Origin: Coemansia sp. RSA 487
Lineage: Eukaryota; Kickxellomycota; Kickxellomycetes; Kickxellales; Kickxellaceae
Assembly (NCBI GenBank): GCA_027577595.1
Contig: JANBRJ010000099.1
Location: forward strand, 1-59,548
Direction: 5' to 3'
DNA: 59,548 nucleotides
A program made the translations under genes and the position numbers. The notes under the pieces were generated by a model, which searched no databases, had not been told where the DNA came from, and saw only the letters and a list, made by a program, of their open reading frames with translations. This document shows positions 1 to 59,548 of this stretch, piece after piece (position 1 is the stretch's first letter; each line of letters opens with the position of its first letter).

Positions 1-329
1 TCGTTTACCTTGGTAATGTCATTTCTGTCATTTACCAGAGATTTTAGGGGACACTTTATAACGCGTGTCCCTGTGTCCAATATATCCCCATCGTCCATTG
101 CAGATGGGAGAGCAAGCAAGAGCAGATAGCTAATATAATATATGCGTTGAAAGGTGTATTTGGTACTACTGGAAGAAAAAAATGACAAAGGAAAAACAAA
201 CGCCTTTTGGTCGTTATATAGCATTGGCCAACGTTGAGTCATCAATGCCGTGCTGTCTTTCCTAATCAGGCATACATTCTCTTTTCGTTCTTTAGCTTGC
301 TTGGGAACGCTTGTGATACTGATATATTA
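1..329. other. AT-rich flank of the mobile-element region, no gene seen
   Basis: This stretch is AT-rich and holds no convincing coding frame. Short open frames are present but have no recognisable content and no plausible splice partners. It lies outside the LTR-like sequence that begins near 330 and probably belongs to older intergenic or mobile-element debris. Confidence 0.4.
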
Positions 330-629
330 CTTTTCACAAGAATACCAAGAGAGCAGACGAAATTAAAGTTCCTTGTCTTTATTTTTCATAAACAGCCTGG
401 ATTTTATAGCCGTACAAACACTACAACAATTGAACTAGATAATTGGGAAGCATATATCGTATGCTTCCCAACAATATGATTGTTCCGATATGGGACAATC
501 ATACTGCAATAGCAGCTCATGTGATAATTATCAGAATGTTTTGACGACTATAAAAGCCAATCTTTTGTTGGAATAAAAACGAAGAGGAACTTTTCCGTTT
601 TGAAAAATACTAGCAATCTTTATGAAACT
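330..629. repeat. Two LTR-like sequences, head to head
   Basis: Read on the minus strand, about 533 down to 330 resembles an LTR: a TGTTGGGAAGCATA...TGCTTCCCAA hairpin, a TATAAAA box near 405 and an AATAAA-type signal near 385. Read on the plus strand, about 515-629 is the downstream part of a related LTR, with TATAAAA near 549 and the ending TACTAGCAATCTTTATGAAA. That ending closely matches the end of the nested LTR at 2265-2477. The arrangement suggests one LTR inserted beside or into another. Exact limits are uncertain. Confidence 0.6.
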
Positions 630-639
630 TGGTAGCACC
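630..639 (+). other. Candidate tRNA primer-binding site of the LTR element
   Basis: TGGTAGCACC lies directly after the plus-strand LTR-like sequence. It resembles the initiator-methionine tRNA primer-binding site known from yeast Ty elements (TGGTAGCGCC). It is at the expected place between LTR and gag. It is short, so chance similarity cannot be excluded. Confidence 0.4.
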
Positions 640-2264
640 ATCGACTTTTATACTATTATAGTTTAATTCAAATTGCTTCCTCTAATGTTGAATTGTTTAG
701 TGGTTATTGTTCTGTTGTGTTGGTTTCCGTAACGTGTATGATATTGGCGACTATTGAAACTACAAGTTCGTTGTCGGCCACAGAGATCGACTATGTTTTT
801 AAATTGTTCCGGGTTGAGAAGGATCTATGGATGCCGTTTGCGTTGATGAAAGGTCCGATGGATAAGCGATCAGAGTACGAGAATTGGTGCGCCTTGAATG
901 GCCACGAGATTCTAGCGTGGAGTTCATTGGGAGAGTTTCTAGTCGCATTATATTGCGACGTGATCCATCGGTTGGACGCTGGTATTCGAATTTATCAGAT
1001 GAAGCCGCCGACGAATTCAGCCGAGTTTGAAACATTTCTTAAGGAATATAAAGTCCTATGCAAACGCGGCGTATACGATGTCGGACAGGAGCTTGCAACG
1101 GATATATCGTCATTGCAAAGCTTCTGATCAAACTTTGTAATTGGTTCATTACTGAGGCAGCAACTAATGCAGCGTATAAACTCGATGCAGTTGTGTCAAA
1201 GGCTAGGAGCTTCTTTGCGGCGGAAAAGTCAATGCAATGGGAGCCAGTTAAAATCGATGCAATTAAGACAGCTACCCCTCGTTGTAATCTGAACAACTGG
1301 CCGAAGGTTGTGAGGACTGACAAGCCCTTGGCTGTGCCGTGTAGTATAGCGTTGATCGAAACGAGTCCGTTGAATGAGACGCCTGCACAAATCTTACCTG
1401 TGGAGCAGTTGTGTATTGACGGCATGGCTAACGAGATCCTGGTTCACATTTTGGTGGATGGTGGGTTGCAGATAACTATTGCCGATAAGGGGTTTTGTAA
1501 GAAGTAGAAAGTCAAGTTGTATGTTTTGGACGCGTCGATACCAACTGTTTTGGCAGATGGTGCACATTATCATGACTGTACAAAATATTGCAGATTTCCT
1601 ATTCATTTCGGTGGCAATTTGCGCATTGATACTTATTGTTTGGTAATGCCAGCGATGGCTGATATTCTGCTCGGTAACAGCTGGCTGAAAAGCACAAGAG
1701 CGCTATCCATTGCGAGGAGGACGTTGTATTTATTACTAAAAAGATAAGCGTTGGAAAATCTCGAGAACAGTGGTTCGGGCTGCGTCTGCTGCAGAGAATG
1801 CGGTTAAACCGATTACAGTCAATGCAATGACAAAGTTAGTGAAAAACGACGATGTCGACTCGATGGGCTGGGTTTGCGTGAGCTTTCCCGAGGACGGTTT
1901 GGAGTCTCAGTTGTCTGTTGCGGCACTGGCGACGAGTCAGGAAGATCAGTTGGCGAAGCTGTGCTCAAAGTATAAGCAAGTACTTGAGCAGCTGCCAGTC
2001 AGTTAACCTGTGCCTGGCAGTCCTGAAATGGAGATCTATCTGACAGAGGGGTCTGAACCGGTCGCAAGGCTGCCGTATCGTTTGTCACATGCGGAAATGG
2101 CCGAGATGGAGAAGCGGATAGGCAACTTGCTGAAGAAAGCTTGCCTTCGCACGTCTACACCACCTTTGGCTGCTCTGGTGTTGTTTGTGTGCAAGAAGGA
2201 TGGTACGCTGCGCATGTGCGCTGATTATCGCGGCTTGAACAAGTGTACGATTAAGGATGCGTTT

Positions 2265-2477
2265 TTTCATAAAGGTTGTTAGTATTTTCCAAAACGGAAC
2301 TAAAGCTCCTTATCATTTATTTAATAAATCGTGGCTTTTTATAGCCACTACAACTAAATGCAAACTATTTGAATAGTTGGATAGCATACGACATATGCTA
2401 TCCAACAATATGATTGACTAGCGAGTCAATCATATTGCGACCCAGCTCAGCGATTTGCAAGCTGAGTCGTTATCACA
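2265..2477 (-). repeat. Solo LTR nested inside the reverse transcriptase region
   Basis: A 213 bp insert lies within the older element, flanked by the 5 bp direct repeat CGTTT at 2260-2264 and 2478-2482, which looks like a target-site duplication. On the minus strand it begins TGTGATAAC, carries a TTGGATAGCATA...TATGCTATCCAA hairpin, a TATAAAA box near 2337 and an AATAAA signal, and ends CTAACAACCTTTATGAAA. This is closely related to the LTR-like sequence near 515-629. The intact-looking flanking duplication suggests it is younger than its host element. Confidence 0.7.
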
Positions 2478-3168
2478 CGTTTCCAATGCCACTTATTGCT
2501 GACTTGCTTGATGAGACACATGGCACGTAGATGTTTTCGAAGATTGATCTTGTTCAGGCATATCACCAGGTGCGTGTTCGTGATGAGGACATTCCGAAGA
2601 CAGGTTTCCGAACGAAATTGGGATCGTACGAGTACACAGTTGTGCCATTTGGGCTGGTCAGTGCACCGGCGGTGTTTCAGCGAGTGATGAACCATGCGCC
2701 ACGCGATTTGATTGGTAAGTTTTGCATCGTGTACTTGGATGATATTCTGATTTGTTCAAGGAGTGCTGAAGAACACGCGAAACATTTGGATGCAGTGTTC
2801 CGGCGTTTACAAGAGCACAATCTACATACGAAGCCGGAGGAATGCGTTTTTCAAGGATTTGGTCGAGTTCTTGGGTTATGTGATCACAAAGAACGGCTTG
2901 AGAACAGATCCAGGCAAAGTGGCAGCGGTTAAAAATTGGCGTGTGTCCGAATCGTTTACTGATGTTCTGGCTTTCCTCGGCCTTAGTAATTATTATCGTC
3001 GTTTTGTCAAAGACTGCTCGCGGATTGCTATGCCACTGACGAATTTGATGGTGACGAAGGAATTTGTTTGGAATGACGAAGCAGAATCGGCATTTAATGA
3101 GCTGAAGGAACAGCTGTCGTCTACACCGATTATCAAGCAGTTTGATCTGAAACGAGCGATTCGTGTTG

Positions 3169-3575
3169 AAACACCCCCATTTTACTTTGGACCAAAGCTC
3201 CTCAATGGAATTTAGAAAGGGCGAGTATGGAGGTAGATATACACTTGTATCCTCTTTTTCTATTAGGTCTCGAATGGCTAATGGCGTGTGGATTGGAGCA
3301 TTGTCCATCACAAGATAGTGGCCTTTCATGTTCTTTGCATCCAGTACGTCGATTACATTTGAGATGTAGGCCAGAAAATACTCTGTCCGTGTGCCAACAC
3401 GCCCACTAATTCTGCTCTCGTTGCCATTGGCTTTTCTCTTTCTGGCAGCAGAGACGGCTTGAGGCTTTCTCAATGAAACATCCATCGACATGCGCATGCA
3501 TGCAAACATGTTCTCTGGTTCCTTATTCGAGTGACGGTCTTCTTCCAGCATGTCTACAGCAGACAAAAAGTGCAT
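3169..3575 (-). pseudogene. Truncated Tc1/mariner-like (IS630-superfamily) DDE transposase
   Basis: Minus-strand reading encodes the C-terminal half of a DDE transposase. The second acidic catalytic residue lies in a VMDNAPIHT motif near 3300, and the third in SPFLNSIEELWSKVKW near 3180-3225, after a YLPPYSPF block. Upstream, the reading has a Lys/Arg-rich stretch (near 3400-3460) typical of the region between the first and second catalytic residues. The first catalytic Asp and the N-terminal DNA-binding domain are missing, so the copy cannot be active. Its end abuts the RNase H region of the LTR element, implying insertion into it or a later deletion. No terminal inverted repeats were found by eye. 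Confidence 0.8.
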
Positions 3576-4338
3576 GGCTTAGTGGCATTTCTTCAGATTG
3601 TTAGGTTTTATTAGGATCAATGTTAACTAATTACATTGAAAGCACAGACAGAGACTGAGAAGCCAACTCATTTTAGTGTGAAATAATAGGCGTGTAACGA
3701 ACAGCTTTCTCCACAAAGCTCAGTTTGCGTCTCTTGCTTCCAAGTGCAGATATATAACGCCAACCGACGTAAAAGACTTTTTCTTGGAACGCAAAATGCG
3801 CTATCTCCACCGCAAACCTTTCACCATTTGACGCGTATACATTCTTCTTATTCGACGCAACTAGTTTTGCAAAACACTGTATGTCTCCGCTTTCTCCAAC
3901 TCACAGGAGGACGACGATGCTCAAGTCGCGAAGCAAAACAGACAGCCAACCCAGCCAGTAGGCCCCGCCCGTATACGGCGTATGTGTGTCGCTGTGTAGC
4001 ATTCGTTGAGGGAAGGGGGAGGGAGAGGGAGGAGGTGGCACTGGCATTAATGTCTTTTCTTTTTCTCATATCTTTTCAGCTATTTCTTGTTTTTTTCTCC
4101 CTCACTATTTTGTTCGAATATCGCACTTTCAATTACTAAAGTTTTCACCTTCTTAATTCAAATTGCCTGTTCTATTTTTTTTTTTTTCATTGACGACAAA
4201 TCCTGGACTCGAAAATATATTTTCTCTTTCTTTCCAGCAACCCACACGACCCGGAATAGCGTTTGCATCGAGCCCACTTATTTACCTTCTCATTTCAACC
4301 ACACTGAATCTGCCTGACGCGTCAGTTTCTGCTCAGAG
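3576..4338. promoter_or_regulatory. Region upstream of UBR1
   Basis: No gene is visible. The left part may include leftover transposon sequence. The right part is rich in C and T on the plus strand, with long T runs at about 4085-4240, as is common just upstream of fungal start codons, so it probably holds the UBR1 promoter and 5' leader. No specific factor site can be named with confidence. Confidence 0.45.
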
Positions 4339-7300
4339 ATGCTCTACCCCTCGACCGTGCGGAGAACGACGCCGGAAATCGAAGAAGCGCTCGGCAAGGC
4401 AGCTTCTGGGGCTCAGCCCAGCGAGAGCTTCATAGACCAGCCATACTCTACAGAGATATACGCCTATCTGCGTGGAACACCAAAGGAGTTCAACTATGTG
4501 CTTACCCCGGCTGCGCGGAAAGACATTCTGCACAAGGTGTCGTGGTTCCTCCTGTCCAAGGACAACCGTCTGGCGGAGCTGGTGCCCCTTGACGAACGCA
4601 CCGGGGGGGCGCCACGGGAGGAGCTGCAGGATGAAGTCGAGGTGCCAATCGAATACACTGAGGTCCGGCGCGGCCAGCCTTGCGGCCACGTCTTTAAACG
4701 CGGAGAGGGCGTCTACCGATGCAAGTAAGTTACCATCTATTGCCTCCACTTTGCTTGTCCTGCGAATGGCCCATGTTCCACTTCTATCTTCTTGTAGGGC
4801 GCCCGAACCCGATGCAGCGTGCATACTGTATGAGTGTGTGGCTTGGGTCTTGCCGTGTTTGGAGCGAAATCCAAGTGTGCACGAAAGAGCAAACCACATC
4901 TGCAGCCTTTTGCTGCGAGCATTCGTGCGCCCTTTTCCATCCAGCAGTGCCGAAAGACAATATGCCATACATATAGCGCAACCGCCCTCTTGTCTTTTTT
5001 CCGGCCTTCCTGCATGCATGGCGGCGCTTTATCGATTATGCTGAGCCATTCGGCACAAGCATAAATTGCGTTCTTCTCAACTCATGTCTTTCTTGCTCTC
5101 GGCGCCCTTCTGCGTTCGTTTTGCCACGAGACACCTGGGATTCTTCCTTGCTGTGCAAAGATGCGAATCGGGCCCAGTGAGATGTCTTTGGCACTCCCTC
5201 CCCTCCTGCAGTAGGCGGTGGTGGTGGTGTCTGGAATGCAGTGTAGTAGCGTTCTTTTCTTGTGCACTGCTGGCTGTCGCTTTGGCTCCGGCTAGCCACC
5301 CTTCCCTCTTCCCCATTGTCCACGCATGTGTACATACGTGCTTGTTCGGTTGCCGCCGTAACAATAGCAGCAGTAACAACTAACCCGAGCGTTTATCTCT
5401 TTTCTGGCTGTCGAGTTGCTGCTATGTAGGAATTGCTCCATGGACGATACATGTGTACTGTGCACCCGCTGCTTCCAAGCAACCGACCACACCGGCCACG
5501 ACACATCATTCAGTATGAATTCGGGAACCGGTGGATGCTGCGACTGTGGTGACCCCGAGGCATGGAGGATCCCGCTCCGCTGCCGCCACCACAGCAGCTT
5601 TGAGCAGCTTGACGAGGTTGGACTCGAGCCAATCATCTCCTCTGCCGGCGCCCCCTTTGTGCCTGGCTACAACAACAACGAATGCCCAGCCAGCGTCAAG
5701 CATTCGATCGAGTTGACAATAGCTGTTGTCCTGGAGTTTATTCTCGAGACCTTTTCCACGTCACCCGTTAATCTGAACATGCAATTCGACGAGAACGCTA
5801 TTTTAGAGGATGCCAAAAACGCCAGCATGGCAATCAACGATAGTGAGCCTCAAACAAAGTTTTCTGTTGTGTTGTGGAACGACGAGGTCCATTCGTTCCA
5901 GGATGTCATTGACCAGTGCATGGAGGCCCTTCAGTGCTCGCACATGGAAGCAAAAAGGATCGCTGAGACCGTTGACTCTAGCGGCCGCGACGTTCTGCGT
6001 GTCAGTACTTCCATTGCCGATCTCATTGACATAGCAACAACCATGACAAACGTCTCGCTTAGCGTCTCGATCCGCGCTGCCCGCGATATCTTCCGTGAGC
6101 AGCTGTCTGCGTCGTTGCTTATCTGGCTCAGAGATCTGGCCTGTTGTAAGTTCCGACCCCTTGCTCGCGTTTTCCAGGGCAAGATCAACAATGAGATATG
6201 TGCCGAGATCTGCCACCAACTTTGCTTGCGTTGGGTTGCGCCCTACCGCAACGCACATCTTGCCGATCTTTTAGAGAGGCTCTACGAGTTTAGTCTGGAT
6301 GATGGCGACGATGGCAGTATGGATGATGACGAGGATGACGCCGAAGCTAACGAAAGCGAATCTGACGACGTTGTATACCACAATAAAAGCTCATGCTCTA
6401 GCGCCGAGGCTCCTCAGCAATATGCGAATGAGCGGTCGTCTGCTTGTGGCTACCAGCACACACTGAAACAACTACAAATGAAGCAGCAGCCAGAAACAGA
6501 CGACCAGACTCATGCGTCAGAAAACACTGCCACAGATACTCCTGTGGACGCTGAAAATGATGGCGCTATCCCTCGTAACCGAAGGCGCCGGCGGTCAATG
6601 AGTGATGATGATCTTTTGCAGCAGGGCGACGAACGCGCAAGCCCCCGTAGCTTCTCGCTGTCTGGAAACAGGCTTGGCATCGGTAGCCAGAACGACGACA
6701 TTCCAGCTAGCCTGTGGCTCTCTGAGACAGCATCGCCGGGTAACAGAGGTATGGTGCCAGCGACAATTCATGCGGCTATGGGGGCTGCGGCTGATGCCGT
6801 TGATGTGGCGCGCACATCAATTGCGCGTATTATACAACCTAATATACCATCAGGATACCCGCAACACTCTGCTGCACCCGGTGCCTTTCCTCATACTAGT
6901 GCACTTGCTGAAGCTGGAGAGCCTGAGGATGTTGGCCAGGACCAACCTTCTTTGGCTGCGATTCAGGACCCTGATGCCGACAGCGACTATGAAACAAACC
7001 GGTCTATCGACCGAGTGCTTCGAGGCTGTGGCCAGCAGCGACTTGACTGGTTCCTGGTCTTCGATCTGCAGCTGTGGAAGGAAGTGCGCAGCGGTTTGCG
7101 CGAGCTTTACATGGCTACGCTTATGCTTGATGGGCGCTACAAGATGAAGATAGCGCTGACATTCGCACGTAACTACCCTCGCTTGTCAAGAGCCTTTCTC
7201 ATGCAGGACCGCGCACCCGAACACTCAGTCTTGTTATTTTCTGTACAGCTGTTCACGGCACCTACGCTGTCGGCATCGCTTGTGGACCACCATCAATTTA

Positions 7301-10300
7301 TGTACATCATCCTGGACGTGCTGAAAAAGTTCTTTATCCAGCCGACACCCATGATTCTTCGCCACTGCGGAGTCATCCTCTGTGACACCGAGTCGTTCCG
7401 CAACCGCCGCTACTTCCATGTCTTCCACGACATGCGCTACTTGGCAGGAACGCCGCAGGTACGCAACTGGGTGTCTAGCAGGCATAGTTTCCTGTCGACA
7501 TACCTTGGATTCATTGGCCTGTTCCAGGGAATGAATCCTAATCGCAGAGCGACTTTACAACACGTGGAGTTTGAGGCGGATACGTGGGTCAACGCATTTA
7601 ACGTGACGCTTCAGGTTGCAAAGAGCTGCAGACAGTTTGCCGAGTGCTACGGCATTTCTGCGCGCGACCTGTTTTTTTCAATGCGTGGCACCCTTCGCAA
7701 GCTTCAGCGCACCGTCTCGATGATGGCCGAGGAAAACTGCTCGTTTATCGTGCGTAATGCGCAGATCCATGGCTACTTACCGAGCAGCATAGGAAACGCA
7801 GCGAACCTGAGCAACGATACGAGCGACACTGTGCACCTTGGTCCCGCTATGCACTCGCTATCCACGCTGTGGGGGAAGCAGTACGAGATTGTGCAGTTCG
7901 ACGTCTCCACTAGTCCGGTGAGCTTCCACCACCCGCTCCACTGGTTTATGGCCGAGCTATGCCAGCATGTGAAGCATCTGGCCAACAGTCGTGCCCGCGA
8001 CTATGGCTTTGCAACCCTCCGCGATATGGTGTTCTCTGCGTTTGATATCAGGCTTGACACGACCTTGGAGCCTCCGACCGATGGCTCGAAGCCCACCGAG
8101 TCTGAGCAAGGCGGTCTTCCCAATGCCAGTAAAAGCATATCCCCGCAGAACCTTTATTCCATAGACCCCGAAAGCGCTGTACAAGCCCAACGCGAGTTGC
8201 TCCGGATCCTTGACTACCCCGTGCGTGTGTGTGTAGTTATGGCACAGATCCGCGCTGGAATGTGGGTGCGCAATGGCTATGTTATCCGGTCACAGGCGCA
8301 CCACTATCGGGAAGTGTCTCTGCGCGAGAACACGTATGACCAGGACATTGTGCTGATCCAGTTTTTCATCAGCATCTGGCAGGACACAGACCACATTCTT
8401 ATGACGCTACTGGACCGGTTTGGGCTGTATGATTGGTTCAGCGGGCGTCCACACGCCTCTCGTATTTACGACCCACTTCAAACTCAGTACATGGTGGAGG
8501 AGTTTTTGAACCTGCTTATTGTGCTTGTTTCCGAAAGGCACGTTGCTACGGGCAAAAACACCCTTGATTTGTCGCGCCGTGAGATTGTTCACGGATGCTT
8601 GAGCCCCATCTCATATTCTGAGCTTACAAAGAAGATTCCAGAGCGCCTAGCTGAGCATACCGAATTCGACACACTCCTGCAGCAGATGGCAAACTACCGT
8701 GGTCCTGTCAGTGTAACAGATTTTGGCAAGTACGAGCTGAAGGATGAGTATCTTGACGAAGTCGATCCGTACTTTATTCACTACTCGCGCAACCAGCGTG
8801 AGGAGATTGAGGAATTGCTGCGAGAGCGGTTAAGAAAGCGGACACGCACGAGCGGAGAGGATACAGATGATGTTGCCTTTTACATTCCTCCCAAGCTTGA
8901 ACCTATACGCTTTGGACCGTTCCAGCGCATCGGGATGTTGCTCCACACGCCTCTGGCCTGCCAGATGCTCTTCTATGCTCTTTTGCACGCTACACATACG
9001 TCGGCTGAGCTGATGTCGGAAACAATTGTTGACGAGGCTCTGCAGCTTATTGTGCTTGCTCTCGAAGATGGCAAGCGTGGTGCACTGGCGCAGGAGATTG
9101 GTGGCCCTGACGCCGATGGGTCTGGTGTCAGCCAAACTGTCAACCGTGGTGGTTTGTGGAAGTACGCTCTGGAGCAAGGCTATCCGTCAGCGCGCGGGGC
9201 GCCGATGAATCTGCTTGGCCTTGTGCTCACCCTGGGTCTAAAACCAGAGATGAAGCAGTGGATGTCCAAGCTCAACTATATATACAACCTGTTCCGTGAA
9301 GGCGGCCCACGCATTGTTGGATGTATAGACGACTACTATGCCAATCTAGAAGCAACTCCCATGGGCAGCAGAGTGCTAAAATCAGCAATGGAAGAAGCAA
9401 GAGCTGCCGAGCGCAAAAAGCAAGCTGCTAAATCACGTCAAGCTGCGATTCTTGCGGATTTTGCAAACCGGCAGCAGAACTTTTTGATGCAGTACGGCGA
9501 GGAATTCGAAGATTTATCCGATGACGATAACAACGAGAGTGATCTTTCTGGAAATTTGGAAACCGAACCGGAGAATGTCACTAACAGTAGCTCGCAACGC
9601 ATGCATCAGACTCTTTGGAATGCACCTACTGGTGCCTGCATTGTCTGCCAAGAGGACTGCGAAACCACCAAACCCTACGGGATCCTTGCACTTGTCCAGG
9701 CGAACCGTGCTGTGCGAGATGCGCCGCTAGTCGATGCCTCACATGTGGTTGACATACTTCAACTTCCAGATAGCCTGGACTCTGAGAGCGCTGGACCGAA
9801 TACTAGTGAGTCTAGTAGTCCAGATGATTTATCTTTGCTATCAGCAACCAAAGGCACCTCGCAGACTCGCTCAGCAGCACACGTTTTGAGTGCCATCAAT
9901 CAGATCGCGGCAGGCGCGTATGGTGCTCCGTCCGGGCTCAAGGGATTCCCTGTGCTCTACCACCAGCGTGGCATGGTTGCAAGCACGTGTAGCCACCTTA
10001 TGCACGTTGGCTGTTTCATCCAGTATTGCCAAGGGGTTGAAGCGAAACGGCAGCAGCAGCCAACCCGCAACCATCCAGAAAACCCGCATCGCAAGGAATT
10101 CCTGTGTCCGTTGTGCAAGAGCCTGGGCAATGTCCTTCTTCCCACTCACCCTAACGCTGCGAATTTTGATCCCTTGGTTGCTGCTGATCGTGATCCCGAT
10201 CGGTTTGCACAGCCGAATGCTGATGATCCTGATGCATCTTTGTCGCGGTTTGAGCAGTGGCTTCAGGACGATTGGAAGCCGTTTGTACATGAGCTGACGT

Positions 10301-13251
10301 CTGCATCTGGGGGCCAGACATCCGGGAGAGTTTCATCTGAGACAGCAAATGACAAAAACACAACTGGCGCCAGCACAACAAGCCGTGAAAAGGCACCAGC
10401 TATTGATGTTTCCAACCGAGATGAAGCCCAGCAATCTGCTAGGCAGGCATCAAATGCAGCAGGCGATACTGCGACAGCTTTACGAACTCGAGATTCAGAG
10501 GCAAACACATCTGCATTAACAGCCGCTGCGACTGGCGGTGTATCAACTTTGTTGCAGAACACTGGTGGCCTTCCATTCAATATTGCTGATTCGCTGACCG
10601 AGTCAATGCCTCGTTTGGACGACTTGTTCCGGGGTACACAGCGTTTGCCTGGAGGATTTGGCTTACACGCATTGCTGTCGCGGTTCTTGCCGCAGATTGC
10701 GAGCGGAGCGCTTGGTGTAGCTCCAGGGTCTGAGCGTATGGCATACCCGCTTTCTCGCTGCATTCGCTGGCGTGTCGAGTATCACAGTAGTGAAGATGAT
10801 GTTGCTGGACGCCACCAGCAGAAACCGCAACAATCCCAGCAAGGCAGGACCAACCCAAACACCTCACACGAGTTGGGAAGTGTGTCTTATTCTCAAGCAG
10901 TCGCTGAAAATATGACCAGCACTCAAGAGGCGGTATTCCGCGAGCAAATGGAGGCATATCAGTACATGTACACCCGACTCTACGAGGTTTTGCAAAATGT
11001 ACAGCGCGACAACCATGTTGGACTACCGTCGTCTTTCCTCTTTGAGCACCTTTTGCGCAGAAAAGACAAGAACAGTAATGCTGCTACTCCCATGCACCAT
11101 CGCCAAACAGTCGGCCACGCTTTGCCTGCTCAACATACACAACAGGAAGTTGGTCCAGATTCGGAAAAGGATGACAGCTGTGAATTCGATTACGAAAGTG
11201 CAAGCGATAGTGATGAAATGGATGAGGATGGCAGACACAACCAGGGAGAGAAGGCATCGATGTCAGCATCAGCTTCCAGCATCAGTGGAACTGGGGCTTT
11301 GACAGAGCAGACACTAAGTGCCCTTCCTCCATTTCTACGCACCATTGTCGATCAGCTGCGTGTTCTAAGTGCAGGTGGCGGCGGCGGAGGGGGAGGACAG
11401 TTTGCAGCATTGCCATCTTTGGCTGATGGCAGTGGTACTTCAGGTCAGCCCCAGGACTCAAAGACCAGGCCGTATCCATTTGACAAGGCTGCCAACGCGC
11501 TGTTTATCTACACAGTTGAATCACTGGAACTGGCACAACGAGGTATACGGAATCCGCCAGTGTTTAACCATGAGGACTCACGCAAACGGCCATCGGGTAC
11601 AATTGCTGATGGAGTGAGCGAGGCTCATGCGCTGTTTTTGCATTCTTTAGGCAAGACGTCGGAGCTACAATATCGTACTGTGCTTGGGCCTCTGTTTGAC
11701 ATATCCAAGCCGCATGTTGAAAGCTCGGACCCCAGCATCCCTTCTGTTCCACCTGTGCAGCGGCTGCGTGCGCTGGTCGCAGAATCGCACGCGCCAACAA
11801 TTGCTGCTAGCACCCACGGCGATGTGCTTTCACGCACAAGACTCGACATGCTCAAGGATATAGGTTTTATGCTTGCCCCGCTTGGTGGACAGCATACCCC
11901 ACGCTTGCGCGAGATTGCAAGTGAGCAAGCACGGTGGCAGTCTGGCACCGATGCCGTACCACCAAAGCCGTTCCTTTTACGCAACATATTTTCCGATTTT
12001 GCGGAGCTGAGTATCTCGCTGGTTATGCCGTTGGGGCTTGATATATGGCATATCACGCGCCTTTGTATTGCGGCAGAGCTTCTCCGCATATGTGTTGCAG
12101 TTGGCGACAGCCTTCTTGGCGAGTACACTGGCGCGCCCAAGGCTTTGCGCATTGCCCAACATGTGCCAGTAGATGGCACCACCCATGCACACAGCACAAC
12201 GGCTGCTGGCAAGACCGCAAACGACATTCCGCAGCCATGGGTTGATGCGCCTGAAGTGCGAGATGCAAACCTCGTTTCGCAGTTGACCAAGGGTAGCGAT
12301 GCTTCATTTCTGGAGGCATCGGCAAAGAGCATCCAGTCGCTAGTGGTGTGGGCAATCAGCCGCTTGCAGGGGCCCGATAGGAACGAGGAAGCTATCAAAC
12401 GGCTCGAGTCAGCGGCGCATCCTATCACTGTCACAAAACTGGTTGCTGTCTTGCTTCTACCATTCCTGCGCAAGGTTGCGCTTGTATTCAACGTTCAGTA
12501 TGGCATTGATCTTGCGCGTGAAGCGCCCTGGCTCCAAGCAGACAGAGCCCGCGCTACAGCTGAAGGCAGCACGAACTCACAGGTTCTATCGCAGTCGGAG
12601 CCAGAGTGTGTCCGCCTTTTGCGCTTGCTCAACCTGCCAACGCTTCATCATATTTTTGTTCCCGAGTCGCAGCCGGCGATGGCCTCTCTGGCAGATGGCT
12701 GGCTGCGAGAGCTGCGTCTCTTCCGGCGACGCCATGGTTCGTCTTTATCGCTCGGTGCTGGGCACACGATGGCTGTTCCAGTCAACATGCCAACGCTGTT
12801 TTCTCTTGTTGAGCTTCCAGACCGCTTTGAGGATCTATTTGAGCGCTCGGCCAAGGCATTCTGCCCGCGCTGCAACGGTGTTCCGAGCGATCCAGCGCTG
12901 TGCTTGCTGTGTGGCACATTTATATGTGCCCAGAGTTTCTGCTGCGAGGAGGATGGTATAGGCGAGTGCAATATGCACATGAAGACATGCGGTGGGTCCG
13001 TTGGAATGTATCTTTTGGTAAAGAAGTGTGGCCTTCTTTTGCTGCATCACGACAACGGCTGCTTTATGTCTGCGCCGTACTTGGACCAGCATGGCGAGGT
13101 AGATCTGGGGCTGAAGCGTGGCCGGCCGCTGTTTATCAACAGAGTCCGATATGAAGAGATGAGAAAGCTTGTTCTCGCGCAAAAGATCCCAATCTACGTT
13201 GCACACAAAATCGACCAGGCCTTTGACATTGGCGGATGGGTGTCGCTCTAA
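4339..13251 (+). CDS. UBR1: UBR1-type N-recognin E3 ubiquitin ligase, two exons
   Basis: RING E3 ligase that recognises N-degrons and marks proteins for proteasomal breakdown. Exons 4339-4724 and 5430-13251 join in frame (TGC AA | G AAT TGC), giving about 2735 residues, long compared with about 1950 for yeast Ubr1. The splice restores the UBR box: CGHVF at residues 115-119, then the Cys/His series through CCDCGDPEAW near 165-174. A ClpS-like domain follows (about 272-340; LWNDEVHSF), for hydrophobic N-termini. An acidic tract (about 420-445) and disordered insertions account for part of the extra length. The RING-H2 runs from CIVCQEDC (about 1531) to LCPLCK (about 1690), with the long insertion typical of the family. 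The C-terminal Cys/His-rich autoinhibitory domain occupies about the last 130 residues, ending in GGWVSL. Convergent with ferrochelatase 75 bp downstream. Confidence 0.93.
4725..5429 (+). other. UBR1: 705 bp intron of UBR1
   Basis: GTAAGT donor at 4725 and TAG acceptor ending at 5429. The splice is phase 2 and cuts the UBR box between its zinc ligands, so the joined protein strongly supports it. The intron is four to five times longer than the other introns in this window (128-168 nt). It contains several open frames on both strands, but none with recognisable protein content, and no clear snoRNA boxes were seen. Confidence 0.88.
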
Positions 13252-13326
13252 GCTTAGTACAACACTAGAGCTATTGTTTATTTTTTTCGCTATTATTATA
13301 TTCTCTAGAAATGTGTTTCAAGGATA

Positions 13327-14541
13327 TCATGATGTTCTTGGGGGCTTTGGTATTGACTGGAGGCGCGCCCGCTGCTCGATCTGTGACATGATCCATTTTC
13401 TTGTCAGCACAGTCTGCTCTGACTCTATTCCAGGGTCGGGAAGAAGAAGCTGTGGGCTAGTCGCAAACCCAGAATCTATATGCTCCTTTACGATGCTTGC
13501 CAGGGCATCAATAAACGGAGGATGGTCATTTAAAGCCTCGGCACGTAGATACTGTGCAATCCCAGCCTTTTCTGCAACCTCTCCATACTCGATGTCAAGC
13601 TCAAAAAGCGTCTCGATGTGATCAGATGTGAATGCAATGGGCACCATCACCAACGATTTGTAACCGATGTTGGCATATGCCTCAATTGCGGATTCAGTCT
13701 GCGGACCAAGCCACCTCAGAGGGCCAACTGCCGACTGCCACGTCAGGCGATACGGGTTATTGATTCCACGGCGGCGAAGCTCGTCAACAACATAGGCAAC
13801 CGTTCCGCCAACCTCGGAAACGTAGGGATCGCCTCGGTCGACGACATTAAGCGGCAAGGAATGGGCTGAAAAGATTATCGGCGTTGTCTGGCGAACACTC
13901 TCGGTGAGTCGCTTTACCTGGTCCTCCACGCGATCGGCAAAAGCACGAATCAGCTTTGGGTGGCTCCCCCAGCGATCTATGAAACTCCACTGCAGCCTAG
14001 ACTGGGGATCGAGTCGTTTTTGGGCTCGGTATAGCTCGTTGAGGTTGCTTCCGGTGGTGGAGCCCGAGTACTGTTGATACTGTGTGAACGCGATGACATG
14101 GTCGATTCCGTCCTGGAGCATTCTTTCCAATGCCCCAGAAATGCTTGGCTCGGTGTACCGGAACCCCACATAGTAGCTGTGCGGGCCGGTTTTAGGGCTA
14201 GTGCGGTTGAGAATGTCCACCATGCCTTCGCCTTGTGCACGCGTCCATTTTTCGATTGGAGAGCCGCCGCCAATCTGTCTGTACTGGTCCTTGACCTTGT
14301 TGACGCGGCGGTTGACGATAAACTGCCCAAGCAGGCGCTGTGCTGGAAGCTTGATTATGTCTCGGTCAAGGAATATGTTTTGGAGAAATGGCTTGACATC
14401 GTCCAAGGTGCGTGGCCCGCCCATGTTCATCATGAGTATTCCAAGCTTCGCTGGTGGTGCTGTGTGTGTGCTATATGCTCTGGCCAGTGGACAGAGTCCA
14501 CTAACAAATCTATTTCCGACACGCTGATAACATAGACTCAT
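13327..14541 (-). CDS. HEM15: Ferrochelatase, mitochondrial
   Basis: Inserts Fe2+ into protoporphyrin IX, the last step of haem synthesis, at the matrix side of the inner mitochondrial membrane. The start at 14541 gives 404 residues beginning MSLCYQRVGNRF, an Arg-rich presequence without acidic residues. The conserved domain starts at KLGILMMNMGGP. The active-site His is in FSAHSLPL and the conserved Glu in SDHIETLFELD. QYQQYSG and RLTWQSAVGP blocks are also typical. After the catalytic domain there are no cysteines, so the C-terminal [2Fe-2S] cluster known from animal and fission-yeast enzymes is absent, as in budding yeast. An upstream extension of the frame to 14649 lacks family similarity and was not used. 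It shares a 380 bp divergent promoter region with the M28B gene. Confidence 0.95.
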   Translation of the reverse strand: MSLCYQRVGNRFVSGLCPLARAYSTHTAPPAKLGILMMNMGGPRTLDDVKPFLQNIFLDRDIIKLPAQRLLGQFIVNRRVNKVKDQYRQIGGGSPIEKWTRAQGEGMVDILNRTSPKTGPHSYYVGFRYTEPSISGALERMLQDGIDHVIAFTQYQQYSGSTTGSNLNELYRAQKRLDPQSRLQWSFIDRWGSHPKLIRAFADRVEDQVKRLTESVRQTTPIIFSAHSLPLNVVDRGDPYVSEVGGTVAYVVDELRRRGINNPYRLTWQSAVGPLRWLGPQTESAIEAYANIGYKSLVMVPIAFTSDHIETLFELDIEYGEVAEKAGIAQYLRAEALNDHPPFIDALASIVKEHIDSGFATSPQLLLPDPGIESEQTVLTRKWIMSQIEQRARLQSIPKPPRTS

Positions 14542-14921
14542 GCTTCGCTGCTTACTTTCACCCTCTAGGGTATTTATAGACAACAAGAAATGCTTGCACA
14601 GCAGTATAAAACAAAAAAGCTGAACTTTGAATCCAAAGAATAATAACAAATTAAAAGACGAAGCCCAAAGAAGAAAAGATAAACAGACATCTTGATCTTT
14701 TCACAAATTTGGTTTTGGTCCTACACCATGTTTTTTGTACAAGAAAAAGAGGACTAGGGGTTTTGGCTTGAAACGTAAAACCCAGGCTCTCTGTTCCTTT
14801 TTCTTTCTCCTTGTATCTTTATTAATTCTCGGCTTCTCCAAAACCCCTGTATTTTTTATTTTTTATTACTTTACTCTTGTGTCTTTGGATGACTCTACAG
14901 CTATAACACCCTACTTTCATC
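14542..14921. promoter_or_regulatory. Divergent promoter region between ferrochelatase and M28B gene
   Basis: This 380 bp AT-rich spacer separates two divergent start codons. It is rich in A on the left and in T on the right, as expected for 5' leaders reading outward. No recognisable gene or defined transcription-factor site was found. Confidence 0.4.
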
Positions 14922-17318
14922 ATGCACTCTTTATCGACTGACAACGAAACCTTGCCCCTAGTTGCAAAGGATCCAACGAAATACGAAGAATCAACCGACG
15001 GTAAAACTTGCTTCTGTCATAGAAAAGTCAAAGGCAATGCTAATAAACGACTCATTTCCATAGCGCTGCCTGTTGCTGCGATAGTTTTTATATGGTTTGC
15101 AATGTCGCTTCTTTCAAGCCCACGCTGTGCGGTGTGGGATTTTACGAGATGTGACAGCCCAAGCGATAAAGGCTCAGAGGGCGGCCGTATTGATCCTGCG
15201 CAAGTATTTTTGGATATGGTTTCAACGGATCGCCTGCGCGAAAATCTACAGTACTACACGTCTGGTACCCATGTAGCCGGCATCAACCACACACAGGCAA
15301 TATATACTAGAGACTATTTTTCACATCAGGGAATTGACGCCAAGATAGTCGAATATTATCCGTGGATGAATTATCCTGTTGACCAACGCGTTGCACTGTT
15401 CAATGCGACTACGCACGAAGTTTTATACGAAGCTAGTCTTAAAGAGGACCCTGTCCCAGGGGACACCGCATCCGACGACTCTAACAACCTCCCGCCATTC
15501 CACGGCTATTCTGCCGACGGCAATGTTACTGGACAGCTTGTATATGCCAATTACGGCTCTTTGGAAGATTTTAAGATTCTCGCAGAAGCAGGTATTAGCG
15601 TGAAGGACAAGATCGTGCTTGTGCGTTATGGAGGCATGTTCCGTGGAATTAAGGTACAAGCAGCTTCTCTTCAGGGTGCCCGCGGGGTTCTAATATACTC
15701 GGACCCTGCGGATGATGGCTATGAAAAGGGTAATGTGTATCCAGAAGGGCCGTGGCGATCCGAGTCATCATTCCAGCGTGGCTCGGTATCGCTTATACAA
15801 GTATACCCTGGCGACCCACTGACGCCAGGATATCCCGCAAAAAAGAATGCTGATCGTATCAATCCAAAGGATGCCAAAAACCTTAACCATATACCATCTA
15901 TTCCTCTGTCATACCGCGATGCTCTTCCTCTACTTCAAGCGCTTCAAGGCCATGGCAGAAATACCTCCGAGCTTGATGGTGATTGGGTTGGTGGTCTTAT
16001 ATCCAAGGGCGTAGAATATTGGACTGGCCCGAGTGCTCAAATGGTTAATCTACTCAACCAGGTGGAATACAAAACAGTGCCGATCCAGAATGTAATTGGT
16101 CGAATCAAGGGATGGGAGGATCCGGACCGCGCTGTTATAATTGGAAATCACAGGGACGCATGGTGTGCTGGGGCATCCGACCCATCCTCGGGCTCGGCAG
16201 CTTTGCTTGAGTTGGCACGTGTATTTGGAGAGCTGGGTAAGTTGGGGTGGCGCCCTAGACGATCGATCATTCTTGCATCGTGGGATGCTGAAGAGTATGG
16301 TATGGTTGGCTCTACTGAATGGGTTGAGGAGAATATCGACTGGCTGCGTGCGAATGCCGTTGGGTATGTCAACGTTGATATTGCAGTTGGTGGCGATGTA
16401 TTTGAAGTATCTGCTTCACCAGTGTTCAAAGACCTTCTTTACAAGGTGGCAAAGCAGGTGACGTATCCAGGATCAAACGAAACTCTATACGATGCCTGGT
16501 TACAAAGCGCGCTTGACGGCACCACTTCCCAAAGCGATATCGCAAAAGACAAGAGACCACGGGTCATTCCACTTGGCTCGAGCAGCGATTATACTGCGTT
16601 CATGGCTCATGCGGGTATTTCGTCGATCGATATGGGCTTTGGCGGAAGCATGGGCACATACCATTCCAACTACGATAGCTTTGCAAGAATGACTACATTT
16701 ATTGATCCAGGAATGAAGATACACCAAGCAATGGCACGGGTTTGGGGCTTGCTTGCTATTAAGCTTGCAGATGATTCGGTGCTTGGCTTCAACGCAGTAA
16801 GCTATTCAAAAGATCTGAAGCAGTACATCGGATCACTAAGGAAGCATATTTCCGCCCTGCCGACATCACCACTCAATAGCCAAGACACGCCAGAGCATGC
16901 CGATATCCAGGAAATAGCATCTGCAAAGAAGCTTCGCCATTTGCGTGCAGCACAAAAACAGCTCCTGGTCAGTGCTCATATACTCGAAAAGGACAAGAAG
17001 CACCTGCAGTCAGTATATGGCGAGGACTGCCAAATGAAGGGACGCCGACGCCACGAAAGCTGTCTAAAGCTTCGGGAATCTATAAATGACCGCTCCTTCC
17101 AGCTTGAACGTCATTTTATTGATCCTGAGGGCATTCCTGGCCGTGAGTGGTACAAGCATGTCCTGGTTAGCCCGGGCCGCTGGATGGGCTACGGATCCCA
17201 GACGTTTCCAGCTCTTTCTGAAGCAGCTGAGGATCAGGACTGGAAGAGATTCCGACAGTACGAAAAGCATGCAGCTGAGCTAATCTATGAGGCAGCATGG
17301 TTTTTACGTGAAGTCTAG
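14922..17318 (+). CDS. Glutamate carboxypeptidase II / transferrin-receptor-like M28B membrane peptidase
   Basis: Type II membrane protein of 798 residues resembling GCPII/NAALADase and fungal Vps70/Tre proteins. A short cytosolic tail is followed by one membrane span (about residues 44-65), a protease-associated domain (about 170-370), the M28 zinc peptidase core and a C-terminal transferrin-receptor-like dimerisation domain (about 630-795). All five zinc ligands expected from GCPII are present: H410 and D420 (NHRDAW...SDPSSG), E458 with catalytic E457 (WDAEEYG), D486 (NVDIA) and H581 (GTYHSNYDS). It is therefore probably an active aminopeptidase or carboxypeptidase, unlike transferrin receptor, with its catalytic domain in the lumen or outside the cell. 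Substrate unknown; yeast relatives act in vacuolar protein sorting or transporter turnover. The start ATG is the first in frame. A dispersed repeat begins 33 nt after the stop. Confidence 0.9.
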   Translation: MHSLSTDNETLPLVAKDPTKYEESTDGKTCFCHRKVKGNANKRLISIALPVAAIVFIWFAMSLLSSPRCAVWDFTRCDSPSDKGSEGGRIDPAQVFLDMVSTDRLRENLQYYTSGTHVAGINHTQAIYTRDYFSHQGIDAKIVEYYPWMNYPVDQRVALFNATTHEVLYEASLKEDPVPGDTASDDSNNLPPFHGYSADGNVTGQLVYANYGSLEDFKILAEAGISVKDKIVLVRYGGMFRGIKVQAASLQGARGVLIYSDPADDGYEKGNVYPEGPWRSESSFQRGSVSLIQVYPGDPLTPGYPAKKNADRINPKDAKNLNHIPSIPLSYRDALPLLQALQGHGRNTSELDGDWVGGLISKGVEYWTGPSAQMVNLLNQVEYKTVPIQNVIGRIKGWEDPDRAVIIGNHRDAWCAGASDPSSGSAALLELARVFGELGKLGWRPRRSIILASWDAEEYGMVGSTEWVEENIDWLRANAVGYVNVDIAVGGDVFEVSASPVFKDLLYKVAKQVTYPGSNETLYDAWLQSALDGTTSQSDIAKDKRPRVIPLGSSSDYTAFMAHAGISSIDMGFGGSMGTYHSNYDSFARMTTFIDPGMKIHQAMARVWGLLAIKLADDSVLGFNAVSYSKDLKQYIGSLRKHISALPTSPLNSQDTPEHADIQEIASAKKLRHLRAAQKQLLVSAHILEKDKKHLQSVYGEDCQMKGRRRHESCLKLRESINDRSFQLERHFIDPEGIPGREWYKHVLVSPGRWMGYGSQTFPALSEAAEDQDWKRFRQYEKHAAELIYEAAWFLREV

Positions 17319-17350
17319 ATAGCCGCAGACACGCTAGACAGATAATTTTC

Positions 17351-17463
17351 TTAAGGATGGTTTGTATTTATACAACCTCCCGTACTGTATTTGGGTTTGA
17401 CGAATTTTGGATCAGGAGATAACGAGTATAAAATTTACAATGGAATGGTGGGAAAATAGCTTT
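17351..17463 (+). repeat. Dispersed ~115 bp repeat with hairpin, copy A
   Basis: Sequence begins TTAAGGATGGTTTGTATTTATA and contains an imperfect hairpin (GGATGGTTTGTAT / ATACAACCTCC), then TACTGTATTTGG, a T-rich stretch, ATCAGGAGATAA, and GTATAAAAT. Aligns by eye along its length with copies at 21905-22024 and 45135-45255 (minus). It begins 33 nt after the M28B stop codon, in the same orientation as that gene. Confidence 0.7.
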
Positions 17464-17935
17464 TTAAATCGACTACCAAGCGTCAGCGTATCTGATACCT
17501 ATATGAATAGGCTCGAATTCCGGCTTAGCTATCGCTTCATCGATACGCACAACAGCGAACGTTATTCCCAACTGTATGTCTTGTCCATCTGGCTGTCAGC
17601 ATACCCCACATCGGCGTGCATGTACTTTCACTGCCGTTAGGCAGTGGTAAGGTGGTGGCATCCAAGAGACTTAGCCCCTACATTGCAAGTATGCTCTTGT
17701 TCTTTTTGCATCCATTGCGCTTGTGACTAAACGATGCTTGTAGTTGTTTCTTTCTGTGTTTCTGATGGACTATTTTTACTAACGCTCATCATGGTTTCTT
17801 TTTTCTTCTGCTGTTATTATATTTTATATTGGCGGCTGTAAACGATGCTTTCTCTCGCAAACAGCGGGAAACACTCGAATTTTATAGACCTCCCTCCCAA
17901 ATAGTGTAGGACTATCCATATTTTTTGGATTCCAA
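17351..17935. repeat. Composite repeat unit A (paralogous outer flanks)
   Basis: Both ends of this roughly 585 bp stretch match those of a second unit at 21905-22845. The left end is the hairpin repeat; the right end (about 17730-17935) shares long blocks such as CTCATCATG, GCAAACA and GTAGGACTATCCATA followed by TTGGATTCCAAGTT. The middle parts do not align. Read on the minus strand, the shared right flank has a TATAAAATATAA stretch followed by ATGATGAGSGTTAGT in both units, so it could be the promoter and start of a small gene, or part of a non-autonomous mobile element. No protein can be assigned. Confidence 0.5.
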
Positions 17936-18027
17936 GTTCTATGCTTTTTCTTCATCTTTTTAATGTTATTTGAAAGTGATAGCTGCAAGTAGTATTATAT
18001 TCAAACTCCCCAAAGCAACATCTTGTC
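17936..18027. other. Short spacer before the NDUFA5 stop codon
   Basis: AT-rich spacer between the right end of repeat unit A and the minus-strand NDUFA5 stop codon. It probably holds the 3' end of the NDUFA5 transcript. Confidence 0.35.
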
Positions 18028-18582
18028 TTACTCGGTAGACGGTGCCTTTTTGAAGTACTCCCACTGGCGGGGTGGAATCTGATCCTCTAGTGGCTCCCAG
18101 GCCCTCCACTCGGCCATCTTCGAAATAAGCTTGATCTCATCCTGTGCTTGACTGATAAGCTCCTCGATCTGCCCAGCATCGGCCAACTTCTCGATCTCTG
18201 CAACGTCCTCGTTCTCCTCTGCAATCTTTAGGCGGTGTGTTGTGAAGGCTTCGACAGACTGACGGTATGCCGCTTTTTCTGGGATTTTGGTCTTGAGCTC
18301 GTCAAGGGTCTTTTTGTAAAGCTGGATCAGCTCTGGGCGAGCGCTAGCGTTGACTGGATAGCCAACGATTCCGGTTGTCACCTAAGCAATGTATATGACA
18401 CGACACATTCAAACAGCAAATTCAAAACAAGTTGGTTTTCTCCTTTAGCAAACAAATGTCGCCAATGCCCATGTAACTCTGTTGTTATCGGCCACATTTC
18501 TTAATTTATAGTAGCCTATCTCATTATAAGCGCCTAAAGGTACCTTTTGTGAGGCCTGAAACAACGTGCGTGTGAATCTCAT
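18028..18582 (-). CDS. NADH:ubiquinone oxidoreductase subunit NDUFA5/B13, two exons
   Basis: Accessory subunit of the complex I peripheral arm (Neurospora 29.9-kDa/NUO-29.9 family). Exon 2 (18028-18381) encodes the family domain: TTGIVGYPV, ALIxLYKKTLDEL-like helix, IPEKAAYRQSVEAFT and the closing WEPLEDQIPPRQWEYF. It has no ATG of its own; its first codon is GTG behind a TTGCTTAG acceptor. Upstream, exon 1 (18544-18582) reads MRFTRTLFQASQK, a good mitochondrial presequence, and ends at a GT donor in phase 0. The joined protein is 130 residues, a normal size. The intron is 162 nt. The exon pairing is inferred from phase, splice signals and the expected presequence. It faces TMEM256 across a 187 bp divergent promoter. 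Confidence 0.85.
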
Positions 18583-18769
18583 CCTTCGCTAAACGAAAAA
18601 AATGTAAATTGAAATGAAGTACAAATTTACTTAGAGCTTCTAATTGAAAAATTGAAAATTAAAAATTAAAAAGACAAGAAAAATCGAATTACCTTATCCT
18701 TGGTTACTGTTTGCACTTTTTTTTATCGTGTCTCACTTTTTTGATACATTTTTAAAACTTGTACATGCA

Positions 18770-19123
18770 ATGTCTTCCTTGTTTGCTCTGAGAAGCGCCG
18801 CAATTTTAGGAGCGTCAGGTGTTGCGCTTGGCGCGTTTGGCGCACATGGACTCAAAAAAGTTGTATCCGACAGCGAAAAGATACAAACTTGGACCACAGC
18901 CTCACATTACCAATTGTTTCACGCGGTAGCGCTTCTGGCTCTTTCTGCCAGCGCAAGGCGCCATCCCTACGTTGCTGGACTGTGGACTGCAGGCACGGCA
19001 ATGTTTTCGGGATCCATTTATTGCCTGGTGGTAAACAAGGAAAAGTTCAAGTACCTCGGACCAGTCACTCCCTTGGGTGGCCTGCTCATGATTGCAGGCT
19101 GGCTGGCGCTGTTTGCACCTTAA
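18770..19123 (+). CDS. TMEM256/DUF423 small membrane protein
   Basis: Protein of 117 residues starting MSSLFALRSAAILGASG. The signature GAFGAHGLKK near residue 20-29, followed by the W(T)TASHYQLFHAVALL block and three further hydrophobic segments, matches the DUF423/TMEM256 family. Four membrane-spanning helices are likely. The family is small, present in bacteria and eukaryotes, and lacks a settled function; human TMEM256 is found in mitochondrial and vesicle preparations. An in-frame ATG at 18728 would add 14 residues, but the family normally begins close to the chosen start. Confidence 0.88.
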   Translation: MSSLFALRSAAILGASGVALGAFGAHGLKKVVSDSEKIQTWTTASHYQLFHAVALLALSASARRHPYVAGLWTAGTAMFSGSIYCLVVNKEKFKYLGPVTPLGGLLMIAGWLALFAP

Positions 19124-19326
19124 TTACTTGCCATAAAAGCTATATTCAATGTTTTACCATAAAGTATCTAAACACAAAGAATACTACTACTGTAGCATAT
19201 ATTGAGGATTGTGGATGTCGCGCGTAATTAGAGATATAAAACTGCTTATCTTGGCCCTGTGAAGAAGAAACCAGCGTTAATATCATAAACATCACTAGCA
19301 AGAGCTTTCAATGATCCTCAGTTTGA

Positions 19327-20636
19327 TTATTTAAGCGTTCCACTGGCAACCGTGGCAGTTGTACAAACGTTGCCACCAACAAGAAGCTTGTGGAATTGTT
19401 TGTCTGCATCGTACCAGCCAGCTTCCCGGCTGTCGTTGGTAAAGAGACCTGGCTGGATGGTTTCAAAGATCTTGAGCTTTGGCTTCAGAAGCTCCATCGG
19501 TTCCTGGCCCTCGAATCCCTCAAAATAGACACGATCTCCAGGCTTGCTGCCCTTCGGAGGCTCAACAAACTCAACCGTGTTGCCATCAGGGCTGGTGGCA
19601 CAAAGAACCATAGCATAGGACTTGACACCACGCATTGCGGCTGGCTTCAGATTGCAAACAAGGACGACGTCACGGTTGCTCATGTTCTCGATGGGGATGA
19701 AGCGCACAAGTCCAGATACGACCTTGCGTGGCTCGGCCTCGCCAACCTCAATGTCCTCAACATAGAGTGCATCTGCGTCGGGGTGCTTTTCAGCCTTGAT
19801 GATGTGGCCAACGCGCAGGTCTATCAGAGAAGGCACAGGCTTGAGCTCTTCCTTGGCTGGCTGTGGCTGTTGCTGCTTCTTTGGCTTTTCTTTCTTTGCT
19901 TGGCCATCCTTCTTGTCTTTTTTGGTCTTTTCATCAGCTGCTCCGTCCTTTTCCTTCATGGCGCTTGCAGCAGATTGTTGTTTCTTTAAAGGTGCTGGAG
20001 CATTCAAATCAATCTCCACAAGCTTGAGGCCAGCCTTTGCGAGCGCGTCTGCGGGGACTGCATGCTGGATCAGGTCAAACCAACGAGAAAAGTTGCTCCA
20101 GTTGAAGCGTTTCTGCGACGAAAGTGACTCCATAAACGCGTGTACATTGGCAAATGCCACAAGATCTGCCAGGCTAAGATAGTTGGAGACAAGGAATGTC
20201 TTTCCGGCAAGATGTTCGTTGATTGTCTGCGAAAACACCTGGCGCTCTGACGGACCATGGCGAGCAGACATGCTCATCCACTGACTAACCTCTGCCTTTT
20301 CAGTGTCTGTCTTTCCTGAAAGATCGCTGCTATACTTTTCTGTTATCAAATAAGCAATTGAATTTGTCCCTTCCGCCTTCTGGCCATCGAGCTGCAGCTG
20401 GGAAAGCTACTCTTGAGATTTTATGGAAAGAGCAAAGGAACGAGCCAAGACCGCAGTTAGTGATATGTACAACGCTAGCAATTTTAAATTGGATCAATTG
20501 AAGAACCAAAGAAGAATAAACAAAGCCAACTTACCTGGTCAGCCACGAAATCGACAGACAAATCGGATTCCACCTTTGGAATGAACGCAAGAAGCAGCTT
20601 CAGAGCAGTGTCGTTGTTTGCAATAGACACGGACAT
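19327..20636 (-). CDS. ARC1: ARC1/AIMP1-like tRNA-binding aminoacyl-tRNA synthetase cofactor, two exons
   Basis: Non-catalytic cofactor that holds aminoacyl-tRNA synthetases (in yeast, the methionyl and glutamyl enzymes) and presents tRNA to them in the cytosol. Exon 1 (20535-20636) encodes 34 residues from MSVSIANND and ends at CAG|GTAAGT; exon 2 starts at 20406 (TAG|CTTTCC) or, alternatively, at 20397 (CAG|CTGCAG), both in phase. The protein is about 393 residues (yeast Arc1 376). It has a GST-like N-terminal domain (LSLADLVAFANVHAF, RFNWSNFSRWFDLI), a Lys-rich linker (about residues 165-205) and a C-terminal EMAPII-type OB fold (IDLRVGHIIKAEKHPDADALYVEDIEVG, then MRGVKSYAMVLCA). Intron 128 nt. 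Diverges from the polyprenol reductase gene. Confidence 0.9.
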
Positions 20637-20851
20637 TGTTTCGGATAGAAGAGAAAGATTGGATTTGTATTGAAGGCTAGATGTGAAAACTGAACAGATG
20701 TTTTAATTTCGAGAGAAGAAAAATGAATTAAGTAGTAAGCCAATTTTTTTCTGTAAAAATAAATACATTCTATGCCCGAAGCCTATTTCTTTTGCTTTTA
20801 AAACTTATTTGTTGGTGCACAGCGTTGTTAGCTTGCAAACCTTTGACTACA

Positions 20852-21856
20852 ATGATAGTTATTTTTATACGAGTCATTTACACATTGCTGGCTGCTATTG
20901 CATTGCTGTTTGAGCTAGTACCGTGGACCCGGGAGGCGTTTGTCAAGTACGGAAAGACTCGAAACGTTCCTCCAGGCCTTGTCATGGGCCTCACGCGGCC
21001 TATGGCTGCCTGGTTTGCACAAATAACCGTTCCAAAGAATCTTTTCGCTCATTTTTATAGCATTGGCGTTATTGTCAGTGGCGTATTGGTCGCGGATCTT
21101 GTCAGCTGGAACAGATGTCGGGATAATAGTGATTCTGATACAGACGATCACATTACATGCCTGTCGCCTCTTCGCTTCTGCTTGTCACTAAGCTTCAAAC
21201 GTGCCACTGGTACCGAAGCAAGAACCGTGTTCTATCCGCATAGCTCGGCCATTTTAGCCTTTTGCATGTACAACTTGCATATTGTCTTGCGCCTCAAAGA
21301 GTCCTTTTACGATCAGCCAACAAGTACTGCCAGAATACACATTGGGCAGTTTGGTGTGGGCATTATATTCTATGTTATTACACCTTTTGCTGTTTTCGTT
21401 GACTCGTGCTACAGAGACGACTGGCAGAACACGCCGGCATGGCTTATGTTCAGCGGGTTTGCTCTTTATTCCTATGCTTCTGTGCATCAATGGCGCTGCC
21501 ATCATATTCTTTTCGGTCTTCGTAGTCGCTATCTGAACAGCAACCACCGTGACTCGATATTCCAGAACAAAGCACCTAATATACGCAAAGTCAACAATTG
21601 TACCCAACAGCCTTACTCAATACCAGCAGGGGATTTGTTTGACTATGTCTCAAACCCGCACTATCTCTGCGAAATCCTTATCTATGCCTCGCTTTGTATG
21701 CTGATGGCCTTTCAGGAACGCACACTTTTGTGGACGCTAGCATGGACAATCATCAATCTCGGAATCACATCCAGAGAATCACACTTGTGGTATTGTAAAA
21801 CATTTGGAAGCAAGTATCCCCGCAGTAGACGCGCACTGGTACCGTTTATTTGGTAA
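20852..21856 (+). CDS. Polyprenol reductase (SRD5A3/DFG10 family)
   Basis: Multi-spanning ER membrane protein of 334 residues. The family acts in reducing the alpha-isoprene unit of polyprenol, a route to dolichol, the lipid carrier for N-glycosylation and GPI anchors. The C-terminal steroid 5-alpha-reductase domain shows GDLFDYVSNPHYLCEILIYAS (about residues 245-265), the NADPH-binding signature, and ends ESHLWYCKTFGSKYPRSRRALVPFIW, typical of the family. At least five hydrophobic segments are visible. The frame continues upstream of the ATG at 20852 without another ATG, so this start was used. A dispersed repeat begins 49 nt after the stop. Confidence 0.9.
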   Translation: MIVIFIRVIYTLLAAIALLFELVPWTREAFVKYGKTRNVPPGLVMGLTRPMAAWFAQITVPKNLFAHFYSIGVIVSGVLVADLVSWNRCRDNSDSDTDDHITCLSPLRFCLSLSFKRATGTEARTVFYPHSSAILAFCMYNLHIVLRLKESFYDQPTSTARIHIGQFGVGIIFYVITPFAVFVDSCYRDDWQNTPAWLMFSGFALYSYASVHQWRCHHILFGLRSRYLNSNHRDSIFQNKAPNIRKVNNCTQQPYSIPAGDLFDYVSNPHYLCEILIYASLCMLMAFQERTLLWTLAWTIINLGITSRESHLWYCKTFGSKYPRSRRALVPFIW

Positions 21857-21904
21857 GGACACACGCTCTCTCCGCATGTAGCACATTTTCGTTAATGTTT
21901 TTTA

Positions 21905-22024
21905 TTTAAGGGAGGTCTGTATAAATACCTCCCAAGCTGCATTTGGTTTTTTGGTGAATTTCGGACAAGGGGACAAAAAGAATATAATAAAATTCCATAT
22001 ACCCTAGGTGGAAAAATAATTTCC
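21905..22024 (+). repeat. Dispersed ~115 bp repeat with hairpin, copy B
   Basis: Begins TTAAGGGAGGTCTGTATAAATA; the GGGAGGT...ACCTCCC arms form the cleanest hairpin of the three copies. The rest follows the same order as copy A: GCATTTGG, T run, GAATTTCGGACAAGG, and TATAATAAAATTCCATATAC, ending AGGTGGAAAAATAA. The CCATATAC block is shared with copy C. It starts 49 nt downstream of the polyprenol reductase stop codon, in the same orientation. Confidence 0.7.
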
Positions 22025-22845
22025 TTCAAATTGTAATTTATGCATGAGACGATTGGGCTGCATAGCTTGGAATTCTGCAAAAAAGTTCTAAAATTGTCTT
22101 TTTGATCAAAAATTGTTTATTGCCAATCAGAACCATCTGGACCACAACATGAGTCCCAGCTATATACTGACTGGAGTCGGAAGTTGAAACAAAGATTTAA
22201 GAAAAATGGACGCAATGATGCCAGTGTAGGCCACCTACATTGAAAGTTTGTTCTTGGGGAGAATAAAGAGCAGCGGGTTAAGGGGTGAAGAGTGTGGTTG
22301 TCAGCTTGTCAGGTTGCGACGCTCCGCTAGGATCAGACGTAAACCAGGAAATGTTGGCATTGAGCCGCGTAAAAGTCGTAGATAGTTCGTAGCATGACTG
22401 CCAGTCGCCATCAAGTGAACATTGCCCAAGACACCAGGATCGTGTTATCCATGGATGCCTCAGCATGAACGCAGAAGATCTCCCATACGACGACCAGTCC
22501 GTGTAAGTGTATCCGCATTTGGCAGCTTGAGCACAGCGAAGTCCCCGAACAGTTCAGACGCTCAACTGCTTCTGCTACTTCTAAATGAGTCTTGCGATTG
22601 TTGCTGTTGCTTTGTGTGTTTTTCTGATTGATTACTTTTCACTAACCCTCATCATGATTTCTTTTTCTCCTGCTTTGCTTATATTTTGTATTGGAAGCTA
22701 CAAACAATGCTTTCTATCGCAAACAATGGAAAAGACTCGGACCTTCGCACATCGCCAAAAACCTACCTCATCAACGCTTGTCTAATACAGACATCCCTTT
22801 CTTCCAGATAATGTAGGACTATCCATACTTTTTGGATTCCAAGTT
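21905..22845. repeat. Composite repeat unit B (paralogous outer flanks)
   Basis: About 940 bp whose ends match unit A (17351-17935): the hairpin repeat at the left, and at the right (about 22588-22845) the blocks CTCATCATG, CTATCGCAAACA, GTAGGACTATCCATAC and TTGGATTCCAAGTT. The middle differs from unit A. On the minus strand an open stretch from about 22572 to the stop at 22278-22280 has no good start and reads Trp/Cys-containing residues (WCLGQCSLDGDWQSCYEL); it could be the last exon of a small gene in the unit, but this is weak. Confidence 0.5.
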
Positions 22846-22974
22846 GTTAAAATGTAGGGAAATTCAAGTACAATATACTTTCACAGATAACCACCGTTAA
22901 CAAAGAGTGTTTTGTAATATGGGGTTCATTTTCTCAACAGACTCACAAGAACTTACGCCTTGTTAAAAGCCAAA
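22846..22974. other. Spacer before the DEAD-box helicase stop codon
   Basis: AT-rich stretch between repeat unit B and the stop codon of the minus-strand helicase gene, probably its 3' untranslated region. No gene is visible. Confidence 0.35.
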
Positions 22975-25116
22975 TCACTTGTTGACCTTTCCACGCCCCA
23001 TCCAATGAGGTTTTCTGCCGTCACCACTTCTGTCACCTCGCTCGCCACCAAAACTCCGGCGGTTGCCACCATGTCCTCGATCGCCACCGAAGCTCCGACG
23101 GTTGCCACCATATCCTCGATCGCCACCGTATCCTCGATCGCCACCAAAGCTTCTCGATGAGCCACCAGTGCGCATTCCAGAGTCCCGTCTCTCCATTTTC
23201 CGCTCTTCCGCTCTCACTGCGTCTTGCAAAAAACGTGGCAGCATCGGCTCTGGGATGTTGAACGGCGTAAGAATTGCTCGCGAGCATTCTATTATCCTCT
23301 TTAGACCAGGATTCCCGATCATAGCGCGCTTGGCGTCGTAGAAGGCAACAAGGGAATTGGATGCATTACACATATTATTCTCGTCAACAAACTCCTTGAA
23401 GCGCTCCCACTTGCCTGCAAGATTCTTGATGGCACCAGCTTCAAAGTTGGCAATGGAGTTTACGTATTCAGATGTATACATCTCGTTTTTGACCAGCGAC
23501 TGTGTTACATCGTTCTTAAGGAAAGGCATTTCAAGATTTGCCAAGATAATCACGCCTTCTCCGCCCTTTCCAGCACGCCCAGTACGTCCCAAGCGGTGAA
23601 TATATGCCTCGGGCTCTGAGGGGATTCCGACTTGAATCACCAACGAAATGTCCGGGTAGTCAACGCCACGAGCAGACACATCGGTGGTAAGGAGAACCGT
23701 TGTTTTGTTAACTGTTGTAGGGAAGTTGCGGAATGAATCCGATATGCGTGTGCGCGCTCTCTGCTCAATCTTACCATGAAGGCAAGAGATGTCCACCACT
23801 TCTTCAGATTGGCGGTTCATTGAATCAGAGCCAAATCCACGGCCACCACGCCTGTCGAACCGCTGCCCGCGTCCGTTCCCATATCCGTACCTGTTACTGT
23901 TCCTGCTATCGGGTATGCGACTTCCTTTTCTCATTAGCGTATTAAGGGCTTCGGCATAGAGCGTTGTACTCTTGACAGTAGGGAGGAACACAACGATCTT
24001 GCTGCCTTGGTTATTAGCTGTGTTCTTGTCGATATGAGACTGAATGAGATCACACAGTACAGGGAAGTGGTGCATAGGCTCTGCATGGATATACTCCTGC
24101 TTGATATGTGCGTGCGTGTTGGTATCGTTCTTGTCAACACAGTCAATCAGATCAAATCCACGGTTGAATGTTGTACGCGCAAGCGATTTGACCTTTGAGT
24201 TAATGGTTGCCGACACAAGGAATGTCTGGCGCTCAGACGAGATTCTCGACGATATCTCGTTAATCTCGGTGGTGAAGCCCATATCCAAAAGCATGTCGGC
24301 CTCGTCAAGCACCAATACCTTTGTCCGAGAGGCAATGTCGGAAAATTCGGGATTGTTGGATAAAAAGTCAATGAGGCGGCCAGGAGTTCCAATAACAATG
24401 TCTGAACGCTCTCTGCTCAGCATCTGCGACTGGAACCTGGAGCTCTCGCCACCAACCAACAGCTGCACACCCCACTTGTGGAACTGGACAAGCTTCTTTG
24501 CCTCGGCCGCAATCTGGTGCGCAAGCTCGCGAGTAGGGCTGACAATCAAACACCCGATCGAACGGCCTTTGCGTTTAAGCTCGGGATCTGCCTTCTGAGC
24601 CTTTAGAATCGAGCTGATTGCCGATACAAGGAAAGCGACGGTCTTTCCCGTCCCAGTCTTAGCCTTAATGATAATGTCTTTCTCTATAGGCATGCGTGAA
24701 ATTATCTGGTCCTGAACCTTGCTAGCCACTTTGAACCCCATACCGACAGTCAGTGCTTTCATGGTCGTGCTGTCGATAGAACTGTATGACTTGAAGGGGA
24801 CGGGCACATAGCTATCAGCAGAAATATTTTGATCCTCTGTCTTTTCGATGCTGATCGAGCGGACATCCTCTGCATCCTGGTCTCCGTCGTCGCGCCTGCT
24901 GGCAAGAGCCTCGCTAGACATGAGGCGAACAGACTGCAAAGCTATTGGCGATCCAAACATGCTGATAGCTAACGCACGGCTGATGTTGCAAACAGCTGGC
25001 TGCCATCCACGGACTGGAACCTTGCTGTTGGCTGAGATCGTTGCTGCTGCTAGCACTGGCATGCGAGCCAGCGGATGAGCTGCAAGCCGCATTTGCGACG
25101 CAAGAAAGCGCTGCAT
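22975..25116 (-). CDS. Mitochondrial DEAD-box RNA helicase, MSS116-like
   Basis: ATP-dependent RNA helicase of 713 residues, probably acting in mitochondrial intron splicing, translation or RNA turnover. The chosen start gives MQRFLASQMRLAAHPLARMPVL, a basic presequence; an earlier in-frame extension to 25224 has no such character. Helicase motifs are all present in order: Q-motif region (MGFKVASKVQDQII), I (AKTGTGKT), Ia (PTRELAHQ), II (VLDEADMLLD), III (VSATI), V (TDVSARGVDYP) and VI (HRLGRTGRAGKGG). A C-terminal extension follows the RecA2 domain, then a Gly/Arg/Tyr tail of GDRGYGG-type repeats (last ~60 residues), as in Mss116 RNA-binding tails. Motifs and presequence make the family certain, the exact orthologue less so. 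Confidence 0.88.
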   Translation of the reverse strand: MQRFLASQMRLAAHPLARMPVLAAATISANSKVPVRGWQPAVCNISRALAISMFGSPIALQSVRLMSSEALASRRDDGDQDAEDVRSISIEKTEDQNISADSYVPVPFKSYSSIDSTTMKALTVGMGFKVASKVQDQIISRMPIEKDIIIKAKTGTGKTVAFLVSAISSILKAQKADPELKRKGRSIGCLIVSPTRELAHQIAAEAKKLVQFHKWGVQLLVGGESSRFQSQMLSRERSDIVIGTPGRLIDFLSNNPEFSDIASRTKVLVLDEADMLLDMGFTTEINEISSRISSERQTFLVSATINSKVKSLARTTFNRGFDLIDCVDKNDTNTHAHIKQEYIHAEPMHHFPVLCDLIQSHIDKNTANNQGSKIVVFLPTVKSTTLYAEALNTLMRKGSRIPDSRNSNRYGYGNGRGQRFDRRGGRGFGSDSMNRQSEEVVDISCLHGKIEQRARTRISDSFRNFPTTVNKTTVLLTTDVSARGVDYPDISLVIQVGIPSEPEAYIHRLGRTGRAGKGGEGVIILANLEMPFLKNDVTQSLVKNEMYTSEYVNSIANFEAGAIKNLAGKWERFKEFVDENNMCNASNSLVAFYDAKRAMIGNPGLKRIIECSRAILTPFNIPEPMLPRFLQDAVRAEERKMERRDSGMRTGGSSRSFGGDRGYGGDRGYGGNRRSFGGDRGHGGNRRSFGGERGDRSGDGRKPHWMGRGKVNK
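23040..23155 (-). repeat. Minisatellite encoding the RGG-type tail of the helicase
   Basis: On the plus strand the phrase TCCTCGATCGCCACC recurs at least three times, with intervening CGACGGTTGCCACCAT blocks. Read on the coding strand it gives GGDRGYGG and GGNRRSFGG-type repeats. The repeats keep the reading frame. Confidence 0.75.
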
Positions 25117-26075
25117 GTTGCCACTTGAGAAAGGGTTAGAGCAGAAATAAGCTTGCGCTTGCTTAATTTGTTTGCAAGAAAATATGCAAACAGCAAAAAA
25201 AAAGTCCTTTTTATAACCCTCCAAGAGCCTCTAAAATAAATATAACTAGCGTGATATGGCAATAATATAAAAACCTAGGGAATGAATATCTTTTTCAAAG
25301 AGAAAAAGGCTTGAGCATTAGTTTTTTTGATCAGAATGTCCATATCAAAAAATCCTTCCAGCCTTTTTTTACCTTTGTTGCTGTTTCATTCAAGTAACGG
25401 CTTGTGCAAAAGCAAAGAAAATTTTCCTCCCCAGTTTTTATAGCCAAGACCATCGTTTATTTGCTGACAGCATGTTCCTTCCTTGATTACTGTCAGTATA
25501 TATTAATCAAATCCTGACAAGGTGGAATTTAATTATATCGGATCATAATCAAATAATTAAAAGGAGCAAAGAGACACAAGTGACGTGAGAAAAAGAGGGC
25601 TTTTGTGCTGGCTAGAGCTTTCGTTTCACGCTTTTTTCTCTAGCGTGTTTTTAAGGGTTAGAGCAGAGTTGTCTTTTTCTGTATCACAAAAATACAAATA
25701 GCTCTCTTCGAGTACTTTCTTCTTCTCGCATCTGCTGTGCATTTCATCGTCTCTGCATTCCCATCGAGTCTATACCTCCCTTCCTTCCTCCCAGCAGTTA
25801 GCTCGCTATTTGTGCATTTCTACTTTAGAGAGGCCCAGGTAATTCTGTTTCTTAATTCTGCGCAGGCTCTTTCCTCGAGTATCTGCCAAGTGTGCAATTC
25901 AACTAAACGCACACAATCTTCCCCATTTGAGCGGCGTGATTCGCTTGCCTTATTACTATATTTATTATTGTCTTGCGTACTCTCCTTTTGAATATCGATT
26001 TTCGTCTTCATATCACAAACTGGAAAACCCCCCACACTCTCTGGCGATATAAGCATAAGGGCAACAGCTACTGAA
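25117..26075. promoter_or_regulatory. Divergent upstream region between helicase and INTS2
   Basis: About 960 bp without a convincing gene. It is AT-rich on the left and turns CT-rich close to the INTS2 start (about 25740-26010), which suggests a leader for the plus-strand gene. Short open frames were seen but have no recognisable content. Confidence 0.4.
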
Positions 26076-29000
26076 ATGCAAAACACCCCGCAGAAGCCAG
26101 ACGCTGCTGATGCTGCTATTGCTGAGATTGATACAGCACCATCAGAGCAGAAGAGAGCAGCTAACCAACAGACTGTCTCGGCTGAAAATGGTAGAATGTT
26201 TGCTGCTACAAGTCACAATGCTGACGACAAGTGGGGCTGTGATGATGATATAGAGGATGAAGTCATTGGTGGTGGGTGTGTAAACGCTGCCGTTGCTGGC
26301 GCCAGTGAAAGGGGAGCAACAGGTACCAATGATAGTATTAATGACAATAGCAGTGGCCAAGGGCACAGTACTGGTAGTATTCATCGTGCCGAACACAACG
26401 GCACCTTGTCTGCTGATAGTTATGCTGCTTCTGCGAGTGGTGAACTCGTGGAAGATATTCAAACTCCAATATCAACAGCGGCGCTGATACCGCCATTGCT
26501 AAAAGATCCTACTGCTATTGGTGATGCTTTTCTAGCAGCCAGTGGCACTAGATCAATTTCCCTTTTAGATTCCAGTTTGGCAGCTGATCACAGGCCTGAG
26601 TTGGACGATGGCCGGCCTGTTACCCAGCCTGAGGATTATGACCACGTCGCTCACGGAGCATATAGTCACTGGCGATCGCGCTTAAAACAGCCCTCCGAAG
26701 CACTTGAACAGGTAATGTATCCTTTATAGACTATATTTACTCGCTATTTCTAGTATTTATAACTATGCTAACTGTGTTTGTGTCCAAAACCTATTTTTTT
26801 TTTACATTTTACTACCTCCCATGCTATTTCAACAGCATAGTCTGTGACCGATATCCGAGATTTTATACTTGGCTCCTCTCGACGGCGGCTTCAGTTGGTC
26901 CTTATTCAGCTTTATGACCTGATAGAAAAAACGCCCAGAATCTATGAACTGCTGGAATACAAACAAAACATAGAATCATCCAACTCAACCCAGGCCTGGC
27001 TAGAACGCAAGCTCAATTCCATATGGGCAGAGCTTAAAACTAAATGCTCACTTTTGATTTTGGACAAGGAGTCTACGGCCTGGAGCACCCTTGATCAGGT
27101 TGTTATTCCTGAAACGGACATGTGCAGAGATAAGGTGCTTTTTGTCCAGTCTCTTGTTTTGTCGACAATCCAAAAAGTGGTTGAAAACTGCTCCGTTTTG
27201 TGGGACTGCTTTGACGATTCAGTCCGTGGACTTGTACTTGTGAATTCTGGCGAAGATATTATACGCTCAATGTTCCTAGCAACAGATAACAGCCATGGCC
27301 TCCGCAGAGGGCTTTTGCGTTCGCTTTTAAGGTCATTCTCAGTACTTCCTGATTTGTACAAAGCCGTGATAAGGGGTACTGTCAAAGCCGCAGCGGCAAC
27401 TAGCACTAGTAGTTTCCGGCTTGTGGTTTCCGAGCTCCAAATGTATCGAGTTTTGCCTGGCGTTCTTTTTGGAGCGATTGCAAGCTATGCGCGTACAACA
27501 CTCAGCGTCGACGAGACCATTCAGCAACTGGACAGCATTTTTGGCGCATGCAACTCTTCTTTGTGGATTGGAACTCCTGCTGGTCGAACACGGTCAAAAT
27601 ATGCCCAGTCTGGCACTGAGCTATACGGAATTGTCTGCTCCTATTTCTTTGCGCAAAGCGCCGACGATGATAAGCAAAGGCAAGCTCTTCAGTTTATGCG
27701 TGTCGTTTCTGGTCTAATTGGACATCTACGGCTTGATGTGAAAGAAACATTCCTAGATGCTTTCAAGCGCACAGAACGCTTTGTGCTTGATTCCAACACC
27801 GCCGATATGTCTGCCTCTTTGCTTTTGGTCCTGGTTGGCTTTGGCAGCCAAGTAACTGCACACGGCATTTTAAATGCTATTTCTGGAGTTGAGAATCATC
27901 TTGTTGCGGCTAGAATCGATAGCATTATTGCCCATCTCCTGACCGACCACATAAAGCCTGTTGTCGAATTCGTCAACAGTGTCTTGGGTATGGATTTTGT
28001 GTACCCGCGTGAACGTCTATTCTATTTCAAGGACATTGTCACACAATCCAAATCGGCGTATTTTTCTGGTGCGGCTATCGCCAGGAGACTTCTTTCTAGG
28101 GATTACTACAAGCCAAGTGACAGCTTGTGCTGCTCGCAGTTTCAAAGGGCAGCAATCCTATACTTTCTTCAGGCTGAGATTTTTCAAGAAAATGGCATTG
28201 ATGTGCGTGAATGGTTCTCTGCGCTGATCTGGAATATGGATGCCGCCACCGCGAACGAGTTTGGTGTTGCTATCAAGGCCTACGTTTCAGCAGTCTTTAG
28301 TTCGTCTGCAATAACGCCGATCCCTGAGACTGCTATATGGAAAGCATTCTCTCCAGAGGCTGTATTCAATATTTCTTCTGTCGATTCGGTATCACCGGCC
28401 CAAGTACTCTACCTTCTGTACTTACTGTATTATTGCGAGAACCTGTCTGATCAATCCAAAGGGCCTGGTAGCCAATTTTTGACTCTTGGAAAGCGGCCAC
28501 TGATAGGACATGCTTCTACTGCTAGTAGCCAGCCTCGTGCAAGCACGCTTGGTGCATCTTTAGGAATTTCTATCAACCACTCGACTAACAACTTCAGTTC
28601 TCAAAGCCCGCATACGGCCAGCACTGGGGGGTCTAGCCCGCCAATCGGTATGTTTGGCGCCGTCAGACGCGGCGAATACTCGGATCAGCTGCTCGATTCG
28701 CTTCCCGTCTCATGGATCCTTCGATGTGTCAACCGAAGCCCAGAATACCAGCTTCTATGGCCAGAGCTTTTATCAATGGCTACTGCACAATTTCCGGATC
28801 AGCTCGATGTGGTTGCTGTTCTACAGCACGAGCTGTCTGCAGATTCGGTACAACAATCCACACCATACATGTCATCTGATTCTGAACCACGCATTGAGGC
28901 ATTTTCGGAGATGATAAGCGATGCCCGTAGCCTTGCCAGATGTGCGATTACTGATATATCTAACACGTGTGTGCGCAACACGCAGCTATTTCCGCTCTTG

Positions 29001-30722
29001 TCTACGATTGAGCAGTACTTTAAGTACCCAGCAGCTGTGCGCATGGAAACGTGCAGCGCATTTTCGGGATACCTTTGCCGTGTTGCGCTGCAAAACCATG
29101 CGAATGATGAGATTGTGGCAAGCATATGCCAGGCTTGGTTTTCGCTTCATGAACTGAATCCTCATATTGTTTCTACCGCGACAGCAAATTCCTGGAGGAC
29201 TAAAGAAGAGACCACCAAACCAAAGCTTATCCCGCAAGACGTATGGCTAGACCCACTTGTGCTTTTTCGCAGCGATTCGCGCATTTTTGAGTCGCCTGGT
29301 CTAACTGATATACTGCTTACGGTGCTTGCAGAGTTTCTTGTTCTTTCTCGGACTTCCATACGGCGAATTCACTCTCTCCGACAGAGGGATAATTCCGCCC
29401 TTAAAATGTCACATGTTGTGGCTATGGTTCAGCTGCAGGAGTCAAGCGCATTGCAAATCCTTATTGAGTTAGCCAGCTTTTCACAGAACGATGCTGTACG
29501 GGCGCTTATATTTGAGTTCATCCATGCTCGATTTCTTGAACAACGCGTTGTTCAGAAACTTGTTCACTTCCAGGCATACGAACTTACCGCCATCGACGAC
29601 ATGGTCAAGCACGTGCCGTCAATGCATGCCTGTTCCGAGTTTATTCCCGAAATGCTTATGCAGTCTCTTCCGCGCCTTCAGCTTTTTTCGATAAGGCTTG
29701 CTGCGTCGATAACGTCAAACTATCCGATTGTTGCGAACGAAGGAATGACGAAAGAGGTCATCCTGCCGCATATACAAACAACTCTAACGCAGGTTTCTGG
29801 CACTGTAGCAGAAGAGCAGCTAGCTATTTCAAACGCGATGTTTGAAGCTGTGATCCGCATTAACAATGTGTTCCCATTAATCCGTCAAGATTGCATGCGT
29901 CTAGTCAATGCGGTACGTACTGCGGCGATTGAGAAAGCTCAGACAGCACTTCAGGATAATCAGCAGCAGCATGGGTTAATTCAAAATATTGCGAAATGGG
30001 TTGGCTCTTGCGACAAGGTCTTGGAGATTATTGGCAGTGAAAACCCAGAGGCTGCCAGGCCTCAATACACACAGATCGAAGACATCAGCGCAGACGAGTT
30101 TGTGTCAGTGGTCGAATCGACTGTCAAGCTGCGGGAAAAGAGCAAACACGTTGGCCACAAACCAACCCTAGCCACCAACTCAATCGATCTGGGAGGTTCC
30201 CAGCAGCCAGGAGCGATGACATCACAAACACCGGGGATGTTGCCAACTCCCTCTCCGAACCAAGCAATGCCACAACCTCATGGTGCTGGTTCTGCTACTC
30301 TAGGCAACGCGAAAAGATCGCATAGCGCAGCGATGAGTAGCGATGCTGACCACTCCTCAAGAATGGTGCCGTTGTCTACTGGGAAACGCGAAACTGGAGG
30401 TTCTGTCGAGTTCGGCCGTGGTCGCAGCACTTTTGTCAACCCAGGCGCTTCGCGTGGATCACCTGCTGCAGGACCATTGTCCGATTTGGCTGGACACGGC
30501 AATGCAGCAGCGATGTATACTCATTCTCTGCCTGCTTCTTCTGCACAAATGTCTGTAAGCAGTGGTCCTGGGACTTCTGCTGGGTTCAAAAAGCGCAGTC
30601 GCCACAGAAGCCGTCCTCCACCTGGAGGCAAAGAAATTAATGGCACCAAAACACCAGCCATTGGCATAAAGCGTGCCAAAGTGCCTGGTGGTGAGAGACA
30701 GCAGCGAAGCAAGGACCCTTGA
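26076..30722 (+). CDS. INTS2: Integrator complex subunit 2, two exons
   Basis: Scaffold subunit of Integrator, the nuclear complex that in animals cleaves snRNA 3' ends and ends promoter-proximal transcription by RNA polymerase II. Exon 1 (26076-26711) and exon 2 (26841-30722) join in phase 0 (GAACAG|GTAATG...CATAG|TCTGTG), giving 1505 residues (human INTS2 1204). Matches recalled from human INTS2 occur in the right order: RRRLQLVLIQLYDL (about residue 226; human RRLRLVLSELL), LLDSLPVSWILR (about 829; LMDQIPIKFLIR), DVWLDPLVLFRSDSRIF (about 1012; DLMIDPLIVLRCDQRVH), and KLVHFQAY...PSMHACSEFIPEML (about 1118; KLVHFQGY...PSMHICLDFIPELI). Predicted all-helical. The first ~200 and last ~190 residues are low-complexity additions; the tail ends with a basic KKRSRHRSR-like putative nuclear signal. 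Convergent with SLA2. Confidence 0.9.
26712..26840 (+). other. INTS2: 129 nt intron of INTS2
   Basis: GTAATG donor at 26712; acceptor CATAG ending at 26840. The nearer CAACAG acceptor a few bases earlier would shift the frame, so CATAG is required. Exon 2 has no ATG ahead of the conserved region, which supports the join. Confidence 0.75.
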
Positions 30723-30852
30723 CCATTTCCATACCCAGATTTGCACCAATATTTGCTTTGCTTGTGGATTAGTTTAAAAAAATTGAAAGTAAAATGTAGA
30801 GTTAAGCTCTCTTGAAATCGACGACGTTACCGTATGCACAGTCCAAATAGTG

Positions 30853-33800
30853 TTAGATAGTGCCTTCTTCTTCGTTTGCGTGGTATCCGTGGCGACGCAT
30901 CTCTGCAAGGTGTCTTCTGGCACTCACAAGGTCCTTTTCCAGCTTCAGTATCTGAACCTGCTGTTCCATTTCCTTGCTCTTAAACTCAAGGTTGCTCATC
31001 TTGTCATAATCCTCTGTTTGGCGGCTCTCTTCTTCTTTTTCGGTAAGCTTCTGAGTTGCGCGTACAAGATGGGCGGACGCTTCGGTGACTGCCTTTGCAG
31101 CAAGCTCAAGCCGTTCCTGGGTCCTGGAATGCAGCTTCGACTTGACTCTAGATGCAGAGACGATCAAAACCGTAGCAGCAGATACTTCTCGTGCCGCAAC
31201 AACAAGGTGCTCGAAGGAACGGGTGCCCTTGATGACGCCGTCTGCCGTTTCTACAAGATTGTTTGTGGCTACAGCAACAGCCTTAGCAGCGGAAATAAGT
31301 CCTTCAGTCCAGCGGTTATGCTTCTTATAATAGGCGGTTGTAGAGCTGGTTCCGCGGCCTTCGGCAACAATTTCCAGCTGCGATGCAGTAGCTGCTCGGA
31401 TAAGCTGCGCAATGGCATTGGTCATAGCCATCGACGAGTCCAGGATCGCATCGTGCACCTGGACCTGATGATCGCTAAGCGACGAGTCGTGCGGCTGGTT
31501 TGCAAGCGCCTGTAGACGCGCAACAGCATCGTCAATGGCACGGGCAGCATTCAACATCTCGCGCTCAACAAGGTCCGAAACATCCTCGCTTGTGGTTGCC
31601 ACTGAAACCTTCGTGTTATCCTTTGGAATAAGACCCTCTGTCAATGCTGTCAGCGTGCCCAAGCTTTGCTGCAGCTCGCGGTTGGTATCTAAGATCACAC
31701 CTGCACGTTCAGACGAAGGAAGCTTTTCCATGGCGCCCGACTGGCCCTTGATAAAGAATTGGCGACCAAAAAGAGCTGTTTGGCGGCCGGCTTTGATAAT
31801 CCTTTCGATGGAATCTTCATCGTTAGCCAGACGCGAAATGCCCTTGAGGTTTGCTAGCAGATGATCCAGCCCATTTGCAAGGCCAACTGCTGTCGATATG
31901 ATCTGTGTCTGGTCGCCGTCAGGATCAGCCAAGTAGTGGGCAAATGAAGCAGCAATTGAGTTTCCAGAATCATGGACCTGCTCGATTGTGGCTAGAACAT
32001 GCTCGGCAGTAGCAGACGCATTTCCTGGGTAGCTTGGGTCATTGAGATTAAACACCGCCTCATCTGTCTTGTCTGCACATGATCGCAAGATAGAGTCCAA
32101 AATGCGCTTGAGCTTTTGTGCGTGCTCGAGAAGCACCCTGTCCAGCTGGCGCTGCAGATCGCCCTGGTTATCGCCAACTTGTTTCTTCATGCCTGCCATG
32201 GCCATTATGCTGTGGTCCATACCCGCTTGCAAAACCGAAATCTCATCGTCCTTGGCCTGCTTCATACGCTCGTGCTCACTGCGCAAGTCATCGCACTGCC
32301 TGCGCATACGGTCCGCCTCTGATGTTCTTGAATCGAGCAAGCGTTGGATATCCTCCTTTTCGCCAGTTAGCTTTCGGAGTATGTCTTTGACCTCCGAGTC
32401 CTTGTCGCGGAGCAGCTCGCGCACGCGATCCTCGCTGTCTTCAAGCTCGCCACGCAGACGATCGACTTCGTCCTGCTGCCTATTCTCCATGCGCTGCAGA
32501 TCTGCAAGAGCCTTGTCACGCTCGCGCATCATATCAGCCAACTCAAGGTTCTTGCGGCGCATCTCGCCTTCAAGCCTATCCATCTTGGCCATGACCTCAG
32601 CAGCGCTATTTGCCTTCAAGCTTACGTCCTTGAACTTTGTCAACAAGTCAAGATGCTCCTGGCGTAGCTGAGCATAAAGCTTGGCCAAAGCATCGTACTT
32701 TTGCCTCCATTGCTCTATTTGCGCTTGCAGTTGGCGAATCAGCTCGTCCTTGTTCGCATCTTGCTGCTGCTGCAGCTGCTGCAGTTGGCGAATCTGCTCC
32801 TCTAGTGCAGCAACACGCCTGTTGTATTGGTCGATCGACATCTGGTCGCGCTCGTGTTGGCCACGCATCAGAAGAAGCTGCTGCTCCATCTCTTGCATCT
32901 TTCCTTGAACCTGCCGCTGGAGCTGCTCACGCTGGAGCTGTGCAAGTTGCTCCTGCTCCCTTTGCTTCTGTAGTTTCTGTTGTTCGTCATACAGACGCTG
33001 CTGCTCCTCTTGTTTACGTTGCTGTTCAAGACGCTGCTGCTCCATTTGCTGCTGAATAACGATTTGCCTTTGGCGCGCTTCCTCCTCCTGCTTACGGCGT
33101 TGCTCTATTTGCTGCTGGATCTGGGCCTGACGCTGGCGCTCCTCTTCATCCTGTCTCTTTTGCAGCTCCTCAGCGGCCCTACGTTCGGCTTCAATATCAA
33201 TCCTAGGAGAGGAATGTGATTTCCTATCTGGCAGCACTGATGTTGAGCGATTTCCGTCAGCCCCAGATCCGTCTCTGTCTATGACAGGAGAAGAAACATG
33301 GTCGCCGCCCATGAGATTGATCGGATGCTGGGGGAGCTTGGGCACCGAGATAAGGCTTGTCAGGTAGCGAAGGTTGGAGCACTCGAAGTAGAATTTGCGC
33401 AGCATGTAATGCTGGCCATTATAGCGCTTACGCAAGGGCTCAAGGGCTGTTTCAGCACCCTCAACGCGCTTGTGCATGGCTATCAGCATATGCGTCGCAA
33501 ACTTGTATATCCCGTAGCTCTCTTCAACGAGGGGCACAAGCGAAGCAATTCGACACTCGTTATTGGAGGTTCGTGTAAAATGGCGAAAGACGAGCTTTTG
33601 GAATTCGTCAAGACGGTCCTGTAGACTCATAAGATCAGCAATTGTCTCATAGCCCTCATTAGGGTCGTTTGTCCCACGCAGACTGACATACTCTTTGTAA
33701 TCAAACATTCCATTAAACTCGGGGTGAAGGCGATGATACTCGAGCTTTGCGAGAAGAAAGTTCACATAGCCGCGGATAAGCTGGCTATAGTTTCTCCAAC

Positions 33801-34284
33801 CGCCATAAGAGCCGCCGCCAAGACAGTTGCCAAGCTCTTCGAGGAATTTCGTTTGGCCAAGAGCCTCCTGGATTGTGATGTTATGGCCCTCACGAATAAG
33901 CTTGTGAATAGTAATGAGCGCCTTGTAGCATTGCACCTCGTCACTCTTTAGAGGCTGGGACTTTAAGCAGTCCCAAACGGGCATGGATGTCTTATAGTCC
34001 CATGTAAAAACGATACAATCTACAAAGCAAATATGGCAAAAAAGAAAGTAAAAACAACACAACAGTCTTGTTAGTGCTAGTAGGTCAAATTGTTCGGCAG
34101 CGGATGGAAACTAAAACTCTAGATTGCAAGCCTTGCATCTGTGTACCAGCCGACAAGATGCAAACTGCCATTCAGGAAAATGCATACTTCTCACATGTTT
34201 GCGCTTTGGTGCAGTTTCGTCGGTGCTAGTGCCCTTGCGAACAGAAGTAATGAGCTCTTGTTCAGCCTTTATGCGGTCGCCCAT
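30853..34284 (-). CDS. SLA2: SLA2/HIP1R endocytic actin adaptor, two exons
   Basis: Links clathrin-coated pits and PI(4,5)P2 membranes to actin during endocytosis. Exon 1 (34188-34284) encodes MGDRIKAEQEL...ETAPKRKHVR; exon 2 (30853-34019) continues with NCIVFTWDYKTS. The phase-1 join (A | AT TGT) restores the ANTH domain with its lysine-rich PIP2 site (KRKH). The protein is 1087 residues (HIP1R 1068, Sla2 968). After the ANTH domain (about 1-270) come a Gln-rich linker and coiled coil (about 310-690), then the actin-binding talin-like I/LWEQ domain (about 840-1050) and a closing LEKDLVSARRHLAEMRRHGYH helix typical of the family. An upstream in-frame ATG at 34311 would add nine residues. Intron 168 nt. 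Confidence 0.94.
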
Positions 34285-35375
34285 GCGGAGCGAAAACTGA
34301 GCATGGTTCATTGCGAGTATGACTTTACGTTCGTTTGCTCCGATCTCGTAGATGGTGTGAAATTTAGGAGCAGAAAGCACAAAATCAATATAGCAGCAAG
34401 AAAGACACTTGAGTATATGTTAGAAAAAAGTATATTGGTTGCAAATTTGACAAAGAAAAAGAAAAAGAGAAAAGCGGAGATGAGAAAGACGTTTGCCAAG
34501 AGTGAGCATGACCTACTGCCAATTTTTTTTTATCTTGTGTGTAAAGAAAAATACAACGAACACTTTAAAAATCAATCAGGTGTCAAAAATAGAAAAAAAA
34601 ACGTGACTAACGACAGAGCACGGTTTTACTTTTATCTGCTGCCCTTCAAGATCACTTGTATCCACTAGAGATAAACGGAAGCTCTTTATATTGACACGCT
34701 CCTTTATATATTGCCTGTGGTTTCCGCCTCTGTGCGGGCGGCAGGTATGTCATATATAATATTTCAGTAACCACAAATAACCCTCGCGAAGGGCACCAAT
34801 GAGATGATCAAATCAAATAGTTTGTACCTTTTATCACGATGGAAGATCATGTCCTCGCAAAAAAAGTACAGAAAGCATAACAAAATATCGGGAGTCCAGA
34901 TATGAGGTGCAATATTAGTGATAGCAAACAATGTCTCTGGATCTGTTACCTCTGCTGTTGCCGCTGCTACATCTTGGAAAGACATACCCTTCTTTCCTGG
35001 GTCGTGAACATCCAATGCCAAAACACAGCAATGTCTGCATCGCTCGTGTACAATGCACCTGTGAGTAGGTATACTGCATCAAGCAGCCTGGGGTGAAATG
35101 TAAGTTTTGTTGCAGTAGCTATCAGTACATATTCTGTACATACGTCCAAAAATGGGCACGGTGCACAGCCAATTGTATGAAACCTGTGTAGTGATTGCAA
35201 CCAGAGAATTGGATATGTCGATCTCGTGAGGTTCAAACAAAAGTTGATGGCGGCTACAGTGATGAGCCAGTGCTTTTATTTGTCTTATAATTTACTTTCC
35301 TTTTTCCTTCGCAAATGACAAAAAGCTCCAGAATGAATGAATGCATAGTGAATAGTGCAATGTGGCTGGATGGCG

Positions 35376-35418
35376 GCCAAAGCGCAGTTGCTGATGTTGG
35401 GGATATCAGCGCTTTGGC
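35376..35418. repeat. Perfect 10 bp inverted repeat with 23 nt loop
   Basis: GCCAAAGCGC at 35376-35385 is repeated inverted as GCGCTTTGGC at 35409-35418. This could form a stable hairpin in DNA or RNA, or serve as an operator-like site for a dimeric factor. No known element was recognised, and a single such repeat may be chance. Confidence 0.4.
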
Positions 35419-36344
35419 TTATGTGTGATTATGATGATAATGACACGATTCATGACCTGTACAGTCTGCGTGTGTGTTTAGGATACGTGGCGCCACATTA
35501 GGGCTGAATTTCAGAAGCGCCTATATCTCTGGTTTCAACTATGCAACTGCTTTTTTTAAGAGGAAACATTCACTACACAAGGTCGTAATACAAGAGTTTG
35601 GCCATCTGCCACGTTTCTGATAGTGCATTGGCGTTGCTGCAACAAGGTAACACGTTACGTCTATTCTATTCAAGCGGCTGCCAGCTCTTGTTTGTATCTT
35701 TGCCGTTACTGCGCCCAGGCTGGACATTACACCATCAACATGTGCAGTATAGCATACAATGCTGGCCTGTGCCAAAGACGCAAAGACAAAGCGCTCTCCC
35801 TGGCTATCTGCTCACCACAATGCTTATTTATATTTCGGTGCTTAATAGATGAGCTGCTGCTGCACAGAAAATATACGCACATTGGCATGCCAGCATTGTC
35901 TACCAATTCAAATGTCCGAAACATGCATTTCTGCTAGCCAGAGAGAGAAACATGTGTACATAATGACGCAGCCTATGCAATTGTTGGCTGTAGATCTAGC
36001 TCCAACGAGGCCTGCGTTGCGAAAAGAACAAAGTGGCATTTTCTGAAAGGGCAGTATTGTTGCAAGCACACAGAAACAATAACGTCGCCTTGCATGTGTT
36101 GCTTGTTCGCTGAGTTGAACCAGCACACAGGCATTGGCACAGACGACATGTCCATCACCTATAAACCCCCGAGACAATTACATTAGATATTGGGGAGAAG
36201 ACAAAGGGTACAGAGAAAAGCGAGGCTTTCGCAAGCATTTGTGCTCGCCTGACAAAAGTAAAATGGCTGGTGGCCCAGGCCATCTTGCCTGCCACACCCT
36301 TCTTTCGCAGCCCTCGTTCTGCGCTGCGCAGTATACTCCATATT

Positions 36345-36408
36345 CCCCTGACCCGCTCGCCTGCCTGCCCAAGATGCTCTTGACATTTCCTTCTTGTGCG
36401 ATACCCCT
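36345..36408 (+). promoter_or_regulatory. Two CCCCT stress-element-like motifs
   Basis: CCCCT occurs at 36345-36349 and 36404-36408, about 355-420 bp before the trehalose phosphorylase start. CCCCT is the core of the yeast stress response element bound by Msn2/4-type factors. The gene is of a stress-linked kind, but the motif is only five bases, so this is tentative. Confidence 0.25.
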
Positions 36409-36762
36409 CTCCCTGAGATGGCCAAAATAGTGTAACCACGAGCATCATAAATAGAGATGACTTATTCCACCGACATCGGTTGCCTAGACTTTTCTCTTTT
36501 CTCTGTTTGATCTATCCAAGCGCCCGCTGCTTTGAACTCTTTCCGATCCAAACTCTGTGTATCACACTGTTTTTCTTCATTTTCTCACTTTGACTTTGAC
36601 AGCATTTGTCTAACTAGCGTCTATCTTTCCAGCTCATTATTCATCTGGTTCTTTTTTAGTAGCAGCAGAAACAACAACAGCAAACTACAGCCTGTCCGCC
36701 TATTGCTTCGTACTACCAACTCTGTTAAGGAACTGTCCTCTAGCTATATATTTACTCTGACC

Positions 36763-38844
36763 ATGTCAATCCACCACCGCAAGTTTAGCATCCTTGAGGC
36801 CGGATCGCCTCGCTACGTGCTTGCTCGCAAGAAGGCGATTGGAAAGGCAATCTATCTTGGCGTTGCAATGGCTTACAACAACGGTGGCCAGTTTGAGTGG
36901 GCATGCTCCAGCTACGATGGCAGCGAGTTTGAGACCCACGAAGATACCTTCATTCCTAAACAGGAGATGACCGTGCCCCAGCAGCTCGAGAAGCTTAACG
37001 ACACAATCATCCAGATCGTGAGGGACTACGCGCACTCTCATAACTACCGCATCCAAGGCGTCTGTATCGGCTGCGATGAGGAGGCAGCAAAGATTGTTGC
37101 TCAGTCCCCCGAGCTCAAGGACCCGATCCGCAACATGTGCACGCGCTTCTGGTTTGACCTGGATGCGACGCCGTGCATCTATACCCTCCGTGGCCTATCG
37201 CTAACCGAAGAGGCTGCCTCTGCAGCGCGCAAGGTTTATGACTGGTTTACACCACAGTTCCCAGGAAACATTCCGCGCATCGCTGTTGATCCCGAAACCA
37301 ACGAGGTTCTGGTTGACATGGACAGCCACTGCCATATGGTCGACTTGCACCACTTTGAAGAAACCACTGACAAGCCCACCTGGGACAAGCTGCTTGAGCT
37401 TGCCGAGGAATGCAAGCAACGCAAGCTCAAGATTCTCTTCTTCAACTCGACCCCACAGGGCGGAGGCGTTGCACTGATGCGCCATGCCACCATCCGCCTG
37501 ATGCGCTTGCTGGGCGTCGACTGCCGCTGGTTTGTAGCCAAGCCCAACCCCGACGTGTTTGTCATTACCAAGCGCAAGTTCCACAATGTCTTCCAGGGCG
37601 TCACCAGCGATGAGCAGTACCGCCTGACCAGGGAGGATAAGGACCTATGGATCGAATGGTGTGAGCAGAACTTTGAAAACTACTGGGGCAAGGGCAAGGG
37701 TGTTGTCGATGATGCTGACGTCATCATTATGGATGACCCCCAGGTCTCAGCTATAATTCCACATATCCGCAAGCTCAACCCAAACACTCGCATCATTTAC
37801 CGCTCGCACATTGAGATTCGCTCGGATCTGGCGTCTATTCCAGGGTCAATGCAGTATGACCTCTGGGACTTTTTGTGGGGCGGCTATATCAGCCATACAG
37901 ACTTGTTCCTATCTCATCCTGTCGCTGGGTTCATCCCACCACGCGTTCCGCACGAAAAGGTTGCTCTTCTGCCCGCTGCCACCGACGAACTCGACGGCCT
38001 CAACAAAAAGATGTCGTCTGCCGACATTGAGTACTACCGCCGTGTGTTTAACCGCTGTGCCATAGATCAAGGTAGCCCTGAAATCTCTCACGACCGTCCC
38101 TACGTCATCCAAATCGCCCGCTTCGACCCAGCAAAGGGGATTCCCGATGTGGTTGAAGCTTACTGCAACTTCCGCAACCAGCTGACTGCCAAGGGGGTCG
38201 AAGACGACCACCACCCGCAACTTGTGCTTTGCGGCCACGGTAGCGTTGACGATCCGGATGGTACTGTTGTTTACGACGAGGTACTCGAGCTGCTTGGCCA
38301 GCCAGAATACAGCACCTTCGCCCAGGACATTTGTGTTACCCGCCTGCCGGCTTCCGACCAACTTCTCTGTGCTCTTCTGCGCGGCTCTTTCTGTGCCCTG
38401 CAGCTCTCACATCGTGAGGGCTTTGAGGTCAAGGTCACTGAATCTCTTTCCAAGCACAAGCCTGTCGTTGCTTACCGCTCAGGCGGAATTCCCCTGCAAA
38501 TCGAGGATGGCAAGACGGGTATCCTCATTGAGCGTGGCAACACAAAGGGCGTTGCCGATGCGCTGACTCGTCTCTACACAGACACAGACTACTATCAGGG
38601 CTTCGTCGACGAGCTGCGCACCAAGGAGCAGGACAGCAAGCGCCAGCATTACTTTACGCCATTCCAGTCGGTCAACTGGCTCTATCTTGCAACGCAGCTT
38701 GCCTTCAAGGGCAACGATGAGGCTGTGGCAAAGTCTCAGCCCTCGCATGATATTGCAGGCACATACATGGGCAACGGCGAGACCAGAGAGTGGAATGCCA
38801 AGTATGTTCGTGAGTTCTGGCAGAACAGCAATGCCACCGCCTAA
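36763..38844 (+). CDS. Retaining trehalose phosphorylase (fungal trehalose synthase)
   Basis: Reversibly splits trehalose with phosphate to alpha-glucose 1-phosphate and glucose in the cytosol; fungal examples include Neurospora ccg-9 and Grifola and Pleurotus TSase. The protein is 693 residues from MSIHHRKFSILEAGSPRY. Family hallmarks: an N-terminal domain with GVAMAYNNGGQFEWACS, FFNSTPQGGGVALMRHA (about residue 225), the GT-B/GT4 C-terminal domain with YVIQIARFDPAKGIPDVVEAY (about 446) and the acidic GT4 motif SHREGFEVKVTESLS (about 547-561). The frame extends upstream without an ATG; the chosen ATG is the first and follows a CT-rich leader. Codons are strongly biased towards C/G-ending forms, which suggests high expression. 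Ends 117 bp from the convergent RRM gene. Confidence 0.93.
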   Translation: MSIHHRKFSILEAGSPRYVLARKKAIGKAIYLGVAMAYNNGGQFEWACSSYDGSEFETHEDTFIPKQEMTVPQQLEKLNDTIIQIVRDYAHSHNYRIQGVCIGCDEEAAKIVAQSPELKDPIRNMCTRFWFDLDATPCIYTLRGLSLTEEAASAARKVYDWFTPQFPGNIPRIAVDPETNEVLVDMDSHCHMVDLHHFEETTDKPTWDKLLELAEECKQRKLKILFFNSTPQGGGVALMRHATIRLMRLLGVDCRWFVAKPNPDVFVITKRKFHNVFQGVTSDEQYRLTREDKDLWIEWCEQNFENYWGKGKGVVDDADVIIMDDPQVSAIIPHIRKLNPNTRIIYRSHIEIRSDLASIPGSMQYDLWDFLWGGYISHTDLFLSHPVAGFIPPRVPHEKVALLPAATDELDGLNKKMSSADIEYYRRVFNRCAIDQGSPEISHDRPYVIQIARFDPAKGIPDVVEAYCNFRNQLTAKGVEDDHHPQLVLCGHGSVDDPDGTVVYDEVLELLGQPEYSTFAQDICVTRLPASDQLLCALLRGSFCALQLSHREGFEVKVTESLSKHKPVVAYRSGGIPLQIEDGKTGILIERGNTKGVADALTRLYTDTDYYQGFVDELRTKEQDSKRQHYFTPFQSVNWLYLATQLAFKGNDEAVAKSQPSHDIAGTYMGNGETREWNAKYVREFWQNSNATA

Positions 38845-38961
38845 AAGGCTAGCCATTCCAGAGCAAGATCGGTCTTTTTCCTCTTCCTTTCTTTGGTTCT
38901 CAGTTCCATTGTATTTGCCTGTTCTTAATTAAAGGCATTATTTTTATTTCCCTGTCAGGAA

Positions 38962-39837
38962 CTACTGAAGAAGTATTGCCTTGATAAAGTATCTGTGTTG
39001 CTGCTTGCTATCCACTGGAGAGTCTGTGCTACTGTTACTATCGGTGACACTCTGCCATTCTTCGCCGCCTTTGCGAACATACTCAGTGTTGTACACATCT
39101 CTTATGAACCGATGCGCCTCTGAAGACGTCGAAAACTGCACAATAAAGGCACCGCGACGGGATAGAAACGTCTGCCCCATAAGAGGGGCAGGTTGCACTC
39201 CTGGTATGGTTGTGTCAACGATATCGTACTGGCGGTAGTAATCTCTGACCTGGTGCTGGTTCACATACGGCGGATATCCATATAGAAACACCAGTCGACC
39301 AAGTGCATTGCCTACATATTTATCCCGGGTTTTGTTTGGGACAATGCTTTTTAGCACGAAATCGGACCGGATAGTGTGGCCAGCGAACTGTATCTTTTGT
39401 GTGTGGGTCAGAAAGCTGTACGCATCTTGTGCATTGAAGAAAGTCACTCTGCACGAGTTCAGCGGCCGCAGGTTATAGTCGTACTCAAATTTTAAAAAGT
39501 TTATTTTAGACGCAAGCGCTTTAGAGGATATCGAGTAGCGCACGTCCTCAGGCGTTGTGTTGTTAGGCAGGTTGGACAGACGAACAACAAGTGTGGGCGT
39601 TGGGCTGATGTCAGAAGCAACGGACTTGCGTGCATTTGTACCATGTTCTTGCCTTATGCTGCGGCGATGTTCTACAGGATCGACTGCCTTTACGACATTG
39701 CAGCCTTTCTTCTCGCCATATGCTAGTCCTCTGTGCTTTGTCAAGTTTGGTAGCCGTGGTTCCACAAAAGAGCTGTTGGGTTCGAGTATGCCTTTAAAAG
39801 ACAGCTGTGCAAAAAGAGACAGTCTTGTTGCTCTCAT
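38962..39837 (-). CDS. RRM-like RNA-binding protein, probably mitochondrial
   Basis: Protein of 291 residues starting MRATRLSLFAQLSFKG, an Arg/Ser-rich presequence lacking acidic residues. A first RRM-like fold is suggested at about residues 82-165: VVRLSNLPNNTTPEDVR (RNP2-like) and SCRVTFFNAQDAYSF (RNP1-like, with Val and Phe). A second is likely at about 185-285: GRLVFLYGYPP and GAFIVQFSTSSEAHRFIRD. The orthologue is not recognised; mitochondrial RNA processing or translation would fit. The start was chosen because it is the first ATG in the frame. It is convergent with trehalose phosphorylase. Confidence 0.65.
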   Translation of the reverse strand: MRATRLSLFAQLSFKGILEPNSSFVEPRLPNLTKHRGLAYGEKKGCNVVKAVDPVEHRRSIRQEHGTNARKSVASDISPTPTLVVRLSNLPNNTTPEDVRYSISSKALASKINFLKFEYDYNLRPLNSCRVTFFNAQDAYSFLTHTQKIQFAGHTIRSDFVLKSIVPNKTRDKYVGNALGRLVFLYGYPPYVNQHQVRDYYRQYDIVDTTIPGVQPAPLMGQTFLSRRGAFIVQFSTSSEAHRFIRDVYNTEYVRKGGEEWQSVTDSNSSTDSPVDSKQQHRYFIKAILLQ

Positions 39838-40000
39838 TCTGGTTCTAATAAAAAATGAAACGAAAAACAAGTAAAGCGAAAAGTGAGAAAAAAACTGGCC
39901 ATTACACTTTAAAGTTGTGTTGATCTCCGCAAGAAAAAGAGCAAAAGCCTAATCATCTCTCCTTGATCAAAGCTGATTGTAGTATTTAATCGAGATTTCG

Positions 40001-40627
40001 CTACTTTTCATCATTGTTGCGCTTTGTCAACACATCCTCGTAATCCTCAAGCGCTGTTTTGACTTGTTCCGTCTCAATCCCATCCAACAGATCCATGTCT
40101 TTAAGCTGGCGCACCTCCTCGCCCTTTTCCTTCATGAGATCTTGGATGTTGACGTTCTTGTCTCTGAACCAACCCATGTTATCCGCAATAAGATGTCTGT
40201 TTTTACAGTCGTCGCATTGGATTAGCACGACGCCGTGTTTGTATGCATTCTTTGACATTGTCTTATGCTGTCTATGGTTGCAAACCTTACAAGTGAACCC
40301 TATCAACATACGATCTTCGCTGGAAGAAGAGGCTTGTTGGTTGGTGCGCGCATCAGTGGTTTTGTATCGCACAGTGTGCTTTGGTGATGTGGTGATGGCA
40401 ATGCGATGGCCATATATACATCCAGCAGCTTTGTTATAACCTCCTATACAAAACTCTCGGATACTGGTACTCGTAGTATATCTCTTCGACAATGTGACGC
40501 TGTGGAAGCATCTTTCTGATTGCATCGAGCGATTTTGACCCGTAGAGTAGCATACTCTGGATCCGGTGGCAGTTGTGCGGGATGATAATGAAACGCTGGC
40601 GCGGCCAAATAGAGCACGACGAAGCAT
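40001..40627 (-). CDS. ZIM17: ZIM17/TIM15/DNLZ mitochondrial zinc-finger Hsp70 escort protein
   Basis: Keeps matrix Hsp70 (Ssc1) soluble and working during protein import. The protein is 208 residues. It opens MLRRALFGRASVSLSSRTTATGSR, a strong mitochondrial presequence; residues 30-100 are variable. The DNL zinc finger covers about 107-155: FTCKVCNHR and QCDDCKNRHLIADN give the two CxxC pairs and the conserved His/Asp, followed by GWF. This is the standard family arrangement. It is divergent from 5-oxoprolinase. Confidence 0.93.
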   Translation of the reverse strand: MLRRALFGRASVSLSSRTTATGSRVCYSTGQNRSMQSERCFHSVTLSKRYTTSTSIREFCIGGYNKAAGCIYGHRIAITTSPKHTVRYKTTDARTNQQASSSSEDRMLIGFTCKVCNHRQHKTMSKNAYKHGVVLIQCDDCKNRHLIADNMGWFRDKNVNIQDLMKEKGEEVRQLKDMDLLDGIETEQVKTALEDYEDVLTKRNNDEK

Positions 40628-41082
40628 GGCTTTGTGTGTTGCAGCTAGTGATAATCAAGTAGGGTACTAAACGGTAAAGCACACGGCACGAGAAACGGAT
40701 GCTGATAGTATATTCTAGCTCAGGATAAAAGAAAAAGTAGCATAAATATTCGAGATATGAACAAAAGAGCTCTGACTCTTTACAGAATGATTTGCTACTA
40801 CTAGGCAAAAGATATCTCCTCACATACACCTCTATTTGCCTGTGCTACCATGCTTCATTTTGCTTTGCACAGTTATACGCACATAGCACGTGAAAAATTC
40901 GGCTTGCATTCGGGGTCTGGATTGGTAAGCATTGATACAGCGGTAGGTCGTTCAGCGACATAAAAATGTCTGACAGACGAAAGGATGTGGTACCTTTGTT
41001 TTCTTCTACACTTTACCATCTGTATGGGTTATTTTCTTTATTACAAACATATACTATCTCAGCTGTACCTGCTTTATTAGTC
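40628..41082. promoter_or_regulatory. Divergent region between ZIM17 and 5-oxoprolinase
   Basis: AT-rich spacer of 455 bp between the two start codons used here. The last 117 bp (from the ATG at 40966) are open in the oxoprolinase frame and might be coding in a longer form; otherwise they are leader. No other gene is visible. Confidence 0.4.
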
Positions 41083-44000
41083 ATGAGCCCACCACTGGCC
41101 AACACCGGCGACCTTCTTCCAGCCGCACTCGATGGCAAGCACGCTATTCGTGTGTGCATCGACAGGGGCGGCACCTTTTCTGACTGCGTCGGTGTGTTTC
41201 CGGTGGAACCCTCGGCCGAGTTCCCAAGTGGCGAGCGTACTGTGGTTGTAAAGCTGCTTTCTGAGGATCCAGAGCACTATCCTGATGCGCCGCGAGAGGG
41301 CATCCGTCGTATTTTGGAGATTGCCACAGGGAAGCCTCATCCTCGAAGCCAGCCGCTAGACACGGATAATATAAAGTTTATCCGCATGGGCACTACAGTG
41401 GCAACAAATGCGCTTCTAGAACGTAAGGGCGAGCCATGCGCCCTGGTGATCACCAAGGGGTTCCATGATCTCCTAAAGATCGGAAACCAAACACGGCCAA
41501 GAATATTTGACCTTTCAATCGCCAAACCTGATGTCCTTTACAAGGAGGTAGTTCCGGTCGACGAGAGAGTGACACTTGTTGGATATACAATGAATCCGCG
41601 ACAGGATGGCACGAGCGACAAGCAGAGCAAAGCGGCTGTATTAGGAAAGTCTGGCGAGTACGTGGATGTTTTGTCTGTACCAGATTGGGACGCTGTCAGA
41701 CATGATTTGCAAAAAGTCTATGATAGTGGTATTCGCAGTGTATCGGTTTGCCTTATGCATTCCTACACGTTCACCGCTCACGAGGAGGCCGTTGGCAGGA
41801 TTGCTCGGGATATCGGCTTTACTCACATCACCTTGTCTGCCGACTTGGTGCCAATGATAAAGATTGTTCCTCGTGCGCATTCGGCAACTGCTGACGCATA
41901 CCTAACACCTGTGATCCGCCGCTATGTCGACGGGTTTTCGTCTGGGTTCGACAGAGGTATAACAGACATGCGTGTTGACTTTATGCAGTCTGATGGCGGC
42001 CTGGCGCCGGTAGACCACTTCTCTGGCCTACGAGCAATTCTGTCGGGTCCTGCGGCTGGCGTGGTTGGCTATGCAGTGACATCGTATAGCATGGATGAAA
42101 GGGTTCCGGTAATTGGATTCGATATGGGTGGCACTAGTACTGACGTCAGCAGATTCGATGGCCGACTGGAGCATGTGTTTGAGACCACAACTGCAGGCGT
42201 CACTGTGCAGGCGCCGCAGCTTGATATTAACACCGTCGCTGCTGGTGGAGGGTCCCGCCTGTTTTTCCGGAACGGCCTGATGACTGTTGGTCCAGAGAGC
42301 GCTGGCGCACATCCTGGCCCTGCATGCTACCGCAAGGGCGGCCCACTGGCTGTGACTGACGCCAATCTTCTGCTTGGTCGCTTGCGCGCAGAGCATTTTC
42401 CAAACATTTTTGGCGACAGTGAAGATCAACCGCTTGATTTGGAGACGACCCGCGAGTTATTTGGCAAGCTTACAAAACGCATAAACTCTGAGATGCAGTC
42501 TGAGCGTGTGGCCTTGGGACAGGCTCACAGCGACAAGAGCATCGAGCAGGTTGCTCTAGGATTTTTGCAGGTTGCAAACGAAGCCATGTGTCGTCCAATC
42601 CGTGCTTTGACCGAGGCCAAGGGCCACGATGTTCAGAGGCACGCGCTAGCCTGCTTTGGCGGAGCTGGTGGCCAGCATGCGTGTGCTGTCGCGACAAACC
42701 TGGGGATCCAGCGAGTTTTTGTCCATCGCCTTGCATCTGTGCTTTCAGCGTATGGCCTTGGATTGGCCGAGGTTGTTCACGAGGAACAAGCACCATCGGC
42801 GGATGTGTATTCAGATAGTACACTCGATTCGCTTTTGTCGCGGTTGGACAATCTGGAAGCTGCTTGCAAGGAAAAGCTCGGCAAGCAAGGCTTTGACGAC
42901 TCGCAGATAAAGCTTGAGCGCTTCTTCAATATGCGCTACGATGGCACCGACACTGCAATGATGGTCCCCGAGCCGACGGCCGATAACACATTTGTCTCTC
43001 AGTTTGAGGCCATGCATTTGCAAGAGTTTGGGTTCGTGCATCACGGTCGAGACGTAATCGTAGACGATTTACGCGTCCGCTCAATGGGGAGCTTGGCAGA
43101 GACAGAGTACGGACAAGTGTACATGGAGTTACAGAGCCTGGCAAAGAAGAATATTACTGTGCCTAGGGACCATCCTGCCTTTGTAGAGCATGTGTCTGTA
43201 TATTTCCAGACAGGCTATCAAGATACGGCTGTGTTTAAACTAGATGACCTAGCGTCTGGAGATGTGATTTCTGGTCCCTCTATTGTATTGAACCGAAACA
43301 GCACTATCCTTATCGAACCCGAATGGATAGCAACGGTAACATCCGAGCAGCTTGTTCTTGACCATGCAAATACCTCTTTAGATACTTTTTCAAGCAAGGC
43401 TGAGAGCAGAGTTTCTACAAAGGAGCTAGACCCTATTCAGCTTTCTGTTTTTGCACACCGATTCATGAGCATTGCCGAGCAAATGGGACGTACCCTCGAA
43501 AAAACCAGCGTAAGCACAAACATCAAGGAACGGCTTGACTTTTCCTGCGCGCTGTTTGATCGGCTTGGGAATCTAGTTGCTAATGCACCGCATATCCCTG
43601 TTCACCTGGGCTCGATGTCTCACGCAGTTAAATACCAACTTGAGAGGTTTTCAGACGACCTATACGAGGGCGACGTTATCATGGCCAACCACCCTCAGGC
43701 TGGAGGATCGCATCTGCCTGACATTACCGTTATAACGCCAGTGTTTAAGGATGGCGACATAATATTCTTTGTGGCATCTCGTGGACACCACGCCGACATT
43801 GGTGGTATTCTGCCAGGAAGCATGCCGCCAACATCAAGAGAGCTTTATCAAGAAGGTGCAAGTACAATGGGTGTCAAGATAGTAAAGAAAGGCAAGCTAC
43901 AGGAGGACGAAATTAAGCGTGTGCTTTTGGAAGAGCCTGCAAGGTATCCCGAGTGCACTGGCACACGCAATTACAGAGATGTTCTATCCGACCTCAAAGC

Positions 44001-45030
44001 ACAGGTAGCTGCCAACCATCGCGGAATCGGCCTTGTGCATCATCTATGTGCTGAATACGGCCTTGCTGTTGTGCAGGCGTACATGTCGCACATTCAGCGC
44101 ACTGCCGAAGCAGCTGTGCGCTCTTTACTCAAGGAAACGCGTAAAGGAAATGGCGGGATACAGCTCAAGGGCCAAGATTTTATGGACGACGGCAGCAGAA
44201 TTAATCTTTCCGTCGAGATCGACGAAGACGGCAGTGCGTTGTTTGACTTTTCGGGCACATCTTCGGAAGTTTACAGCAACACCAATGCACCGCCTTCAGT
44301 CACCTACAGCGCAATCATATACTGCCTGCGCTGCATGGTGCAGAATGAGCTTCCACTCAACCAAGGATGTCTTGCACCGGTCCGAGTTGTTATTCCCGAA
44401 GATTCGCTTCTATTCCCCTCGGCGACTGCTGCGGTTGTTGGTGGCAATGTATTGACGTCGCAGAGGCTGTGTGATGTGATTCTTTCAGCATTCGGCGCTG
44501 CTGCTGCATCTCAAGGCTGCATGAACAACCTGACCTTTGGTGTTCCAGCGATTGAGGAGAACGGTAAGCACTATGAGGGCTGGGGTTACTACGAAACTAT
44601 TGCCGGCGGGCATGGCGCAGGGCCAGCATGGGATGGACAAAGCGGCGTTCACACACATATGACAAATACAAGGATAACCGATCCAGAGATCTTTGAGCGC
44701 AGGTATCCCGTTATACTCCATCAGTTTTCGTTGCGGAAAGACACTGGCGGCAAGGGAGCGCATAAGGGCGGCGATGGATGTATAAGAGAGATCGAGTTCC
44801 TTGAGTCGATGAGCGTTTCACTACTTACAGAGCGTCGTGTATTTTCGCCTCCTGGTTTGGAAGGGGGTCATAATGGGGCTCGTGGGACTAATCTATGGAA
44901 GCGGTACATGCCAAGTAAAAAAGAAGGCTTCCATGTGCTGAATCTGGGCGGTAAAAACACAGTCGTCGTTCGCCCAAAAGATCGCATTGTGATTATGAGC
45001 CCAGGAGGCGGAGGATATGGTCATGCTTAG
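41083..45030 (+). CDS. OXP1: ATP-dependent 5-oxoprolinase
   Basis: Opens 5-oxoproline to glutamate using ATP, the salvage step of glutathione breakdown, in the cytosol. The protein is 1315 residues (yeast Oxp1 1286). Three joined parts are seen: hydantoinase N domain (about 20-250, with phosphate-binding DRGGTFSDC at 27-35), hydantoinase A (about 265-580, second phosphate loop FDMGGTSTDVSRFDG near 347) and hydantoinase B (about 780-1310, from PIQLSVFAHRFMSIAEQMG to the C-terminal SPGGGGYG). The sequence is unbroken, so it is presumably active. An in-frame ATG at 40966 would add 39 hydrophobic, non-conserved residues; 41083 agrees better with family length. Confidence 0.95.
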   Translation: MSPPLANTGDLLPAALDGKHAIRVCIDRGGTFSDCVGVFPVEPSAEFPSGERTVVVKLLSEDPEHYPDAPREGIRRILEIATGKPHPRSQPLDTDNIKFIRMGTTVATNALLERKGEPCALVITKGFHDLLKIGNQTRPRIFDLSIAKPDVLYKEVVPVDERVTLVGYTMNPRQDGTSDKQSKAAVLGKSGEYVDVLSVPDWDAVRHDLQKVYDSGIRSVSVCLMHSYTFTAHEEAVGRIARDIGFTHITLSADLVPMIKIVPRAHSATADAYLTPVIRRYVDGFSSGFDRGITDMRVDFMQSDGGLAPVDHFSGLRAILSGPAAGVVGYAVTSYSMDERVPVIGFDMGGTSTDVSRFDGRLEHVFETTTAGVTVQAPQLDINTVAAGGGSRLFFRNGLMTVGPESAGAHPGPACYRKGGPLAVTDANLLLGRLRAEHFPNIFGDSEDQPLDLETTRELFGKLTKRINSEMQSERVALGQAHSDKSIEQVALGFLQVANEAMCRPIRALTEAKGHDVQRHALACFGGAGGQHACAVATNLGIQRVFVHRLASVLSAYGLGLAEVVHEEQAPSADVYSDSTLDSLLSRLDNLEAACKEKLGKQGFDDSQIKLERFFNMRYDGTDTAMMVPEPTADNTFVSQFEAMHLQEFGFVHHGRDVIVDDLRVRSMGSLAETEYGQVYMELQSLAKKNITVPRDHPAFVEHVSVYFQTGYQDTAVFKLDDLASGDVISGPSIVLNRNSTILIEPEWIATVTSEQLVLDHANTSLDTFSSKAESRVSTKELDPIQLSVFAHRFMSIAEQMGRTLEKTSVSTNIKERLDFSCALFDRLGNLVANAPHIPVHLGSMSHAVKYQLERFSDDLYEGDVIMANHPQAGGSHLPDITVITPVFKDGDIIFFVASRGHHADIGGILPGSMPPTSRELYQEGASTMGVKIVKKGKLQEDEIKRVLLEEPARYPECTGTRNYRDVLSDLKAQVAANHRGIGLVHHLCAEYGLAVVQAYMSHIQRTAEAAVRSLLKETRKGNGGIQLKGQDFMDDGSRINLSVEIDEDGSALFDFSGTSSEVYSNTNAPPSVTYSAIIYCLRCMVQNELPLNQGCLAPVRVVIPEDSLLFPSATAAVVGGNVLTSQRLCDVILSAFGAAAASQGCMNNLTFGVPAIEENGKHYEGWGYYETIAGGHGAGPAWDGQSGVHTHMTNTRITDPEIFERRYPVILHQFSLRKDTGGKGAHKGGDGCIREIEFLESMSVSLLTERRVFSPPGLEGGHNGARGTNLWKRYMPSKKEGFHVLNLGGKNTVVVRPKDRIVIMSPGGGGYGHA

Positions 45031-45134
45031 TTATTCTAAACTTTTCAGCTTTGTTTTTCATTAAAAATGCTATTCGCTCTGAAGAGAAGTCTGTTGCAAG
45101 GAGCCTTTCCTGAGAGGGGTGTCTCGATTGCCAG

Positions 45135-45255
45135 GGATAAAGTTTCGCCACTCAAGTATATGGATTTTTATACTGATTATCCTCTGATCTGAAATTTATA
45201 AAAAAAAAAGCCAAATACAGTACAGGAAGGTTATACTTATACAAACCTCCTTTTA
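45135..45255 (-). repeat. Dispersed ~115 bp repeat with hairpin, copy C
   Basis: On the minus strand it reads AAAAGGAGGTTTGTATAAGT, then ATAACCTTCCTGTACTGTATTTGG, a run of T, AAATTTCAGATCAGAGGATAA and AGTATAAAAATCCATATACTTGAGTGG. It aligns with copies A and B across its length, sharing the TACTGTATTTGG block with A and CCATATAC with B. It starts 18 nt downstream of the DUO1 stop codon, in the DUO1 orientation, within the convergent spacer shared with 5-oxoprolinase. No matching right flank was found here. Confidence 0.68.
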
Positions 45256-45272
45256 CAAATCGTGAGTGCTTC

Positions 45273-46004
45273 TTAACGGCGTGGTTGAACACGTCTACTA
45301 CGGGCTGTTGGTGGAGGAATGGAGCTTCCCCGACCTCTTCCGCGTCCACCGCGTGCATTAGGCCCTCCCATCGATGATCCAATACGTCCAACACCAACGG
45401 ATCCACCACGACTATGGCTTCCAGACTGGGTGCGGTGGTGGCCTTGAATTCTTCCTGAACGGGCATGTAATGGTTGTCTTTTTTCTCCTGGCCCTTGAGA
45501 TCTATTTGCGTTTGCAGGTGCCGCGGCTGCCGCCGCAAGCTCTACGCGCTGCTTCTCTCTTTCTTTTGCCTCGGCTTCTTCGCGCGCCCTTTGTAACTCT
45601 GTCTCTCGAATCCGACGGTTAGCTTCCTCTTGCCGCTCTAGATCACGTCGAGCAAGATCGCTTAGCTTGGCACTATCCATGCCTCCCCCTTGCCATTCAT
45701 CACTAGACAAAAATATATGGTTGTGTGCTGTTTGTGAGAGAATACGCACCCAAATATCCAGCAACTGCGTGGTTTGGGATACGTTGCTGTTAAAATATTT
45801 TATCTGGCGCTGTACATTCTCTACTCCCTGATTCATTTTGCTAAGCGCGCGGCGTACACGTCGAAGCTCCTCTAGCTCGGCATCCTCAGGGATGGTTCCA
45901 TCCTGTCTTTCTACCTGGCCGCCTTCATCGATAACCTCGTTGGTGTCTGTATAGTAATTGCTGTTGTCGCTGCTAATGTTTTGTTCTGGCTCTTTGGAAG
46001 TCAT
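45273..46004 (-). CDS. DUO1: DASH/DAM1 complex subunit DUO1
   Basis: Subunit of the outer-kinetochore DASH ring that couples kinetochores to spindle microtubule plus ends. The protein is 243 residues (yeast Duo1 247). The Duo1 domain spans about residues 42-110: a helix LEELRRVRRALSKMNQGVENVQ, then the conserved core TQLLDIWVRILSQTAHNHIFL. A charged coiled coil follows (about 115-165), then a Gly/Arg/Ser-rich basic tail (about 170-243; GRGRGRGSS) that could contact tubulin. The identification rests on the short core motif and on length; related small DASH proteins are hard to separate by eye, but the core fits DUO1 best. Confidence 0.8.
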   Translation of the reverse strand: MTSKEPEQNISSDNSNYYTDTNEVIDEGGQVERQDGTIPEDAELEELRRVRRALSKMNQGVENVQRQIKYFNSNVSQTTQLLDIWVRILSQTAHNHIFLSSDEWQGGGMDSAKLSDLARRDLERQEEANRRIRETELQRAREEAEAKEREKQRVELAAAAAAPANANRSQGPGEKRQPLHARSGRIQGHHRTQSGSHSRGGSVGVGRIGSSMGGPNARGGRGRGRGSSIPPPTARSRRVQPRR

Positions 46005-46302
46005 CCTGTTTTGTTATTTTGGAAGCACAATGGACGGACAGGCTGGTCAACAGGAATTAATTGCAGGATTAGAATAAGAATGTAGATTTTTTTTTTTTTA
46101 TAAAAAACGGAAATGAAAATAAGAATAAACAATAATTTAAGTGAAAAGAAAAAGAAAAAAGCCCTTTATTGCCCAAAAGCACTTAGTCTTTTTATACACA
46201 TAAAATTCGCTTGTTTACATTTAAAAAAAAAGTTTTGCCATTTAACCTGTTGGATACAAATAGAACGAGGAATATTGTGTTCACTAGTTTTAAATACGAG
46301 TT

Positions 46303-48981
46303 TTATTCTGCCATTTCCTGATCATCCTCGTTCTTGGCGTCGACCTGAAAAACAAAATCTTCATCAATACCATCCATATGGGTGATATGAACTATACTGT
46401 GTGATGGCAATGCTCCTTGGATGATTTCCTTGGATAGTGAAGTGACAAGGTGCTTCTCCAAAAAGCGCTTAATTGGGCGCGCGCCGTAGAGCGGGTCATA
46501 GCTCTCCTTAATAACATGGTCAACCGCAGCGTTGTCCATAACAAGAGCAATGTCTTGATCTTCAAGACGGTTAGCAATTTGTTTCAGCTGCAAGCTCACA
46601 ACGTCATGCAGACTGCTATATCCAAGACGGTTAAATACGACAATATCATCGAGCCGGTTAAGCAGCTCTGGGCGCAGGGTGCGCTTGAGATCATCCATGA
46701 CGCTTCTGCGTACCGACTCTGGAAGCTCACTCGAGCCATCCATCAAATCAGGATTGCTTTCTGAGGTGAATTGCAGGATTTTTTCTTGTCCAATGTTTGA
46801 GGTAAGGATGATGACACACTGAGTAAAGTCAACCACTCGTCCTTGTCCATCCGTCAGTCGCCCATCGTCGAGCATCTGAAGCAAAATGTTAAGAACGTTT
46901 GGGTGCGCCTTCTCGATTTCGTCGAAAAGAATCACTGAATAAGGACGCTTACGCACCACTTCAGTGAGCTGGCCGCCCTCCTCGTATCCGATATAGCCAG
47001 GTGCTGCGCCAATCATCCGTGACACGGAATGCTGTTCCATATACTCGGACATATCGAGGCGGACCATATAGCGCTCGTTATCAAAAAGCTCACGAGCAAG
47101 GACCTTGGCCAGCTCAGTCTTGCCTGTACCTGTCGGTCCAAGGAAAAGGAACGAGCCAGTTGGCTGGTTTTTGCGCGACATTCCCGCACGTGACCTCAGA
47201 ATGGCATCCGACACAGCATCGATTGCCCGGTCCTGACCAACGACTGATTTCTTCAAGCGCTCTGCGAGTGACATTAGCCTCTCGACTTGAGACTGTGTTA
47301 GTCTCTGTACCGGAATTCCTGTCCAACGTGCAACAACCTCGGCAACCTGGTCGGGACCAACCACTGAGCTCAGCATCCCTTGCTCGATTTCGCCACTAGC
47401 AACCATCTCTTCGTGTTTGACCTGCCGCTTCTTGAGCTCGTTGATATTCTGCTGCAGCTCAGGAATGGCATAAAAATTGAGGTCTGCTGCCTTTTCCAGG
47501 TCCTGAAGGCGGGTTGCTTCTTCGGCTTTTTGGCGCAGACTCTCCATCTTTTGGTTCGCTTCGCGTATCTGATCAAGCAGCCCCTTCTCTTGCTCATAGC
47601 GAAGCTTCAACGGGTTGAGCTCATCTTTAAGCTGCGATATCTCCTGTCCGACCGCTTCAAGACGCATCTTTGAGGCATCGTCCTTTTCTTTTTGCAAGGC
47701 CGTACGCTCAATCTCGAGCTGAAGTATTTTACGTTCCAAGTGATCGATTTGTTCAGGCTGCGAGTCTAGCTGCACTCTTGTCCATGCCATTGCCTCGTCG
47801 ACAATATCGAGTGCCTTGTCTGGAAGCCTGCGGTTTGTGATGTATCTGTCTGATAGTTGCGCGGCAGTAACAAGCGCTGCATCCAAGACCTTGACGCCAT
47901 GGTGGATTTCGTAGCGCTCCTTCAGACCACGCAATATCGAGATTGTGTCCTGGACAGAGGGCTCACTAACGTTGATTTTCTGAAAGCGCCGCTCAAAGGC
48001 AGCATCCTTTTCGACGTACTTTTGGTATTCATCGTCCGTAGTAGCGCCAATAACACGGATCTCTCCACGAGCGAGCATTGGCTTGAGAAGGTTTGCCGCG
48101 TCCATTGCTCCACTCGATTGCCCAGCACCCAGTACTAGATGTATCTCGTCTATGAACAAAATTGCACCGTCTTCGCACTCGGTAACCTCCTTGAGCACAC
48201 TCTTCAGCCGCTCCTCAAACTCACCACGGTACGTGGCACCAGCAACCAGTGCACCCATGTCGAGTGAAAACAAGTTGGTATGCAGCGTTTGTGGCACATC
48301 GTTAGCAACAATGCGTTGTGCGAGTCCCTCGACAATAGCCGTCTTCCCTGTTCCTGGTGGACCTGCAAGTATAGGATTGGACTTGTTCCGACGGCACAGA
48401 ACACGAATGACCTGGCGGATCTCCTCGTCGCGACCAATAATCGGATCGATTTTTCCCTTTTCTACTTGCTTTATCATGTCAATGGCGTATTTGCTAAGCG
48501 CGTCAAAGGTTGACTCGGCCTTCTTTGAATTGACCTTCTTTGTCCCGCGAATCTTTCTGATGGTCTCGCGGAGATCTTTGCTCTGGATTCCTCCCTTGCT
48601 AAGGATATCCACAACCGATGTTTCGTAAGACATGGCAATCAGAAATGTATCGACAGCAATAAGAGAGTCACCCATAGACTTCATTTCCTTCTTTGCCTTG
48701 GTAAAGACCTCATACATGCTTCTGCTCATGCCTGGTTGTGGAGGCGCTGGCTCTTGTGCAGGGAGCTTGACTACGGCGCGCTGCATAGCGCGCTCGAACT
48801 CTACTGGCTGCGCGCCATGTCTATCGACGATCCGCTTAAGATAGCCGTCATCTTGGCCCCACAGCGCGAGTAGTATATGTGCTGGATATACCTCGGTATT
48901 GTTATTCTCAATGGCCATATCCATGCCACCCTTGATAGCCTCAAGGAGTTTCTCCGTGTACTCTTCTGGGTTGAACGACAT
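46303..48981 (-). CDS. HSP104: Hsp104/ClpB disaggregase
   Basis: Hexameric AAA+ chaperone that pulls proteins out of aggregates with Hsp70. The protein is 892 residues (yeast 908), starting MSFNPEEYTEKLLEAIKGG. An N-terminal Clp repeat domain is followed by NBD1 (Walker A GPPGTGKT near 205; Walker B LFIDEIHL; pore loop ATYRGEFEERLK), a coiled-coil middle domain (about 400-530), NBD2 (GPTGTGKTELAKVLA near 610; ILFDEIEKAHP; pore loop PGYIGYEEGG) and a C-terminal small domain ending in an acidic DDQEMAE tail. No ClpP-binding loop is expected or seen. The frame runs slightly upstream without an ATG. It shares a 530 bp divergent promoter with the RhoGAP gene, which contains heat-shock-element-like repeats. 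Confidence 0.96.
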   Translation of the reverse strand: MSFNPEEYTEKLLEAIKGGMDMAIENNNTEVYPAHILLALWGQDDGYLKRIVDRHGAQPVEFERAMQRAVVKLPAQEPAPPQPGMSRSMYEVFTKAKKEMKSMGDSLIAVDTFLIAMSYETSVVDILSKGGIQSKDLRETIRKIRGTKKVNSKKAESTFDALSKYAIDMIKQVEKGKIDPIIGRDEEIRQVIRVLCRRNKSNPILAGPPGTGKTAIVEGLAQRIVANDVPQTLHTNLFSLDMGALVAGATYRGEFEERLKSVLKEVTECEDGAILFIDEIHLVLGAGQSSGAMDAANLLKPMLARGEIRVIGATTDDEYQKYVEKDAAFERRFQKINVSEPSVQDTISILRGLKERYEIHHGVKVLDAALVTAAQLSDRYITNRRLPDKALDIVDEAMAWTRVQLDSQPEQIDHLERKILQLEIERTALQKEKDDASKMRLEAVGQEISQLKDELNPLKLRYEQEKGLLDQIREANQKMESLRQKAEEATRLQDLEKAADLNFYAIPELQQNINELKKRQVKHEEMVASGEIEQGMLSSVVGPDQVAEVVARWTGIPVQRLTQSQVERLMSLAERLKKSVVGQDRAIDAVSDAILRSRAGMSRKNQPTGSFLFLGPTGTGKTELAKVLARELFDNERYMVRLDMSEYMEQHSVSRMIGAAPGYIGYEEGGQLTEVVRKRPYSVILFDEIEKAHPNVLNILLQMLDDGRLTDGQGRVVDFTQCVIILTSNIGQEKILQFTSESNPDLMDGSSELPESVRRSVMDDLKRTLRPELLNRLDDIVVFNRLGYSSLHDVVSLQLKQIANRLEDQDIALVMDNAAVDHVIKESYDPLYGARPIKRFLEKHLVTSLSKEIIQGALPSHSIVHITHMDGIDEDFVFQVDAKNEDDQEMAE

Positions 48982-49511
48982 TTTTAATACTATGGCACGC
49001 AAGTTCTAGTCGATGTTGCTAAGGAAAGTTTACGAAAAATGAAACAGAATTGATTAGAAGAAATGAAAGAGAGAAAGGGTTTGCTCTCCTTTTGTAGTTT
49101 TGCTTTGCTACAGAGAGCTAGTACATTTGAAAAAAAACGGATCAGGGCACAAGATTGAAGCTGTATGATGTCACACACCACAAATATTTGGAACAGCGAA
49201 GCATAGTCTGGAATCTTCCAAAGACATGCACAGGGTTTTCTTGAGAAATTTGAAGCTCAAAAAGATAACAGCACTGATGACGTATCTTTAAAAAATGCGT
49301 GGGGAATAATATATCACCTCATTTTCTGATCTCGTGATCCTGTGCCTGAGCGCATTTCTAAAGCAAACTGATGGCATTTTTGCCTTTCCGTTTTGTTGTT
49401 TTTCGTTGAAAAAGTTGTAGTCTACTCCACCTAATCTCTATTTTGCAACCATCTACCATCACAAATTTGACCTTCCGTATAAACTGACATTAACGCCTTT
49501 ATCATTTAATA
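48982..49511. promoter_or_regulatory. Divergent promoter region of HSP104 and RhoGAP gene
   Basis: 530 bp without coding content. It holds clustered GAA/TTC repeats at 49190-49256 (listed separately), about 210-275 bp upstream of the HSP104 start. The RhoGAP side becomes CT-rich from about 49380. Confidence 0.45.
49190..49256 (-). promoter_or_regulatory. Heat-shock-element-like GAA/TTC cluster
   Basis: GGAATCTTCC at 49210-49219 is a head-to-head nGAAnnTTCn pair. It is preceded by GGAACAGCGAA near 49191-49201 and followed by TTCTTGAGAAATTTGAAGC near 49238-49256, which keeps an imperfect five-base spacing. This is the pattern recognised by trimeric Hsf1, and HSP104 is a classic target. Inference from motif only. 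Confidence 0.45.
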
Positions 49512-51428
49512 ATGAATCCGCAGAACGGATTTTCTGACTTTGCTAAAAAGCTCAATCAGTTTGGAAACCAACTTGGCGATAACATAAAGCGCGTGTTTAA
49601 TGAAGGGCAAAACCCAAGTCGTTTGGTATCTTCATCGGATGATGTTCTTGGCCTTGACGCAGAGGCATTTAGGGAGGCGACTATTGAGGGAAACGATGGC
49701 GGGGAGCTTGCCACATATGTGAATGAAAAGCTTGTGTATGAAGCAGGCGTTGACTACGAGAGCAGACCCATGCTTGTGTTTTCAGCCTGTCGCATGCTCA
49801 ACCCAGATGTTGTCGATTACGACCGTTTGTTGAACTTGATACTGTTTCGCCTAGACGACTTTGTCGAAAGCGACTATACGGTGGTTCTATTAGCAGCGAG
49901 CCCTAGGTACAAACCAAACATCAAATGGCTATATACGGCATACCGTAAACTTGGACGCAAATACAAAAAGAACCTTAAGGCGTTGTATATCGTGCATCCT
50001 TCAAAATGGGTGCAGATTCTGATGTCTGCGATGAACGCTGTGCTGAGCCCAAAGTTTGCCAAAAAGGTACAGTGGGTTGACACTCTGTCAGATCTCGCCC
50101 GCCGTGTTCCTATCGACCAAATCAACATCCCCCCAGAGGTGTACCAGTTTAATGCGACGAAGGAGACAGAGATCAGGGTTCCTTCGCATGGCAGTTCGTC
50201 GAACAGATTCTTTGGTGTTCCACTCGAGAGACTCATGGGCGTGCACGGCGAGCTTGGCCTTCCTGCGCCAGCTGCTGACGCACTGGACTATCTATACACA
50301 AATGCGCTACAAGTCCAAGACTTGTTCCGGCGCTCACCGCCGTCTGCTACGCTACAGAAAGTGCGCAGCCAATACGAGGTCGAAGGCCACATCTCTATCA
50401 CATACGCAGTGTGGGGGGAGCATGTTGCAGCGGCCATTCTAAAGACGTGGTGTAGAGAACTACCGCATCCTATTATCCCCTCACATTACTATGAGCTCAT
50501 CCGCGAGATGCCCAGTCCAGACAAGCAGTCAGATCAGGCAGCTGATTATGCACGTGATGTAGTGCTTCCAGCTCTTTCTGATCCACCCTGTGTGGCATTG
50601 CTATTGGCTGCTTTGTTTGGACTATTGCGTGCGGTTGCCGACCACTCGAATGTGAACAACATGACCTCAGCCAAGCTTGCAGCCGCCTGGGCACCGAATT
50701 TCGTACGTTCGTCACAGCCAGACGTTGACATTTCGATGTGTTCGGTGACAAGGTTCGCCGAAGCGCCTGTCAGCGTTACCCGTCACAGCAGCAGAAATAA
50801 TCGTGAAGATATTAGCAGCTATGATAGCGTAATTAATGACGATGATGATGATGACGACGACGAGAACGACTACAGCGATCGCAATGAAAACGACACCAAC
50901 AGTATCGTTGGTACTGATGAGCAAGCCGATGAGAACCGTCCTAATGTTGTTACACTAGCCAAGCTGATGATCGACCAGTACCAGACAATTTTCAAACCCA
51001 CCCTGGAAGCCGCAGAAGCGCTAACAAAGCAGCAAAGTCAAAGGATGGGTGCGGGCAATAGCGACAAAAACAATAACAACCCGCCACCGAAGCCACCACG
51101 TCACAATGTGCCAGCCGATCGGTCAAGGAGCGCCGCTGATGGTGAAATTTCATCAACCCAAGTATTGGCTGCAAGGAATACACACGCAAGCGATGATGAT
51201 ATTGCAGCACTTGTCGAGGAATTTGGCAGTGGTGCGGTTCTGAAAAGCGACAGTGCAAGCAAGAGCAATGCCATGCGGCTGCCAGTCACTGCTGAAGATA
51301 TTACGAAGCGCCTGAAGACCGAGCAGGAGGAGGCTGTTCAAAGAGCCAAGCAAGATGCTGAGGCAAAATCATCCAAGGACATCGACAACGAGACGGACGA
51401 GATTATAATCGGTGCATCACCTGCGTGA
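49512..51428 (+). CDS. CRAL-TRIO (Sec14/BCH-like) and RhoGAP domain protein
   Basis: Protein of 638 residues with the architecture of ARHGAP1/p50RhoGAP and yeast Ecm25. A lipid-binding CRAL-TRIO-like domain occupies about residues 70-215 (RPMLVFSACRML, YKKNLKALYIVHPSKWV), followed by a RhoGAP domain of about 235-415 that starts FFGVPLERLM. The arginine finger is in DLFRRSP (about residue 271-277) and the structural Asn block is MTSAKLAAAWAPNFV, so GTPase-activating ability towards Rho/Cdc42 seems intact. An acidic Asp run (about 437-447) separates the GAP core from its likely final helix. The tail has an SH3-type PPPKPPR motif and a charged C-terminal helix. Probably acts in cell polarity or membrane traffic. 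Confidence 0.9.
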   Translation: MNPQNGFSDFAKKLNQFGNQLGDNIKRVFNEGQNPSRLVSSSDDVLGLDAEAFREATIEGNDGGELATYVNEKLVYEAGVDYESRPMLVFSACRMLNPDVVDYDRLLNLILFRLDDFVESDYTVVLLAASPRYKPNIKWLYTAYRKLGRKYKKNLKALYIVHPSKWVQILMSAMNAVLSPKFAKKVQWVDTLSDLARRVPIDQINIPPEVYQFNATKETEIRVPSHGSSSNRFFGVPLERLMGVHGELGLPAPAADALDYLYTNALQVQDLFRRSPPSATLQKVRSQYEVEGHISITYAVWGEHVAAAILKTWCRELPHPIIPSHYYELIREMPSPDKQSDQAADYARDVVLPALSDPPCVALLLAALFGLLRAVADHSNVNNMTSAKLAAAWAPNFVRSSQPDVDISMCSVTRFAEAPVSVTRHSSRNNREDISSYDSVINDDDDDDDDENDYSDRNENDTNSIVGTDEQADENRPNVVTLAKLMIDQYQTIFKPTLEAAEALTKQQSQRMGAGNSDKNNNNPPPKPPRHNVPADRSRSAADGEISSTQVLAARNTHASDDDIAALVEEFGSGAVLKSDSASKSNAMRLPVTAEDITKRLKTEQEEAVQRAKQDAEAKSSKDIDNETDEIIIGASPA

Positions 51429-52794
51429 GCTATTAGCAGCTTTTTCTTTTCTTTTCTTTTCTTATATACTGATAGTGCATCCTTTTTCCACTTCCACTTT
51501 TGTCTATAAATTGGTTGAAAAGCTGCTATGTTATATAAACTTCCCTAACAAAGACCATATTGCTAATCTGGTACACGTATGGCAGGCCAATCAAATCAAG
51601 TTGCAATCTGTGTTGTTATGGTTGAAAGACGTGTCTCGTGAACCATGCACTCGTGCATGTAGTGGTTTGTCATCGATATTTGATTGCAGATGTCAACGGC
51701 TTGTGTCAGACATACAGGTCAAATAAATGTTTAAAGGTTGGAAAGCAAATGCAGATCGGCAAGACAAAAGGACAGAACGATGGTTGCAATTAAAAGCAAC
51801 AGACTTATCCTACAAGCAATCGTGGCAGGCAGAAGACCGGCGGGAGGTTGCAAACACATGGCAAAAATGAAGTAAATCCTGCCAGCAGAATTATCCCACA
51901 AAAAAAACAAATGGGCCGATCGTCATCCGCAATTCTTTTCAATTACCACGCGTGAAAGCGGTCCTTCTTTTATACAGAAAAATAGCAGTAGCAATTTCGA
52001 GCCTCCCCACTTTTATTGCTAGTTTGCACGCGTGATATAATATACACAGAATGGTGGAGGTCAGTTGGTCCCCTTCCTGGTGCTGGACTGTGGGTGGTGG
52101 TGTCTTTTCTTGCTCTTTTCTTTGAAAGCATTTAGGCACTTTTTCGTTTTTATTTACTTACACACTAATTTCTTTTTACAAACACCACCAGATTGCTCTA
52201 GGGAACCCAGCTTGATTGCCCCTTCTCTAATCCCCTCCAAAGCTCTTGAAGGTAAGGAATCTCGCACTACGCGATACCAGTGTGGATTTGGTGGATAAGC
52301 AAAACAAGCGGCGATATGCTTTACGCAGTATGCGTGCGCCGCACATTGTCCTTCCATTCTGAGCCGCAAAGCAGCCACCGCCAGCTCCTGGGCGCAACGC
52401 TCCTCCTCTCTTTTGGCTACCGTGCCGCATGCACCAGAGCACGATGCTGCACTTTTCTTTTGTCTTTTAATCCATTCTGGCATGCACCACAACTGCACCA
52501 CTTATGCTTGTCTTTTCGCCCTGTCTTGCGATACGCTTGTTGACTCTTTGTTCCTTTTCTTTGCTAACATTTTTCTTCACTGGTTCTGTTTCCACATAAC
52601 GAGTTTTAGCTCTATACCCGCATCAGCTCCCATCCTTTGCCAGGCGTGTCGGTTGTATCTGCCTTTGGTATCTCGCTGGTCTGCATACCCTTCTGCACGG
52701 TCTCTGTGTGCATCTACAATATCTACTCTTTTTGCATCTACCGTTTCGTCTACGCAGCCAGCAACAGCCTTGACCTACGATAATTCTTCTCTAA
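51429..52794. other. 1.4 kb spacer upstream of the low-complexity protein gene
   Basis: Starts with the RhoGAP 3' end, including about four tandem TTTTC units at 51441-51463. The rest has no recognisable gene; bases from about 52440 are CT-rich and open in more than one frame, consistent with a long leader containing upstream ORFs. No splice pairing that would add coding sequence to the next gene could be supported. Confidence 0.4.
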
Positions 52795-55700
52795 ATGGGC
52801 AAACGGGAAAGTGTTGAAGGGCTGCCACCGCAGATGCCTCCTCTGCCTCCATCCGAATGCGACAGTCCAGCTAGCAATACCCCCCGCATGTCTACCAGAC
52901 CATGGTCTTCTCGAAAGCCATCAAAGCAGAGCCAGCAGCCGTCTTTTCTCCTTCAGCAGCAGCACCACCACCACCAGTCCGTGGGCATCAATCGCCCCAA
53001 TGGCCTACTAAGCAAAATGTTCCGCAAGGGCCCTTCAAAGGCTCCAAAGCTCAACCCAGTGGGTATTTCTTCTAAGGATTACTTTGCTGACGGCTCACCA
53101 TCCTCTGCGCCCATTCCTGCATTTCAAGCAGAAGACCATGTCTCGATAAAGAGCACCAAGCTCACTAGGAAGCTGTCAGGCGTGTCATCCGCTCTTTCCC
53201 AGTCTGTATCGCTGCTCTCAGCAGTTGCCACTCCCCAATCGCTGACTCCAAAGTCGACGAATACGCCAGGATTTACGCAACCGGGATTAGCGGCTTTCAG
53301 TTGCGACGGCATCCGCGAGCCAGGTGAGATGGGCGCATCCACACACACGCTCAATACGCCACCAACTAGCAGCGACAACCAGCATCCATCACCGCACCGC
53401 CAGAACTACCATCCTGAGCGCCAGCTTTCGCCTGGTCCGAATCTAGCGCGAAACCAGCCACGACTCCCAACAAATATGAACCTCGATCCACTGCACACAA
53501 CCGCGAAGATGCCTTCTGAGCCCAAGCAGAGCCCACCCAGCTCAGAGACACTGTCGTCGTCCTCCGCAAAATCCCTTGATTCTTCGGACATGCACTCTGC
53601 AGATGTACCGCAGAATTTAACCGTATACTCTTCGAAGCCGCCCGACATCCCAGTACTGCATTCGGCAGCAGCTGTGGAGACTGAAAAGGCCAATGGAGAG
53701 ACTCAGATACCTGAAGAACGCAAAAGACGCGGTTCTCTATGGCGCACAAAGCTTGGTTTCACCAACCTCCGCCGTCCAGAAACCAGGCGCCAGCGCCATC
53801 AATCGTACGACAACAATGCAGTTGACATTGCTGCCCATCCACAGATGTACGAAGAATCTCCTCTAACGTCAGTCCCTTCTGCTGCACCAGCAGCGTCGCA
53901 TGGCCAAGATCCTGGCGCCAGATCAAGCCAACCCAGCCTTGAGGCATTTCTTGGTCTGGCTGACGGGGCTGCCTACCCGCACTCTAGAGTTTCATTTGCT
54001 TCGCTAGGACAAAGCAATGGCGTGGCTGGCTTTGCGCAAACAGACGCCGATTCTGATACCATGTCGTCTGTCAGCAACCTGGGCACAATTGACAAGGATT
54101 TTTTGCTGACGATTCAGCGAAACTCTGCGCTTGAGGCCAGACGACAGCGTCGTCGTGATACGCGCCGCAACACATTGTCATTTCTGGGCACTGGGGATAA
54201 ATCCACATTTTCTGAAAAGATTGCGCTGGACCTCCCATTCCACCCGCCGTTGCAGCTTGGAGAACTGCCTGCATTACCCGCATTACCGTCTTCAGCGGCA
54301 GCAAACACCACAACTCCTTGCACACCTGTGTCTTTACCTTTGCCTTTGCCACCACAAAGTTCAGAACAGAGCAAACCCAGCTGTAGCAAATGTCTTCATG
54401 GTGATAAAGGATCGGCCGCTTGCCAGGATCACCATTCACAAATTGCTGAAGCAGCAGGGATTGTCCACCAGCAGACATCTGCAAATATTTGCACCGCCGC
54501 TTCAGCATGCAGCAAAGACAGTAAGCAAAATCGCCACAGCACCGATGGCAGTATCAGCCGTAGGAGCGCTGGACGTTTATCGTTATCCGCCACATCTGAA
54601 AATACGCAACCTCTCAAGCGTGGCGACGGTCCAGAGGGCAGTATCAGGCGGTCCACAATGCCATCAAATTCTTTGAAAAAACCACGTCCCATCTCTTCCG
54701 ACTCGTTGACTTACTCCGAAACGCCAGTAGACGGCAGTAGCCGGCCGAGCAGTAGCGATGGTGACAAAAAGCGGCAGGAGCCGGTGGCTCTTCACAGAAA
54801 GTCGCTTTCAGAGGCCGGTGGTGCATTTATGAAGAAAAAGTCCAGACATTGGGACACTGCAGGGGGGGATATGCCTGAGTCGCTGTCAACTGCGCACCGC
54901 GATACCAGCAACCAATATTCGCGTATGGCCCGTGTTTCGCCATCACAAAGCAAAAATGGCATGGCTATATCGCCACCGCCTGTCCCGCCGCTGCCGTTGA
55001 ATTCTGTTTTACAGGCCCACAAGCAGACAACAAGATCACCTCCATCGTCTCTACCTTCTGACGGTGATGCACCGCGCTATACGTTGAGCAGCCGCAAGTA
55101 CCGTAACCCAATATCCACACTTCCACCCGCACTGCAAATATCGCCACAGCGTGGCCACCAAAACATAATCATGCGCTCTCCGACACAAACAGATAAGGCC
55201 AGTGCCGCGAATGCATCCCAGAGCCTTTACCGCCAGCACATGCACGGGAATGATACCCAGGGCAGCGCTGGCTGGGATGCTACTCAAGCTGCTGGATTGC
55301 ATCAGTATCGTATAGCCGCGTCTGGACAGGGTCATGCTGAACAAGCAAGGGAAGATTGGCTGCCCATTTATTCGCAAGGCATGAAGCAAGCAAATTATAA
55401 CCGCAAGTTTAGCCATCCTGACGCAGAGCTGCAATCGCATTCAAACCCTACTTATTCACCTGTTAGTTCACCTGACATTCTATCCAAATCAGCTTCGAGC
55501 CTGGCAATGCGTCTGTCCATGGACGGAAGCAAGACCAGCCGCCTCAACAACATTGGAGCCGCATATAAAAATAATAATGGCGGCGGCCATAAACATGGGA
55601 TATCCAAGTTCTTTTCAGTAGCGCCGTCAACCCGCAAAGCACAACAACAAAAACACCTGTCTGGACATGGCTTTACGCTGCCTGTGCCCGGCAATGAGCC

Positions 55701-55932
55701 ACCACCCATCCATCACCAGCCAGACCAAAGCATCCATGTTGATCCTCCAACGTCGCCGGTTGTCTCCTCTCTAGTAGGAGATCCGTTGGCAAGACGTAGA
55801 ATACGTGACCAGCTGGCCTCCTCGATGGCGTTTGATCGTTTGCTGGAGGAGGACGATGAGTTTACCATGGCCATATCTCTCACTCCAACCGTTGCTGGGA
55901 TTTCGCAAACGTCAGCATCTCTATCAAAGTGA
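52795..55932 (+). CDS. Large low-complexity protein of unknown function
   Basis: Protein of 1045 residues, starting MGKRESVEGLPPQMPPLPP. It is almost wholly predicted disordered, rich in Ser, Pro, Gln, Thr and Asn, with poly-His/Gln near residues 52-60, several proline-rich PPLPP and PPPVPPLP motifs that could bind SH3 or EVH1 domains, and many RRxS or RKxS-like possible kinase sites (RRNTLSF, RKLSG, HRKSLSEAG). Two stretches look constrained: a charged DFLLTIQRNSALEARRQRRRDTRR helix (about 440-465) and the C-terminal ARRRIRDQLASSMAFDRLLEEDDEFTMAISLTP (about 995-1030). No domain is recognised. A regulatory or scaffold protein in signalling or cell polarity is possible but unproven. Confidence 0.75.
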   Translation: MGKRESVEGLPPQMPPLPPSECDSPASNTPRMSTRPWSSRKPSKQSQQPSFLLQQQHHHHQSVGINRPNGLLSKMFRKGPSKAPKLNPVGISSKDYFADGSPSSAPIPAFQAEDHVSIKSTKLTRKLSGVSSALSQSVSLLSAVATPQSLTPKSTNTPGFTQPGLAAFSCDGIREPGEMGASTHTLNTPPTSSDNQHPSPHRQNYHPERQLSPGPNLARNQPRLPTNMNLDPLHTTAKMPSEPKQSPPSSETLSSSSAKSLDSSDMHSADVPQNLTVYSSKPPDIPVLHSAAAVETEKANGETQIPEERKRRGSLWRTKLGFTNLRRPETRRQRHQSYDNNAVDIAAHPQMYEESPLTSVPSAAPAASHGQDPGARSSQPSLEAFLGLADGAAYPHSRVSFASLGQSNGVAGFAQTDADSDTMSSVSNLGTIDKDFLLTIQRNSALEARRQRRRDTRRNTLSFLGTGDKSTFSEKIALDLPFHPPLQLGELPALPALPSSAAANTTTPCTPVSLPLPLPPQSSEQSKPSCSKCLHGDKGSAACQDHHSQIAEAAGIVHQQTSANICTAASACSKDSKQNRHSTDGSISRRSAGRLSLSATSENTQPLKRGDGPEGSIRRSTMPSNSLKKPRPISSDSLTYSETPVDGSSRPSSSDGDKKRQEPVALHRKSLSEAGGAFMKKKSRHWDTAGGDMPESLSTAHRDTSNQYSRMARVSPSQSKNGMAISPPPVPPLPLNSVLQAHKQTTRSPPSSLPSDGDAPRYTLSSRKYRNPISTLPPALQISPQRGHQNIIMRSPTQTDKASAANASQSLYRQHMHGNDTQGSAGWDATQAAGLHQYRIAASGQGHAEQAREDWLPIYSQGMKQANYNRKFSHPDAELQSHSNPTYSPVSSPDILSKSASSLAMRLSMDGSKTSRLNNIGAAYKNNNGGGHKHGISKFFSVAPSTRKAQQQKHLSGHGFTLPVPGNEPPPIHHQPDQSIHVDPPTSPVVSSLVGDPLARRRIRDQLASSMAFDRLLEEDDEFTMAISLTPTVAGISQTSASLSK

Positions 55933-56105
55933 ATGTTAGCTTTATTTTTTTTCTCAGCCAGGATAATTGACCATCTCCATTTCTACCATACTAATCGATA
56001 TAATATGTTTATATAAAGCTTTTTTGGCTTCAAGCCTGCCTGTATGTTTGTGTTTTACATTGCGTGTGCTCTGTAGATTTGACAGCCCAGGCATGCTTTG
56101 CTTTT

Positions 56106-56978
56106 TTAAAAGACTAGAACATGAAAACATATAGCCAAAACAACTGTCAAAGCAGATGCCACCAAGTTAACCGTGTTGTTGCTGAGAATATCCCTGCCAC
56201 AAATCAGCTTTGAATTTTCAAGCTGCTTCAGTTCTTGCGGGCTAATGTCGGATACTGCATGCTTGTTAATCAGGTACGATGCCTGGAGGGTAGCGCCCAG
56301 CAGAGAGTCAATTAGCGAGCCCGCTATGCCTAAAAGAGTCCCAAGCATATTATACGGTATTTTGGGCAATGCGCCCGAGCGATACGCAGAAAAATACTGT
56401 AGCCACATACAGATGTCGGCAGTCAAGCCAACAGCAGCGCCGCCTGCAAACGACGAAAGCAACCCAAGCTTACTGACAGCACCATTCGTCCCGGGCGGTA
56501 CGGTTTTCAGTGTTGTTATTAGTACAGGCCAGTCACTGCTAAGTGCGCCAAGCTCGCTTGCCCATGTGTCTGCCGCACAACACGCATAAAAGCCAATGTA
56601 CGCCCATATCAATAGAACCATGTACTTGCGCTCTTCGATGGTAAGCTCGTCGACCTGACGCCCGTCAAATTTGTACTGGTAAATCAGAGATATCAGCGAT
56701 CCGATGCCGCCATTACAAAGAACCTGCTTCCAGTTACGACGCGAGGATTTGGAGTATGACGGATCGATCTTCATCTTTTCCTTTGCTTGGTACTTTGTCC
56801 AGAATGAGCTGGTCACAAAGAAAACCAAGAGAACAGCAGTAAAAAGCATGTTGTCATTGCTAGTCGTTGAAAGTCCAACAAATGCTGCTGCAAGAGTACC
56901 AGACCTAGACAGCGACCGCTTTCGCAATGCGCCAAAACACAGCAGGCTTGTGATGGCCACTGCAAATATTACACGCAT
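56106..56978 (-). CDS. TMEM19/DUF92 integral membrane protein
   Basis: Protein of 290 residues, starting MRVIFAVAITSLLCFGALRKRSLSRSG, with about six hydrophobic spans. DUF92 hallmarks are present: the KRSLSRSGTLAAAFVG segment after the first span, CNGGIGSL, CCAADTWASELG (about residue 135-145) and VPPGTNGAVSKLGLLSSFAGG (about 160-180). The family (PGR protein in plants, TMEM19 in animals) has no firmly established function; some plant and algal members act in prenyl-phosphate or phytyl-phosphate metabolism. Convergent with the low-complexity gene and divergent from the CobW gene. Confidence 0.9.
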   Translation of the reverse strand: MRVIFAVAITSLLCFGALRKRSLSRSGTLAAAFVGLSTTSNDNMLFTAVLLVFFVTSSFWTKYQAKEKMKIDPSYSKSSRRNWKQVLCNGGIGSLISLIYQYKFDGRQVDELTIEERKYMVLLIWAYIGFYACCAADTWASELGALSSDWPVLITTLKTVPPGTNGAVSKLGLLSSFAGGAAVGLTADICMWLQYFSAYRSGALPKIPYNMLGTLLGIAGSLIDSLLGATLQASYLINKHAVSDISPQELKQLENSKLICGRDILSNNTVNLVASALTVVLAICFHVLVF

Positions 56979-57049
56979 ATCTGGCCTTTTCTTTTTATAA
57001 AAGTTAGGTAATTCAAGCTGAGAATGAAAAAATAAGTTGGGAATTCCAA

Positions 57050-57065
57050 AAAAAAAAAAAAAAAA
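57050..57065 (+). repeat. Homopolymer A tract in divergent promoter
   Basis: A run of about 16 A bases lies between the TMEM19-like and CobW-like start codons. Poly(dA:dT) tracts often keep promoters free of nucleosomes in fungi. The bounds may be off by a base or two. Confidence 0.6.
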
Positions 57066-57203
57066 GCAAACTCAAGAAAGTCTGAAAATGCTTTCAAAAC
57101 TCCCCTCTGCCACACTCTCTTCCAAGCAATCTTTTTTGTATCTCTTTTATCATTTTGATTTATCTGCCTTTAAAAAATCATAGACCTGTTTTCTCTATCG
57201 AAA

Positions 57204-58352
57204 ATGACTAGTGTTGCGTTGAGCCACAAGTCGCATACAGTAATTGACGAGTCGACAACACCTGTCACCGTTTTCACAGGTTTTCTTGGAGCAGGAAAGA
57301 CGACGATAATCCTTGGCCTGCTAAAGCAATTTAGCTCAAAGTACAATATCGTTTTGTTGAAAAACGAATTTGGCGACGCACAGACAGATAGTGCGCTTGC
57401 GCGCGAAAGCCATATCCAAGTTACCGAGATGACAAATGGATGTCTCTGCTGCGTGTTGGTTGGCCAGATGAAGCGCGCTCTTCAAGAAATGAAGGTAAAA
57501 TACAATCCTGATCGGATCATTATCGAAACATCGGGGTCGGCCTTCCCAGCACCAATAGCCTGGCAAATCCGCGAAATGGAAAATGATGGCTTCCATCTTG
57601 ATTCCATCTTAACAGTTATCGACTGTGTAAACTTTTGTGGATATGAGGACACATCCTATACAGCCCGCATGCAGGCCCAGTACACAGACATTATTCTGCT
57701 AAACAAATGGGAACAGGTCAGCGAACGTCACTTGGATATTGTAATCGACCATGTAAACGAATTAAACACGGATACGCCAAAGATAAAAGTCGACAAAGAC
57801 ACAGCTATTGATCCTGATGTTGCCTTTGGAATTGACACAACTCTATTTAAGTTATCAGATATTGCACGTTCTGGTAATGGCAGCACTAGTACAAGTGCTG
57901 GACCTTCCCTTGAAAAGTTCGAACATCACTCTCAAGAGGTCGACTTGATCGAAATACGCCGTACCTGGAACGCTCGCGATATGTCTTTCATTTTTAGCCC
58001 TAGTGAATTCACCTCATTTCTCAAATCCCTCCCAGCAGATGACATATACCGCGTTAAGGGAATTGTGCGCCTCACACACTTTGCTAGCGACGAGGCTGAC
58101 TCTTCACCAAGTACACCTATTACTAAAAACAATCCCGATTTTCCTTCCCATGATGGCATCTTGCACATTGTAAATCATGCGTTTGGCCGCTATACATTTA
58201 CCCCACTTGCAGAACCAGACATCGCATTGAAAGATGTGTTGGTCAAAGTGACTATCATGGGAAATGGACTGCGTATGCACAAACCTGCCCTTCAAGCTGG
58301 ATTCCACGCATCTGATGATGAAATGAAAGTACATTGGGCATATAGACATTAA
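57204..58352 (+). CDS. CobW/ZNG1-like (COG0523) metal-chaperone GTPase
   Basis: G3E-family GTPase of 382 residues. The P-loop is GFLGAGKTT (about residues 27-35), followed by the metal-binding CxCC signature in GCLCC (about 77-81) and the switch II region ETSGSA (about 107-112). The guanine motif reads NKWE instead of the usual NKxD. The C-terminal CobW_C domain (about 245-380) shows YRVKGIVRL and the closing MHKPALQAGF. Relatives deliver zinc to methionine aminopeptidase (ZNG1) or handle other metals. The usual His-rich metal loop after the GTPase domain is reduced to an HH pair (EKFEHHSQE), so the metal and client may differ from ZNG1. The start is the first ATG, 226 bp from the divergent TMEM19-like gene. 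Confidence 0.9.
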   Translation: MTSVALSHKSHTVIDESTTPVTVFTGFLGAGKTTIILGLLKQFSSKYNIVLLKNEFGDAQTDSALARESHIQVTEMTNGCLCCVLVGQMKRALQEMKVKYNPDRIIIETSGSAFPAPIAWQIREMENDGFHLDSILTVIDCVNFCGYEDTSYTARMQAQYTDIILLNKWEQVSERHLDIVIDHVNELNTDTPKIKVDKDTAIDPDVAFGIDTTLFKLSDIARSGNGSTSTSAGPSLEKFEHHSQEVDLIEIRRTWNARDMSFIFSPSEFTSFLKSLPADDIYRVKGIVRLTHFASDEADSSPSTPITKNNPDFPSHDGILHIVNHAFGRYTFTPLAEPDIALKDVLVKVTIMGNGLRMHKPALQAGFHASDDEMKVHWAYRH

Positions 58353-59548
58353 ATTCTGTTTTAGAGTGATTACTATCAAACATAGAATAGCATTGTTCGT
58401 CGCAGAAAGCAATTGTCGTTTTAAAGAGGCTTGCATATAATATGCGGGATTTATAGACAAGAATATAATTATTGAAACTAAATATAAAGAAAATAAGAAA
58501 GAGAATAACAGAATTGTTGTAAGAAATGTGTTCTATATCTGTTCTCGAACATCTGAGAGACGATTTGCAAGACTCTTACCTTGTGTTAATTGGAATGTTG
58601 TTTCTGTTTGATGTGAATCTATCTGCTGTGTTGGATGATAAACCAACACAGCAGATGGTTGCAGAAGGTGTTTTCAGCGACATTAGAACCATAGATGACA
58701 TGTCAGATGATCTTTGCGCACCTTACCTAGAGCCAAACACAAGGAGATATAGCCATGGAGGACATTGTGGAAAAGACCATATTATATTCTCGAGATCATT
58801 CGCTCAGACACATGTCGATTATGATCTTTTAGAAACTTAAGAGAAGCATAAGATGTTGCTTAGAGCCGTTTCTGAAGATGGGTAAACCAGTGGTTCCTAA
58901 AAAAACCGCACAACGTGAGGGTTCCACCGTGAATATTAGCTTTAACCCAGAAACTTTACAAAAGATAACAAAATAGATAGGTTCTATAATTCACCAAGAC
59001 TTCCCCCGGCATCCGCTCCAACTTTCGTTAATGCTCACTGAAGCTTGGGACAAATCTCATGTTCTATGGTTTGATTGTGCAAATCCATCACAACTTCTGG
59101 TGCTTTTCAATCACCAGAAGCTGATTTAGTGTAGTGAGGCGGATTTTGTGGGCCAAATCCTCCCCACTTGTGTTATATTTTTATAGCTTAAGATATTCTC
59201 CATAGATCAAGAGTTGATCGCCATGCAGTGCAATTCTGAGCGAGATACCATTCAAGCGCTGGTACAAAAAGACACCAAATCTCAAATGATTGGTAGCTTT
59301 TGGAACTGAGGACGAAATAACAGTTTTAGCAAACAAGTGCATCAAATTTGGAGGTTGTTATACACGGGGCTATTTCATGAGTTTCGTTCACTTCGATAGC
59401 ATCTGCAATATGCTTGTACATATAAAGAATTGCATCAAGTACATTATGCCAAGAGATGCAAACTTCTATAAGTATCCCAATTTCAGATCACTACATGGTA
59501 TGCCTATAGTTCCAGCCTACGAAACAGATAACAATAGCAAAGCTAGCT
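58353..59548. other. Right-hand end with unassigned open frames
   Basis: AT-rich. One complete frame of 104 codons (58526-58840, plus) starts MCSISVLEHLRDDLQDSYL; it resembles nothing recognised and has no clear upstream promoter. Another plus-strand frame is open from 59290 to the window edge (listed separately). The two are in different frames with stops between, so this could be a spliced gene running off the end or decayed sequence. Confidence 0.35.
59290..59548 (+). CDS. Possible partial gene running off the right edge
   Basis: 86 codons are open from just after a stop at 59287 to the end of the window. The translation (…FGGCYTRGYFMSFVHFDS…KYIMPRDANFYKYPNF…) is of ordinary, non-repetitive composition with several aromatic and cysteine residues, which is compatible with a real exon. 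No homologue is recognised, and an open stretch of this length in AT-rich DNA could be chance. An internal ATG or an upstream exon would be needed for a start. Confidence 0.25.
   Translation, partial: MVAFGTEDEITVLANKCIKFGGCYTRGYFMSFVHFDSICNMLVHIKNCIKYIMPRDANFYKYPNFRSLHGMPIVPAYETDNNSKAS

What the first reader, a model, noticed from the sequence alone, without database searches (positions are those of the whole stretch)
26076..30722. Integrator subunit 2 encoded in a fungal genome
The gene shows at least four blocks, in order, that match human INTS2 as I recall it, across about 900 residues. Its neighbours (SLA2, MSS116-like, trehalose phosphorylase, DUO1 and HSP104 in the same window) are fungal. 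Integrator is generally described as absent from yeasts and most fungi. If real, this lineage kept an Integrator, or at least its scaffold subunit, implying ancestral presence in fungi and later loss. The low-complexity extensions at both ends are not part of the animal protein and may be lineage-specific contacts.
Basis: partly seen in the sequence, partly recalled or inferred. Interest (0 to 1): 0.82.

Follow-up and report, generated by a model that had tools for sequence, protein, structure and literature searches.

The report
Fungal gene for Integrator subunit 2
A fungal chromosome piece carries an intact-looking gene for INTS2, a scaffold part of the Integrator machine that ends short RNA transcripts in animals and has been described as missing from yeast or limited to animals; this suggests that some fungi still have it.

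Summary
The gene is real and is INTS2. The large exon (26841-30722, +) matches one Pfam family out of 24,736, PF14750 INTS2, at E 1.5e-52, 178.9 bits against a cut-off of 25. Among all PDB sequences human INTS2 is the only significant match (E 2e-14; next 0.55). About 414 residues match strongly. About 175 residues before them match weakly but in order. The first 300 residues of the large exon and both ends do not match. The contig looks fungal: SLA2, DUO1, HSP104-like, ARC1-like and trehalose phosphorylase-like genes, no gaps. Best reading: an INTS2 ortholog inherited by a non-Dikarya fungus and still a scaffold of an Integrator complex. The complex itself is untested, because no genome is held. 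Papers seen in passages call Integrator metazoan-restricted or absent from yeast. Ten capped searches of open-access papers listed no report of it in fungi. A 2023 paper shows that hundreds of ancestral gene families persisted in non-Dikarya fungi, so retention is unexpected but not revolutionary.

The parts
26076..26711 (+). Exon 1 of the INTS2 gene (212 aa): low-complexity Ala/Ser/Asp/Gly-rich N-terminal extension
   Evidence: Open frame from ATG; joins in phase to exon 2; no Pfam match; 77% of residues from AGSTPQNEDKR; codon usage does not resemble the neighbours (r -0.006)
26712..26840 (+). Predicted intron, 129 nt, GT..AG, with a branch-site-like CTAAC; acceptor CATAG lies 5 nt after another AG (CAACAG)
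   Evidence: Read from the sequence. The in-frame TAG at 26838-26840 excludes the upstream AG for this frame. No transcript data
26841..27740 (+). N-terminal part of the large exon, 300 aa, no detectable relative by sequence
   Evidence: No Pfam family
27741..28487 (+). Middle part, weak colinear match to INTS2 profile positions 435-619
   Evidence: E 0.0056, 14.8 bits, under the cut-off of 25, when scanned alone
28488..28664 (+). Ser/Gly-rich insert between the two matching parts
   Evidence: 77% AGSTPQNEDKR and lowest entropy of seven segments (3.54) in residues 762-821
28665..29936 (+). C-terminal INTS2 core, profile positions 631-1041
   Evidence: E 3.2e-50, 171.2 bits; the only other family listed is Dicer_dimer at E 0.077, 13.5 bits, under its cut-off. 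Human INTS2 E 2.1e-15, next PDB match 0.19; two stretches 24% and 27% identical to human
29616..29651 (+). Motif PSMHxCxxFIPE shared with human INTS2
   Evidence: Aligned to human residues 1033-1044, by counting in the alignment; degenerate DNA pattern hits the window once, 0 of 100 shuffles
29937..30722 (+). C-terminal extension, becoming low-complexity Ser/Gly/Ala/Pro-rich, with a basic run KKRSRHRSR near the end
   Evidence: No Pfam family; 82% AGSTPQNEDKR over residues 1341-1505. The basic run is read from the translation; a simple pattern for two basic clusters found none
22975..25224 (-). Neighbour: DEAD-box helicase (MSS116-like)
   Evidence: PF00270 E 3.5e-39, PF00271 E 6.1e-21; the name MSS116 is recalled
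30853..34062 (-). Neighbour: SLA2 (ANTH + I/LWEQ)
   Evidence: PF07651 E 2e-59, PF01608 E 6.4e-52; best PDB match SLA2 310.9 bits, Huntingtin-interacting protein 12 120.7 and HIP1R 76.9 bits
45273..46004 (-). Neighbour: DASH complex subunit DUO1
   Evidence: PF08651 E 5.1e-17
46303..49002 (-). Neighbour: HSP104/ClpB protein
   Evidence: PDB bits: ClpB1 (9ip0) 960.0, Calcarisporiella thermophila Hsp104 931.3, Heat shock protein Hsp104 (6azy) 926.2, Putative heat shock protein (5d4w) 855.1, ClpB (6dju) 825.4, chains called Heat shock protein 104 at most 794.1

Best explanation
This is an ortholog of Integrator complex subunit 2 encoded in the nuclear genome of a non-Dikarya (early-diverging) fungus. 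It was inherited vertically from an opisthokont or earlier ancestor and later lost on the way to Dikarya. It most likely still does what INTS2 does in animals: it is an alpha-helical scaffold that pairs with INTS1 and INTS7 in the backbone of Integrator, helps to bind the RNA polymerase II tail together with INTS4 and INTS7, and, with INTS5, INTS6 and INTS8, holds PP2A in place. INTS11 would then cleave nascent short transcripts such as snRNA precursors. Shown here: the INTS2 identity of the C-terminal core, an intact long reading frame, and fungal-type neighbours on an ungapped contig. Inferred: orthology over the full length, the early-diverging position, vertical inheritance, the presence of the other subunits, and the function.
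For: Only Pfam family matched by exon 2, E 1.5e-52. Core slice alone E 3.2e-50, with a weaker colinear match before it. Human INTS2 is the sole significant PDB match. Intact 1505-aa frame with one GT..AG intron. Codon usage of exon 2 correlates with 13 pooled neighbour genes (r 0.634; each of those 13 against the other 12 gives 0.476-0.898, and 12 of the 13 exceed 0.634), whereas five other frames of the exon give 0.196-0.351 against a pool of eight neighbours. Fungal-type neighbours and no N in 59,548 bases. Roles of INTS2 in the backbone, in RNAPII CTD binding and towards INTS6/PP2A: PMC9006982, section 7 part 1 read, and PMC11062913, passages. Persistence of many ancestral families in non-Dikarya fungi: PMC10406608, section 7 read.
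Against: No other Integrator subunit was found in the window, and none could be sought elsewhere. The N-terminal half has little or no detectable INTS2 sequence signal. Structure models made without an alignment were unusable (mean pLDDT 38.7 and 37.7). Codon usage of exon 2 is at the low end of the neighbours, and that of exon 1 does not resemble them (r -0.006). No expression data. No second fungal sequence to show constraint.
Confidence: 0.72

Rival explanations
1. The gene is a true INTS2 descendant, but the Integrator nuclease is gone, and INTS2 survives as a scaffold for something else, for example PP2A recruitment to RNA polymerase II.
For: Only the C-terminal core is well conserved, and the first 300 residues of the large exon are beyond sequence detection. 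No other subunit is among the 22 of 38 ORFs scanned in the window.
Against: A 59.5-kb window would rarely hold two subunits by chance (inference). Long helical scaffolds often diverge unevenly, also in working complexes (general knowledge).
Confidence: 0.15
2. The gene came by horizontal transfer from an animal, for example an arthropod host of a gut fungus.
For: Early-diverging fungi include arthropod symbionts (PMC10386755, passages). Only one INTS2 relative, human, was available for comparison. Codon usage of exon 2 is at the low end of the neighbours.
Against: Only 24-27% identity to human in the two best stretches, codon usage still within the range of the neighbours, and long extensions that find no relative; a recent transfer would look closer. 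An old transfer is not excluded.
Confidence: 0.05
3. The contig is not fungal, or is a chimera.
For: Ferrochelatase and UBR1 in the window score higher against entries I recall as human (383.0 and 371.9 bits) than against those I recall as yeast (297.8 and 177.9). The best HSP104 match is a ClpB1 that I recall as a plant chain, and a ClpB chain at 825.4 bits exceeds those called Heat shock protein 104 (at most 794.1). The trehalose enzyme's best PDB matches are TreT and a trehalose phosphorylase/synthase, none that I know as fungal. Near-complete Dam1 complexes are reported from lineages outside fungi (PMC9998035, passages).
Against: SLA2 beside the gene is far closer to SLA2 chains than to HIP1R (310.9 against 76.9 bits). 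DUO1, an HSP104-type protein close to Calcarisporiella Hsp104, and an ARC1-like gene together are a fungal set (the judgement is general knowledge). No gaps. Yeast proteins evolve fast (general knowledge), which would explain the human-like scores.
Confidence: 0.05
4. The match is a chance resemblance among helical-repeat proteins.
For: Helical repeats can cross-match. The core slice also lists Dicer_dimer, at E 0.077 and under its cut-off.
Against: E 1.5e-52 with no second Pfam family for the exon. Sole significant PDB match. A specific motif is shared.
Confidence: 0.01

Closest known systems
Integrator complex subunit 2, human (PDB 7cun_B), Pfam PF14750
   Same: Colinear match over profile positions 435-1041, the first part weak; shared LVHFQxY and PSMHxCxxFIPE motifs
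   Different: About 25% identity in the best stretches; N-terminal part not recognisable; low-complexity stretches at both ends and a Ser-rich insert; 1505 aa against 1204 in the human chain
Ancestral gene families kept in non-Dikarya fungi and lost in Dikarya (PMC10406608)
   Same: Same pattern of delayed loss; the paper reports 540 homologous groups, and gamma-secretase as a complex thought absent from fungi (section 7 read)
   Different: The main text does not contain the word Integrator; its supplements were not open to me, so INTS2 may be listed there

Membership tests
INTS2 (PF14750) | Score above the curated family cut-off | tested here: met
   178.9 bits against 25
INTS2 (PF14750) | No better match to another family or solved protein | tested here: met
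   One family of 24,736 for exon 2; human INTS2 first and the only PDB match below E 0.1
INTS2 (PF14750) | Similarity over the full length of the family | tested here: inconclusive
   Profile 631-1041 firm, 435-619 weak, 1-434 not detected
INTS2 (PF14750) | All-helical scaffold fold like human INTS2 | tested here: inconclusive
   Two models without alignment, mean pLDDT 38.7 and 37.7; helices and no strands, but not trustworthy; no fold search made for that reason
INTS2 (PF14750) | Reciprocal best match in the human proteome | not testable with these tools
   No human proteome held; PDB and Pfam used in its place
[quoted passage not shown]
   No genome is held for the window
Integrator complex | Association with RNA polymerase II and PP2A | not testable with these tools
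   Needs experiments
Fungal nuclear contig | Neighbouring genes of fungal type | tested here: met
   SLA2, DUO1, HSP104 type near Calcarisporiella, Arc1p-like; contrary scores for ferrochelatase and UBR1 are given; no tree was built

The most novel reading that the evidence does not exclude
An early-diverging fungus has a complete, working Integrator with INTS11 nuclease and PP2A modules, so Integrator is at least as old as the fungus-animal ancestor, fungi lost it in steps, and the yeast snRNA termination route is a replacement.
Probability: 0.6. Interest if true: 0.6.

Novelty: new member of a known kind. Interest (0 to 1): 0.43.

Why it matters
A review describes Integrator as restricted to metazoans (PMC9006982, passage), and a research paper as absent from yeast (PMC7347597, passage), so the usual yeast models cannot serve to study it. 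A fungal INTS2, if inherited vertically, dates the scaffold to before the split of fungi and animals and offers a possible simple fungal system. It also makes a testable question of how Dikarya replaced Integrator for snRNA 3' ends and early termination. My own recollection, from no call, is that plants and some protists also have Integrator subunits, and that databases may already hold INTS2 entries from early-diverging fungi, which lowers the surprise.

Tried and rejected
Own-genome search for the family: no genome is held. Relatives in viral contigs by protein (6 pattern matches, none confirmed) and by a degenerate motif (none), and in prokaryote genomes by protein core (16 pattern matches, none confirmed) and motif (none). 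These scans use short peptide patterns, so they show no close relative there, not that none exists; they gave no alignment to improve the models. Structure prediction of the core and of a 1032-aa stretch without an alignment gave useless confidence, so no fold search was made. No RNA family at gathering score and no tRNA in the window. Rejected: another helical-repeat family. The repeats around the gene are six two-copy families of 20-28 nt that look like chance. Ten literature searches (four of the listings were capped: 25 of 108, 12 of 1,312, 30 of 68 and 15 of 146; one search found none) listed no paper that, from its title or abstract start, reports Integrator in fungi. Six papers holding Integrator and fungi or fungal were opened by passages, and none of the passages shown reports it. 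A paper on the Fanconi complex in early-diverging fungi has no occurrence of Integrator, and the INTS4/9/11 structure paper none of fung-. Other listed papers were not opened, and most subscription journals are not held.

Full report
What is there. On the + strand at 26076-30722 lies a gene of two predicted exons. The large ORF follows an in-frame stop at 26838-26840. Exon 1 (26076-26711) joins in phase to exon 2 (26841-30722) across a 129-nt GT..AG intron with a CTAAC branch-like site, giving 1505 residues without an internal stop. The acceptor used is the second of two close AGs, because the first would leave the in-frame TAG; this detail and the start codon need transcript data.

Is it INTS2? 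Exon 2 matches one Pfam family of 24,736, PF14750 INTS2, at E 1.5e-52 and 178.9 bits, cut-off 25. Cut into pieces, the stretch 28665-29936 alone gives E 3.2e-50 over profile positions 631-1041 of 1050; the only other family listed for it is Dicer_dimer at E 0.077, under its cut-off. The piece before it (27741-28487) gives E 0.0056 over positions 435-619, in the right order but under the cut-off. The pieces 26841-27740 and 29937-30719 give nothing. Against all PDB sequences the only significant match is human INTS2 (E 2e-14, next 0.55; core alone 2.1e-15, next 0.19). The half 26841-28487 alone finds no INTS2 there even at E 10. In two printed stretches the proteins share 38 of 139 and 24 of 99 aligned residues. 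A motif pattern for PSMHxCxxFIPE occurs once in the window and in 0 of 100 shuffles.

Is the gene sound and native? The codon usage of exon 2 correlates at r 0.634 with 13 pooled neighbour genes. Each of those 13 against the other 12 gives 0.476-0.898, so exon 2 is inside the range but near its low end: 12 of 13 score higher. Two shifted frames and three reverse frames of the exon give 0.196-0.351 against a pool of eight neighbours. Exon 1 does not correlate (-0.006), as might be expected of a 212-aa low-complexity stretch, so its coding status rests on the open frame and the splice phase. The window has no N.

Is it fungal? Of the 38 ORFs of at least 150 aa, 22 were scanned with Pfam. The set includes SLA2, a DEAD helicase that I take for MSS116-like, DUO1, an HSP104/ClpB protein, an Arc1p-like protein, a UBR1-type ligase with UBR box and ClpS domain, ferrochelatase, 5-oxoprolinase and a trehalose synthase/phosphorylase-type enzyme. 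SLA2 is much closer to SLA2 chains than to HIP1R (310.9 against 76.9 bits). The HSP104 protein scores 931.3 bits with Calcarisporiella thermophila Hsp104, 855.1 with a putative heat shock protein (5d4w), 825.4 with ClpB (6dju) and at most 794.1 with chains called Heat shock protein 104; its best match, at 960.0, is a ClpB1 that I recall as a plant chain. Also against a simple picture, ferrochelatase (383.0 against 297.8 bits) and UBR1 (371.9 against 177.9) score higher with entries I recall as human than with those I recall as yeast; these outputs name no organism. Fast evolution of yeast proteins and an early-branching fungus would explain this. It does not suggest an animal contig, since animals lack DUO1 (general knowledge) and HSP100 (PMC12283024, abstract start seen). 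The long uninterrupted frames suggest an intron-poor fungus, perhaps of Kickxellomycotina; that is a guess from memory, and no tree was built.

How it most likely works. In animals INTS1, INTS2 and INTS7 form the backbone that carries the nuclease module at one end and PP2A at the other; INTS6 contacts INTS2; and a composite interface of INTS4, INTS2 and INTS7 binds the polymerase tail (PMC9006982, section 7 part 1 read). INTS2, INTS5, INTS6 and INTS8 bind and position PP2A (PMC11062913, passage). Conservation of the C-terminal core suggests that at least part of this role is kept. Whether a nuclease module exists in this fungus could not be tested.

History. PMC10406608 (section 7 read) reports 540 homologous groups present in the Holomycota ancestor and absent from Dikarya, lost stepwise. 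An INTS2 kept in a non-Dikarya fungus fits that pattern. The main text does not name Integrator, and the supplements could not be read. [quoted passage not shown] Ten searches of open-access papers, several with capped listings, showed no report of a fungal Integrator; this is weak evidence that none exists.

Verdict. A genuine INTS2 in what is most likely a fungus: a known family in an unexpected lineage. It is interesting for dating Integrator and as a possible fungal model, but it is one gene, and a complete Integrator is not shown.

Noticed in passing
52795-55932 (+): A 1045-aa Ser/Pro-rich ORF with no Pfam family at E 0.01 and no PDB relative at E 0.01; function unknown, probably largely disordered.
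   Followed up: partly
2658-3575 (-): DDE_3 transposase-like ORF (E 6.6e-16 over part of the domain) near the left end of the window, where GC is lower (0.42-0.45).
   Followed up: no
5416-13251 (+): A single 2611-aa ORF for a UBR1-type ligase that keeps UBR box, ClpS and PRT6_C domains and scores higher against UBR2 and UBR1 chains I recall as human than against the one I recall as yeast.
   Followed up: partly
13327-14649 (-): Ferrochelatase scores higher against entries I recall as human (383.0 bits) than against those I recall as yeast (297.8 bits).
   Followed up: partly
46303-49002 (-): The HSP104/ClpB protein has its best PDB match in a ClpB1 chain (960.0 bits), ahead of Calcarisporiella Hsp104 (931.3), and scores higher with a ClpB chain (6dju, 825.4) than with chains called Heat shock protein 104 (at most 794.1).
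   Followed up: partly
34141-34668 (+) and 4333-5019 (-): ORFs of 175 and 228 aa without a Pfam family; may be spurious or small lineage-specific genes.
   Followed up: no
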